Source of the DNA: Cymodocea nodosa
Lineage: Eukaryota > Streptophyta > Magnoliopsida > Alismatales > Cymodoceaceae
Assembly: GCA_036874045.1 (NCBI GenBank)
Contig: CM072335.1
Location: forward strand, 11,862,001 to 11,926,000
Direction: 5' to 3'
Length of the DNA stretch: 64,000 nt
Shown here: positions 1 through 64,000 of the stretch, in pieces
How positions within the stretch are numbered: the stretch's first letter is position 1
Layout: each line of letters starts with the position of its first letter
Notes under the pieces: generated by a model
Told to the model about the DNA's origin: nothing
Seen by the model: the letters and a program-made list of their open reading frames with translations, nothing else
The model's database searches: none
Position numbers and translations under genes: made by a program

Positions 1-293
1 TCAGCGATAAAGAGACTACGTGGAATCCGCACAAGCTAGCACGACGATCATACGGTCACCGTCGTCCCGGTCCACGACCGAAACAACCTTCTGTCTAACG
101 TGCGCCCATCCTAGTCATCACCACCCCCCCCACCCCCAAAAAGTGCACCTTCTCGTCACCCACGTTCCACAAAAAGCTCACCGACCCACCAAGCCCACCC
201 TCCTTTCGGTACCCGCACCGAGTGTGACCGGAACCAAACATCGACTAAATTGACGAAATCCCACCCATCCATGGTAGGACGACGGCAGACGGG
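1..293 (+). promoter_or_regulatory. Upstream region and probable 5' leader of the JmjC gene
   Basis: GC-rich stretch ahead of the first exon, with a C-rich run near 121-137. I see no convincing TATA box and no evening element, the clock motif known from Arabidopsis JMJ30. An ATG at 271 is followed by a short frame that stops just after the chosen start at 294. The boundary between promoter and leader cannot be placed from sequence alone. Confidence 0.4.
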
Positions 294-3200
294 ATGGAGA
301 TGACGGTGGACTCGGCGGTGTGGTCGCGGGTGCTTCGGATGGTAAGGGAGGAGGGAGGGTTCGCGTTCGTGGTGTCGGCAGAGAAAGCGGCGGCGGGGGA
401 CGTTCAGGCGGCGGAAGTGGCCAGGGAGATGGCGTGGGAGCAGCTCCACTCCGGGCCGTGGCACGCCGTCCAGCCGGCGTGGAGGGATGCATACGCGATG
501 GCGTGTCTGTACGTTGCCAAGTTCAAGGAGGGGAAGGGAGAGCACAAGGAGGCGTTACGGGTGCTCGACATGGGGGTTATCATGGGAGGCGGGGTGCTGA
601 GGGAGGAGTTGGAGAGGGCGATCCAGAGGATTAGAGACTTGAAGGAGAGGAGAGAGCAGGCTGGTGATGGGGAGGGGAAGTGGAAGTTCGATGCTACGAA
701 GGGTTCGAGCTTGGTGGAGGTAAGGTTGTCAATTGTCAATTGCCTAAGTTAAAGAACAGAGTCTTACTGTTGCCGAGCCATAGTTTTGTTGGACATATTT
801 AGTTATTAACTTCATCTTAATCGAAGTATTTTCGCGTTTAAGCTTATTATAATACTTAAATCTTTGAATGCTAAATATCAAATAATTCTGAAATTAAAGT
901 CTAAGGAATAAAGAGAGATCACTTGTAGAGAATCAATAGATGAAAGGTTTTGTGGGTGGAAATGAAATAACGTACCAATTCCACGTCGATAACGAACAGT
1001 GACCTCTTGTGCTTATTTCCTTAAAAAACTGGAAAAAGTGTTCTAATGAGGTTGGATAAGGCATGGGTAATCAGTTACACATGTGTACGTTAGGCTAGGC
1101 TTGGGATCAACTCTTAGGCTGTAGGCTTTAGGCTATGATTTTCGACGTTTGATTTGCTTTTGCATAGCAAAACATTGATTAACGGAAATTAGCTATTGCT
1201 TGTTAATCTGGTTTTGAATCTATTCAAAATAATAAATGAAAATTTCCTAATTCAAATTTTAATCCAACTATTAATGGGACATGGGGAGACGCAAGCTGTA
1301 GCTGTTAAATAAGAAGAGTTGATGCATGACAGAAGAAAATCACTATCTCCTTTTTTGCACCTTCTCCGGTTATCTAGTGAATAACTCCCTACTTTGACTA
1401 ATTTTTCTTCTATGTTTTCTTCTCATGGGGGTCTAGATATTTAATTTTCACATTAACTGACATGTTAATCATGATAGTTATTTATGTATCTATACATACT
1501 TTTCCATGTGTTGTCCCAATATGTTTGTCTTGATTATGGCAAAAAATTTGATGGGTGAACATACTTAAGCTACAAGCATGTTCATTTGATAGGAATTTGC
1601 TAACATGATTATGATTTTCAAAGATTGAAAGATGAACTTGCTTATACTCCCCAATAAAGAGGTTGATTGGTTGACATCTTCTAGCTTCTAAATATCATAT
1701 TAGTTTTGGGTTTTTTGTGAAACGTAATTTTCTTATCATATTATATATAATGTTGATTTTGTGTATGCTTGTAAGCTGTCATATCTTCTCAATCCTGTTA
1801 TAATTTAGCACAAGTTTGATTTTCTTTGTATATTCAGGGTAAAACTTTCACAAAATTTTGAACTATTTTCAGTTATATGCCTATCAAGTTAATTTTGTGT
1901 ATGTGGTGCAGTAATCTGTATAAATACCAGCTTTAGCATGGCCTGATCAACTAGTTGTTCTGCCTGATTGTTAGACCACATTTCATTTATTATGTATGAT
2001 CTATGTTGCAGGCTCTTAGAGTTCTACCATTCAAATCCATGTCCAGCAATGTTCTCGAGAAACAGACTTCTCCCTCTATGGAGAGATTTCTTTGTGAATA
2101 TTTTGTTACCGGTTCTCCAGTTGTACTCAGTGGTTGCATAGGTCATTGGCCAGCTTGTTCTAAATGGAAGGATGTCAAGTATTTAAAGAGGATCGCCGGA
2201 GAAAGAACCATTCCCGTTGAGGTGATTTAGCATAGATTTGTTCTCAACAATTTAGAAATGTTGAAGAAAACATCAAGTCTTGGAATGAAGAAGGAATGAT
2301 AAATGAAAGTTGTAAGATTAATGGGCTTCTTAAATTACTGCTGAAAAATGGCTTCTTAAAATATATCCTGGGCCTGGTCATTTTTGTATTAAAGTTTTCT
2401 AAGGAACTAGTTTTTTATCGGTAACACAGGATTACACCAATGTAAAATTCAGAGCTATTTATTGCATGTTTATGGAAGTAATGCTTGCATGAAGTTAGTC
2501 CAGAATCCTGCTCTTTTAGTAGGCCTTTTTCCATTCACAATAGGAAGCTATTACAGTGCAGAATTTCTCTTGTTTAGTTTGATATAATCTTTCCTACTTG
2601 GTTGAGCACCCAAAGAAGTGCTTCTTAGGGAGAGAGCAGTTCCCCCATTCCAAATAATTATAACACCTACCTAAGATGTTAGTAACTCTAAACTGGATTT
2701 GACAATGTTTTTGAAAAACATTTTTGCAAATCTTCCTGTATCATTTGTTTATAACTGATTTTCAATGAGAAAATTCCCACTACAACAAGCTATGAGTTTG
2801 GATGGGATTTTAGGAATGCACTTCCAAAAATACTTCTGTGCAAGGTCTACAATGGAGAGGGCACCTAGTATTTTTGTGTAGGAAATATGAATGTGTTATA
2901 GATAATTGGTCAAAAGGATTGGAAGTTGGCAGAATGCAATTTTTGTGTCTTTTTGTTGTATCGTCTCCATTGTATCTTGAGTGTGTTCCCTTTGCCTACG
3001 TGATAATTAAGGAACAATAAATCAAAGCATCATCTACGAGGTAACATTTGTTATTCTTGAAGCTCTACTCATCAAGCATTGGAAAAGCTTGAAGCCACTG
3101 TTTATGCTGAAATCGGCATTTGGTAAAGCTTTTAATTTTGCTGGCTGGAGTTACTTCCATGTCTGAGAGATTTTAATGTTTTGTAGGTTGGTAAGAACTA

Positions 3201-6200
3201 CCTATGCCCTGAATGGAAACAAGAGCTTATAACCTTCTCAGAATTCCTCGAGAGAATCCAGTTGAAAGAATGTTGCCCTGCAAATCTGACTTATCTTGCA
3301 CAACACCCATTATTTGACCAGGTCTGTAAGTAATTCTTTAAATATTGCACTGACTGTAAATTCAACTACTATTAATTAATTGAATTTTCTAGAATTTTTT
3401 TTTATAACCTTGTTTCAAAAATTGTCAGATACCGGAACTTCGGAATGACATTATGGTACCTGATTATTGTTATACTAGTGGTGGGGAGCTTCAATCTCTC
3501 AATGCTTGGTTTGGTCCTGCTGGAACTGTAACACCTTTACATCATGATCCACATCATAATCTCTTGGCCCAGGTAGATGCATTTGCCTTATTTATCTTAG
3601 TCCATTGACATCATATATACTAATTTTTACAAAAGTTTTGGTAAGCTGCCAGCCCATGAAATTAATGATGTCTGCTTACCTAATATTCATATAATTTGTT
3701 TCTGGCAAATAACTTTGCTCTTTTTTAAAGGAGGTTCTTAGTAAATATCTCATTGTCCAAACAAAATAAAAGATAATTTCCCAGGCCAGAATGTGCAGTA
3801 GGCTTCATATGGTGGCTAAACTTGATTTCGTATAAACATCATTATAATGAAAGCCCTTAGTTGTAAAAGGTAAACTTCAATTTTTTGTTTAAATGTTTTT
3901 ATTTAAGTTTATTTTTTTTAAAATATATTTGACAGAATATAACACCATTTTTCTAATTGTTATCTTACCTGCATTGATTTTGTGTTTTTACTGCCTTTAC
4001 TAGCTTACAAGTAAAACTTATGAAGCTTCTTAGACATTTCCCTTCATGTCTCAGGGGTTAGCTATATAAATCGATGGCTACTTTTGAGTGATACAGGCTG
4101 AATTATTTTAGTTACTGATAATGACTTTTTGAGTTCAAATATTGAATGGCCATTTTTTGTGATATCAACACTCAGGACGAATATAGGACAATCATGTAGC
4201 CTTGTATTATCCATAATAGTTTGGAGAATACTAAGGTAGGGAAGATCAAGACTTCAAATCTCATTAACCAGATTTTTTTTTTTCTTCTAAGAATAATAAC
4301 TGGGAGAAATGCCCTACCTTTTCCATTAATAAAAAAAATAAAAAAGTAATTATTTTCAAAAGTGAATTTACGCTTGGATTCTAGATGGTGAAGATGGCAT
4401 CTTGTTTATAAACCTCTTGACAAGAATATTGTACGTTGAAGGTTCTTGATTACTTGTTTGATCAGCTCTCTTTAGTTTGTAATTTTGAATTGTGTCAATC
4501 CCTAATTGTCAGGCTTTCAATTTTTCAGCTGGTGTTCATTTTTGCTTCTCAGGTTGTTGGGAGAAAGTATGTAAGGCTTTATCCTCCTTCTGTGTCTAAG
4601 GATTTATATCCTTATTCTGAGACAATGTTATGCAATTCCAGTCAGGTAGTTTCATTTCTTTTGAAGTCTGATTCTACAACGTTAAGTCTGCATTTGGCAT
4701 GTCCTGCATGGAAGTTTTTTTTAATGCTTTCTTATATGGCTTCAACATGATGTAAATTTGTGCACATTGTTGGAACAAGTGAGCAACAAGGAGCAAGAAA
4801 ATCCAAGTAGAAAGCTAGAAGAGCAAGAAGAGATGCTGGAGATTAACACAAAGGGAAACTAACTTCACTTCCAAATCTTCATTAAAGGAAAATACAAGAC
4901 TTTAACCCTTATTTATACTAAACTAGAACAAGTACCATCATGTACATACTTCAAGACTCAAAACATTAATTTGGGTACACATGCACTTACAACACAAGCT
5001 CATGTAAAGCACCACAAACACTAACACACACTACACTCACAAAATCATGAACTAGCACTTCAAGCATGCACAGCCGTGTTTGAACACAAAACAAAACATT
5101 TAACTCCCTAAAACCACACAGGTTGGTCTTGTTGCTGCAGATGTGGAATTTGTAAAGACCTGCATGCTTCATGTTGATGTGAAGACTCAGATGTGTTGAC
5201 CAACAAAAGATTCACTCTTAGTTTAATAAGACTCAAATGTGTTGACCAACAAGATAACTTGCCTCCTTAATCACCACAATGATGCCCTCAAATTGTTTAA
5301 TGAGCAACCACAATATCTTCTCCATTTTTTTCTTTTTGTCATGTTTTTCATAATTCTTCATTTAGTTTGTTAATATCAGAACCGTATTCACATAACCTGC
5401 AGTCGATTTTGTAGTTGCCATCCGTAGCAACTTGGACTGCTAGAAAAGAGTCTGAAGCCATACTTGATTCACCTTATCTACTCCTTTGAAGGTCTTCACC
5501 AAGATGTTCTATGCTTTTACTTGGCACTGGTTGCTTGTGCTATCTTCTCAAAGGTTTCATCATTCCTCCCTTGATGGATCATGGATGAAGTGCATGCCCA
5601 TTTTATCCTTTTTCTTGCTCTGTTGGTGAGAGACTCATTTAGGCTCCTGAAGCATTCTTAGTGATCAATGATACTCCATTTTCCACAACCTTTAACATTT
5701 TGTGGTATTCAAACAATACCTTCATCTGGTTGCTCCAACAGTTGTAATTCTTCCCACTAAATATAGGTATCTAACACAAATGTTGAGCCATTCATGGTGG
5801 TGACTCTATTAACCAATGTTGGAACAAGGTAGCAATAAAGAGCAAGAAAACCCAAGTAGAAAGGTAGAAGAAGAGATGCTAAAGATCAATACAAAGGCAA
5901 ACTAACTTCACTACCATATCTTCTTCAAAGGAAAATACAAGACTCTAACCCCTATTTATACTAAACCTAAAAACCTACCATCATGTGCATACTTCAAAAC
6001 TCAAAACACTAATTCACGTACGTATCCACTTACAACACAAACTCATGTAAAGTACTCATGCAACACATGCACACTACTTAACCAGACAAACTAATGAACA
6101 CCATTAACACTTCAGCCATGTACAGCTGCATAACATGTGAACACAAAACAAAACATTAACTCCTTAACTTGCACACATGACTTAGACTTGTTGCTATAGA

Positions 6201-8873
6201 AGACATGGAGTTTGTTTGTGAAGACCTGTGTGTGTGCTTCATGCTGATGTGAAGGCTCAAATGTGTCAACCAATAGAAGGCTTGTTCTTATGCTACTATA
6301 TATGTGGAGGATGTGTTGCTAAGGCTTGTTCTTATGCTACTATATATGTGGAGGATGTGTTGCTCGCGGGAGAATCTCTAATTGGCTACATTTATGACAA
6401 ACACAATATAGATCAGAATTATTTATTCTAGGACACACCTTCTAAATGATTGTGTAATCATTATCCAGGATTATTGCCACTTTTATCTCTTGGTCACTGT
6501 ATTCACTTTCTTGATGTTTCCAAATTTGCAACATGCATGTGGTACATGCTCTCCAAATTGAGACTACTGTGCAATGTCCATTTACCTTTTTTAATATTTG
6601 CAACACAAATGGAGCATTGCCACTCCTATCTCCTGGCCCCTCATTCACTTTCTGAACGTTACCAAAGCTGCAATATGCATGTGGTACATGCTCTCTAAAT
6701 TGAAATTATTGCGCAACATCCCTTTACATATTTTTATATTTGTGAGACAAACCAATTATATGGTTGGACAAGTTTCATGATCGGTAAAATCAGTCTGTCC
6801 AATTGGTCTTGGATTAATCGAGTAAATGACTCAATTTCTTTTGAATCATGGGGCCCTAGAAAAGCACGTTTACACCCTAACCCTCCCTTGACAGATTGTC
6901 ATAAACTGACCCATGCAATCACCAACAATGCAATTGACTTCTGACGTGTTTGTGTGTGTGTGTGTGTGTGAAAGCAACATCAGGAACTTCCGATATTGGT
7001 GCATGCCTTGGAGGGTGACTTTCAGGAGTGGTCGGTTTTGGTGATGGGAAACTGACTTTTGATTATAGTCTGGTGGGTTTTTTTTGTGTTTTTTATTTGA
7101 ATAATAATTCTTGAAATATGCAGCACTTGAAATAAGTAATCATTGTTTCAATGTTTTGTTTAGAACATTGGTTTCTGTGAATAAACAAAGTGTTTGCAGC
7201 ATTAATGATTTTTTTGAACAATCAGAATTTTTGAATAATCGGTGTAAATAATCATGATTTTTAACATTCAGAATTTTTTTTGAACAATCAAGTTTTGTTG
7301 AATATTCATTGCCAGTAATCATGTTTTTTGAATAATGTGTAATTGGTGTTCTTTTATTCCTTCTAGATTTAATGTTTTAGACTAATTAGTGTTTAATAAT
7401 TTTTTATTGATTAGTATTATACATTCACATTTTATATTTCTCTACTATGATTTTTTTGTGTTAATCTTCGACTTCAGAACTCAGAATACAAATAACATTA
7501 TCTTCTAATAAAGCAATTGCATCCTTGAAAAGGATGATAGCAAATATTACTCGGGATCACATCAACATTGAAACTGATCTAGTAACAGGCAAGAAGTTGA
7601 TGCTAACATGCATGTATTATCGTAAGCAAGTGGCTGCAAGCAGGTGCTGGGATCAGTAGGATGAAAAGACATTTGGCAGGTGTAAAAGGTGATATTAATC
7701 CTGCATGTATGAAGGCGCCACATGATGTCAGACACCAAATGCTTTAAAATTTGAATGAAATTGATGATAAGACGATGAAGACCTTGCCACCAGTGCTTGT
7801 TAATATTGTTAATAGAGAATCTGGGAATGAGAATGAAGCAACTGAAGCATGTGACGGTGATTGCCAGGTTGTTGTTGAGAAAATAAAAGGAATTCAAATC
7901 AATGAGGGTGAAAGGATGTCAAAAGAAAATTCCATTGAAGGAAAGGGAAAACAAAATTTTTTTAATTAAACTGAACCAGTCAGGAAACGGGTTCGTTTTT
8001 GGTCCAATTTTGAGAACATTGATATCAATATTATGTTGTCATTACATTATTTGACTCTTTCTCATCACCATCATTATCGTCATCATCACCATTGTTATTA
8101 TGTTTTCTCAAACTTTCTTAAATGTAAACAGATTTGCAAAATATTTTTTCTGGAATTCCACTTTTCCACTGTTACTATTTTCTTACCAGATTAATTGATT
8201 CGTTGAGCAAATAGTGTTGATAAGTATATGTATAGGGTTAGTGTGATTGTGATTTTTGAGATGCATGCAACATGATTTTTGGTATATAACATAAATTATA
8301 ATTTGGTTTTCTTGAGCACCCTGACTTAACCATGCAACCAAATTTACATCATGCTTCTTGCTTGATATTGCTTGTGCTGTTATTGATCGAGATATACATT
8401 AGAGAAGCATACAGGAAATTCAATTTTGTATAGGGTTAGTGTGATTGTGATTTTTGAGATGCATGCAACATGATTTTTGGTATATAACATAAATTATAAT
8501 TTGGTTTTCTTGAGCACCCTGACTTAACCATGCAACCAAATTTACATCATGCTTCTTGCTTGATATTGCTTGTGCTGTTATTGATCGAGATATACATTAG
8601 AGAAGCATACAGGAAATTCAATTTTGTACAGGCGTTTGGTTGGTAATATCTATAGATATTAATTTAACGGCTGTAACTTGATTTCAGGTGGATCTTGATA
8701 ATGTGGATGTTAAAATGTTTCCAAATGTTCAAGAACTGAAATTTCTGGACTGCATCTTGGAAGAAGGTGAAATGCTCTACATCCCACCAAAATGGTGGCA
8801 CTATGTGAAATCTCTTACCATAAGTTTCTCTGTTAGTTTCTGGTGGGCTACAAAAGATATTCATACTGATTGA
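294..8873 (+). CDS. JMJ30: JmjC-domain 2-oxoglutarate oxygenase, JMJ30/JMJD5-like
   Basis: Six exons: 294-719, 2012-2221, 3187-3321, 3429-3572, 4553-4645, 8688-8873 (stop TGA 8871-8873). All introns are GT-AG and phase 0; the joined product is 397 aa, close to the roughly 420 aa of Arabidopsis JMJ30. Residues 1-142 form the helical N-terminal part with [15 protein letters not shown]. The JmjC fold spans exons 2-6: iron ligands H295-x-D297 in [10 protein letters not shown], a likely 2-oxoglutarate lysine K310 in GRKYVRLY, and the second iron histidine H374 in PPKWWHYV. Family members act in the nucleus as Fe(II)/2OG hydroxylases or demethylases; Arabidopsis JMJ30 is clock-linked and reported to remove H3K36 methylation. 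No stop or frameshift is seen, so the gene appears functional. The last intron is 4,042 bp and filled with transposon debris. The start at 294 is the first ATG that stays open. Confidence 0.93.
4768..5205 (-). repeat. 3' LTR of the intronic copia remnant
   Basis: Matches 5817-6275 over its length with many substitutions, including the shared stretches AGATGCT, GGAAAATACAAGACT and TATTTATACTAAAC. The level of divergence implies an old insertion. Confidence 0.65.
5817..6275 (-). repeat. 5' LTR of the intronic copia remnant
   Basis: Counterpart of 4768-5205. On the minus strand it is followed directly by the degraded primer-binding site. The far end (CCAATA at 6270-6275) has drifted from CCAACA. 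Confidence 0.65.
6277..6431 (+). pseudogene. Copia reverse-transcriptase scrap with 44-bp tandem duplication
   Basis: The frame reads YVEDVLLAG, close to the copia RT catalytic box YVDDxLLAG, on the strand opposite to the neighbouring copia remnant. A 44-bp segment (6277-6320) is repeated exactly at 6321-6364, so the catalytic box is present twice. No more of the RT is recognisable, so this is a separate fragment. Confidence 0.5.
6484..6770. repeat. Imperfect tandem repeat, period about 143 bp
   Basis: Two diverged units begin near 6484 and 6627, sharing TATCTC(T/C)TGG, TTCACTTTCT and ATGCATGTGGTACATGCTCT. Origin unknown; it lies between the copia and hAT remnants of intron 5. Confidence 0.55.
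6951..6970. repeat. (TG)10 microsatellite
   Basis: Ten uninterrupted TG dinucleotides within intron 5 of the JmjC gene. Confidence 0.95.
7497..7969 (+). pseudogene. hAT-type transposase remnant (BED zinc-finger region)
   Basis: One frame reads [19 protein letters not shown] followed by a CMKAP and DVRHQM stretch. This is the second half of the BED zinc finger of plant hAT transposases (GGxxRLKxHLAG, then C...P..V). The first half lies in another frame with CMYYRKQVA, so a frameshift and a lost cysteine are visible, and a stop (TAA near 7747) follows. The open stretch 7751-7969 continues in acidic sequence typical of the linker after the finger. No hAT catalytic domain is present. It sits in sense orientation inside intron 5. 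Confidence 0.6.
8231..8626. repeat. Perfect 198-bp tandem duplication in intron 5
   Basis: Unit 8231-8428 is repeated as 8429-8626 with no difference that I could find, ending about 60 bp before the acceptor of the last JmjC exon. Identity implies a recent duplication. Confidence 0.9.
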
Positions 8874-11390
8874 CTAAAACATAATTTCTTGGTATTAATT
8901 CTATCATCTATTTGTGACTTGTGTACAAACTGCAGAAGATAAAAACCATTGATCATTCTTATTCCAGCCAAAGTCGTTGGACAGTGTGTCGTTAACTTTG
9001 TATATACGATGTATTCCTCTGCCTTGAACTTGCTGAAAGTCAGCGTTTGTATATTTTGTCCATCAGCAGTTTTGGCATTTTTGAAAGCCATCTCTAAGTA
9101 TTGTAATCGCGTTTGTATCTTTTGCATTTTTGTGTCAGAACCTCTGTGGTTAGCACCTTCTGACCTAGTCCGGAAAGTCTTTTTTTAGAAAGATTTCCAC
9201 TTGCATTTGTGTTTAGAAGAGTGATGCGTGACTGATGAGCGTATAAACAGGATTTAAGTTAATATATAATGAAATTTTTATTATTATTTGTTATTAATTA
9301 ATTTTGAGATGAATAATTTCATATAGTATCAAAGTATGTTTTTATGTATATTCCATCCATAAGGTATTTGTAAATTTAAGAGAAATCACAAGTAAAGGAG
9401 AGCATCAAAAGTTCTACATTAACGAGTGTAGGGATGGTATATGGATCAATATATGATGAATTTTTTCATTTACTTTATTATTAATTGATTTAATTAGGTT
9501 GGGTCATTGTCTGACTTGGCCCAACCTAACTTGATTTTTTAAATCATGTCAAGTTAGGCTATAATAAATTAGAAAATTGACCTGTAGGCTTGCAAGTTGA
9601 GTCGGATTGAGTTGGGTTGACCTATGGGTCGATTTGGGTTGGGTTGATCCACAGGTTAATTTGGGTTAGGTTGAAATCAATAGAAAATAAAAAATAAAAT
9701 ATGATATCTCTCTTATATACATTAATAAATGTAATACAATTAATAAATGTAAACATAAAAGTTGATGTATACAAAATTAATAAATATTAAAGTAAAAGTT
9801 ATTAAAAAATTAATAACGTTATAAAGTTATTAAAAGTTTAAATAACGTTTGATATGTATTTTACAAAATATGAAAATAATTAAATAAGTTAAATAAGAGA
9901 TTTATCGTAACAAATGAAAAAGAATTAAATAAGAGATTTATTGTAATAAATGAGAAAGAATTAAATAATTTTAATCATAGCTATTTAATAAGAGATAATC
10001 TTAATTTTCTAGATTTTGATGTAATAAGTTGAAGGAAAATACAAAAATGCACATTTCTTATTTTATCATTAATATAATTTTGATGTAATAAATATTTAAA
10101 TATAATTATGTACATTGTACATTAAATGTAAAAATATTTGATGTAATTACAAAAATAATGTAATTTTAATTTAAATTTAGAAATAAAATAATTATTTTAA
10201 CTTTATAACTTGTGTTTGAATGTGTTAATGGATGATGAATTATAAATGGTCCATTGATGTCTTGATATTGATGTTAATATGATGAATAATGATTTAAGAA
10301 TGATGACTTATGTTTGATGTTCATGTATTTATAAATAAAATAATGTGTTTAATGATGAATTGATTATCAAAAATGTTGTAAATTTTTTTATTTTAATTTT
10401 AATTTAAAATCAAAAAAATAAATATAAAAAATCAAAAACTTTGATTAAACTAAAGTTAAGATTCGATCAAACTGAATGAAAAATATAAAAAATAAAAAAT
10501 TCTGATTTAATCAAAACTTATTTTTGATAAGATCGAAAGTAAAAATAATAAATTTAAAAAGCTTCAATTGGATCAAAGTTTATTGTCAATCTGATAGAAG
10601 AAAAAAATTAAAAAATGTTGGTTAAATCGAAAAAAAATAATAAAAAAATATTTAAAAAATAAAAAAATTCGATCGAATCAAAGTTTATCTTTGATTAAAT
10701 TAAAGAAAAAAATAAAAAGTTATAAAAAGAGTAGATTACGAACTGGGCTAAGTTAACTTAAAAAAATTTTGAGTCTAAGTCAAGTTAGATTGTTAAAAAA
10801 AAAAAAAAAAATTTCAACCCAACTTGTAACCTGCACGGACTGCCACTTTTTAGGTCAGACTACCTTTTAGGTCGGGCAAACATCCTTAGGTTTGATTCAA
10901 TTGAACGTTCACTAAATTTCCATCCTTATGTTTCTTGTCTTACAAGGATGCGCCATTTTGAGAGGAAGTCTCAAGAAACATAACCCAAGTAGGATGGGAA
11001 GATAAAAATTTCAATTTGCCATTTATAGACATCCGGTGGTTTAAATACCGGCCGAACATAAAAAAGGGCCGGGCAGGCCATGGTAATGTGGCTGAAGAAA
11101 CAAATCTCTATTAATTGCAGAATTTCATTGTACCATATTTGAGATCACATGCGATCAGTTTCACATCATACATTCCAAACCGACAAGGATGGTTTCCTTC
11201 TCATTCCAAGTCTGAAACAATGCAGCTCTACCTTGTACTTGATAAGTCTCCAAATGAGTGAGCTTGGTTGCTTTGCCCGTTTTACAGAATTCAGGGGTGA
11301 TTGAAGCCTGCAGATGGATCAGGATCATGTTGGTAGCTTGTGTTGGGAGTGGACGTAAGCGGATTCAAGATGATGCTTACTTACATTGCA
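8874..11390. other. Intergenic region between convergent genes
   Basis: Contains the 3' UTRs of the JmjC gene (left) and of the ABHD18-like gene (right, minus strand); exact ends are not evident. From about 9230 to 10850 the DNA is extremely AT-rich and repetitive. GGTTGGGTTGA-type runs at 9590-9670 are followed by many diverged copies of TTTGATTAAA(T)TAAA-type sequence at 10430-10720 and an A-run near 10797-10810. No coding frame is convincing. It looks like degenerate repeat DNA, but I cannot assign it to a family. Confidence 0.6.
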
Positions 11391-14300
11391 CTATTCAACA
11401 TGTTCCCTCCACTCCAATCTATCAAGAGAATCTGTTATTGCTTTTCGGAACGCATCGTTGTGGAGGAGGAAGGAGGAGACATGGCCCCCCGTGACCCACC
11501 GCACCTCCGAACCTGGCCAAGCTCTATTAAGCTCCAACACGGAGTGCCTGGGGATGTATCCATCGTCCTGATGATGAAAGTAAGAACACGTTAAGAGAGC
11601 AAAAAAACAATAAAACCTGATTTCCAGAGATCATGGGGGTTGGTGTAGTGCTTGGTCAAAACCGTAAATCATCAAAAACTTAATAAAATCTTAAAACATT
11701 CAGATCATAGTGGCATCCTCAAGATTAAAGTGCATTTATAAATATATGATTGAGATGTCTGTCTTAAATCCTTACTCATCCATCTACAAGTCCATATACC
11801 CATGGATCAGGGAAAATCCTAGAACAGAGATCTCACTTCTTATTGGCAAATTAGCATTCTAAATCCATTTATTTGGGATTCATTTGCAAGAGGATCATCT
11901 GCATTGGAATTGCACATTATATAAATAAGATTCTATCTATATTTAGGGCTAGGGTTAATCTTCTTCTTCAAGTAATTTCTTTCTATCCAAATGTTTCCTC
12001 CTTTTTCACTCTTCCATGTACTGGAAAGCAATCTGTCGATGCACGAATGTAGTTTATTCGGTGAACCACAAATTTTGTGTTTCCTCAGACTAGTCTTTTG
12101 GAAGTTCAAGAACCCCCCCTTCCCATGACTTTCTAGAGGCTTTAAATTTCTTGACTTCCCTTTCCAATGAGGGCTTTAAAAGGTAAGAAATTGGAAAAAA
12201 GGAGAACGAAGTTGCACAAACATGACATATCAAAATGCAAGTATTTGACGGTCGGCAGACCAATTTAATATATAATGTGATTATGATGATTTACTTTGAT
12301 AACACTATAAAACACTAACAATTCAAATAAAAGCACATATATTTTGAAGTGAAACATATGCAATATAGGACTCCACTAGGTGTCCAATACGAAGACTTCT
12401 AGATCTTATCAAGGTGTATTTCAGGCTTGAAAAGGAAAGAAAAGACAAACTTACAGCCAAAATGAGACCTTTATTAGAGAGAGACAGTTCTGCCAATTTA
12501 TAAATCTACTCATATTCATATCATTGTTAAAGGTCAAGTGAGGTGAACATGATTTATATGCCCAAACCATATACAAAATATATAATCACAAATAAATTTC
12601 TTATAACTGTATTTGGAATTGGACTTGCCAACAGAGTTGGTAGTTTTTACCAGACACAAAAATGGCTATTGTCTGCTATAGGTTTGAAAAGAAATAAACT
12701 TCTGCAAACCTTGATTGAAACCTTAAAAGAAGACTGGAACTTACTGTAGCTGCAACAAATATAACAGACTGAGGATTCCTAGGAATCGGGAAGCGAGTAA
12801 CGTCTGTGAGCGACAAAACTGATTGCATACGTTCCCTCACTTGTTCAAGGGTTACTTCAGCCTTCTGTGCTGCATCTTCTCTCAGTGCTTCCCATGCAGT
12901 TGCATGCTTCAGAATTCCTTCGCAGAAAGCCACTGCAGCAGAGTGTGGAGAGAGAAAAGGTAGTATAGCAAGTGGTTTGGGATGCAATGATCCAACCATT
13001 GCAGCATGCACTCCCCCTGATATTTGGTAAGATGCACAAAAATAGACAATCAACAATCACAAAAACACAATTGCACAACCAATACCATACAACTGATTAA
13101 TGAAAAAAACTGTCAAACAATCTTTTAAGATCCGCATTATGAACTTTAATATTTAAAGAAATCTGCTTGCTAGGCGGAGTGTATTCTCAGCTATCAAATG
13201 CTAGCCAGCATTTAAATTGTTAATGGCCACTGAAGAAAAGTGACTGTCAAAATGAACACGGTAAATTATTCCTTTATAAATGTGAAGAATAACTATTCAA
13301 GAAATGATATTTGAAGTAAAATGATAAGTAAACAAGTTATCATTCTACGTAATTAATTGACTACTAAAGGAAAATTCAAAAACTGCCACAGTCATATGAT
13401 TGAAATCCATTAAATAAATCAAAAACAAAGATGAAAACTGTCAAAGGGGCTTAAGCTGTGTATTTATGTAGAGACCAGTCTAGAAAATTGGTGATTTGAG
13501 TTGCTTCCCAAATATTAACACATTCTTTAGACCATTTAGTTTAGAATGATGATCACAACTTTTTCCTACAAATTTTTATTACCCATGCTGAGGCCACAAA
13601 CGCCTGTCTTTCCAAAGCCAGCCTCAGATTCCAACCAGTGTAATAGGCCACGAGATTCCTCTATGGTGGCTCTTCCTAGTAAAAGTAAATCACTTACACA
13701 AAGAAGCTTTGAACCATGCTGCAGCTTAGGACGTCGTTGTCCATAAAAAGGGCTGCATTCATTTTGATTCAGTTAGATAAGTAGAAAATAGTTATATAGT
13801 TAACATTTAAGGCACAAATGGAGGATCTTTACAAGTTCTATGATGTCATTAAATTTAAATTTCTAAATAATAAGGAAATGGTGCTCACCTTTCTAGTACC
13901 ATTGTTGCTATATTTTGCTTTAGTAAGGGTGCACCAAGACGCAACCTTCTCTCAAAATTATGGTCTCCTGTCCCTGTAGTTATTGACCAACGCAATTGTC
14001 ACAACACTAATAAAATAGACTAAAAAGGACAAATCTAGAAAAGGAAGATTAAACTAATGTAGGGTCTAGGAATAATTCTATGGCACATAACCTTGCCTCC
14101 ATAAAGATATTTCTTAGGATTGAACTCAAGACCTTTGGTTCACAATGGAGTAGCTTTCTACTACACCATGGATTACCCTCTTACTAATAAAATAGACTAT
14201 GACAAAGAATATTAGAACTTTCTCATCGTAATATTAGGGGCATCTACTTGTTGAATTAAATAAGAATGTAAAACAAAAGGTCTTCAAGTAGGACCACCTA

Positions 14301-14878
14301 GGGAAGTCAATGATGACGGTCAACTTTACCACTATATATTTTGACTAAGAAATATACATTTCACCATGCAATAATCATTTCAAGTAAATGAAATTTCATG
14401 ACAAGAAATTGTATTGAATAGTTGCAGAAGATTAGCAACTTACAACAAAAGTGATAATGAAATTGAAATATAACTCACCAAGTGCTTGAAAATATCACTT
14501 GCCTGCTAGGTGTACTACACAAGCCATCTTCTGTGGTGGCACAAATTTTGGGACAAGAAAAGCAACCCTTGCAGTGTAACTCTCAGGAGGCAATGCATTC
14601 ATCAGTAGTTCATCACATGGTGTTTTGAAAGTTCCTTCTCTTAAATGTGCGTTCTTGGTTTCCCATACTGTTCTCCAATGAGGTTGGATAGTAGTGTGTG
14701 GTAGATTATGTTTTCGTATCTCTGGGAATAACTGCTTAATCATACTTTCTAAAAGTTCAAGCTTGGTCCCACCCCATCCTTTTGAGAAAAAAGGTGGGCT
14801 TATTTTGGTCCTATGGACAAATGCTGCATAGATGTGGTCAAACACATAATGCACAGAACCTAAGTTCATAGTTACCAT
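11391..14878 (-). CDS. ABHD18: ABHD18-like alpha/beta hydrolase
   Basis: Five exons in transcript order: 14878-14503, 13973-13889, 13752-13583, 13016-12745, 11567-11391 (stop 11393-11391), joining to 359 aa with no break. The start ATG at 14878 gives MVTMNLG, matching the conserved N-terminus of the plant family; an in-frame ATG 39 bp upstream is less likely. A nucleophile elbow G-L-S209-M-G is assembled across the exon 3-4 junction, with D303 (TDDGYIP) and H330 (TGGHVSS) as the probable rest of the triad. ABHD18-type proteins are poorly characterised; the substrate is not known. Exon 4 holds HPKPLAILPFLSPHSAAVAF. Introns 2-4 are GT-AG; intron 1 begins with GC (G|GCAAGT at 14502-14501). The gene is tail-to-tail with the JmjC gene and looks intact. 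Confidence 0.9.
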
Positions 14879-16460
14879 TTTGCAGAATAAATATGGTGTT
14901 TTCAAGTTCAACTCCAAGGTGTCAAAGTAAAATCAGCAGTACAGTGGTATCCTTGATTTCCACAACAGTCACCAAAAGTTAATAACTGCAGTAAAGAATA
15001 GGATTGAGTGAGAGAAAAGGGCTCTAATCTTCTGCAAAAAGAAAAACATACGACAACAAAGCAATATATACCAAGAGAGAAGATAATTCTAACGACATAA
15101 TGATTTTATCCTACACTATTAGGTTCAGATTCTTGTACATTTCCTCATGCATCATTCTTCTACTGCAGATTTTCGCATTTACCTACAATCCCAAAATCAG
15201 GATTAACACTACCAACTCAGATAATGAAGTGAAAATTTATCCACGAAAAGGAAAAAAGGGTATGGCGATGGTACCCAGATTGGCAGCGTAATTTTCAATC
15301 TTAATCATTTGCGTAAGCATATGTATGGTAGGATTTATAATTACAAACAAAAATAATTGTAACTATGGAATTGTAATTAGGTACTTGTAAGAGAGGCCTT
15401 TTGGGCACCATAGAATTTTTCAAAAGAAACCCTCATAGGTGATTAAAACCCGGACAAATTGTTCAAAGTCCCAGGAGAAGTCCACATTCCTTTATAAGAA
15501 GAAGGTAACAAATCCTTTCATACTCTACTTTAACAGAAAATTCGAACAGTTTCACCAAAGAACGGGAGACTAGAAAAATCTCTTTGAATTGAAGGAAAGG
15601 CGACAGAAAGCAGTATACCACAGGAAGAATTCGAAACGGAGGTGGTCTTCTTGCTTCTTCGAACTAGCAAAGACAAATCTCAATTCCAGATTCCTCCAGC
15701 GACCAAATCTGAATCAAGCGATCCCAAGTTGCTCACCACTAATCTTTAAAAAACAATTGGTGCTCGAGAATCCGTCACCAATCAGGCACGGATACCACCA
15801 CGCTACCACCACGCAAGAGAAACAGTTTAGAAACAACCAAAATCCCTCCTTTCTTCTTGTTGTTCTTCCTAGAGCAAGCAGCCGCTGTGGAGGAGGTAGA
15901 TGATAGATAGATAGATAGATCGATGTTGGAGTACCTGATGGGTGAGATCGGAAACCACGACCAGTGCAAAAGGGAAGAATGCCGGATTCCCCTGGGAAGC
16001 GGGGAGAGCGGCAGATCGGAGGTCATTCGAACCCAGAAAGCGCATGCATTGATCCGGTGGAGGAAAACCGTGGGCAGGAAATAATCGGGAGGAGGGCTGG
16101 ACCCCACGCCCACACCTCTGCAGTCCTGGCGATCGACCCTCGGTTGCTCCGGCGCGTCCGAGTTGGATATTACGATGGATTAATCACGGAAACGTACTGG
16201 TCAACGTCACCCTCACCGAAAGAGAAAAATCATCCCTCCCTTCTCGATTTTCTTTTCTACTGGTGGTGGTGGTGGTGGTAGTAGCAGTAGTTCGAACGCA
16301 AGATTTCATCTTTCACGATTGATCGATGATGGCGTTATTAAAAAAATAAAATCATTACCGCCGTCGTCGACTGGATTGGACGGACGACGAAAGAGATCGA
16401 AGAACCCCCCGTGATCTCTCCCCCGGAAGTGTGAAGTGTCGGTCGGCCGAAGCAATGCTA
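14879..16460 (-). promoter_or_regulatory. Leader and promoter region of the ABHD18-like gene
   Basis: GC content rises sharply at 15950-16450, as expected for a gene start. On the minus strand CAG|GTACTC at 15935-15933 is a good donor, so a 5' UTR exon probably ends at 15935 and is spliced to an acceptor upstream of the ATG at 14878; the acceptor cannot be chosen with certainty. A (GATA)n run lies at 15902-15920 just inside the presumed UTR intron, and a (TGG)n run at 16260-16278. The open frames on both strands here follow from base composition, not coding. Confidence 0.5.
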
Positions 16461-16722
16461 AATGATTTGACGATGGAAGCAATGTTCTTTTTGGTAGTTC
16501 AAATATAACTTGATATATATTTTGTAAAGTTTTTAACGCAATTATTTTTTGATTAAATTATCTTCGAATTTAAACGTTGTTGGCACCTGACGTAAAAAAA
16601 TAATGTATATAGATTTATTTCAATTTTATTGGAAGTTTCAAATATTCGTTTAAAATTTGACAACCATATATTTTTAGTCACCTATTTTTTTATCATATGT
16701 CAATTTTACTTCTCTTGTCTTA
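16461..16722. other. AT-rich spacer up to the PIF element
   Basis: No gene seen. It ends with TTA at 16720-16722, the left copy of the 3-bp target duplication of the PIF/Harbinger-like element. Confidence 0.5.
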
Positions 16723-17271
16723 GGAGTTGTTTGTGAACTTTAAAAATATTGAAAAAAAATTATAGAAAATATCAGAAAAGAAAATAACAAAAGATTTATA
16801 GAAAATTAGAGTGTTTATGTACATAACAGAAAATAATAAAATTTAAAATACGTATATTTGTGTATGAAATAGAAAATGATGGAAAATTATAAAATGTAAA
16901 ATATATATGTTTGTTCACATATTAGAAAATATTGAAGACTAACTAAATTTAATATTTATTGTTCATATTTGAAAGATAGAAAATAAGAAAATTTGTTATA
17001 AATAATACAAGATAGTTACAACATAAAATACATATTACATCTCTCTATTGTTCCACATATCTTATAATATTGACACGTATTGTATTAGTAATTTGTTTTC
17101 TAATCCTGACTTGATTCAATAGTAGCAGATGTAGCTTATTCTATAAAAGTTTGTTGAACATTATCATCTGACATTCCTTGTAATTCTTATTGCTCATCTT
17201 TAAGTAAATCTATTTTATCTGCTTTCCAAATAAAATTGTGAACTAAAAAAATACCAATACAATCTTTCCTT

Positions 17272-18450
17272 ATGTTTCAAAAGGAAATGACATATAACCT
17301 CATAAAATTGAGAATCGATGTTTGATTATTCCAAATGTACGTTCAATTACTGTACTTAACTGTGAATGTCTATAATTGAAATTTTTAATTACATTCATTA
17401 GAAGTCTATTAGCATTATAATCATTCAAGTGATATCTTACACCTCGAAATGGTACAATAAATTCTAGCCTATTAGGAAAACCAGCATCACCCAAGTAATA
17501 TTTACTTGCAATTTATACAGAAGTTTTGAATATAATGTTAGAAACATTAATTCCACAATTTCTAATATACATAAGTATTCTCATTATTTTTATTAGTATC
17601 ATACCTAATGGAACTTTAAAAGTATTACGTTGAGAAAGTGCATCATGAAGAATACAAGCATCAATTGTTGATCCTTCCCATCCACTAAGAACATAAACAA
17701 TTTCCATATCAAAATTACATGCTACTAATACATTTTATGATAATTCACCTTTTCTATTCCTCCAACATGTAGTTTCTTCACTATAAATTATAGCTTTGAC
17801 ATAGGTACCATCAATTGCTCCAATGCAATCCTAAAAGAAAAAAGAATATACATAATAAAGACCACTAAATACTAAAGAAGACATTGAAATATAACATTAA
17901 CTCACCTTGAAATAAGGATAAACATGCCGATCATTTTGAATCCGTGTTGGTGTTGATGATTCTTGCTTAGCCAATAGTTTATATCCTACTTTGAATATTG
18001 TATTCAACATTTCATTGAAGTATGTACTAATTGTCCAATTAGATCAACAAAAGTGTTTAGTAGTTACACCATATCTATGATTTTGTCCAATTGTAACTAA
18101 AAATATTGCCACCTTTTCTTCTACATTCATACATCTACTATCTTGCACTACTCCTTCACGTCTCAAAAAACTACAAAAGTGGAAGAATACATGTTAGTTC
18201 ATTCTATAAATTTTCCTATAATTATATACTTGATTAGGTAAAGATGGATTTAATAACGTAGTAATGTATTCTTGTCCTTCTTTGCTATATATACTAGAAG
18301 TACTCTTTGCAACATAATTCACACCACTTGCAAAAGTAGTTATGAATTTCCATGCTTTCATCAAGTATAAGAGTATTTGTTATTGTTTTACCTCTTCCTC
18401 TTCCATAAGCGCTTTCAAAAGTTTCATGTTTGCACTTGTGTCCATTTGTA
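17272..18450 (-). pseudogene. PIF/Harbinger DDE transposase (decayed)
   Basis: Domain order on the minus strand: an N-terminal part with VEEKVAIFLVTIGQNHRYGV in exon 17906 to about 18170; an intron with donor GTGAGT at 17905 and acceptor AG at 17832-17831; then the catalytic exon from 17830. The DDE residues are visible as GAIDGTYVKA (first D), YLGDAGFPNRL (second D) and VIERTFGIIKHRF (E), with GWEGSTIDACIL between. In-frame stops interrupt the sequence, including one after KGELS, one in the N-terminal exon, and a TGA just after RFSIL before a recognisable SFPFET tail. There is a frameshift between the two open blocks 17513-17707 and 17300-17494. HARBI1-like transposases cut and paste the element together with the Myb/SANT partner. 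The 5' part above about 18180 is too decayed to delimit. Confidence 0.8.
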
Positions 18451-19057
18451 GTAAGTAAGAAAACCTACAAAAAAGGAGATAGACAATAACATTTACATCA
18501 GATGATGACAATAACAATCTACATTAGAACATAATAAAAATATCTAGTACATCATCAACATACATAACATTAAATAACATGAAACATCTTGTACATCATC
18601 AATATCAACAACATACATAACATTCAACAACATAATACCACTAATAACATTCATAATAATATCTTTAGTAATAATAACAATGTTTACTGCCTAACACCAA
18701 TAACATTCTTCATTTCATATTATGTCTTAACCAAGTTAGTCTCATGTCCTAAGGAAAACCTAAAAATATTCTTCATTTTTGATGATTTTCTAATAACGTC
18801 ATTGCATTATATGCTTCATCTTGATCTAGCTCACATAGTTCAAGCAATGATGGAATAATGTCTAATTCATTTCTTTCTTCATTATGTTGGAGTCTTAAGA
18901 ATCCATTTCTTTCTTCCTCAGCTTTGGCAATATGTTACATTACCTGCATTCTAGTTCTATTACAATCTTTATATTCCTATAAAAATTCTTTCATGTCTAT
19001 TTCCATATCCCTAACTGATGTTGCCATCTTCTTAGATGATTCTACATGAGGACGAGC
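18451..19057. other. Spacer between the two PIF genes
   Basis: AT-rich, with ACAACAT/AATAACAT-type short repeats at 18540-18670. It should hold the 3' end of the Myb/SANT gene and the 5' end of the transposase gene. No convincing coding frame. Confidence 0.45.
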
Positions 19058-19315
19058 TCATGAGCACTTCTTTTTAGAATCTAGTTTTTGTGAGGGTGGT
19101 GTTGACATATCATCACTAGATGGTATTGGACATGTGATGTTATTGAAGTTACTGGATAAAGATATGTCATCATTTAAATTAACATCTTTAGACTTATAGA
19201 AGTTCATAGGTACTGCACTTGTTCCTCCTCTAGTAACACTTGTTTGAAAAATTAACTTCAACTGCTGATATATTGTATATGACTTTCCTTTCAAGGTGGC
19301 ATATTCAGGATGACT
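19058..19315 (-). pseudogene. Myb/SANT-like PIF ORF, exon 2
   Basis: Acceptor TTGTAG at 19321-19316 (minus strand) opens with SHPEYATLKGKSYTIYQQL. This is the conserved block that follows the trihelix Myb/SANT-like domain of PIF ORF1 proteins (xHPEYxxxxGKxxxxYxxL). It then runs into low-complexity serine-rich sequence ending DSKKKCS. Its first exon lies 22 kb away at 41604-41951 because the composite retroelement inserted in the intron between them. Confidence 0.65.
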
Positions 19316-19385
19316 CTACAAATTAAGAAGAAATATAATGAGTACAAAATAAAGTATATATAAAATACGAGAGAAACATATGCAT

Positions 19386-20704
19386 TAATTAAAGTAACAA
19401 CCATGTAAGTTTGTTAATTAAAGGAATTAAAATGGTACTGAAAAGTTTATGGAAATTGAAATTTTTTTATGAACTTGCTGTAACTATCCGATAATTGAGA
19501 CTGTAAAATTTTTATAAACTATAACTGCTTGAATGTTATATTTAGAAGGCTATATAAGATGTTATAGAATTTACTATTTATGCAAATCTAGATATAGTAT
19601 CTTATGTTTTTTTTCTGAATTTCATGAGTTTAATAGTTTCACGATTTTAAAATGAAATCAGAATGCTTAATGAAAAATCAGTAAATTATCTGAAGTCCTG
19701 AAAAAGCTAAGATGTGAATTCTAGATTAAATGAAACACATATGATTAAAGATACATTTAATTTGACTGATTAAACTTGTAGAATGATTTATGTGTAGATC
19801 TTATTAAACTATAGAAAATGTATGAGCTTATTGTTATGGATTCATATTTTCAGTAAATGATAGAAGCAGGACTATATGAGATTGGTATTTTATTGCATCT
19901 GTATTAATGAAATACGTACATATACAGTATGTGATTAATGTTTTTTTTTTTTTTTTAAAAGAAAAAAAAAATAACTTTGAGAGTTTATTGACTAGTTTGA
20001 TCACGAGCCTTTTGTACTTGAGCAAATAGGTATGCAAGGATTGTTGACCTGAAAAAGGACTTTTGAAATCTGGCAACCTAAGATCCTGATCAGATTTGGG
20101 ATTGTTGACTGAAAGCTCATTACATGGGTACATTAGAAAGCTCTTGTATGATTCAAGCTTGTCAAATTAACTTTTAAAGTACAAAAATACATATATTGTT
20201 TTGAAAAGATACAAGTGTTTTGTGAAATACAGATATCTTTTGAATTGAGTATATTTTCTATTATCTAAAATTGCTGAAATATGAATCTAAGAATTGACCT
20301 TTGAAGTTGTTTAATGGAGATACAATTCTTTATTCTACTTGTCTTAATCATATTGAATTGGATTGTACTTTGATTCGTATGTTGTTGAAATTTCTTCTAG
20401 AAATCTTATTGGAAAATTTAGGATGATAGATGATGAAAAGAACAAACGATAATATAATTAACACCTATGTGATGATGATATACTTTGTATGTAATTTGCA
20501 TATATTCTAAGTATATTTGCAGGTTGAAGAGGAGAAAACAATGTTAAAACAGATTACTGAAACTTACAGAATATCTATATAATAATACAAGTTCTTATGT
20601 TGAATAGAAGAAAAAAGGAAGAATTAATTCTAGCACTTTTAGAAAGACCAATTAATTAGATCTTAGTTTGCTAAGGGACTAGCAAAATTTAGGTATGGGG
20701 GGAG
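19386..20704 (+). repeat. Inter-polypurine 3' segment, copy L1
   Basis: About 1.3 kb running from the internal tract product end to the 3' polypurine tract (GGTATGGGGGGAG at 20692-20704). Near-identical to 23196-24515 and to the reverse complement of 26693-28024. An antisense frame (19834-20133) recurs in all three copies, but its differences are mostly amino-acid changing, so I do not call it a gene. Confidence 0.85.
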
Positions 20705-21414
20705 TGTTTAGAATGAAAAAGTGCATAATATTAACGGTTAAATGATGGTTAATTGCATAATATTTAGCTTATCATATGAGAATTAAGCTATTTTGTTATA
20801 AGTGCACTGTTATATGCTTTAATTAAAGAATCTGCTTAATTTCGGGGTATTAATGTAAATTTAGTGCATTTCTGAACTGTTAAATTACAGGTTGTGAAAT
20901 TCTTAAGTATCCGAATTTTCTGTTATTTCAGACAGTTATGCTTAATGTACCGAAGAGTTATGTTTAAATTACTGAACAGTTATGTTTTAAAAGAATATTT
21001 TATTATTTCCTGAAGTACACGTGTCAAAACCATAATGCATGACTTAAGTGTACTTTCGGTGAGTTATCTCTAACTATCCGAAATTGCAGCTAGGCATCAG
21101 ATAGTTAAGTTTGTAAGTATCTGAAATGCACCTCAGCATCAGATAGTTAAATTTATGCACGTGTTTTATAGTTAAATCAACGAAGTCTGTTGAGTTATTT
21201 GTAACTCCACGGACCATTTATTTTTTGATATGCCACTGTAGCGGTTACAGAAACAAGATATTCGAAGGAAAACCACGATTGCACGTATCACGCAGGAATT
21301 CACTCGTGGAAGGGAGAAGAAATCACCATCGTTGATATGAATGAAGGAAATCCAACCGATCATCTAAGTAGAAGTAGTTACCACTGAAGAAATATAAAAG
21401 AAAAGAAGAAAAAA
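20705..21414 (+). repeat. Partial LTR (U3 part) in plus orientation
   Basis: Starts TGTTTAGAATG directly after the polypurine tract and follows the minus-strand LTR from 26692 downward. It includes a hairpin at 21185-21214 and a TATA-like TATAAAAG at 21393-21400. Similarity stops in the A-rich run at 21411-21414, where the F-box leader begins. R, U5, primer site and all of gag-pol are absent. Confidence 0.85.
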
Positions 21415-21440
21415 TGTATGTTTACTTATAGTTAATAGTA

Positions 21441-21501
21441 TCGTAGAGTTATTACATAACTCAACGAGCTTAATCCGTTGAGTTATGACCCAACTCCACG
21501 A
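21441..21501 (+). repeat. Hairpin pair ahead of the F-box unit (plus copy)
   Basis: Two dyads: CGTAGAGTTA with TAACTCAACG (about 21442-21466) and TCCGTTGAGTTA with a partner ending CTCCACGA (21474-21501). They lie 69-129 bp before the F-box start, at the same place as 29654-29715 in the minus copy. Confidence 0.8.
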
Positions 21502-21569
21502 GGATGTGTAGTAGCTATGTTAATTTTGTCTCTACTAATTTTTGTTTATGTCATACAGAATCACAACAG

Positions 21570-22706
21570 ATGGAATTGATGAAATTACTGCAAGACGCAC
21601 TAAGGGAAGTACTGAGTAACTTGTCAGCTAAATATCTGTGCAGATTGTGCTGTGTATCAAAGGAAATTAAAGATTGTGTTAGAGAAAAATATTTTCAGGG
21701 ACTACAAGCTGCAAAAATGACTAAGATTAGAGATGGATTCATATGAAAGTCATTTAATCGTAGTTCAATTAGCCATGAATATCTGAATATGGAAGAAACT
21801 ACTAGAATTCCACCCAATACATTAGAAGGAATAGATTATATTATGGGGATGGATGAAGGATTAATTATATATAGAACCAAACCAAGGTATGCAATTCTAT
21901 TACCTAATATTTTAATTAAAAATCCTTTCACAAGAGAAGAATGGAATATAGGAAGGCCTAATAGATATGAAGTACTAATTGAAAATTATGGGTTAGCTTT
22001 AATATTTTCTGATAAAAATTTGACCATTCCTAAAAAATTATATTATTGGAGACCTACAGGAAATTGGGGTGAAGATTTATGCTTGAGTGTGTATAATTTT
22101 CTAAATAGATCTTGGACTGAAAACACTATGATATATCTAGGACAGAAATCATTAATTAACAGCATGCATGTCATACTTGATGGATATATATATCTAGTCA
22201 CAGATATATCAATTGCATTTAGATCTGATTTATATGTAGTAAGCATAGACAGTTATGATGATTTTAGAGAAATATTACCTATACCAAGTGATATAGCTAA
22301 ACCACCATCTGCAGAATTTGATAAAATTCAAATAGGGATGTGGTATAATGAATATGATAATCCTACTTTATGTTTGATAAGATGGTGGGATGAGTTGATG
22401 AAATTTCAAATATGGATCATGAAAGACATAAATGAATGGAAGTGGGAAGAGGAATATATTGAAATAGATGTAGAAATAGAAATTGCTACATTATCCTGGA
22501 ACCGAAAAAGATCCCTTTCTACATTTCATTTCATTAATGGTAATACACTTGTATTTAGCATTAATAATATATTGCAAGTTTACAAATTAAGAAGGAACAC
22601 AAACTGCATTAAAACAGAATTAATAGCAAGAAGAATTATGCCTAAAAAGTTTGCTTGGACTGGCACGTTTATTCCATTTGTTTTTACTTTTCAATCATGT
22701 TCTTAA
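21570..22706 (+). pseudogene. Retroelement-borne F-box protein, one premature stop
   Basis: One frame of 379 codons from ATG 21570 to TAA 22704-22706, interrupted only by TGA at 21744-21746, where the other two copies have TGG. Residues 4-45 read as an F-box (LREVLSNLSAKYLCRLCCVSKEI), the motif that binds SKP1/ASK in SCF ubiquitin ligases. The remaining 330 residues resemble an F-box-associated region: an NPFTREEWNIGRP block (compare NPxTREW of FBA proteins), LYYWRPTGNWGEDL, and beta-strand-like segments. It starts about 155 bp after the LTR fragment and is followed by the element's own 3' region, so it is part of the retroelement, not a host locus. Function is inferred only from the F-box. 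A target cannot be predicted. Confidence 0.75.
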
Positions 22707-23195
22707 ACTGTGGTTTTGTGCTTTTAATGTTGTGTGTTTTTTGCATTTACTTTTAGAAAAATTTTAGTTTTAGTTTATTTTATAAAAAAAAATAAAACAA
22801 AAACAAAACAAAAACAAAATATCAATCCAGTTTGTTGGTATTTGTGCTGGGAAACCAACTAGCTTGCTTGTGAGCCACCAAAGGCATAGGAGTCTAGATT
22901 CCACACAAGACAATGATTTATAAATATCTATTAACTGTTATTTTGTTATATGTTATATATTCTGCTTTTATTTGTGAATAAAAAGTTTTTCAAAATCAAA
23001 AATCGGAATATGTAGAAGGAGATATAAACGAAACAAGGTATGTAACTAATTACTTATCCTGAATTTAGATTTAAACTCATTTGTTGAATTAGGTGCTAAA
23101 TCAACAAAACTGTATTCATGCCTGCTACAATTACCGTATTTATTGTCAAATCTTTTACATTGAGGACAATGCAAAATGTAGGTATGGGGGGGAGG
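22707..23195 (+). other. F-box 3' flank and internal polypurine tract
   Basis: A-rich spacer (22780-22830) and a region near-identical to the reverse complement of 28025-28447. It ends with the tract GGTATGGGGGGGAGG at 23181-23195, just before TAATTAAAG. Confidence 0.75.
23181..23195 (+). other. Internal polypurine tract (plus copy)
   Basis: GGTATGGGGGGGAGG, almost the same as the 3' tract GGTATGGGGGGAG at 20692-20704 but 1.3 kb upstream of the 3' end of the copy. A second tract of this kind could prime plus-strand DNA synthesis. The sequence that follows (TAATTAAAG) is exactly the left end of the whole insertion at 19386. Confidence 0.7.
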
Positions 23196-24515
23196 TAATT
23201 AAAGTAACAGCCATGTAAGTTTGTTAATTAAAGGAATTAAAATGGTACTGAAAAGTTTGTAGAAATTGAAATTTTTTTATGAACTTGCTGTAACTATCCG
23301 ATAATTGAGACTGTAAAATTTTTATAAACTATAATTGCTTGAATGTTATATTTAGAAGGCTATATAAGATGCTATAGAATTTACTATTTATGCAAATCTT
23401 GATATAGTATCTTATGTTTTTTTTTTGAATTTCATGAGTTTAACAGTTTCACTATTTTAAAATGAAATTAGAATGCTTAATGAAAAATCAGTAAATTATC
23501 TGAAGTCCTGAAAGAGCTAAGATGTGAATTCTAGATTAAATGAAACACATATGATTAAAGATACATTTAATTTGACTGATTAAACTTGTAGAATGATTTA
23601 TGTGTAGATCTTATTAAACTATAGAAAAGGTATGAGCTTATTGTTATGGATTCATATTTCTAGTAAATGATAGAAGCAGGACTATATGAGATTGGTGTTT
23701 TATTGCATCTGTATTAATGAAATACGTACATATACAGTATGTGATTAATGTTTTTTTTTTTTTTAAAAAAGAAAAAAAAAATAACTTTGAGAGTTTATTG
23801 ACTAGTTTGATCACAAGCCTTTTGTACTTGAGCAGATAGGTATGTAAGGATTGTTGACCTAAAAAAGGACTCTTGAAATCTGACAACCTAAGATCCTGAT
23901 CAGATCTGGGATTGTTGACTGAAAGCTCGTTACATGGGTACATTAGAAAGCTCTTATATGATTCAAGCTTGTCAAATTAACTTTTAAAGTACAAAAATAC
24001 ATATACTGTTTTGAAAAGATACAAGTGTTTTGTGAAATACAGATATCTTTTGAATCGAGTATATTTTCTGTTATCTAGAATTGCTGAAATATGAATCTAA
24101 GAATTGACCTTTGAAGTTGTTTAATGGAGATACAATTCTTTATTCTACTTGTCTTAATCATATTGAATTGGATTGTACTTTGATTCATATGTTGTTGAAA
24201 TTTCTTCTAGAAATCATATTGGAAAATTCAGGATGACAAATGATGAAAAGAAGAACAAACGATAATTTAATTAACACCTATGTGATGATGATATACTTTG
24301 TATGTAATTTGCATATATTCTAAGTATATTTGCAGGTTGAAGAGGAGAAAACAATGTTAAAATAGATTACTGAAACTTACAGAATATCTATATAATAATA
24401 CAAGTTCTTATGCTGAATATAAGAAAAAAGAAAGAATTAATTCTAGCACTTTTAGAAAGACCAATTAATTAGATCTTAGTTTGCTAAGAGACTAGCAAAA
24501 TTTAGGTACGGGGAG
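23196..24515 (+). repeat. Inter-polypurine 3' segment, copy L2
   Basis: Second plus-strand copy of the 1.3-kb segment, closely similar to 19386-20704. It ends in a polypurine tract (GGTACGGGGAG, 24505-24515) followed by only six bases of LTR (TGTTTA) before the inverted F-box fragment. Confidence 0.85.
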
Positions 24516-24521
24516 TGTTTA

Positions 24522-24839
24522 AAATATCAGGTAATAGAATTGTATACCTTGGTTTGGTTCTGTATATAATTAATCCTTCATCCATCCCCATAATATAATC
24601 TATTCCTTCTAATGTATTGTGTGGAATTCCAGTAGTTTCTTCCATATTCAGATATTCATGGCTAATTGAACTACGATTAAATGACTTCCATATGAATCCA
24701 TCTCTAATCTTAGTCATTTTTGCAGCTTGTAGTCCTTGAAAATATTTTTCTCTAACATAGCCTTTAATTTCCTTTGATACACAACACAATCTACACAGAT
24801 CTTTAGCTGACAAGTTACTCAGTACTTCCCTTAGTGCGT
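24522..24839 (-). pseudogene. Inverted F-box gene fragment
   Basis: Minus-strand reading gives the F-box (LREVLSNLSAKDLCRLCCVS) and the block up to LLPDIL, corresponding to about 21597-21915 of the plus copy. The TGG lost in the plus copy is intact here (GFIWKSF). Its upper end abuts the 3' LTR end at 24840 and its lower end meets the six-base LTR start, with TTTAAA shared at the joint, as in microhomology joining or template switching. Confidence 0.8.
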
Positions 24840-25113
24840 TGTTCGTGTTTTCCCAGCACCACACTAGAAAAACTTGGATTTGTTACTTCTATTTTTACTT
24901 AGTTAATTTATCTTTATGCCTATTCTTTCTTTTAGAAGTAAACAAACAACCTTTAATACAATTTAGATATTAATTCCAATTTGTACTTTAACTGCAAGTG
25001 CATAGTGTCTATTGTATCAGTGTGCAAGTACAGGTCGATCCCACAGGGAATTGCTGACGAATTTAAGAAATGTTTGATTGTGAACAATTCAAATTTATAT
25101 TCAATAAGCACTC

Positions 25114-25205
25114 CGTTGAGTTATAGTTAACTCAACGCACTAAGTTCGTTGAGTTATGGATAACTCAACGGACTATCCTCGTAGACTTAAGTTAACTCCA
25201 CGAGC
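25114..25205 (-). repeat. Hairpin cluster in 3' LTR (U5 side)
   Basis: Three dyads: CGTTGAGTTA/TAACTCAACG at 25114-25137 (loop 4) and 25147-25170 (loop 4), and a CTCGT-GA/TC-ACGAG dyad at 25178-25204. Confidence 0.9.
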
Positions 25206-26212
25206 CTGTCTCTTCTTTATAATACTACTAATTACAGAGGAATTCGGCCAACCATTGGGCGATTCCACAGATTATAAATAACATCAATTAAGCTTTTTAA
25301 TGCTAGTTAACATTGGATTTATCATTATGCAATACTAACATTCAGATGATTCAAACAGTAACCATTAAAATCTTTAAGTTGTTTTGTATGAACCAATTTC
25401 AGTAAACTGTAAAATTAAAACTAACATAAAACAATCATAAAATTGATACAGATAACATTAATCACGATACAACACCAACAATACAACACTCAAATACAAC
25501 ATACAAACAAAGATAAATTGTTTTTGGTATTTTTGTTTTGATGTGATGGGCGAAAGGTGAAATGTAAAGTAATTTCACTTGACAGTAAATACTTCCGACA
25601 CTACTTACAACGCGATTACACCACTTAAAATTGAACCACTTACAATTCTGTCTCCTCTCCCTATAGAATCGTGAGTCTAGAATTGCAAGATGATCTCCTC
25701 TTCAGCATACAGGCATCAACTCGAAGCGAATGCTAAAAACTTTACGATCTCCTGAAATATGAGTTGGCGCTTGGTGAAAATGTCTTCCCTTCCCGCGATG
25801 CGATCACTCGTCACAGTGGTTGTCAGACACTGTGTTTGGCTCGGAATCGACTCGACATCAGGCAAGTATCCTCACAGACCTCTGATGATTGGTGATTATG
25901 GTGGTGATACGATGGTTGGTGTGATACTTCAGAGAATCACCGATATTGTCTATAGAAAGCTCGGTGCTCCTCCTCTGTATACACTAGCCGTCCATCGATC
26001 ACACACTTTCTTTTTTTCTTCTTTTCTTTTATATTTCTTCAGTGGTAACTGCTTCTGCTTGAATGGTCGGTTGGATTTCCTTCCTTCAGATCAACGGCGA
26101 TGATTTCTTTCTCCCTACGCAATTGAATTCCTACGTGATATGTGCAAACGTGGTTTTTCCTTTCAACTGTCTGTTCCTGCAACCGCTACAGTGGCATATT
26201 AGAAAATATATA

Positions 26213-26242
26213 GTCCGTGGAGTTACAGATAACTCAACGGAC
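26213..26242 (-). repeat. Hairpin in 3' LTR (U3)
   Basis: GTCCGTGGAGTTA with TAACTCAACGGAC, one mismatch in 13-base arms, loop 4; about 180 bp upstream of the TATA-like box in LTR orientation. Confidence 0.85.
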
Positions 26243-26692
26243 TTCCTTCGTTGATTTAACTATAAAACACGTGCAAAAATAACAACTTAAGTTTATAACG
26301 CTAACCTAACGCGTTGCCTTAGTGTATTTTCATGTAACTCAACGCGTGCAGTTATACTAACTTAACAAGTTATAACGTAAGTAAATCTACCAGTTCTCAA
26401 CACGTGTCAACAGTAGTTTAAACATAAAATAACATTTCAGAGAGTTACAGGTATAACTATCCGATGCTCAGATGCATTTTCGGTTACTTAAGAATTTCAC
26501 AGCCTACAATTTACCGACAGTTCATAAATGTACTAAATTAACATTAATTCCCCAAAATTAAGTAGTTTCTTCAATTAAAGCATATAACAGTGCAATTATA
26601 ACATAATAGCTTAATTCTCATATGATAAGCTAAATATTATGCAATTAACCATCATTTAACCATTAATAATATGTACTTTTTCATTCTAAACA

Positions 26693-28024
26693 CTTCCCCC
26701 ATACCTAAATTTTGCTAGTCCCTTAGTAAACTAAGATTTAATTAATTAGTCTTTCAAAAAGTGCTAGAATTAATTCTCCCCCTTTTGTTTTTTTTTTTTT
26801 TATGTTTAGCATAAACATATATTCTGTATGTTTCAGTAATCAACCTGCAAAGATATTTAGAATATATGTAAATTACATACAAAGTATATCATCTTCATAT
26901 AGGTGTTAATTATATTATCGTTTGTTCTTCTTTTCATCATCTGTAATCCTGAATTTTCCAATAAGTTTTTCCAGAAGAAATTTCAACAACATACAAATTA
27001 AAGTACAATCCAATTCAATCTGATTAAGACAAGTAGAATAAAGAATTGTATTTCCATTAAACAACTTCAAAAGTCAATTCCAGATTCATATTTCAGCAAT
27101 TCTAGATAACAGAAAATATACTCGATTCATAAGATATCTGTATTTCACAAAACACTTGTATCTTTTCAGAACAGTATATGTTTTTTTTCTTTTCTTTTTT
27201 TTTTGTACTTTAAAAGTTAATTTGACAAGCTTGAATCATGCAAGAGCTTTCTAATGTACCCATGTAACAAGCTTTCAGTCAACAATCCCAGATCTGATCA
27301 AGATCTTAGGTTGCCAGATTTTCAGAGTCCTTTTTCAGGTCAACAATCCTTACATACCTATCTGCTCAAGTACAAAAGGCTCGTGATCAAACAAGTCAAT
27401 AAACTCTCAAGGTTTTTTTTTTTTCTAAAAATAAATGCACACACAAAACAAAGCATTAATCACATATTGTATATGCACGTATTTCATTAATACAGATGCA
27501 GTAAAACACCAATCTCATATAATCCTGCTTCTATCATTTACTAAAGATATGAATCCATAATAATAAGTTCATACTTTATATGTAGTTTAATAAGATCTAC
27601 ACATAAATCATTCTACAAGTTCAATTAGTTAAAGTAAATGTATCTTTCATCATATGTGTTTCATTTAATCTAGAATTCACATCTCAGCTCCTTCAGGACT
27701 TCAGATAATTTTCTGATTAAGCATTAAATATTCTGATTTCATTTTAAAATTGTGAAACTGTTAAACTCATGAAATTCAGAAAAATCATAAGATACTATAG
27801 CATCTTCTATAATAATTTATTTATCTAGATTTACATAAATAATAAATTCTATAGCATCTTCTATAGCCTTCTAAATATAACATTCAAGCAGTTTATAAAA
27901 ATTTTATAGTCTCAATTATCGAATAGTTACAGCAAGTTTATAAAAATTTTCAATTTCCTCAAAACTTTGCAGTATCATTTTAATTCCTTTAATTAACAAA
28001 CTTACATGGCTATTACTTTAATTA
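26693..28024 (-). repeat. Inter-polypurine 3' segment, copy A
   Basis: Third copy of the 1.3-kb segment. The 3' polypurine tract GGTATGGGGGAAG is at 26705-26693. It has diverged more than L1 and L2, with small insertions near 27800-27860. No sense-strand ORF. Confidence 0.85.
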
Positions 28025-28037
28025 CCTCCCCCCCATA
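28025..28037 (-). other. Internal polypurine tract of element A
   Basis: TATGGGGGGGAGG on the minus strand, followed by TAATTAAAG, exactly as at 23181-23195. Confidence 0.7.
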
Positions 28038-28447
28038 TCTACATTTTGCATTATCCTCAATGTAAAAGATTTGACAATAAGTACAGTAATTGTAGCGGGC
28101 ATGAATAAAGTTTTGTTTGATTTAAAATTTAGGATAAGTAATTGGTTACATACCTTGTTCCATTTGTATCTCTTTTTGCATATTTCGATTTTTGATTCTA
28201 AAAAACTTTTCATTCCCAGATAAACACAGAATATAAAACAAAATAACATTTAACAGGTATTAATAAATCAGTGTCTTGTGTGGAACCCAGACTTCTATGC
28301 CTTTGGTGGCTCACACGCAAGCCAGTTGGTTTCCCAGAACAGATACCAACAAACTGGATTGATATTTTGTTTTGTTTGTTTGTTTTTTTTTTTTAAAAAA
28401 AAAAAATAAATGCAGAATACACAACATTAAACACACAAAATCACAGC
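28038..28447 (-). other. F-box 3' flank in element A
   Basis: Reverse complement of 22707-23180: T/A-rich tract at 28370-28410 and the conserved CAAACTGGATTGATATTTTG stretch. No coding potential. Confidence 0.7.
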
Positions 28448-29585
28448 TTAAGAACATGATTGAAAAGTAGAAACAAATGGAATAAATGTATCAGTCCAAG
28501 CAAACTTTTTAGGCATAGTTCTTCTTGTTATTAATTCTGTTTTAATGTAGTTCTTGGTCCTTTTTAATTTGTAAACATGCAATATATTATAAATTCCAAA
28601 TACGAGTGTATTACCATTAAAGATATGTAATGCAGAAAGGGATCCTTTTTGGTTCCAGGGTAATTTAGCAGTTTCTATTTCTACATCTATTTCAATATAC
28701 TCCTCTTCCCACTTCCATTCATTCATGTCTTCCATAATCCATATTTGAAATTTCATCAGTTCATCCCATCATCTTATCAGACATAAAGTAGGATCATCTT
28801 TTTCATTATACCACATTCCTATTTGAATTTTATTAAATTTTTCAAATGATGGTTTAGCTATTTCACTCGGTACAGGTAAAATTTCTGTATAATCATCATA
28901 ACTGTCTATGCTCACTATGTATAAATCAGATCTATATGCTATTGATATCTCCGTGACTAAATAAATATAACCATCAAGTATGACATGTGTTTGGTTAATT
29001 AATGATTTCTGTCCTAGATATATTATAATGTTTTCATTCCAAGATCTGTTCAAAAAATTATACACTTAAGCGTAAATCTTCACCCCAATTTCCTGTAGGT
29101 CTCCAATAATATAATTTTTCAGGAATTGCAGAATTTTTATCAGAAAATATTAAAGCTGACCCACAATTTTCAGTTGATGCTTCAAATATATTAGGTCTTC
29201 CTATATTACATTCTTCTCTTGTTATAGGATTTCTTATTAAAATCTCAGGTAATGATAAACTTGCATACCTTGATCTCATCTTGTATATGATTAATCCTTC
29301 ATCTATCCCCATAATATGACTCATTCCTTCTAATGCATTGGGTGGAGTTCCAGTAGTTTCTTCCATAGCCAGATATTCATGGGTATTTGAACTACGATTA
29401 AATGACCTCCATATGAATCCATCTCTAATCTTAGTCATTTTTGCAGCTTGTAGTCCCTGAAAATATTTTTCTTCAATACAGTCTTTAATTTCCTTTGATA
29501 CACAACACATCCTGCACAGATCTTTAGCTGACAAGTTACTTAGTATTTCCCTTTGTGCATCCAACGGTAATTGCATTAATTTCAT
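28448..29585 (-). pseudogene. Retroelement-borne F-box protein, frameshift and stop
   Basis: Start ATG 29585 gives an F-box beginning MKLMQLPLDAQREILSNL, then SAKDLCRMCCVSKEI. The C-terminal region aligns along its length with the plus copy. Two lesions: a 2-bp loss near 29060 (at SVYNFL in the plus copy), and TGA at 28771-28769 where the plus copy has TGG. The lesions differ from the single lesion of the plus copy, so the common source had an open frame of about 378 aa. It lies between the gag core unit and the internal polypurine tract. Confidence 0.78.
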
Positions 29586-29653
29586 TTGTCAATTCTGTAG
29601 AATAAAAACAAAAATTTAGCAGAGACAAAAATTAACATAACTACTGCACACCC

Positions 29654-29715
29654 TCGTGGAGTTAAGGCATAACTCAACAGACTAAGTTCCTTGAGTTAAA
29701 AATTAACTCTACGAT
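29654..29715 (-). repeat. Hairpin cluster ahead of the F-box unit
   Basis: Dyads CTCGTGGAGTTA/TAACTCAACAG (29654-29681) and CCTTGAGTTAA/TTAACTCTACGA (29689-29715), 70-130 bp upstream of the F-box start on the minus strand. A TATA-like run (TATATATG) lies just upstream at about 29743-29750. Confidence 0.8.
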
Positions 29716-29780
29716 ACTATTAACTTAAAATAAAAATAAAAACATATATACATACAAATAGTTGCTTCAGATATGCTGCT

Positions 29781-31124
29781 TCATTCAGCTGCCCTCCCAG
29801 AAGAGGTATCAATTTCATTAACCATTCTATTGACATGATTAGGTATAGCTTGTATTGGCAATCCTCCAGTAGGTCTAACTTTCATTGGTTCCTTCTGTCT
29901 AAGTGGTATATTTCTATTCTGATTTTGATTTACAGCATTTCCAAATATAAATTCTAAACGATTGTTTACTTGTTGGATTATCTTTTCTAATTTTTCTATT
30001 CTAGCTCCTTGTTCAATTAATACTTCATAACTTATGTTCTTCTCATTTATATTTTCTCCTCCCTGGAAATTGTTGTTTCTCCAAGATAAATTCGGGTGAT
30101 TTCTCCAATTAGGATTATAAGAATTTCCCAAGTTATCTCTCTAGTTTCTAGCATAAATAATATCTAAGTCATTTATGTTTGTATTCTTTTCTGCTAGCTT
30201 TTGATTTAATGATAACTCTTCTATTTTCTTTGTTAATTCATTTAATTTCACCTCAAGCATAGTATTGGAATCTATTTCATGCATTCCTCTTGGCAATAAT
30301 CTTTTATCTACAATAGCTTCAGCCGAATTTTCCCACTGTGTAGTTCTTTTTGAAAAATTTTCTAAATATGCCCATGCTTCTTCACTACATAATTTTAAAA
30401 ATCCATTTTGACAAGTAGATTCTAATAAAGATTTCGTTGAAACATCTATGCCTTCATAAATTATGCCTATTAATTGTGCTTTACTCATTGCATGATGTGG
30501 ACATTGAGTCATTAAATCTTTAAATCTTTCAAAATATTTCCAGAATGATTCAACCTGTTTTTGGCTACACATTAATATTTCTTTCTTCTTTTTAATCGTT
30601 TGATGTGTTGGATAGTATTTTTCCAGAAAAATAGAGCAAAATTCAGTCCATGTAGAAATTGAATCAGGCGATAGAGTATATAACCATCTCTTAGCTGTAT
30701 CTTTTAAAGCAAAAGGGATATATCTAAGTTTAATAGCATCCATACTCATGTTCGACATTCTCATCATTTGACAAACTTCGTTAAATTCTCTAAGGAAATA
30801 ATAGGCATCCTCTCTTTCTAATCCATGAAAATGTGGCAATTGACTAATATAATTAGATTTCAGTTCAAACCTATCTCCCTCAAAGTTTGGCAATCGAATA
30901 CATGAAGGTTCATCAATTAATTCAGGATACAGAATCTCTCCTAATGGTTTTTCTACTGGAGCAGCCATCTCTACGTTCTCTTTTAAAGAAAGGTTAGCTA
31001 CACCCCAAAGAATTTCGTTAAAGTTTAGTTCAGAAAATTTTTCAGTACCCCACTGCAATGAAAATTCCTGGATAGGTGTTCTTACTAATCGTTTAGTGCT
31101 TAGAGAACGAGTCCATGTGCTCAT
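29781..31124 (-). pseudogene. Gag core (retrotransposon gag domain), one in-frame UAG
   Basis: One frame of 448 codons from ATG 31124 to the stop at 29781, with a single TAG at 30143-30141. Residues about 95-290 are the retrotransposon gag (capsid-like) domain: FLREFNEVCQMM, IKLRYIPFALKDTAKRWLY, TWTEFCSIFLEKYYP, FERFKDLMTQCPHH and TTQWENS. After the TAG comes YNPNWRNHPNLSWRNNN, the block that in Athila-type Gag sits after the zinc knuckle, then a coiled coil (EVLIEQGARIEKLEKIIQQV). No CCHC motif is here; it is in the separate unit at 39688. Gag normally precedes pol; here it lies downstream of integrase and ORF-X and has its own upstream hairpin cluster. Confidence 0.82.
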
Positions 31125-31477
31125 AAATAAATAACAGAAGATTAATTACATACCAGTCTGAAGCTTTCCATTCTATAAATATTTGTTGTCGGATGAAGGT
31201 TGAATCAGCTGCTTCTCCTTCCAGTTCCTCCAACGCTTTCTCCTTTCTCTTAAAAGTGCTGGTAACTCGTAAATAACATTCTGTTTCATATATATACTAC
31301 GCATCCATAAAGTGAATAAATCTCGTTGCAAGAACGTGTCTTGCAACGTGCATCGTGGTTCCTATTTTAATGGGTACGTGTACCACTACTAATTTCAAAT
31401 TTTGGTAACCGCTAAACCGACGAAGTTTCATTTGTGGTTAAAAGAATAACCGTTCTGCTTAATCCATGAACTAACCT

Positions 31478-31640
31478 CGTTGAGTTACAGATTACTCAAC
31501 AGAACACAGTCGGTTACTATTGCAAACTCTACGGACTAACTTCGTTGAGTTACAGATAACTCAACGGAGTGACCTTATATTATATTACTGACCTCGTGGA
31601 GTTGCAGTTAACTCAACGGAATTACTTCGTTGAGTTAACA
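31478..31640 (-). repeat. Hairpin cluster ahead of the gag unit
   Basis: Three dyads of the family (31478-31502, 31541-31567, 31593-31620) plus a half-site at 31626-31639, 350-515 bp upstream of the gag start. A TATA-like TATAAAAA lies just upstream at about 31695-31688 on the minus strand. Confidence 0.8.
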
Positions 31641-32064
31641 CTTGGCAACTTCTAAGTTTCACTCTCGTAAGTTTTCTATTCTGTTTTTTTTATATTTTTC
31701 TTTGTCATTCTGCTAACTGTAATAAAGTTAAATCTATGTCATTAATGCCTTATTTTGATTAAAATACATTTAAATCTGAACATTATATAAAGATTTAAAT
31801 TGCAGGTCATTTTATGTTATGTAGAATTTACATTTTACCTTATAACATGCAGAAATTTTTGAGCAGTTATCCTGTCATTCAGCAAATTGTAAATCTGTTA
31901 CATATTCATAAAGTTCCACAAATTACATAATATTCAATAAATTCTATTCATTTCACATTCAAATAAGTATGAAAATTGCATCTAAAAAATTATATTCAAT
32001 AATATGAATCAATTACATTACAAGTACATCATACAATTTTACACAAGTAGACGAACAATACAAT

Positions 32065-34299
32065 TTAATCTCTATGCCTAAGTTCATCTACTTCCTTTTG
32101 GAGTTTTTCTAATTGCTGCTCTAATTGATTTATCCTCTCTACTGCTCCTGCAATTTCTCCAGAAGGTATAGCTAATTCTGCAGCTACAAAATTTCTGTAT
32201 TCTTTCATTGAAATGGTTCTAGATCTTATCCTTTTTGATGTCCATTTAGTGAAATCAATACTATCCACCATCAGTAGTGGAATCAAATCTCCATAAAATA
32301 ATTTCTTCTTTATTGTTTTCAGCTTGGAGATAAAAACTGCAGACCAATTTATTTGGATCTTATTTACAACTGCATACGTGGCCCATTTGACAAATTGACT
32401 TAATTCTATGTCATGGCCCTGTCGTTGATAGACATTCTTAATCAGAATGTTAGCTACCATGCGTGCTTTACCATTTAAATGCTTCAATCTGTTTAATAAT
32501 GGCACACCAGGATTGATAGCTAAACAATCCTTAATTTGCTGCTCAGTCCATTCAACTACAGTTGTATCCTCCAAAATTTTTGTTCCTTCATTCTTTAAAC
32601 CAAATATGTTGTGGAGAAGCTCTGGTGTTATCTGTACATCAGCTTCCTCCACGTTTGAAATTAATTCTCCTTCTCCTTCTCTTAAATTTGCATAGAAACA
32701 AGGCACTAAATTCTCATATACTGCATGCCCTCTATCTTGAGATATAAATTGCAGTAGACCTTGGAATTCAAATAGATCTTTGATTTCTTGCATTCCATCC
32801 CAATTTACTGGTCTACTGTAAATAATATCGTAACCCCTTATTTCTTGGTATTTGATATAAGCTTCCTAACTACAAAAATGTGCTTCATTCAAAATTGTTG
32901 TTTCAGTCGAGTCAAGAAGGTGACTTTGTTGCTCTAAAGGGGTTTACTCTTACTCTTCCTCTAGCATAGGCTGCATTTGGACATTCTCTTCAGATTCTTG
33001 AATTTTTACTTTTGTTTCTGTCTGTGGTGGTGAGCCGGCAGAACTCTCCACTCTGTCTTGAATTCTTTCCATAATTTGCTGAAGAGTTTCTTGCTCTTTA
33101 GTGGAATCTGTGAAATTATTTTTGTCCAAATGGCTTCTTTCAGCCTCTTCATTTTCTACTCTTTCTTCTTCCTCCTGACTACCAATCTGTTCTGTTACTG
33201 TTCTTTCTAATTTTGTAACAAATTGGGATGGAGTCACGGGCAATTCAATTTCTACCCTAATTTCTGTTTCTTCTTGTACAGGCTGCAAACTAATTTCAAC
33301 CTGATTTTTTTCTTTTCTTTGCTCCTCCTGCTCCTCCTCAGATTCGGATAGCAGGTTAATAAAAATCTGCTCCACAGGCCCTGTAAAAATTGGTACTTCA
33401 GATTTAATTTATTTATAATCAGGCACTTTTTCTTTTTCTTTTTCTTTCTTTTTTCTGATTAGTTGTGCCTGTTCTTCCTCTTCATCTTCTGAAATTAAAT
33501 CTACAAAAATAGGCTCTGCAGGCTTTCGAACCATAGGTACTAGCTCTTCCTGTTTAATTCTTCCAATAATTGCTGGTCTCGAAGGACCAGCTTCAGCTTC
33601 TTTTACAGCATCTCTAACAGTAGTTCTGGCAGTAGCTTCTTGATGTTGTTCCACTTTAATTTTATATTGGGCTTTCAACTTTTCTACAGCCCTCTTTTTG
33701 TACAATGCATCAAACACCAGATGTGCTTTAGCCACTGCCAAATCTTCTGATTCTCCTTGGTTTTTTCCAACTTGAACCAGTTCTGCAAATTCTCTTATTT
33801 CTTCTTCAGTCGAAGGCCCCATCATTTCTACTCGTGTCAATGGCTTAAATGGTGGAACTGAAGGTCCAGACTGTTGTTCCTCAAGAACAGGTCTTTCAGC
33901 AGTTGGTTCCTCCCGTTCTTCAGTTGCCTCTTCATTTACTTTCCTTTCTTGCTCCCAGATCACCCATTTAGCTTGTCTACAGATTCGTCTTTTGAACCAG
34001 AGTCGGGACTTACGCTAGATTAATTCTAGGGCAACTTCATTACTTGGCCTTATTTGTCTTTCCTTACTTACAGCTATTTCTGTTGCTATTCTGATTCGTG
34101 TTTCCATTATTTGAGGTATTCGTATATCCATATCTACTAAATCTCTTCTCAACTTGAAAAGTTCTGATTCTACCTTTTATAGCTCTTTCTCTCTTTTCGT
34201 ATTTCTGATCTTCTGTTGCGTATGCCACTCTTCTGATTCCTTCAGAAATTCTGATGTATCAACAACATCTTCCCAGAATTCAGGCGTCATCTTCATCAT
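32065..34299 (-). pseudogene. ORF-X: acidic coiled-coil protein with plant-transposon domain
   Basis: A single frame of 745 codons from ATG 34299 to 32065, broken by stops at 34179-34177, 34017-34015, 33411-33409, 32952-32950, 32946-32944 and 32868-32866 but with no frameshift. N-terminus MMKMTPEFWEDV; the middle is highly charged (Glu/Lys) with a duplicated motif, EPIFVDLISEDEEEE and EQIFINLLSESEEEQ. The C-terminal 240 residues (VPCFYANL, VQITPELLHNIFGL, NGKARMVANIL) resemble the putative plant transposon protein domain often found in Athila/Ogre-type elements, as I recall it. It ends in a leucine-heptad coil (INQLEQQLEKLQKEVDEL). Position between integrase and the 3' end recalls env-like ORFs, but I see no signal peptide or membrane segment. 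Function unknown. Confidence 0.65.
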
Positions 34300-34481
34300 C
34301 GTGGAGTTACACAACAGCATGTAATCGCTTTGATTTCTACTGTTCTAGATTCTAAATGATTTGTCGGATAATGCCCCCAAAACCCTAGGTTTTAGTTTAA
34401 ATAAGCACTAAGTTTAGGCAGGTAATCGAGTCATTTCCCGAACCAACTATTACTATTTTATCTGCGGTCTTAGCTACAGTA

Positions 34482-34576
34482 CTCCATTGTGTTACAGGTA
34501 ACTCAACGGAATAAGCTCGTTGACTAACTCAAGACTTAACGGAGTAAGCTCGTTGAGTTAAGCGTAACTCAATGGA
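34482..34576 (-). repeat. Hairpin cluster ahead of ORF-X
   Basis: Dyads at 34482-34510 and 34549-34576 with a degraded one between them, 180-280 bp upstream of the ORF-X start. A TATA-like TTATATAGGG sits at 34588-34579 on the minus strand, immediately upstream. Confidence 0.78.
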
Positions 34577-34665
34577 CTCCCTATATAAGCAAATATAATA
34601 ATAAAAATATTACAGAGAATAGTTTTTCTGTTTTTTTTTTTGTTTTTTTTTTATTTACAGGTTTA

Positions 34666-34819
34666 ACCGATACTATGATTCGGTCGGACCTAAATATTTT
34701 TTTATTTTTTTATCTTTCTTTTGGTTGAACCGATACTATGATTCGGTAAAACAAAATTTTTTTCTGAAAATTAATATACAATTTTTAATGTTCCAGTCAT
34801 ACCGATGTTACACGTCGGT
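34666..34819 (-). repeat. Second hairpin family, ACCGA...TCGGT, three copies
   Basis: ACCGATACTATGATTCGGT at 34666-34684 and again at 34729-34747; ACCGATGTTACACGTCGGT at 34801-34819. Each is a 19-base dyad with 5-base arms and a 9-base loop; (C/G)GGACCTAAATATTTT-type sequence follows two of them. They sit between the pol 3' end and the ORF-X hairpins. A fainter half-site (CGGTTGAACCG) is at 34867-34878. Confidence 0.8.
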
Positions 34820-34965
34820 CAGACCTAAATATTTTTTAATTTTCCGGCCATACTAATGGATCCAATCGGTTGAACCGCAACTATTTTTATGTTTTATATA
34901 TATTTTTAATGTTTTTTTTTATTTTTTATATATATATATATATAAACATAAAAACTGATTTCTTA

Positions 34966-37900
34966 CTAAGTAAAACTCGAGTAGTCCTCTACTCTGATTT
35001 CTTCTATAATTCCAAAGGAGCTTTTTGGTGTTTTCAGAATAGGTTTAAGTATTTGTCCATTTACTTTAAATATATTCTGATTTTTAGGATTTTCAATTTC
35101 AATAGCTCCATAAGGATAAACATTTCGAACTATGTAAGGTCCTGCCCATCTAGATCTTAATTTTCCTGGATGGTTATGGAGTCTAGCCATATAAAGATAT
35201 ACCTCTTGTCCTATTTCAAAGTTTTTAGGAATAATTTTTCTATCATGCCAGAATTTCATTCTCTTTTTCTCTTACAGTTTTTGAATAAGCTTCATTTTTA
35301 AATTCTTCCAATTCAATTAGTTGCATTTTCCTATTTTCATTAGCTTGATTTAAATTAGTATTTAGAGTTTTTAATGCCCATTAAGCTTTATGTTCTATTT
35401 CAACAGGTAAATGACAACTTTTTCCATATACTAGCCTAAAAGGTGACATACCTAAGCTCGTTTTATAAGCAGTTCTATAAGCCCAAAGTGCATCAATCAA
35501 TCTATTAGCCCAATCTGTTCTAGTAGGATTTACTACTTTTTTCAAGATTAATTTAATTTGTTTGTTTGCACTTTCTACTTGTCCACTTGTTTGCGGATGA
35601 TATGATGTTGCAATTTTGTGGTTTACTCCATATTTCTTCATTAAGGCTTCAAAACTTCTATTACAGAAATGAGTTCCTCTATCACTGATAATAGCTTTAG
35701 GTATTCCAAATCTGGCAAATATATTTGTTCTTATAAATTGTATTACCACTTTGTTATCGTTAGTTTTTGTAGGAATAACTTCTATCCATTTAGATATATA
35801 ATCCACTCCCAACAATATGTAATTAAATTGATTAGATATAGGAAATGGACCCATAAAATCTATTCCCTACACATCAAAGATTTCAACCTCAACAATAGGA
35901 TTAAGAGGCATCATATTCCTCTTTGATATTCTTCCTATTTGTTGACATCTTAAACAACTTAAGCAATATTTATGAGCATCTTTGAATAGTGTTGGCCAAT
36001 AAAACCCACATTGCAGAATTTTTGCAGTAGTTTTCCCTAAACCAAAATGTCATCCACAAGCTTGGTCATGACAGAAAGACAATATGCTCGAATATTCAGT
36101 TTCTAGAACACACCTCCTTAAAACTAGATTAGGACATTTCTTAAATAAGTAAGGGTCTTCCCAATAGTAATATTTTACTCTTGAGAAAAACAATTTCTTA
36201 TCCTGTCTATTCCAATCCTTAGGTGTTAAACCAGTAACTAAGTAATTAACTATGTCTGCATACCAAGGTATTGTGTTGATGGTCATTAATTGTTCATCAG
36301 GAAAATTATCCTTAATTTCAATATTTGATTTTTCTATTTGTAATCTTGATAAATGATCTGCTACTACATTCTCACAACCTTTTTTATCTTTAATTTCTAG
36401 ATCGAATTCTTGCAATAATAATATCCATCGGATCAATCTAGGTTTAGTTTCTTTTTTCTTTATTAGATGTTTTAGAGCTGAATGATCTGTGTATACTATT
36501 ATTTTAGCTCTAATCAAATATGATCTAAACTTTTCTAAAGCAAACACAACAGCTAATAATTCTTTTTTAGTAGTTGTGTAATTAACTTGAGCATCATTTA
36601 AGGTTTTGCTTGCATAATGAATCACTCTAGGAGATTTTTCTATTTTCTGTCCTAACACTGCTCCTACAGCAAAATCAGAAGCATCGCACATTAATTCAAA
36701 TGGATGGTTCTAATTAGGTGCTTGAATTATAGGAGTTGAAATTAAGCTAGTCTTAAGTCAAAAAAATGCTTCTTTGCAATTTTTATCAAAGTTAAATGGA
36801 ACATCTTTTAATATATTAGTTAAAGGTCTAGCTATCTTGCTAAAGTCTTTAATAAATCTTCTATAAAAACTAGCATGTCCTAGAAATGATCTAATATCTT
36901 TTATTGATTTAGGTTCTGGTAGATTAGAAATTACTTCTATTTTAGCTTTATCTACTTCCAACCCTTTTTTAGAAACAACATGCCCTAAGACTATTCATTG
37001 TTTAACCATGAAATGACATTTTTCCCAATTTAAAACTAGATTTCTTTCCACACAGTATTTTAATATTTGGTCTAAATTGCTTAAACACACTTCATATGAG
37101 TTGCCATTTATAGTAAAATCATCCATAAATATTTCTAAAAGTTCATCAGTCATTCCAGTAAATATGCCCTGCACACACCTTTGAAAGGTAGCTGGTGCAT
37201 TGCATAATCCGAATGACATTCTTTTAAAAGCATAAGTTCCATTAGGACAAGTGAAAGTTGTTTTCTCTTGATCCTCTAATGCTACTGGAATTTGATTATA
37301 CCTTGAATACCCGTCTAGGAAACAAAAATATTCTTGCCCTGCTAATCTTTCCAGCATTTGATCTATAAAAGGTAAGGGAAAATGATCTTTCCTAGTCACA
37401 GCATTCAGCTTTCTATAGTCTATACATACTCTCCAGCCTGATTGAATTCTAGTAGGTATCAAGTCTTGACTTTCATTCCTAATAACTGTTAATCTTGATT
37501 TATTGGGAACTACATGGATTGGACTAACCCACGAGCTATCAGAAATCGGATATATTATATCATTATCTAACCATTTAACTATTTCCTTCCTGACTACTTC
37601 CTTAAGGTTTGGATTTAATCTCCTCTCAGGAATTCTAACAGGTTTAGTATTCTCTTCTAAATATATGTGGTGACAGCATAAAGTTGAACTTAACCATTTT
37701 ATATCAGTCATAGTCCATCCTATTGCTTCTTTATAACTTTTTATTACCTCTTTTAATTTAGCTATTTGATCCTCTTTCAAATCTGAAGCAATAATGATTG
37801 GACAGGTTCGTTTATCTTCCAGAAATATATAGGTTAATTCAGGAGGTAAAGGTTTTAATTCTAAATGTTGCCCATCAGAAGCTAGAGCTCCTAATTGAAC

Positions 37901-39688
37901 ATCATCATTTTTTAAATTAATTTCTTCCTGATCTCCTTCTATATTTATGCTTTCACTTTCTTCTAAAGTTTCAGAATTGATTTGCCTATTTAATTCTTTT
38001 TGAATCACATCATATAACATATCTCCTTCATCCTCTAAAAAGTCTATGGTATGTAAGGACATTTCTAACTCCTCAAACCTTTCTGGTTTGAAAATATTTA
38101 ATTGATTATCCTCATTACCATATGCTAACTTCATTACTCCAGTTTTACAATTTATAACAGCCCCTGATGTTGCTAAAAAAGGCCTTCCCAAAATTAAAGA
38201 TGTATCACTATTTTTATGCTTAATTTGTTGGGAATCCAAAATTACAATATCAATAGGATATATAAAATTCTTGATTTTAATTAAGACATCCTCTATTTTT
38301 CCTTTAGGGTATCTTATACTTCTATCAGCCAATTGAATAACCGTACTAGTAGGAGTTAAGCCTTCTAATTCTAAGGATGCAAATATATCACTTGGCATAA
38401 CATTTATACCTACACCTAAGTCTATTAAGGTTCTTTCTAGAATGGTATTTCCTATAGTGCATGATATAACAGGGATTCCAAGATCAGATAAGTTTTTAGG
38501 AATTTGTGGCAGAAATGGGTAACTACTTTACTCAGCTAAAAAGACATTTCTAAGAACTTTTCGCTCTCTTTTCTTAGTACACCAATCCTTCAGAAATTTA
38601 GCACAAAGTGGCATATTCTGCAATAGATCTAACAAAGGAATGTTAACTTGTACTTTTTCAAAAATTTCTCTTATTTTTTCTTGTTTTTCAGGAATTGTTT
38701 GTTGTAATCTTTCAGGATAGGGTACTAAAGATTTTGATTTCAAAGACTCTTTTTCTTTCAGTTGATTTGTTTGATCATTTTTAGCTTCAATTGAAGATTC
38801 AGATTGTTCTTCAGTGATTTCTAGATTTTCAGCTATTATGTTTTCATTATCATTTTGATTTTTACTCTTGTCCACCTTCATATCATTTTCATTTTGAGTT
38901 CTTGGTGGTATATCAGTTCCAGATCTTAATGTTACACATACATCTTCTAGATTTTCGTTACTTTCATGATGTTTTTGTATATCATTTTCGTGATTATGAT
39001 CTTCAATTGTTTTTAGTTTTAAAGTGCATTCTTTAAATTCTCTTACATTTGTGTTTTCTGTTTGTTGTATATTTTGCAAGTTGTGCAGGTTTATAACATT
39101 ATAATTTTCATTGTCCTGTTGTAAAACTTGTATTTTCATTGCATTTTTGTCTAATGCTTTTAATTTTGTTTCCAGATCATCTAATTTCATTGCATTCAAT
39201 TTTTGATCAATTTTCTTTATGGCTTTTTCAGTTTCGTAAATTATATCTTGTTTAGGTTCTGAATATGCCTTCTTATAGTTTAATTGGTTGACTTCTTGTT
39301 GTTGACACACAAAGTATTCCAGTTTGTCCAGATTTTGCTCTATACTATGCTCCAATCTGTCATAGCTATCCCAAACTTCAGTGTCTCTCATCATATTACA
39401 CATTCTATACTGACCATCAGTTGGGTAAACTATAGGATTCTCATACTCGGCTCTATTATATTGAGGATAATTCATTTGTTGTTCATGGGATCTATCAATC
39501 TGTAAATGTCTCAATTTCAAACAATCAGAAATGTCGTGTCCTTCAGAATTGCAGAATTCACATATGCTAATTAAAGGTTTCAGAAATCTTTGAGCATAAG
39601 CATATGCCATATTCTCAATTACAGAAGAAAACACACAACTCTGACTATTAAAATGAAACAGCTCTAACAATTGCTTATATCTATTCAA
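34966..39688 (-). pseudogene. CCHC/gag-C and pol polyprotein of the Athila-like element
   Basis: From ATG 39688, 23 bp after the primer site. Order: zinc knuckle CEFCNSEGHDISDC; Athila-type gag tail (VTLRSGTD, VNIPLLDLL); protease with D-L-G (LIDLGVGINVMP, near 38410); reverse transcriptase with catalytic FMDD (near 37120); RNase H with [18 protein letters not shown] and ADHLSRL; integrase with an HxxCxxC-type finger, [15 protein letters not shown] and GQVESAN (DDE); and an integrase tail to 34966. The frame is continuous apart from stops at 38530-38528, 36997-36995, 36760-36758, 36712-36710, 36052-36050, 35869-35867 and 35383-35381, and one frameshift near 35265. At least two stops (36710, 35867) replace conserved Trp codons. 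The gag core domain is missing from this polyprotein. Confidence 0.9.
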
Positions 39689-39710
39689 TTCAGTTCAATT
39701 CAATTCAATT

Positions 39711-39727
39711 CCCTGGCAACGGCGCCA
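39711..39727 (-). other. Primer-binding site, tRNA-Asp type
   Basis: TGGCGCCGTTGCCAGGG on the minus strand, seven bases after the LTR end. It matches the sequence used by Athila/Tat elements and taken to pair with the 3' end of tRNA-Asp. Confidence 0.85.
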
Positions 39728-40006
39728 TAAAACTTGTTCGTGTTTTCCCAGCACTACACTAGAAAAACTTAGATTTGTTACTTCTATTTTTACTTAGTTA
39801 ATTTATCTTTATGCCTATTCTTTCTTTTAGAAGTAAACAAACAACCTTTAATACAATTTAGATCTTAATTCCAATTTGTACTTTAACTGCAAGTGCACAG
39901 TGTCTCTTGTATTAGTGTGCAAGTACAGGTCGATCCCACAGGGAATTGCTGATGAATTTAAGAAATGTTTGATTGTGAACAATTCAAATTTATATTCAAT
40001 AAGCAC

Positions 40007-40099
40007 TCCGTTGAGTTACAGTTAACTCAACGGACTAAGTTCGTTGAGTTATGGATAACTCAACGGACTATTCTCGTGGACTTAAGTTAACTCCACGAG
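40007..40099 (-). repeat. Hairpin cluster in 5' LTR ahead of the pol unit
   Basis: Best-preserved set: TCCGTTGAGTTA/TAACTCAACGGA (40007-40034, perfect 12-base arms, loop 4); GT(T/C)CGTTGAGTTA-type at 40039-40068; CTCGTGGA/TCCACGAG at 40073-40099. They lie about 320-410 bp before the polyprotein ATG, inside the presumed RNA leader. Confidence 0.9.
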
Positions 40100-41100
40100 C
40101 CTGTCTATTCTTTATAATACTGCTAATTACAGAGGAATTCGGCCAACCATTGGGCGATTCCACAGATTGTAAATAACATCAATTAAGCTTTTTAATGTTA
40201 GTTAACATTGGATTTATTGTTATGCAATAGTAACATTCAGATGATTCAAACATTAACCATTAAAATCTTTAAGTTGTTTTGCATGAACCAATTTCAGTAA
40301 ACTGTAAAATTAAAACTAACATAAAACAATCATAAAATTGATACAGATAACATTAATCACAATACAACACCAACAATACAACACTCAAATACAACATACA
40401 AACAAAGATAAATTACTTTTGGTATTTTTGTTTTGATGTGATGGGCGAAAGGTGAAATGTAAAGTAATTTCACTTGACAGTAAATACTTCTGACACTACT
40501 TGCAACGTGATTACACCACTGAAAATTGAACCACTTACAATTCTGTCTCCTCTCCCTATAGAATCGCGAGTCCAGAATTGCAAGATGATCTCCTCTTCAG
40601 CATACAGGCATCAACCCGAAGCCAAGGCTAAAAGCTTTACGATCTCCTAAAATATGAGTCGGTGCTTGGTGAAAATGTCTTCCCTTCCCACGACGCGATC
40701 ACTCGTCACAGTGGTTGTCAGGCACTGTGTTTGGCTCGGAATTGACCCGACATCAGGCAAGTATCCTCACAGACCTCCGATGATTGGTGATTATGGTGGT
40801 GATACGATGGTTGGTGTGATACTTTGGAGAATCGCCAATATTGTCTGCAGAAAGCTCGGTGCTCCTCCTCTATATACACTGGTCGTCTATCGATCACACA
40901 CCCTTCTTCTTTTCTTTTATATTTCTTTTGTAGTAACTGCTTCTGCTTGAATGGTCAGTTGGATTTCCTTCCTTCAGATCAACGGCGATGATTTCTTTCT
41001 CCCTACGCGATTGAATTCCTGCATGATACGTGCAAACGTGGTTTTTCCTTCCAACTGTCTGTTTCTACAACCACTACAGTGGCATATTAGAAAATATATA

Positions 41101-41130
41101 GTCCGTGGAGTTACAGATAACTCAACGGAC
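41101..41130 (-). repeat. Hairpin in 5' LTR (U3)
   Basis: GTCCGTGGAGTTA with TAACTCAACGGAC, the same as at 26213-26242. Confidence 0.85.
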
Positions 41131-41603
41131 TTCCTTCGTTGATTTAACTATAAAACACGTGCAAAAATAACAACTTAAGTTTATAACGCTAACCTAACGC
41201 GTTGCCTTAGTGTATTTTCATGTAACTCAACGCGTGCAGTTATACTAACTTAACAAGTTATAATGTAAGTAAATCTACTAGCTCTCAACACGTGTCAGAA
41301 GCAGTTTAAATATAAAATAACATTCCGGAGAGTTACAGGTATAACTATCCGATGCTCAGATGCATTTTTGGATACTTAAGAATTTCACAGCCTACAATTT
41401 ACCGACAGTTCAGAAATGCACTAAATTAACATTAATTCCCCAAAATTAAGTAGATTCTTCAATTAAAGCATATAACAGTGCAATTATAACAAAATAGCTT
41501 AATTCTCATATGATAAGCTAAATATTATGCAATTAACCATCATTTAACTATTAATATTATGCACTTTTTCATTCTAAACATGCATCATAATAATTAAAGT
41601 CAC

Positions 41604-41951
41604 CTTCACAAATTCTTCTTAGATTTCATCAAGTACAGATGTATGACTATTTATATAGTCTCATCCCTATCCAATTTGATTGGCGATCTTGCTATAATTT
41701 TTATACATTTGCCGCCATGTCTTTAGATGACTATCAATATTTTTTTTCTCTAACCCAACATTTGTTTTTAAATTGTAAGCTTTGATTACTTCAGTCCATG
41801 TGTCCACTCTAATCTTGCCATCAGGTGTTTTGGCGTTTCCTTGATTAATAGTATCACAAAGAAGATTTAAGATCATTTCATCATCTTTCTGACTCTATGT
41901 GAAATTTTTTCTTGATGTAGTCTTCTTTCCATGACCATTGTTTTTTGCCAT
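41604..41951 (-). pseudogene. Myb/SANT-like PIF ORF, exon 1
   Basis: ATG at 41951, an early TAG at about 41897-41895, then a recognisable Myb/SANT-like trihelix domain: ILNLLCDTINQGNAK, RVDTWTEVIKAYN and HLKTWRQMYKNY. Stops follow in the linker (near 41667). The donor G|GTGACT lies at 41603-41602, and the matching acceptor is at 19316. The 22-kb retroelement sits in this intron, 17 bp after the donor. Confidence 0.65.
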
Positions 41952-42796
41952 TGTCTACAAATGTATTATTTGCATAATTAAAATACCTCACAAGTAATTA
42001 AGATTGATAGAAAAACATAATGTCAAGTATTCAAGTGAAACAAATTAACAATAGCATAGTTTTGATCAAACATTCTTCATTTAAAGCTAACAGATTGAAG
42101 CAAAGGACACAAATGTGTAAAAGATGGACAAGAAAATCAGCAATTTACAAATTATAGGGTTCCAACATATGACAAAAATACCTAAGTAGTAGATATTAGA
42201 AGGCCATGATGAGGAATTTTAGGAATGATGTCAAATCCTATGGAATATATTAGTTTGACATACCCATTCAATAAGGCTTCACATGTTCATGTACAAAAAA
42301 AAAATCTTTCATATGGCTGAACGGAATGCTCTTTAGAGAAATGTTTTATATAAGTGAAAACTCCAACAACAGCATTGTTAAAATTATATATCATCAATAC
42401 GTTTTCATCTGTAATTATAAAGTCATCAATTAACAAACACTAACGAAGTCTACCTAGAAAACTCAGGTTGGAATCTGGAAGTTGATTCTGAAAATCATTC
42501 AGTTTCAACAAAATTATCATTCCTCTAAGCTGATATGATGTTACATCTTTGCTGTAGAGAGATACAAAAGAAAGAGGTCACAGTCTAGAGAGTGGTGCAA
42601 CTAGCATTTAGGCTTGGAAACCTGATTTTGATGCTTATATCGATAAGAAACTTGCAAGACAACTTTAGACACCATGATGCTCATCTACATGGATTTTATT
42701 GAAGATAGTGAGAACGTTGTGTGTGTGTGTTATGGTACCAAATATTTTTTCCTAGAGTATAATTGAACCATGCCATGGTTTTACTTTAGATCCACA
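41952..42796. other. Right arm of the PIF element, no gene seen
   Basis: AT-rich DNA including the presumed promoter of the Myb/SANT gene and a short GT run at 42719-42730. No coding frame is convincing. Confidence 0.4.
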
Positions 42797-42810
42797 AAAG
42801 TAGTATGTAG

Positions 42811-43501
42811 ATGAAGTCCTTCCAATTGAATTAATCCCTAATGATGTTGAAAGGAAGTTGTTGAGGGTTCGATTGATAATGAAACAAGATGTAAGTATTT
42901 CAACCTTATCTATCTCTTTGATGAAGGATCTACAATCTCGTGGATACCATGTGGAAGAATTGACATGTTTGTACCTTGGAATCAAGTTCTTATATGGTCC
43001 ACATACCTACTATTCTGATGAGGTAAACTCTATTTGTTGAAATATAGATATCTAATTTAAAATCAAGTATAAAGTTTTTTTTTTGTATATTAACCTATAT
43101 TTTGTTTTAAATTTTACCAATGTGAAATTATTCCATCACAATAGTACTATGTTCTGTCATCATTTGTCTCCAATATCAGTCATTGCACTTCAATACTTGT
43201 TGGTATATTGAACTAAAGACAATGTGCTCTTATGTAATATCAGGTAACTATGTTGGAGATGGATGGCCAATTTGACAGATTAGAGGAGCTGCTATATGTC
43301 GAAAGCCTTCTCAACAACCTCTCGATGAAATTCTACGATGAAGTGACAGAGCAAATGGTGAAGCATGGGGAATTCCCAAGCAGCAACAATGGCATCGTAC
43401 TCTTCCAAACCATACTTGGGTTCAAGATGAGAGAAGTATGTGAGAAGATTATGTCTGAAAAGATGACAAGGACACAAAGAAAGGTAGAGGATGCAAGTTG
43501 A
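42811..43501 (+). pseudogene. Captured host-gene fragment (two or three exons), unrecognised
   Basis: An open block ending 43022 at a good donor (GAG|GTAAAC) reads LPIELIPNDVERKLL, then DLQSRGYHVEELTCLYLG and YGPHTYYSDE. The acceptor CAG at 43241-43243 opens a second block, VTMLEMDGQFDRLEELLYV, continuing to TGA 43499-43501. Both are phase 0, codon use is good, and no TE motif is present, so this looks like a spliced host gene picked up by the transposon. A further donor (GAT|GTAAGT at 42891) could split the first block. I do not recognise the family. It is on the strand opposite to the PIF genes and truncated at both ends. Confidence 0.5.
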
Positions 43502-43539
43502 TGATTCTAACGATAAATTTTTACCAATTACCAATACAA

Positions 43540-43900
43540 GGAGACGATGGCGAGGATGCGTGACAAATGAGGGCAAAGATGCGTAAGGAGACGATGCTAC
43601 GGGCAAGGATGTGGAAGGAGATGATGCCGTAGGCGACGATGTAAAAGGAGATGATGCTGTGAGGCAAGGATGCATGAGGAGACGACGTTGCAGGCGAGGA
43701 TGTGGAAGGAGACGATGCTGTAGGGTGAGAATACATGAGGAGACGATGCTACAAGGCGAAGATGTGCGAAGAGATGATGTTGCAGGCAAGGATGTAGAAG
43801 GAGACGACGCTGCAAGGCAAGAATGTGCGAGGATGCATGAGGAGATGACATCGCGACGGGATGAAGATGCACGAGGAGGAGATGAGGGCAGGACGTGAAC
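43540..43900. repeat. Purine-rich minisatellite
   Basis: Eight or so imperfect units of about 40-48 bp built on AAGGAGACGATGCT and GGCAAGGATG, close to the right TIR of the PIF element. Long open frames on both strands here (for example 43611-43898 and 43521-43789) result from the repeat, not from genes. Confidence 0.8.
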
Positions 43901-44092
43901 GAGAGGTTTCCGTCGTTTTCACCTCGGGTGTGGTAGAAAAATGGCGAAAACCTAGTATACAACGTGCCTTTTACACAACATAAAATGTCGGAAAAAATTT
44001 TAGATGTATAAACACCTGAAAAATGATAGAAAATTTTCCATCAGTTTCCTTTCCAATGTTTTTCGTCGTTTTCCAAGTACACAAACACCCTC
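43901..44092. other. Right subterminal region and TIR of the PIF element
   Basis: Contains GAAAATTTTCCATCAGTTTCC-type AT-rich subterminal sequence that mirrors GAAAATNATAAAA-type repeats at 16740-16930, then the TIR ending at 44092 and TTA at 44093-44095. Confidence 0.6.
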
Positions 44093-44095
44093 TTA

Positions 44096-45059
44096 GTTTA
44101 TGTACCTTCATATCTTTAAGCCATTGTCTTCTTTCTCATTTGTCCAAGTGGTGTGGATTCCTGTTGCTTTTGAAATTAGTTTATGTTGTTGTTCTAATAT
44201 TATTGTGTTTGGCTTTTAAGAGTCATGATATTTCAGTAGGATTTTTTAGTTACTTCTTCCTGTTCTTCTTAAGCAAGTAAACGATGGTACCTGAGCACTC
44301 GTAAAGCTGTCGTTATCTTCTTTGCCCTCTATTCAAGTATTTGAAAGTCATTATATCAAATGGTTATAAGGTAAGTGACGTAGACAAATATATTTGACAT
44401 TTATAGGATGAAATGCAAGAAAGTAATTCAATTTAACAAAAAATGACATGTGTGTGGAAAATAAGGTAGGAATTTAGTAATATCACAGAAGTTCCCAAAA
44501 AAGGTTCAAAATTATGAATATTTAAGACAAGCAACATTGTGTCTCTAGTTTTAACAAGATAGATCAAAATTTTATTATTTTTCTTTTGACTAACATCATT
44601 TGATTGGAAAGATAAATTAACTAAATACTATGAGATTATTCTTTTCTCATTATTTCTAATAAATTTCATAGTTTTTCCATTATAGTTTATATATAAATGA
44701 CAAGAGAATTTCTATTAATAGATGCCCAAAATAAAAAATGCCAATATTATTATAGAAAACATTGTTATCATTAAATTTATAAAAAAATTCTCATATAACA
44801 TTTATATACAGTAATAAAACAAAATTCATAAACTTACTTGGATGTTGGGTGCCAACAAAGTAGGTTGATCAACAAAGAACAAATTCATTCTACTGAATTT
44901 TTGCTTCAATAGTATCTCATCTCAAAATGGTATTAATGTTCTTCTTTATTAATTTATAGGATGGAAAGATATTTTGACACAAACGAATTAGAGCTATGAT
45001 TTTATTCAATATATGCATTATTCTTTTAACATTTATTGAATAAATTTTTATTTATATTA
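44096..45059. other. AT-rich intergenic DNA
   Basis: No gene, RNA or known repeat recognised; stops are dense in all frames. Confidence 0.5.
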
Positions 45060-47296
45060 ATGCATACAAGATATTGTGGGTAATGATTGTGATTTTAAAA
45101 TTGAAAATAATGAAAATATTGAGATTGAAGGTAATAATAAAAGTACAATGGATGAAATAAATATCAATGTAGAACAATGAATTTTCTTTAGAAAATGTTG
45201 TATATATATTTTACAATGCATATGCAAGGACAAAAAGATTCTCAATTAGAAAGGATTAGAGTAAGAAATCAAAAATTAATGATAAGTTGCTAGCACATAA
45301 TTATGTTTGTTACAAACAAGGAGTAAAAGATTTGAATGATAAATGTCACACTTAGGAAGAGAGATGTAGTTAGATGAGCAAATGTCCAACGGAGTTGTCT
45401 AACAAGAGTATATGTTGTTTGCAACTCAAATGGAGTATGGGTAGTGAGGAAATTGGAAGAAAAGCATAATCATGTACTTATATCACCTGTCAAATCAAAT
45501 AACTTAAGATCTCACAAAAAAATATCTTCTATTGCAAGAAGATTAGTTGGTATTTTATCTGATTGTCACATTGGGCCTTTCAAAATGGTTGATATCATTT
45601 CAAACATTGCTGGTGAAGGTATAAATGCTTGACAAGTTACAGTAGAGAGGAGAAAAAAATAGCAAATAATATTGATAGAGAATGTATGACTATAGTAAAT
45701 TATTTTCATGAGTGAAGTAACAAAGATCTAAATTTTTTCATTTAATTTGAATTGAATGAAGACTATACATTTAGAAATGTTTTCTAGGCCAATAAAAGGA
45801 CCCGTGAGTCATATATTAAATTTGAAGATGTCATATTTAATACAACATATAGTGCAAATAATTTCAAGATATTGCTTTCACCATTTACTAGAGTTAACCA
45901 TCATAAACAATTTACATTATTTGGTTGTACTTTACTAGCATATGAGACTGGAGATGATTTTCATTGGCTATTTACTATACTTCAAACATGCATGTATGAA
46001 AAGAATTCGAAGGTCATTACTATAGATCAAGACATTACAATGTGTATAGTTATACCTCAAATATTTGGAGTAATACATCGTAATTGTTCTCAGCATATAG
46101 GACGAAATGTTATTGATCATGTGTCAAAGTTAAGAATGGATATAAACTTCAAGGTCAATTGCAATAAAGTAATATATGGATCGACATGTCCTGTAGAGTT
46201 TAAAAAGGAATGAGAGTTATTAGAAGAAAAGTATCTAATAATATATAATAACTCTTAGCTCAATCAAATATATGATATTCGACATCGTTGGATTCTTTAC
46301 TACTTGAAAGATATATTCATGGTTGGCATAACTACCACTCAAAGAGCTAAAGGTATAAATGCATATTTTAATGGGTATGTTCACTCTCATACTCTAATAT
46401 CAGAGTTTGTCATTCAATAGGACAAGACACTATTAGCATGATGTGAAGTAGAAGAAAAAGAAAACGTTCAAACATTGACTATGAAGCCTACTTTGTTGTT
46501 TTACTCACCTATTGAAATCAAAGCTGTTAAGTACTATACCAAGCAAACGCTCTTATTATTACAAAATGAAATGAGAAAAACAATAACATATGCAACTCAA
46601 AAAATAAGTAAAGTGAACAATGAAACACATTATATAGTTTAGAAACCAAAAGTACAAAGTAGCCCCAAAATTGTAATTTTGAAAATGGAGGTTGATTTTG
46701 AGATAAGATGTTCTTGTAAAAAATATTAACATGAGGGGATTCTTTGTTGTCACATTTTTTGTGATTATAGAAAAAACAAGTATGATATTTACTAGATAAA
46801 TATATACTACATAGATGGACTATTAAGTCTAGATATCACACAAGTATAATTGATCTACAATCAAATTGTATAGATGGGTAAGTCAATATATTATATTATA
46901 ATAACATTTATCTATTATTGAATAAAACCTAATATTCTCTTTTTTATAGGTTAACTCCTCTCATGTTATGAGACTTGCGATCTACAACATTTAAATTAGT
47001 TGATATTGGTGTCTCTTCACATCAGCAGTACATAATAGTGAAGTCAGTTTTGATGAATGTTTGAAGAAAACATCTAAATTAAATCTTCAAAGTAAAAATG
47101 ATAATGAAATATATATGAGAAGTGAGACTAGAAATAATATAAATTGCCCCCTAAGTTTGTAGCGAGAGATCCAAATAGTGAACAGATTAAATTTAGTGTT
47201 GAAGTTGCGCAATTTGAAAAATAGAAAAAGAGAAGAATGTGCAAAGAATGTGGTCAACTAAGACATTATATCACTACTTGTCTAAATATAAGTTAA
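45060..47296 (+). pseudogene. FAR1/MULE-type transposase-derived protein (decayed)
   Basis: Recognisable blocks in order: a FAR1 DNA-binding-type region with (V)RKLEEKHNHVLISP and LRSHKKISSIARR (45444-45632); a MULE transposase core with VNHHKQFTLFGCTLLAYE, FHWLFTIL, ITIDQDITM and HRNCSQHIGRNV (45890-46205); a SWIM-type finger, CSCKKY...HEGILCCHIF, at about 46705-46760; and a C-terminal zinc knuckle (CKECGQLRHYITTC) ending at the stop 47294-47296. These match FHY3/FAR1-related proteins and their MULE ancestors. Multiple frameshifts and stops (for example after 46213) show it is dead. I did not find terminal inverted repeats, so host FRS pseudogene and MULE cannot be told apart. Confidence 0.75.
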
Positions 47297-50025
47297 TTTT
47301 AGTATATCAATTGTGCACTATATTAAGATCATTGTGATCATTTTAGATAGTATTATTTTAATATTCTTGTAGGAATGTGGTGTGATAATTGTGTGATTAA
47401 GAACAGTAGGGATTTTAGATAGTATTATTTTAATATTCTTGTAGGAATGCGCATGCAATACTGTGAGAGTTTAATGCTAAATTTCCAATGAATCTAATGT
47501 TGAATTTCCAATATTGTGATAGTATTTTTTTTAAAGAAATCATCTAAAAAAATGACAGCTTGGTGGGACTGAAATGTTAGATTGAAGAAAATAAGATAAA
47601 TATAATTAAACATTTAAATATAAGATAAAAAAATAATAATAAAAGAAAAGGTAGAGGACAATAAAACTAAACTTTCATCCGATTAGATCGAAGAAAACCT
47701 TGATCATACTAGACGTAAAGTTCGATTTTACTGACCCCTATCTTTTTTTTATTATAATTTTTTTGTTACTTAATTTTTACAAATAATAAAAGAATGACTT
47801 TTTCATTTTTACTATTATTATTTTTTAAGGAACAATAAGAACTTTATAAAATATAAATGTTTAAGATGAAATAAAAATATTTTTAGTATGAAATGTAAGG
47901 ATTCAAAATAAAGTCAAAAGAATAAATATATATGAAAGATATAAAAAAAATATTTTAGGATATAAAATCTAAATACCTAAAAATGAAATTAATTATTTTA
48001 GATATGAAAAAATATAATGTTTGACTAGATTTTAATTTAATCTAATTGCTACCTTTTGATATTATTAATTATTATTATTTTTCTTTTACTCAACAAATGC
48101 TAAGTTTTCATTCAACATTTTATAAATGTCAGGTGCACCATCCGACATTTAAGGTGCACCATTCAACATATAAAATGTTGGGCGCACCATCTAACATTTT
48201 ATAAATATCAGGTGTATATTTTCTATTCTTATTATTCTTAGATTTCATTTCCTTGCTTTAGATATTTAGTTTCTAGACTATTTAATTTTGATTTACTTTT
48301 TTTATTCCTTTTTTAAATTTTAGTTCCTTGATGTAAAATGTCTTACATTTAAAATATTTGATTTAATTTTGGCTTCATTTTAGACTGTCAAATCTCATGT
48401 CCAAAATGACAAATTAAATTTTCTTTTAGATATACTTTCATATCTAAAGCATCTTACTTTTTTTTTGTATTTAGTTTTTTATTTCATTGAGGTATAGGTA
48501 AGGGTATTTTAATAATCCAATTAAGGGTACTTTGCATTTTCTTTTATATTTTGACGTCAATATACATTTTTGACAAAATAAATATTTTATGCCATGAAGT
48601 ATTTTATATTTTCAGATATTTTATGGTATTATTTAGGAGCATTTTAACATTTTAGGGAGTAGTATGATTTGTACTCAAAACATTTAATTTACCACTTTAG
48701 TACTCAATCAGACCGACATTAAAAAAAAAATTTAATTTGACCAAACTTGTGCCTTGGTCAGACTAATCTTTCCTTTTTCCTGGTTTAATTTCGTCTAAGA
48801 TGGAATTACTGCATTTGAAATATTAAATATAAAAACCTAAGATATTGACATTTTCATTTAATTTAAACATATACGTTCCTTTTGTATTTTACATTTTCAT
48901 TTATTTTACTTTAGATATTTATGTCATTTCAATTTTGTTTGAATGTTATATTTTGTTATTTAAACATTTTAATTTCTTTTTTTTAAGTATTTCACTTCAG
49001 TTATAGTTTCAGATATTAATTCTTACATTTAAAACATTTTAATTTCCATTCATGCTTTCATTGTTAATACATGCCTTTTTCTTTATTGTAGTTTCAAACA
49101 TTATATTTTGTATTTTAGTTGTAAACGTGATATCTCTCATTTAGAATATTTTAATTTTATTTATTTCTTTTTCTTTATTTTTTACCGTTAACACGACGAC
49201 AAAAACAATTCAAGAGGACTGTAGGAGGAGGTGGAAAAAAAAAATCAACTATATAAAATATATCGTACGGTAGTAGATGCATGATGAGACAATAGTGAAT
49301 GCACAGCTTAGACGTAATAAACAATACTCACAGCTTTATTTATAGCTCAGGCGCCAACAAGAAGTTCAAACCCTACATATATATATATATGAGAAAAGTA
49401 AACCTATTGGCACTGGCAGTTATAACTACAAACACTCAATCTTACCTTTGTTTTAGAATCATTTATAAGATATCTAATGAAAATTAGATATCTCATAAGT
49501 GATTGGAAGAAAATAAATGCATGCAAGTAATTTTTGAAATATTCAATCAAACACTTAAACTTGTGTATGATAAAGAGAAAGAAGTTAGTGCACAACAAAA
49601 ATAGATAAAGTCTATTATTTGATAGAAAACAGAAAACCAAAGACTAGTCGTAATTCTAGAAAAACTTTCTTTAAAACATTAAACTGAACTATAATTGAAG
49701 ATTGATATGTAACATTAAAAAGTTATTAGAGAGAGAGAGAGAAAGATAAAGTGATGCACTACCTATAATTTGTTCATATTATATAATCAATGATATGATT
49801 TAATCATACTGAATTATGTCAAACAATACTTTTCAATATATCAATTATTGAATTAATATGTCCAATTTATAAAATCTAAAAATTTATATTAAAATTGATA
49901 AATGATATAGTAACTTTAATACAAACTTTTAAATTTTACAAATTTAAAGTATGCTAATATTATGTATCGATACTAAACAACCTAACACAATTTGAAAAAA
50001 TTATCACATTAGTCGATGATATGAT
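47297..50025. other. AT-rich intergenic DNA with small repeats
   Basis: A segment of about 35 bp at 47341 recurs at 47413 (period 72). Diverged copies of CAACATTTTATAAATGTCAGG and GGTGCACCAT lie at 48110-48220. An (AT)n run is near 49377-49390 and a GA run at 49729-49743. No gene seen. Confidence 0.5.
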
Positions 50026-51389
50026 TTGACCAAGTTGAAGACAATTAAGTTTGATTCAGTTAACATCTCAACTTACCTTCATCTTTCTCCATGGTTTTTC
50101 TATATACTCAACATAACGTGCTTATTTTTTCCGTTGAACATGCATTGCAAGACAAGGAAGTTCCGCTCAGTAATGTGTAGGAGCAGACCATTTGCTGCAT
50201 ATTTCTTCATGTTGAACGTTGGCTGGGTCAACGGTGGAGGCGATCCTTTGATTTGGTTCTGTTACGGTATATTTCTAATCAGCAATTTAAAACATAGATG
50301 GTGATAATTATTGATTAATTGTCTTTGTAAATTATGTACGGGCATCATAGAATTTATTTGCTGTAATGTACGTCATCTAAAATTTGAAATATCAGAGAAT
50401 CCCGTGAGCAGTCTGAGATGCATCATGCGAAGCTTGGGCCACATTTCAATCGAGTGGATGACCATTTCCTGGAACTGGTAGAACAAGACTGAAGTAGAGA
50501 AGTATTGCAATGCCACACGCATTGCCAGTAGGACCTTCAGGACGGCAACTTCATTGATGTCAATACGTCATTGTCCTGTGACCTGCACAACATAAATAAT
50601 CACATGTTTGATCCATTTAGGTTTGCAGACCAAAGTGATTTATGATTGTCAACGTGAAAGGTACCATGCAACTCTCCCGACATTTTCCTGGACGCAAGTG
50701 GCACTAATCTTCTACTCTTTACCAAATAAAACAGAATCAGTCCGTCATGTCTTCCTTGTTTCTCTGGGAGACTAGTACCAAAGATGAGTTCTGAAATGAA
50801 AATCATAGTTTAGGAACATAACTGAATAATAGTGACAAATGTCATCAACGTGTCAATTCAAGTTAATTGATTTTTCAGAATAAATATCAACAAACTGAAT
50901 TAATATATATATATATATATTTTTATGTAAGATAAATAAAACATAAACTAAAATTTTTTCTTTCTCTTTTTTTTCTTTATATATAAATAAAAACAGAATA
51001 TACAGAACATTAAAAATATAAAATCATAATTTTGTATTTAGTAATACGCTTTTTCCTCTAAATTCTTAGCATAGTCTTTACATGAACATGGTGATTGGGT
51101 ATGTCAATATAAATAGATCAATGAAAAGCATGCAGACGAAAACTTCTGCTCATATCGACTAAGTAGACCTCACAGAAATGCATAGTGGACCTCACAGAAA
51201 TGCGTGTAAAACTGATGCCCTGAATTTAAACCACTTGCAGTAGGCACATTTTTTAATCCTCAGCACAATTCAAGATTAAATTTCCAAGAGAACTGTAACG
51301 GCAACAAAGCATATGCAGCTCACTTGTATAAATACATTTAGTGAATTCACAAGAATTTGTTGTGTCCAATCATAAATATTTATAGATAT
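50026..51389. other. Lower-AT island, unrecognised, possibly an old gene fragment
   Basis: Between about 50140 and 50810 base composition is less AT-rich than its surroundings. The minus strand has two gene-like blocks: ISELIFGTSLPEKQGRHDG with LILFYLVKSRRLVPL (50600-50806), and a stop-free block LKVLLAMRVALQYFSTSV and KLRMMHLRLL (about 50400-50555). I do not recognise a family, and no start or splice framework could be built. From 50810 to 51389 the DNA is AT-rich again, with a TA run near 50904-50922. Confidence 0.3.
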
Positions 51390-51525
51390 TGTTAGATTAA
51401 TGTCTTATGTTATATGAGTAGATGAATTATCACATCTCTATTGTAGTCCAAAACTATATATATAAACTTGGTAATCCTCTTGTTTAGTGTTAATTTACAC
51501 ATTTTTTTCTCTCTTCTCTTCAACA
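51390..51525 (+). repeat. Left LTR of the short-LTR copia element
   Basis: 136 bp from TGTTAG to CAACA; similar to 56964-57105. Confidence 0.65.
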
Positions 51526-51589
51526 ATATTATGAATCTTTTAAGGTATTATCCATCAAACTGCATGTCTACATACATTTCAATAGAATG

Positions 51590-52325
51590 GGGTTACCAAG
51601 TGCAAGCATCGACACCTAATTGATGTGGGTTGAACTCTTATTGAGATGGGTGTACCTAAAAATTGTGGTCTGATGTTTTTACGATATCTTACTAACAGAA
51701 TGTCAACCTTTACTCCTCTTGTGAGGGAGGTCTCACTCTCACGTTTCCATCCCAACGTGAAAATCTTCTTCCTTCCACTAAAACAAGGATATAGATGTTT
51801 TATTTCCTCCACTGAAAGTATTTGATTTTTACCAATGTAACATTTTTTGACTAATGAATCTTATATTGAAAGTATACCTATGCCATCTGTTCTTGAAAAT
51901 GTTCCCACTTATGAGAGTCCAACAATTGAAATTGACTATTGATTCAATGACTGTAGAGGAAGAGGTTCATTGTCCCTTGTAGGTACACCGTCAACGTTAT
52001 AGGGTGCCTCCACCAATTGCTACACAATTTGTCCATACTACTGTGGCAGTAGATCGGCTACTAAATAATCTTGATATAAGATCCACTACTACCCATTTTA
52101 TTTCATTTTCTTCTTATGATAAACTTCATCCCTTATGTCATACCTTTACCTTGTATATATCCTCTGAGCTACTTCCCAGGACCTACCAAGAGGTACTCTA
52201 AACTCTTCTCTAAAAGGCTACTATGGATAAAGAGATGCAAGTATTGAAGTCCTCTACCACATGGGATCTTGTCTTTTGCCTTACAAGAACATATTCACAA
52301 TGGATGTTTCAGTAAAGTACAAGCC
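51590..52325 (+). pseudogene. Copia integrase tail and RT start fragment
   Basis: Degraded frames give LTNRMSTFTPL and HPNVKIFFLPLK (integrase C-terminal zone), then SYHEAL-like RTYQEVL and MDKEMQVLKSSTTWDLV with SVKYKPDG (start of the reverse transcriptase domain). Several frameshifts. The frame breaks off at about 52325, where the foreign segment starts. Confidence 0.65.
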
Positions 52326-53084
52326 AGATGGAATCTGTTGGAAAAAAAAAGAACAAAAAAACCAACGAAGCATTCTCACTTGTTCAATATTCACATGCTC
52401 ATTTTCTAACAATTGAACCACCAAAAAAAAGAAGAGAAGAAAAGGAAAAGAGAAGAAAGATATATATAGTCTGCATACATGGATTTGTATAGATTGATGG
52501 ATATAGAGAATTTTACATGGGGCAAATTGGGCAAGTCGTGAATTCGCATCCCACTTCATCTACGTTGGTCTGTCTTTCTCACCAATGATCGCCCACGTCC
52601 GCCCATGTTTATCGTCACCCACATCCTCCACAACAAGTCTGGGCATCAATTATAAAAGGAAGATTGTCGAACATCATGAGATCATTTGCACATTGTTGTG
52701 ACGAACTATATCATTGTACAGACAAAGAACTCTCTTCCACGTAGAAGATCACCACTACACACCGACAAGAGACTTTGACCCTACTGCAACTCTGCCCCCT
52801 GGTTGAACGACCTTCAATCTACAGTGTCAGTAGATTGTGGTGGGTTCCAATTCCCCCATCCTACCTCTTCTCCTCCCACTTCTTTCTCCTCACATAGACC
52901 AACCACTCATCACCACAAACTGCCAAGTCTTTTGTCCCTTTCCTTGTTCTTTTGCCATTGCAAGCCCATTTCATCCCTTCTATGCCAACCTTGTCAGAAG
53001 AAGCCTTTGCATAGGGAAAAAAAGGAAGAAGTCAAAAATCTCTCTCTCTCTCTCTCTCTGTATATAAAGACTCTCACCATAACC

Positions 53085-53575
53085 ATCAATTGTCTGCCTC
53101 CACCTCATAAGGGCTGGTCTGTGATGGTAGTGCTCCCAAATTGATTGTTTGCCTTCCCCTGAAAGGTTGGTTGGTATGTGGTAATGGTAACTAAAGCTGA
53201 CCATTTGCCTCTGCCCTATAAGGGCTAATTCATGATAGTGGTATCAAAAATTGACTATCTGCCTCCACCTAAAAGGTCATTCTGTGGCAATAACTGCAAT
53301 CAACTATTTGCCTTCAACCCGTAAGGGTTGTGGCAATGGTATCAAAAATCAATTGCTTGCTTCTACTCGAAAAGCTAGTCCACGACGATGATTGCAACCA
53401 ATTGTTCCCCTCTTCTTCATTAAAGTTAGTCTGTGGTGGCAGTGTTCACAAAGTGATTGTTCACCTCTGCCCAAAAAGTTAGACCATGACAACATGTCTT
53501 GCAATCGATTGTCCTTTACTTGCAAGGCTGGTCTATGGCAACAACCTTTTTGAATAACAACCACTCACCTTTCCC
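53085..53575. repeat. Minisatellite, period about 60-68 bp, seven to eight diverged units
   Basis: Each unit reads roughly ATTG(T/A)(C/T)TGCCT(C/T)NACC, a few bases, AAGG, TNGTCTGTGG(T/C)(G/A)NTNGT. Unit starts are visible near 53087, 53141, 53200, 53257, 53303, 53353, 53397 and 53455. Units differ considerably, so the array is old. Confidence 0.7.
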
Positions 53576-54184
53576 TAAGGCTCCACCTATGTGAAGATCC
53601 AATGTCTATGAGAATAGCCTTGACGGTAATGGCTTGTGTTGGCGATGGTGAAAAGAAAAGGGGGAAGTTAGGGGAGAATAAAGGGGGAAGAAATAAAGAA
53701 AATAAATGAATAAAAGAGAATGAATGAAGTGATGTAAATCAAACATTCATATACTAAAGGAAAAATTATACAAAAAAAATGGTAATCCAAACCATATTTT
53801 TGGCAACCCAAAAATGGGAGCCCGAAGGAAGCCCGACCAAAAGAAGGAACAAAAAAGAAACCAAAACAACAACAAAAAAACTACAAATCGAACTGAACTA
53901 CTGGTAGCCTGAAAAATGAAAGCTCAGAATAAGGCTCGATAGTTTGAAAGCAAACAGAACAAAAAGTTTGGCAATCCGAAACAAAAAAATTGATGACAGA
54001 TTGGACTAGACTACTGGCCACCTGAAAAATAAAACTCGGTAGTTTGGACCCAACCACCAAAAGTCCGAAAAGTACCAAATTTTTGAAGTCCAGAAATAAA
54101 GTTCAGTAATTTGGACTGGACCAGCAACGGTCCATAAAAAAAAAAAAGAATAACAAAGAAGAAATTTAGGTTGTGGGAAAATAC

Positions 54185-54295
54185 TTTGGATATAAAATAT
54201 AAATATCTAAAATAAAATCAAAATACTTTAGATATAAAATATAAATATCCAAAATAAAATCAAAATACTTTAGATATAAAATATAAATATAAATC
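54185..54295. repeat. Short tandem triplicate, period about 43 bp
   Basis: ACTTTNGATATAAAATATAA followed by ATATC(T/C)AAAATAAAATC occurs three times (near 54183, 54226 and 54269), the last truncated. Confidence 0.85.
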
Positions 54296-54309
54296 AACAC
54301 ATTTTAGAT

Positions 54310-56510
54310 GTTACTCAGACCTTACTTATTGAGATGCATGTTCCCTCCTAATTGTGGTGTGATGCAATCTCTACTCTCTTATATTTAATAAATCACATGT
54401 CTTCTTTTCCATTTGGTGGTGGTGTCATTCCTTTTCGTCGTCTTTCTCCTAACAATAAGTTATTTTCTTTGCCTCTCAAGGTTTTTGACTATATTGTCTT
54501 TGTCAAACATCTCTCTCATGAGCTTGATAAATTATCTCCCAGGTCCATCAAATATGTCTTTGTTGGTTACCCCCATTCACAAAATAGGTATCATTGTTTT
54601 CATCCTCTTATTCGTCAGTTTTTAGTTTCTGCTGATGTTTTTCAGAAGAATGTTTCCTATTTTTCTCCTACGACAAGTGATCCCATACATTCCTTTAATG
54701 TCCCTTTTCCTACTAAAGCTCTTTGCCTTGCTCTTGTCTCCTCATCAGGAACAATTTCATAGCAACATCCACCTGAGGATATCTCTCCTCAACCACCTCC
54801 ATTGCAAGTATATCATCGGTAACGACACCATCCATCTATTACTCCAACAACTACATCTTCATCCTCTCTCCTATAACTGTAGATCTCACTATCCTTAATT
54901 TACCCATTGCACTTTAAAAAAGTACACGTTCTTGTATTGCCCATCCTATTTTTAATTTGATTTCCTACAATTATCAATCTCCTACCACCACCCCTTTTGC
55001 TCTTACCCTTGTCTCTAAGTCCACACCCAAGAATTTTTAGAAAGTAATTACTCTTCCACTTTGAAAGCATGCTATGGATATTGAAATACAGGTATCATAG
55101 GATCAAGCTACTTGGGACCTCGTCACTTGTCCTCTAGACATTCCAATAGTTAGTTGTCATTGGGTATTTACCAATAAATACAAGTTAGATGGTACCATTG
55201 AGCATCATAAGACTCGTCTTGTAGCTTGAGGCTTTACTCAGACTCAAGGGATTGATTATCATGAAATTTTTTCTCCAGTGGTTTGCCTTAGCTCCATTTG
55301 TCTTATTCTTGTTCTTGTCATCTCCAAATCATGATTTCTCTCTCAACTAAATGTCAAAAATGTCTTTCTTTATAGAGATCTTATTGAAGAAGTCTTCATG
55401 AAGCAACCTCCAAGGTATATTACTTAGGAGGAAAATCAAGTCTATCATCTTCAAAAAGTTATCTATAGACTAAAACAAAGTCATCGAACACAAAGTCAAT
55501 GTTGTTATGCTGACACATGGATTCAAGAAATGCACTACTAATAGTTTCATTTTTATTAGATGATGATTTTTTAGAGTCACTATTATGGCTTTGTATGTAG
55601 ATAACATCATATTAACTGGTGATGATATAACAAGCATAATTGATACTAAAGTATTTCTACATAGAATTTGTTCTCCATGACATGGGCAAACTACGATTTT
55701 TTCTTGGTATTGAGTTTGTATATACTCCTAGAAAAATTTCATTATCTCAAAGAAAATGTCATTGACATTCTCAAGGAAATTGGTATGCTTAGGTGTAAGC
55801 CAATGAAGACACCAATGGATCTAAATCCTTAACTTTGGAAAAAGGAAGCTAAACCTTTTCAGGATGTTGAAAGGTATCGAGGTCTTGTCGACAAACTCAT
55901 TTATATTACTATCATACACCCTGACATTACCTTTGCAGTTGATTTACTAAGCCAATTTATTCAAAAGCCCAAAGAGATACACTAGCAAGGTACACTACGA
56001 ATTGTCGCTTATATAAAATAATGTCTTGACAAGGGTTTGATTTACTCAAAATGTTCTAATCTTACTCTTGCCGTATACTCTGATGCTAGCTATATAGGTG
56101 ATAAAGCTGACAAAAAGTCAACATTAATCTTTTGTACATATTTTGGTGGAAATTTCATCACTTGATGTACCAAAAAGTAAAATATTTTTTGTACCTTTAG
56201 TGTTGAATTAGAATATAGGACAATACACAATGCTAGTCAAGAAATTGTGTAGATTAAGAATCTACTAGTTGATTGAGTGTAACTATCTCATCTCCTATTT
56301 TTATGCATTATGATAATCAAATTGTTATATACATTGCGAACAATGAGACATTCCATGAAAGAATCGAGCATATCGAAGTGAACTATCATCATGTTCATCA
56401 ACTAGTTCTCAACGAGACTATTGGTATATCTTACATGCACTCCTCTCAACAAGTTGTAGACATTCACCAAGGTTCTTTCCATTGGTACTTTTACTATTTT
56501 TTGTAACAAG
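54310..56510 (+). pseudogene. Ty1/copia pol fragment (integrase end, RT, RNase H)
   Basis: Integrase C-terminal zone: LLYLINHMSS, PLKVFDYIVFVK and KYVFVGYPHSQNRYHCFHP (54352-54762). RT: FTNKYKLDGTIEHHKTRLVA and QGIDYHEIFSPVV, with the catalytic box as YVDN at about 55600 instead of YVDD. Then MKTPMDLNP, and RNase H ending HYDNQIVIYIANNETFHER, IEHIEVNYHHV. Many stops and frameshifts. The sequence ends in a polypurine tract (GAGGGGGAG, 56542-56550) and an LTR start TGTTAAAGTG at 56551. Confidence 0.8.
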
Positions 56511-56541
56511 CTAAGACTGTTCAATCTTTATGTTCTAACTT

Positions 56542-56699
56542 GAGGGGGAGTGTTAAAGTGTTTAAGTTTGTATATATGTATTTGGGTAAATGGATCATCC
56601 ATAGACCCAATTCCTATTCCTATATGTACTCTCTCTCAAGGAAATGAAACCTCTTTTCTTCTTCCTCATTTTTCGATCCTAAAATCAAGTAAGTTTACA
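56542..56699 (+). repeat. Polypurine tract and 3' LTR of the inner copia
   Basis: TTGAGGGGGAG then TGTTAAAGTGTTTAAG; the LTR probably ends near 56690-56699, where the outer copia RNase H tail resumes (SSVEIEYQVM, FHETTKHIVVDCYH). No matching 5' LTR found in the window. Confidence 0.5.
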
Positions 56700-56963
56700 T
56701 ATGTTTAAGATGATTTTATGTCAAGATCAAGTGTAGAAATAGAATATCAAGTCATGACAAATAATTTGACATTTCATGAAACAACCAAACATATTGTGGT
56801 GGATTGCTATCATTCTTCACACATTGATATGAAAGGCATTCTCCAATTTGTACACTCAATCTTCTGATCAGCATAAAGACACCAAGGGATTGGATATTGG
56901 GTTATTTGATAATCTTTGTAACATATTAAATATGCTAGATATATGCTCAAATTTAAGGGAGAG

Positions 56964-57105
56964 TGTTGATTAGTAATGTCTTGTGTTATATAGGTAGATA
57001 GGTCATTAGATATCTATTTTAGTCCAAAACCCTAATCACTATATATATATAGACTTGTAATCTTCTTTTTTAGTGCTAATTTACACATTTTCTCCTCTCT
57101 TCTCA
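56964..57105 (+). repeat. Right LTR of the short-LTR copia element
   Basis: TGTTGATTAGTAATGTC to TCTCA; preceded by TTTAAGGGAGAG, the likely polypurine tract. Confidence 0.65.
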
Positions 57106-57199
57106 TAGATATCAACCTTAAGGATTCATATTCTACATGTTAGAGAATACAGTAGCTGATCTCTACTTCCATTTGGTAGGATGCAATCCCTTTTATTTG

Positions 57200-58060
57200 A
57201 AAGATAAAAAAATCCATGTAATAGACCGGAAGTCAAAATCAGAAAAATGGAAAATATAGAAAAAACTCTAAAGCAAAGGAAACCCGTAAGCAAAACCTAT
57301 ATACCCAACAAAACCAAACAAAAATTACACGTGTCAAATACCACATTTCAAGACCTATCTACCAGAAGGTTACACCAAAGGCTCCCACAAAACTGTCTAC
57401 TATAAAAAAACCTAAATAAAAGATGGATACCTAGAGTAAAAACAGTCATTCCAAGCCAATTCAGATGTTCCAACAAGTGTGGCAGGCAACCAAGATAATT
57501 TGCTATCCATTATTGCTCAAAGTTAACTGATTCTTGCAAGAAAAGATATAGTCTGTGGTATCCAAAAAACTTCTATTTATTGCTCCTCTACAATGAATGC
57601 TCAAATTATCCAGGTAATACCAAGTCACAGGGTAGCTAAACAAGAGATGCCCCAGTTCATACTCTCAATCTCAGCAGATATCACAGGTAGTAACTATGTC
57701 AAGGGCTCATCGTTTTCTCCTATGTTTAGTAGTCAACTTGTCTAAAAAGAGAAGTCACTAGTCTGTGGTATCCATAAAACTTCTATTTATTGCTCCTCTA
57801 CAATGAATGCTCAAATTATCCAGGTAATACCAAGTCACAGGTTAGCTAAACAAGAGATGCCCCAGTTCATACTCTCAATCTCAGCAGATATCACAGGTAG
57901 TCACTATGTCAAGGGCTCATCATTTTCTCCTATATTTAGTAAACTTGTCTAAAAAGAGAAGCCACATGAAACACCTAAACATTCAGCAGGCTTTCAACTT
58001 TTCACAGATCCCACCAAGAGATGTTGGGTATAGCTCTGTTGGCTAACCAGACAACTATAA
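57200..58060 (-). pseudogene. LINE (non-LTR) remnant, zf-RVT region, with tandem duplication
   Basis: Minus-strand frames give DKLTTKHRRKR, LDIVTTCDIC and YELGHLLFSYPVTWYYLDNL, the signature of the zinc-binding zf-RVT region at the end of plant LINE reverse transcriptases. Stops are frequent. No RT core, poly(A) tail or target duplication was found. Confidence 0.55.
57551..57962. repeat. Tandem duplication, period 210 bp
   Basis: 57551-57760 recurs at 57761-57962 with a few substitutions and a short deletion near its end. It covers the zf-RVT-like part of the LINE remnant. Confidence 0.9.
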
Positions 58061-58320
58061 TTTTCTTTGGTGATTGAACATTCCAAGAAACATGTCCACA
58101 TTCATAAAAGGTTCCTTGAGTTTCGCTAACAATAAGCCTTCTATGTGGAGGATTGTGAGAACATAAGAGATGGTTGGAAGTGAATTAATTTTATTAACAA
58201 ACATAAGTCTTCTATATATAAAGGTTACAAAAAGAAGACAAATACAATTTAAATAATATAAAAATAAACCTTCATACAACACACATAATATTTTAATACT
58301 CTAATATTCTCCCTCAAGCT
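58061..58320 (-). repeat. Copia-type LTR start and polypurine tract (minus strand)
   Basis: On the minus strand AGCTTGAGGGAGAA (58319-58306) is followed by TATTAGAGTATTAAAATATT. A related TGTTAGAGTATTAAGATATT occurs at 61219-61200, so the two may be LTR starts of one element in minus orientation. Similarity is limited to about 45 bp, so the pairing is uncertain. Confidence 0.4.
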
Positions 58321-61300
58321 AAAACATCTAGTTTACAATAGATTTAATAAGAATCCAACAAATTTAAATATAGTAGAAAACAACAAATACTTAGAAAAAC
58401 ATAAAAACCAATTGTTGTGACAATAATAGCAGTAAAAGTAGCGGTAGTTGCGGTCATAGAAGTAATAGAAAAAAGATTAATTAGAGACAAGTCTAAGAAA
58501 TATGAAATATTATATCTTAGATAGTAGTAAATTAATCATTGAATGATACAATTTAAGACAACAAAATAGACAAGAAAATGTGGTCAAAAGTGAAGACAAG
58601 TAGATAGATGTGATCTATCCTCAAGATTTTTTTATTTTTTTATTTATCTCCTCTTTTACTTACACCATTTTTTAACACTTTTTTCAAAAAAACTCTTTTT
58701 TCTTTTTCTCTCTCTCCTTTCTCTTTCTCTCTCCCCTTTTTTAAACACATGCACCCTTTCCTCTCCTTTATTTTTCCTCTCCCCAACTAAAATCCCTTAT
58801 GGGTTATAGAAGCAATAAAGAAGGGGGCAAGATCAAATGGCAAATTCTATAACATCAATGTGCAATAGTAGTAGCCATGCAATGGATTGCTTCTATAGTA
58901 TCTCATTAAGGAGGCGATGGTTCCAATCTAATGCACGACAACATAGGAGCAAGCTCAAGAGGTCAAGGTTGAGTGGTTCAATAGTGGTGGTGGTAGTTGT
59001 AATGACAATGAGGGTGATTGTGTGGCAGATGGCAATGATCGAAGCAAGGGTTAGATTTGGGCTTTTCTCCTCTTGATTTCTCGATCAACCCTTCTCTCCA
59101 AGGGAGTGGTGGTTGAGGAAAAAGGAAGGGACAAGAGTCTATGACAATTTGTAGGAAGGGCCACAAGGCCTTAGTGGCAACAACAAATGTTAGATGTACA
59201 AAAGGTGATAGAAATGTATGCTATGATCGGGGAAAGGGCATTGGTGCCTATAGTTTTGTATAGGTGGATGACAAACAATGGTGGGAAGTAGCTATCCTAG
59301 GAGGTTTTAAAGTATAGGTTTTAATCTTATAAAGTCTTAAGTAAATTTCTTAATTATTCCTAAAATTTAGGGAAAAACGATTTATAACTTTTAACTTAAA
59401 TTTACTTAATTAAATTTAAGAACTCCTACTATAATTCCTAAAAATAAATGTAAAACTAAAGAGAAGTTAGTTTTCTATGTTAATTTTTACTTGGTTTTAA
59501 GAAATATCATTGTAATTTTAACATTAGAATTGATAGTTGAAAAGTATTCTGAAGTTACTAGTTTAATTGAAAATTATTCTAATTTTTTATGGGAGAAATG
59601 TATGCAACACTATTATACACAATCAACACACAAACAAGCATTAACATGCATCTCTTTAATTTTTCAAAGTCAACATATAATATATACGAACATAGAAACA
59701 TTCATACAAACACTCACAACATATACATTACAAATAAAAAGGAAAATGGAATGAACACCTATTTTCTCTACGTGAATTTCTTCCTTCGAAAGTTACTCAA
59801 GAGTAGATACTTCGTATCTTTACTCTAAGTGTACCACTTTTCAAATGATATACTCTAATTGAATGAGGCTTCTGAAGGGCATCAATTCCACGGCTCTTCT
59901 ACCAAGTGAAAAGATGAAATAACCAATTTCTGAATTTCCACCTTTCAAGAATATGCTTAGACAAGGAGGTTCCAAATGGATGAATAGGGGAATGGAAGAA
60001 GAAGGAGTGACACTTCCTTCTTGGATGAAATGAATGGGTGCAATAAAAAGAAAATGAAATAAAATTTGTTAGATGAAATGGGGAGAGGAAGAAGAAGATA
60101 AAGCTATATAATGACGATCAAATGTCTCATAAGGATGCATTGCAACCAAATTTCTTAATGAACCTATTGTATTTCTTCATTTCAGTCCACGATCTTTGTC
60201 ATGTCATTCATTACATCCTTTGATATGGGAATACATCTTTTAATGTCATTTCTTCTTAGAAACTGTCATCATATTATATATTTCCACGTTGTCTCATGTA
60301 ATCTTTCTTCTTTTCTTCATTGTAGATCTAATGAAAATAAACTTTTGAAGATGTGTTTAATTTTTTCCATAAGTCGTTGTCTTTGTCAAATAGTTATCCT
60401 GTAATACTTATAAAAACTCGAACAATTATCTCATAACCCTTCTAGTTTTATCACCTATAAAACACATGATCTACAATTTTATAATCATTAGGCACTTTAC
60501 AAAACTCAAACAATTATCTATTATCTATACGTAAAACTTGAACAATTATCCATTATCTATATATAAAACTCAAATAGTTATCATAACTCTTCTAGTTTTT
60601 CAAAGTTACACATGAAAAACACGTGAAAACTTATAACTTTTAAAACACACATGCATAAATCATAACTATACGAGTTTTTTAACAATAACTTTTCAACTTT
60701 TTATATACTTAGTCTTAAATATACGACTTTTTACTTAACCTTTGAAATTAATTCTTCTCATCTTTCTTCCTTCTTGAACTCTACTTTAAGAATGAAATTT
60801 ACAATGTCTTCAATTCTTCTTATAAAATCATATAAAATAACTTTCCATGAAGCATATTTTATATAATAATTATCATATATCAATTTATGCATTATTTAAC
60901 CATTTAAAACATGCAAAACCTTAAAATCACAATTATCATACACTCTTCATTAAATCACATATAATTGCAATTATAATCTATAAAATGCATAAATTAATAT
61001 ATAAAAAATGTAAATTTTGAAGTCTAAACATCAAGTGTTTAGTTAAATTACATAACTTTAAATCTTTTCTTACAATTCTTGACTAGGTAATTTTAGGTTT
61101 ACCTCTACTTTTAATTTTTTCTGCACTAAATAATTCTCTTCTCCTAACAAGTGCACTCCTTATTTTCTTAAGAATATGACCAAACTCATATACAACATAC
61201 ATAATATCTTAATACTCTAACAAGGACAACCACTACCCTTATAACCTATGCCTAGACGACACTTTCTACCTCAATAGACTCCTTAAGGGACTCAACATGA

Positions 61301-61806
61301 TAATGAGATTTCCACCACACTTCCGCTAGGACCCTTTTAGTCACTATCCTCTTTACCCACTTTCAGCTAGGGCACTCCAAACCTTGTGTCGAAGGAACTA
61401 CTCTAGGCTTTGGCTTCATATCCTATGTTCAGACTTCAATGACTTTTACCCCAACTTCATCCATCCATTTCGATGATCCTTGGAATGTTCCCAATAGATA
61501 ATTCCACCTAGGTGCCCACCAAGGCACATTTATCCTAACATGTCTATTTCCAATTTGCACCATCAATAGACGAAATAGTGGACTAAATAGTTGCTACTTA
61601 CCCAAACATTCTACTGCATTTGTTAACATGATAATAGAAAATTGATAATTGTACTTCCATGACAGTATCTATTTTCTAGGTATGTTCATCAATTCAAAAA
61701 TAAGACAACTTTGCATCTTACTTGGTTTACTCTTTAATGAAGCTATAACAATAAATATGAATAATTGAATTCTAGGTTTAAGAAGAAATATCAAAATCTT
61801 GACTAT
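58321..61806. other. AT-rich repeat-derived DNA without recognisable genes
   Basis: 58640-58790 is a polypyrimidine zone; 58800-59300 is less AT-rich but no frame resembles a protein I know. Short diverged repeats of AAACT(C/T)(G/A)AACAATTATC lie at 60415-60590, the third word region with CTTCTAGTTTT being repeated too. 61200-61640 has higher GC and gene-like composition (CACACTTCCGCTAGGACCC and similar) but no clear family. Confidence 0.4.
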
Positions 61807-61908
61807 TGTTGATACACAAAAGGTTATTACAAGAGAGTTACAACAAGCATCAAGTAAATGAACTTTCCATTTACCTGAAAGTACAACATAAGAAATATCT
61901 TTTTAACA
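61807..61908 (-). repeat. 3' LTR of the right-hand copia element
   Basis: 102 bp with short inverted ends TGTTAA/TCAACA (minus-strand reading). No other copy is in the window to confirm its length. Confidence 0.5.
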
Positions 61909-61989
61909 CTCCCCCTCAAACTAGAGCATAAAGATTAAATAGTCTCAACTTGTTACAAAAAATGGCAAAACTACCTGTAGGAAGAGTTT

Positions 61990-64000
61990 TGGTAAATATA
62001 TCTCCAATTTATCGAGAAGATTGTGTATAAATTGTACTAATAGTTCTATTGAAGATCAGCTGGCGAACATAATGGCAATCCACTTTGATATGTTTAATTC
62101 TTTCATGAAAAATTTCATTATTTGCAATGCATAGAGAAACTTGATTATCACAATGTAAAGAAATAGGAGAGTGAATAGGAACACCAAATTCAGCTAATAG
62201 ATTCTTGACCAGACGAGTTCTTGGCTAACATTGCAGATGATCCTATATTCTAATTCAACAATAGAAGTGGAGACAATAGATTCTTGATCTAGATGAGTTC
62301 TTGGCTAACATTGTAGATGACCCTATATTCTGATTCAACACTAGAAGTAGAGACAACACTTTATTTTTTACTTCACTAAGTGATGAGATTTCCACCAAGG
62401 TACGTACAAAAACCTAAAGTGGATTTCCGATCAACCTTGTCACCTACATAGAATATGCAGCTAGAGTAAGATTGGATGTTTTGGAGTAAATCAGGCCCTT
62501 GCTAAGACACTGTTTTATATAAGCAACAACTCATAATGTACTCCAATGAATCTTTTTAGGCTCTTGCATAAATTGACTTAGTAAACTGACTACAAAGGTT
62601 ATGTCAAGGCGCGTAACAATGAGGTAAATTAGTTTTCTAATAAGACAGCGATACCACCCAACATCTTGAAAGGGTTTAGCCTCCTTTTCCTAGAGTTGAG
62701 GGTTTGGCTCCATTGGTGTCGTTACAGGCTTGCATCCAAGCATACTAGTCTCCTTGAGAATGTCAATAGCATACTTCCTTTAAGATAGTGAAATTTTGTT
62801 AGTAGCATATGTGAATTCAATACCAAGAAAAAATCGTAGTTTTCCCATGTCACAAAGAACAAACTCTTTATGTAGAAACACATTAGTATCTGTTATACTT
62901 GTTGTATCATTGCCAGTTAATAAAATGTCAACATATACAGTCATAATAGTGACTCTAGAGGCTCGACACTGAATAAAGATGAAACTATCAACAATACATT
63001 TCTAGAAACCATGAGCCAACATAACAAAATTGAGTTTGCCAAACCATGCATGGGGACTTTGCTTTAGTGTAGATAGCTTTTTAGAAACGATAGACTAGGT
63101 TCTCTCTCTTAGTAACATACCTTAGAGGTTGCTCTATAAAAACTTCTTCAATAAGATCATCATAAAGGAAAACATTCTTGACATCAAACTAAGAAAGAGA
63201 CCATGATTTAGAGACAACCAGAGCAAGAATAAAGTAGATGGAACTAAGGCAGGCAACAAGACAAAATATTTCATGATAATCAACCCTATATGTCTGAGTG
63301 AATCCAAGAGCCACAAGACGAGTTTTATGATGCTCAAGAGTTCCATTGATGTAGTATTTGTTGGTGAATACCCAACGACAGCTAACTGTAGGAGTGTGCG
63401 ATAGTTAAGGAACAAGAACCCACATTCCCTGATCCTGTAATGTTTATATTTCAACATCCATAACACACTTCCAAAGTGGAAGGATAAGTGCTTTCTCAAA
63501 ATTGTTGGGAATAGACTTAGACACAAGGGTAAGAGCAAAGGGTGTGCTAGTAGGGGAATGATAATTGTAAAAAATAACATTGGAGATGAGATGGGCAATA
63601 CAGGAGCATGTACCTTTCCAAAGTGCAATGGGTAACTCAAGAGAAGTAGAATATGTAACTGTAGGTGAGGATGGAGATGGTTTTGTGGTAGGAGCAATGG
63701 TTGGACAGTGTTGTCGTCAATGATATACCTATAAGGGAGGTGGTTGAGGAGAGGGATCCTCATATGAGTGCTGTTGTGAAACAATCCCTAATGAGGAAAC
63801 AAGAGTGGGACAATGAGCTGTAGCAGAAGAAGGAACAGTGAAAGGTTGTAGTGGATTACTCATTGTAGGAGAAAAATAAGGAACATTCTCTTGAAAAATA
63901 ACATCAACAGAAACCAAACATTGACGAGTGAAAGGATGAAAGCAATGGTATCCCTTTTGAGAATGGGGATAACCAATGAAGACATATTTGATAAATCTAG
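61990..64000 (-). pseudogene. Copia pol (integrase end to RNase H), decayed, 5' end outside window
   Basis: From 64000 downward: an integrase tail with GYPHSQKGYHCFHP-like reading, RT start and RT (63134-63784 zone) with GLFLSLMSRMF and TLEHHKTRLVA-like sequence, a catalytic zone reading VYVDILLTGND near 62945, then MEPNPQL, and RNase H with LHCDNQVSLCIANNEIFHER (near 62110) and KHIKVDCHYV. Stops and frameshifts throughout. Confidence 0.75.
62201..62358. repeat. Tandem duplication, period 79 bp
   Basis: Units begin at 62201 (ATTCTTGACC) and 62280 (ATTCTTGATC) and share GAGTTCTTGGCTAACATTG and GATGA(T/C)CCTATATTCT. It lies in the RT-RNase H linker of the copia pseudogene. Confidence 0.85.

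What the first reader, a model, noticed from the sequence alone, without database searches (positions are those of the whole stretch)
24840..41580. The same hairpin cluster stands before each of four coding units of one retrotransposon
Seen: dyads built on CGTTGAGTTA / TAACTCAACG occur in clusters at 40007-40099 (before CCHC-pol), 34482-34576 (before ORF-X), 31478-31640 (before gag) and 29654-29715 (before the F-box unit), besides U3 copies at 41101-41130 and 26213-26242. I noticed none inside the ORFs. The plus-strand partial copy keeps the F-box cluster (21441-21501). A TATA-like run lies just upstream of the three internal clusters, though AT-rich DNA makes that weak. Inference: the hairpins are a shared 5'-leader element (initiation, packaging or translation signal), so the family would make several transcripts instead of one genomic RNA. 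I know of no LTR retrotransposon described with this repeated-leader layout.
Basis: partly seen in the sequence, partly recalled or inferred. Interest (0 to 1): 0.87.

Follow-up and report, generated by a model that had tools for sequence, protein, structure and literature searches.

The report
Retrotransposon with repeated paired control sites
An abundant plant retrotransposon carries arrays of one short mirror-image DNA motif in its ends and before its internal genes, most likely protein-binding control sites rather than RNA hairpins, and its genomic copies also record spliced RNAs.

Summary
The clusters are real: 38 half-sites in the window against 2.9 expected, none in a predicted ORF. The exact dyad occurs 12,386 times genome-wide, reversed control 0; 30 of 30 loci looked at, all from the start of one contig, lie in this Ty3/gypsy-order family or diverged kin. 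Corrections: the 'before CCHC-pol' cluster lies inside the LTR and has a 3'-LTR twin; the F-box cluster is intronic (two copies lack exactly that GTATGT...CTACAG intron) and the 'TATA' beside it is the 5' splice site. RNA pairing is not conserved: G at arm position 4 sits on one arm in 7,032 dyads and on both in 273, below the ~998 expected for independent arms. Arms outlast flanks in two diverged gag leaders. In U3 and the gag leader the nearest dyad mostly ends 182 and 181 bp before a TATA-like box. Best reading: 33-bp tandem units of DNA-level binding sites (promoter-proximal or anti-silencing), plus alternative splicing from a donor just upstream of gag (107 genome matches of one spliced junction). 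Sireviruses are the nearest precedent. No RNA data; the binding protein is unknown.

The parts
39734..41580 (-). 5' LTR (element reads on the minus strand), TG...CA ends
   Evidence: Self-BLAST: 95.1% to 24839-26692; flanks TGCAT / TGCGT read.
24839..26692 (-). 3' LTR
41104..41127 (.). U3 dyad; one-arm position-4 mismatch; ends 182 bp upstream of the LTR TATA
   Evidence: 3'-LTR twin 26216-26239.
40914..40921 (-). LTR TATAAAAG
   Evidence: Aligned in the window's 5' LTR, plus-strand copy, L038, L047 and L060, not in L037; also 3' LTR and L033.
40009..40097 (.).
   Evidence: twin at 25114-25202.
35381..39688 (-). CCHC zinc knuckle, RT, RNase H and integrase region, in pieces broken by stops (no protease family was matched)
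   Evidence: Pfam RVT_1, RT_RNaseH, rve; CCHC and LRSG read in the translation.
34485..34574 (.). Three-unit dyad cluster upstream of ORF-X
34396..34403 (-). TATTTAAA, 81 bp downstream of the last X dyad (candidate TATA, inference)
32065..34299 (-). ORF-X region (broken; start by eye); one piece matches PF20167 below the curated cut-off
   Evidence: E 2.1e-6, 28.2 bits against a cut-off of 45.
31478..31637 (.). Multi-unit dyad cluster upstream of gag
   Evidence: retained in diverged relatives L051 and L052.
31288..31296 (-). TATATATAT, 181 bp downstream of the nearest gag dyad (candidate internal promoter, inference)
31148..31153 (-). 5' splice site GTATGT between the gag leader and the gag ATG
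   Evidence: Precise junction in L009, L010, L011 and L056; 107 genome matches of the junction to F-box.
30141..31124 (-). gag capsid ORF, downstream of pol and X
   Evidence: PF03732 E 2.4e-20; homologue P0001 (named by its source as Tasmannia lanceolata) carries PF03732 and PF13650 (an aspartic protease, recalled) in one protein.
29595..29755 (-). 161-nt intron GTATGT...CTACAG between gag and F-box, containing the F-box dyad cluster
   Evidence: Missing precisely from L025 and L040.
29655..29713 (.). Two-unit dyad cluster before F-box (intronic)
29058..29585 (-). F-box ORF piece
   Evidence: PF00646 E 3.1e-10.
28198..28205 (-). 3' splice site TTTTTTAG used from the gag-leader donor in L056
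21188..21500 (+). Plus-strand derivative: LTR U3 dyad and TATAAAAG joined to the F-box intron cluster, followed by F-box sequence

Best explanation
The clusters are arrays of DNA-level protein-binding sites. Each 33-bp unit carries two half-sites CGTTGAGTTA/CGTGGAGTTA facing each other across 3-5 bp. The family keeps such arrays in the LTR and in the noncoding DNA before its separately placed coding units (X, gag, F-box), so that one factor (a host transcription factor, or a protein of the element such as X) can act on the LTR and on internal promoters, or keep the noncoding DNA from being silenced, in the manner of foamy-virus Tas or VANDAL VANC. Shown: repetition, noncoding placement, family-wide occurrence, lack of arm covariation, and arm conservation above flank in the two most diverged gag leaders. 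Inferred: protein binding, internal promoters before gag and X. A second, independent layer is shown by intron-loss copies: RNA of the element is spliced from a donor just upstream of gag to the F-box or further downstream, and across the gag/F-box gap, so F-box can be reached by splicing instead of its own leader.
For: Window enrichment. 12,386 exact dyads in 374.6 Mb, control 0; 30 of 30 loci looked at are in the family or diverged kin (10, 20). No compensatory signal: real arm pairings are no better than shuffled pairings (133 of 150 cells against 131.9, fraction 0.31); genome counts TT 12,386, one arm G 7,032, both G 273. The one-arm mismatch of the U3 dyad recurs in L047, L060 and L037; L047 and L060 align to this LTR region at about 66-69%. 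Diverged gag leaders: arms 83% and 93% identical against flanks 59% and 77% (L051, L052). Nearest dyad to TATA-like box: LTR 182 bp in 12 of 20 matches, gag 181 bp in 23 of 26, X 81 bp in 12 of 13. Splicing.
Against: No RNA 5' ends, no binding data, no identified protein. The F-box cluster has no TATA and is intronic. Copies share descent, so conservation partly reflects common origin. In three closer relatives (L049, L062, L056) arms are not clearly better conserved than flanks, and in L051 the loops (11 of 12) match as well as the arms (58 of 70). LTR distances vary in 8 of 20 matches (165-251 bp); the hand-made TATA pattern for gag found no match in 8 of the 20 fetched copies nor in L051, and several matches are overlapping loci of one element. 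The R/U5 cluster lies downstream of the LTR TATA. The TATA-like boxes were picked by eye in 32%-GC DNA. In the 252-dyad sample same-letter changes on both arms number 25 against 16.6 expected, a slight excess.
Confidence: 0.6

Rival explanations
1. RNA hairpins in 5' leaders that act in translation, packaging or RNA export.
For: Single strands fold better than shuffles (z -2.1 to -8.0 in seven stretches); loops are 3-5 nt. Slight excess of same-letter double changes in the 252-dyad sample (25 against 16.6).
Against: Any DNA dyad folds as RNA. No covariation in the 15-dyad or genome counts. The F-box cluster is removed as an intron and U3 copies lie upstream of the LTR TATA, outside the expected 5' part of the transcript.
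Confidence: 0.12
2. The dyads are splicing regulators or mark introns of one long polycistronic RNA; expression of X, gag and F-box is by splicing alone.
For: Precise splice junctions in L009-L011, L025, L040, L056; the F-box cluster sits in an intron; no internal promoter has been shown.
Against: U3 copies and the R/U5 cluster lie outside the splice intervals seen; among the copies fetched no precise GT-AG loss spans the gag or X cluster, and no GT-AG junction from the 5' leader was seen (none was searched for genome-wide).
Confidence: 0.17
3. A neutral minisatellite that spread between noncoding spacers by template switching or gene conversion.
For: 33-bp tandem organisation; LTR and X clusters align over 93 bp at 77%; unit number varies, with extra units in L052.
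Against: Arms exceed flanks in the two most diverged gag leaders; the motif is confined to noncoding DNA in the window; the same asymmetric U3 dyad is kept in diverged LTRs.
Confidence: 0.11

Closest known systems
Sirevirus (Ty1/copia) repeated motifs, PMC2829016 (passages read)
   Same: Short dyad-symmetric boxes in many copies, clustered in the LTR upstream of a TATA box and again upstream of the env-like gene; an internal promoter for env was discussed there; extra PPT copies.
   Different: Sireviruses are Ty1/copia; 12 of the 13 listed motifs have a CGG-CCG core; sites are LTR and env. Here the element has Ty3/gypsy domain order, core GTTGAGTTA, and clusters in the LTR (two) and before X, gag and F-box; the boxes are 33-bp tandem units and one cluster is intronic.
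VANDAL/VANC targets in Arabidopsis, PMC5735166 (passages read)
   Same: Short DNA motif in tandem repeats in introns, upstream and terminal noncoding regions of one transposon family; repeats vary between relatives.
   Different: VANDAL is a DNA transposon (recalled); its motif (YAGTATTAY for VANC21) and binding protein are known; no binder is known here.
Foamy virus LTR plus internal promoter under Tas, PMC4929722 and PMC8670036 (starts of abstracts in a search listing)
   Same: One retroelement with LTR and internal promoter; one activator serves both.
   Different: Animal retrovirus with gag-pol-env order (recalled); activator binding is reported there.
Spliced env-class plant elements: Bagy2, and predicted acceptors in Athila (passages of PMC7264820 and PMC2829016)
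   Same: Downstream ORF reached by splicing.
   Different: Here the donor lies just upstream of a gag that itself stands after pol, and the spliced gene is an F-box ORF.
Retand elements, PMC11963269 (part 1 of 5 read)
   Same: Non-chromovirus Ty3/gypsy, long region after pol, extra ORFs, tandem repeats.
   Different: Retand extra ORFs are antisense to gag and pol and lie between pol and the 3' LTR; here X, gag and F-box are in sense.

Membership tests
Ty3/gypsy LTR retrotransposon | RT, RNase H, integrase in that order between LTRs | tested here: met
   RVT_1, RT_RNaseH, rve in this order on the minus strand; LTR pair.
Athila-like lineage | RT falls in the Athila clade | not tested
   No reference RT set was used; likeness rests on recalled motifs (LRSG, NWRNHPN) seen.
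Athila-like lineage | gag precedes pol | tested here: not met
   gag lies after pol and X in the window; pol sequence lies upstream of the gag leader in L012, L017, L020, L021, L022; 7 of 7 other 5' loci continue from the LTR into the CCHC-pol sequence.
Sirevirus | Ty1/copia domain order (integrase before RT; recalled) | tested here: not met
   Integrase follows RT.
Sirevirus repeated motif | CGG-CCG core | tested here: not met
   Core is GTTGAGTTA.
Sirevirus repeated motif | Dyad boxes in the LTR upstream of TATA and before an extra gene | tested here: met
   this likens, it does not make it a Sirevirus.
Foamy-type internal promoter | Transcription starts inside the element under a self-encoded activator | not testable with these tools
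   No RNA or binding data.
VANC-type anti-silencing target | Motif bound by a protein of the element | not testable with these tools
   No binding data; pieces of X and F-box found no homologue.
Structured RNA leader | Compensatory changes in paired arms | tested here: not met
   a slight excess in the redundant 252-dyad sample.

The most novel reading that the evidence does not exclude
A retrotransposon organised as a small regulon: separate promoters for CCHC-pol, X and gag/F-box, all under one dyad-binding factor, possibly the element's own X protein, with gag after pol and F-box made by splicing over gag.
Probability: 0.3. Interest if true: 0.85.

Novelty: new variant of a known kind. Interest (0 to 1): 0.62.

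Why it matters
How retrotransposons make more Gag than Pol is usually explained by frameshifting, stop suppression or splicing of one RNA (recalled). A family with gag moved behind pol needs another route. Its repeated binding-site arrays and recorded splice junctions make both routes, internal promoters and splicing, directly testable. A self-regulating dyad system would extend the idea of element-encoded activators or anti-silencing proteins to plant Ty3/gypsy elements.

Tried and rejected
Rejected: (a) clusters as relics of internal LTRs: at the BLAST cut-off used, apart from the cluster itself (34478-34570 against 40002-40093) the internal leaders do not align with the LTR. (b) RNA stems under selection. 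(c) A host-wide motif: 30 of 30 dyad loci are in the family or diverged kin. These are not a random draw: the first ten places of the list (four of them, L040-L043, in one element) and 20 later places picked in list order with five listed places skipped, all within the first 5.1 Mb of one contig. (d) The TATA runs right beside the X and F-box clusters. (e) The X-deletion junction of L017 and L020 (34466|32114; seen again in the block borders of L040-L043) and the junctions shown for L012, L021, L022, L024 as splicing: no GT-AG borders. Led nowhere: viral contigs (5 and 11 pattern hits but no relative; none); homologue searches with F-box and X pieces (none). Never answered: genome counts of unspliced acceptors and of the 161-nt intron loss, and a search for relatives of the plus-strand copy. 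In one search I left out the gag units that do not form a recognisable dyad and unpaired half-sites. An earlier count gave splice positions a few bases off; the report's positions were re-read.
Full report
OBSERVATION. CGTTGAGTTA with at most one mismatch occurs 38 times in the window; 2.92 are expected and 0 of 100 shuffles reach 38. All 38 lie between 21,057 and 41,232; the other 41.7 kb hold none. The pol, gag and F-box stretches hold none, and the one hit near X ends directly upstream of its candidate ATG. A looser dyad scan finds 25 dyads in the window, 24 of them in the element region, against 0 to 4 in each of 20 first-order random windows. The repeat is a 33-34-bp unit: arm, 3-5-nt loop, arm, a linker close to ARCTTASTC.

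ANATOMY. The element reads on the minus strand. LTRs are 24839-26692 and 39734-41580, 95.1% identical, with near-matching 5-bp flanks TGCGT and TGCAT. The order is LTR, a tRNA-primer-like site TGGCGCCGTTGCC (recalled as such), CCHC with RT, RNase H and integrase, X (a piece matching PF20167 below its cut-off), gag (PF03732), F-box (PF00646), LTR. gag therefore stands after pol. This is not a peculiarity of one copy: pol sequence lies upstream of the gag leader in L012, L017, L020, L021 and L022, and 7 of 7 other 5' loci run from the LTR straight into the CCHC-pol sequence.

FAMILY. Of 20 copies fetched by the gag leader (20 of the 40 scored hits), 16 have the X-leader segment and 15 the F-box-leader segment (at least half the segment; cross-matches to other clusters not counted). 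The exact dyad GTTGAGTTA-N4-TAACTCAAC occurs 12,386 times in 374.6 Mb; the reversed control occurs 0 times. Thirty dyad loci from that list (10, 20; chosen in list order near the start of one contig, five listed places skipped, four of the thirty in one element) match this family or diverged kin in 30 of 30 cases: by my reading 19 in the LTR, 6 in the gag leader, 4 in the X leader and one (L064) near a tail-like segment of a distant relative. The F-box dyads are not perfect and so do not answer to this pattern.

RNA OR DNA. If RNA stems were kept, a change on one arm should be matched on the other. Fifteen dyads from the window and its aligned copies pair no better than with arms re-dealt (133 of 150 cells against 131.9; 31% of shuffles do as well). 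Genome-wide at arm position 4, both arms T: 12,386; one arm G: 3,475 + 3,557; both G: 273. Independent arms would give about 998 (7032 squared over 4 x 12386), so paired double changes are scarce, not favoured. Copies are related, so these numbers are not independent events; in the redundant 252-dyad sample same-letter double changes are 25 against 16.6 expected, and one-arm changes 251. The one-arm mismatch of the U3 dyad is seen again in distant LTRs. The predicted RNA folds (z -2.1 to -8.0) follow from the DNA symmetry.

CONSERVATION AND PLACE. In the two most diverged gag leaders, arms are 83% and 93% identical to the window while flanks are 59% and 77% (L051, L052); in three closer ones there is no clear difference, and in L051 the few loop positions (11 of 12) match as well as the arms. 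The nearest upstream dyad ends 182 bp from the LTR TATAAAAG in 12 of 20 matches (others 165 to 251), 181 bp from the gag TATATATAT in 23 of 26, and 81 bp from TATTTAAA before X in 12 of 13. Several matches come from overlapping loci, the gag pattern missed 8 of the 20 fetched copies and L051, most copies are recent, and the boxes were chosen by eye, so this is supportive only.

SPLICING. Three precise GT-AG losses are recorded in genomic copies. (i) Donor GTATGT at 31153 to acceptor CTACAG ending at 29595, removing gag and the F-box cluster: L009, L010, L011; the junction pattern occurs 107 times genome-wide (49 + 58), control 0, of which these three were read in full. (ii) Donor GTATGT at 29755 to the same acceptor, removing the 161 nt that hold the F-box cluster: L025 and L040. 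(iii) Donor 31153 to TTTTTTAG ending at 28198, removing gag and F-box: L056. Loss with exact splice borders is best read as reverse transcription of spliced RNA. Whether members of a class are independent events or one amplified lineage was not tested. Thus the family does make several RNAs, but the F-box cluster is not a leader of a mature F-box message made this way.

MECHANISM. Most likely the arrays are protein-binding sites acting as DNA, near promoters of the LTR, gag and X, or as targets that keep noncoding DNA unsilenced. Steps shown: repetition, placement, spread, lack of covariation, splicing. Steps inferred: binding, internal starts, the identity of the factor.

KNOWN SYSTEMS. Sireviruses have palindromic repeated motifs in the LTR upstream of TATA and upstream of env, with an internal promoter suggested (PMC2829016, passages). 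VANC proteins bind short motifs in tandem repeats in introns, upstream and terminal regions (PMC5735166, passages). Foamy viruses use one activator for LTR and internal promoter (PMC4929722, PMC8670036, starts of abstracts in a listing). In the listings of the searches (titles and starts of abstracts only, open library only) I saw no paper on gag after pol or an F-box gene in a plant LTR element. Novelty: a new variant of a known kind.

Noticed in passing
window 29058-39688: Gene order LTR, CCHC-pol, X, gag, F-box: gag stands after pol, seen in other genomic copies too.
   Followed up: partly
window 28020-28045 and 26695-26712: Two similar polypurine-tract-like stretches; the 3' part between them is duplicated in the plus-strand derivative (19386-20714 and 23196-24525, 96.4% identical).
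   Followed up: partly
L017, L020, L024, L040-L043: Shortened derivatives: L017 and L020 lack X but keep pol sequence and the X and gag clusters; L024 and L040-L043 (the latter one element) lack pol and X but keep LTR and gag clusters. One X-deletion junction (34466|32114) recurs in L017, L020 and L040-L043.
   Followed up: partly
window 28153: Strong donor-like CAAG|GTATGTAACC after the F-box ORF, at the end of the short exon joined in L056; further introns in the 3' region are likely.
   Followed up: no
window 24519-24838: Inverted F-box fragment abutting the 3' LTR, 96% identical to 21595-21915 of the plus-strand copy.
   Followed up: no
window 54547-56264 and 62277-63992: Inverted pair of 1.7-kb stretches, 74.7% identical, outside the element.
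   Followed up: no
window 8229-8632 and 57549-57965: Two tandem duplications of about 200 bp (99.5% and 95.7% identical).
   Followed up: no
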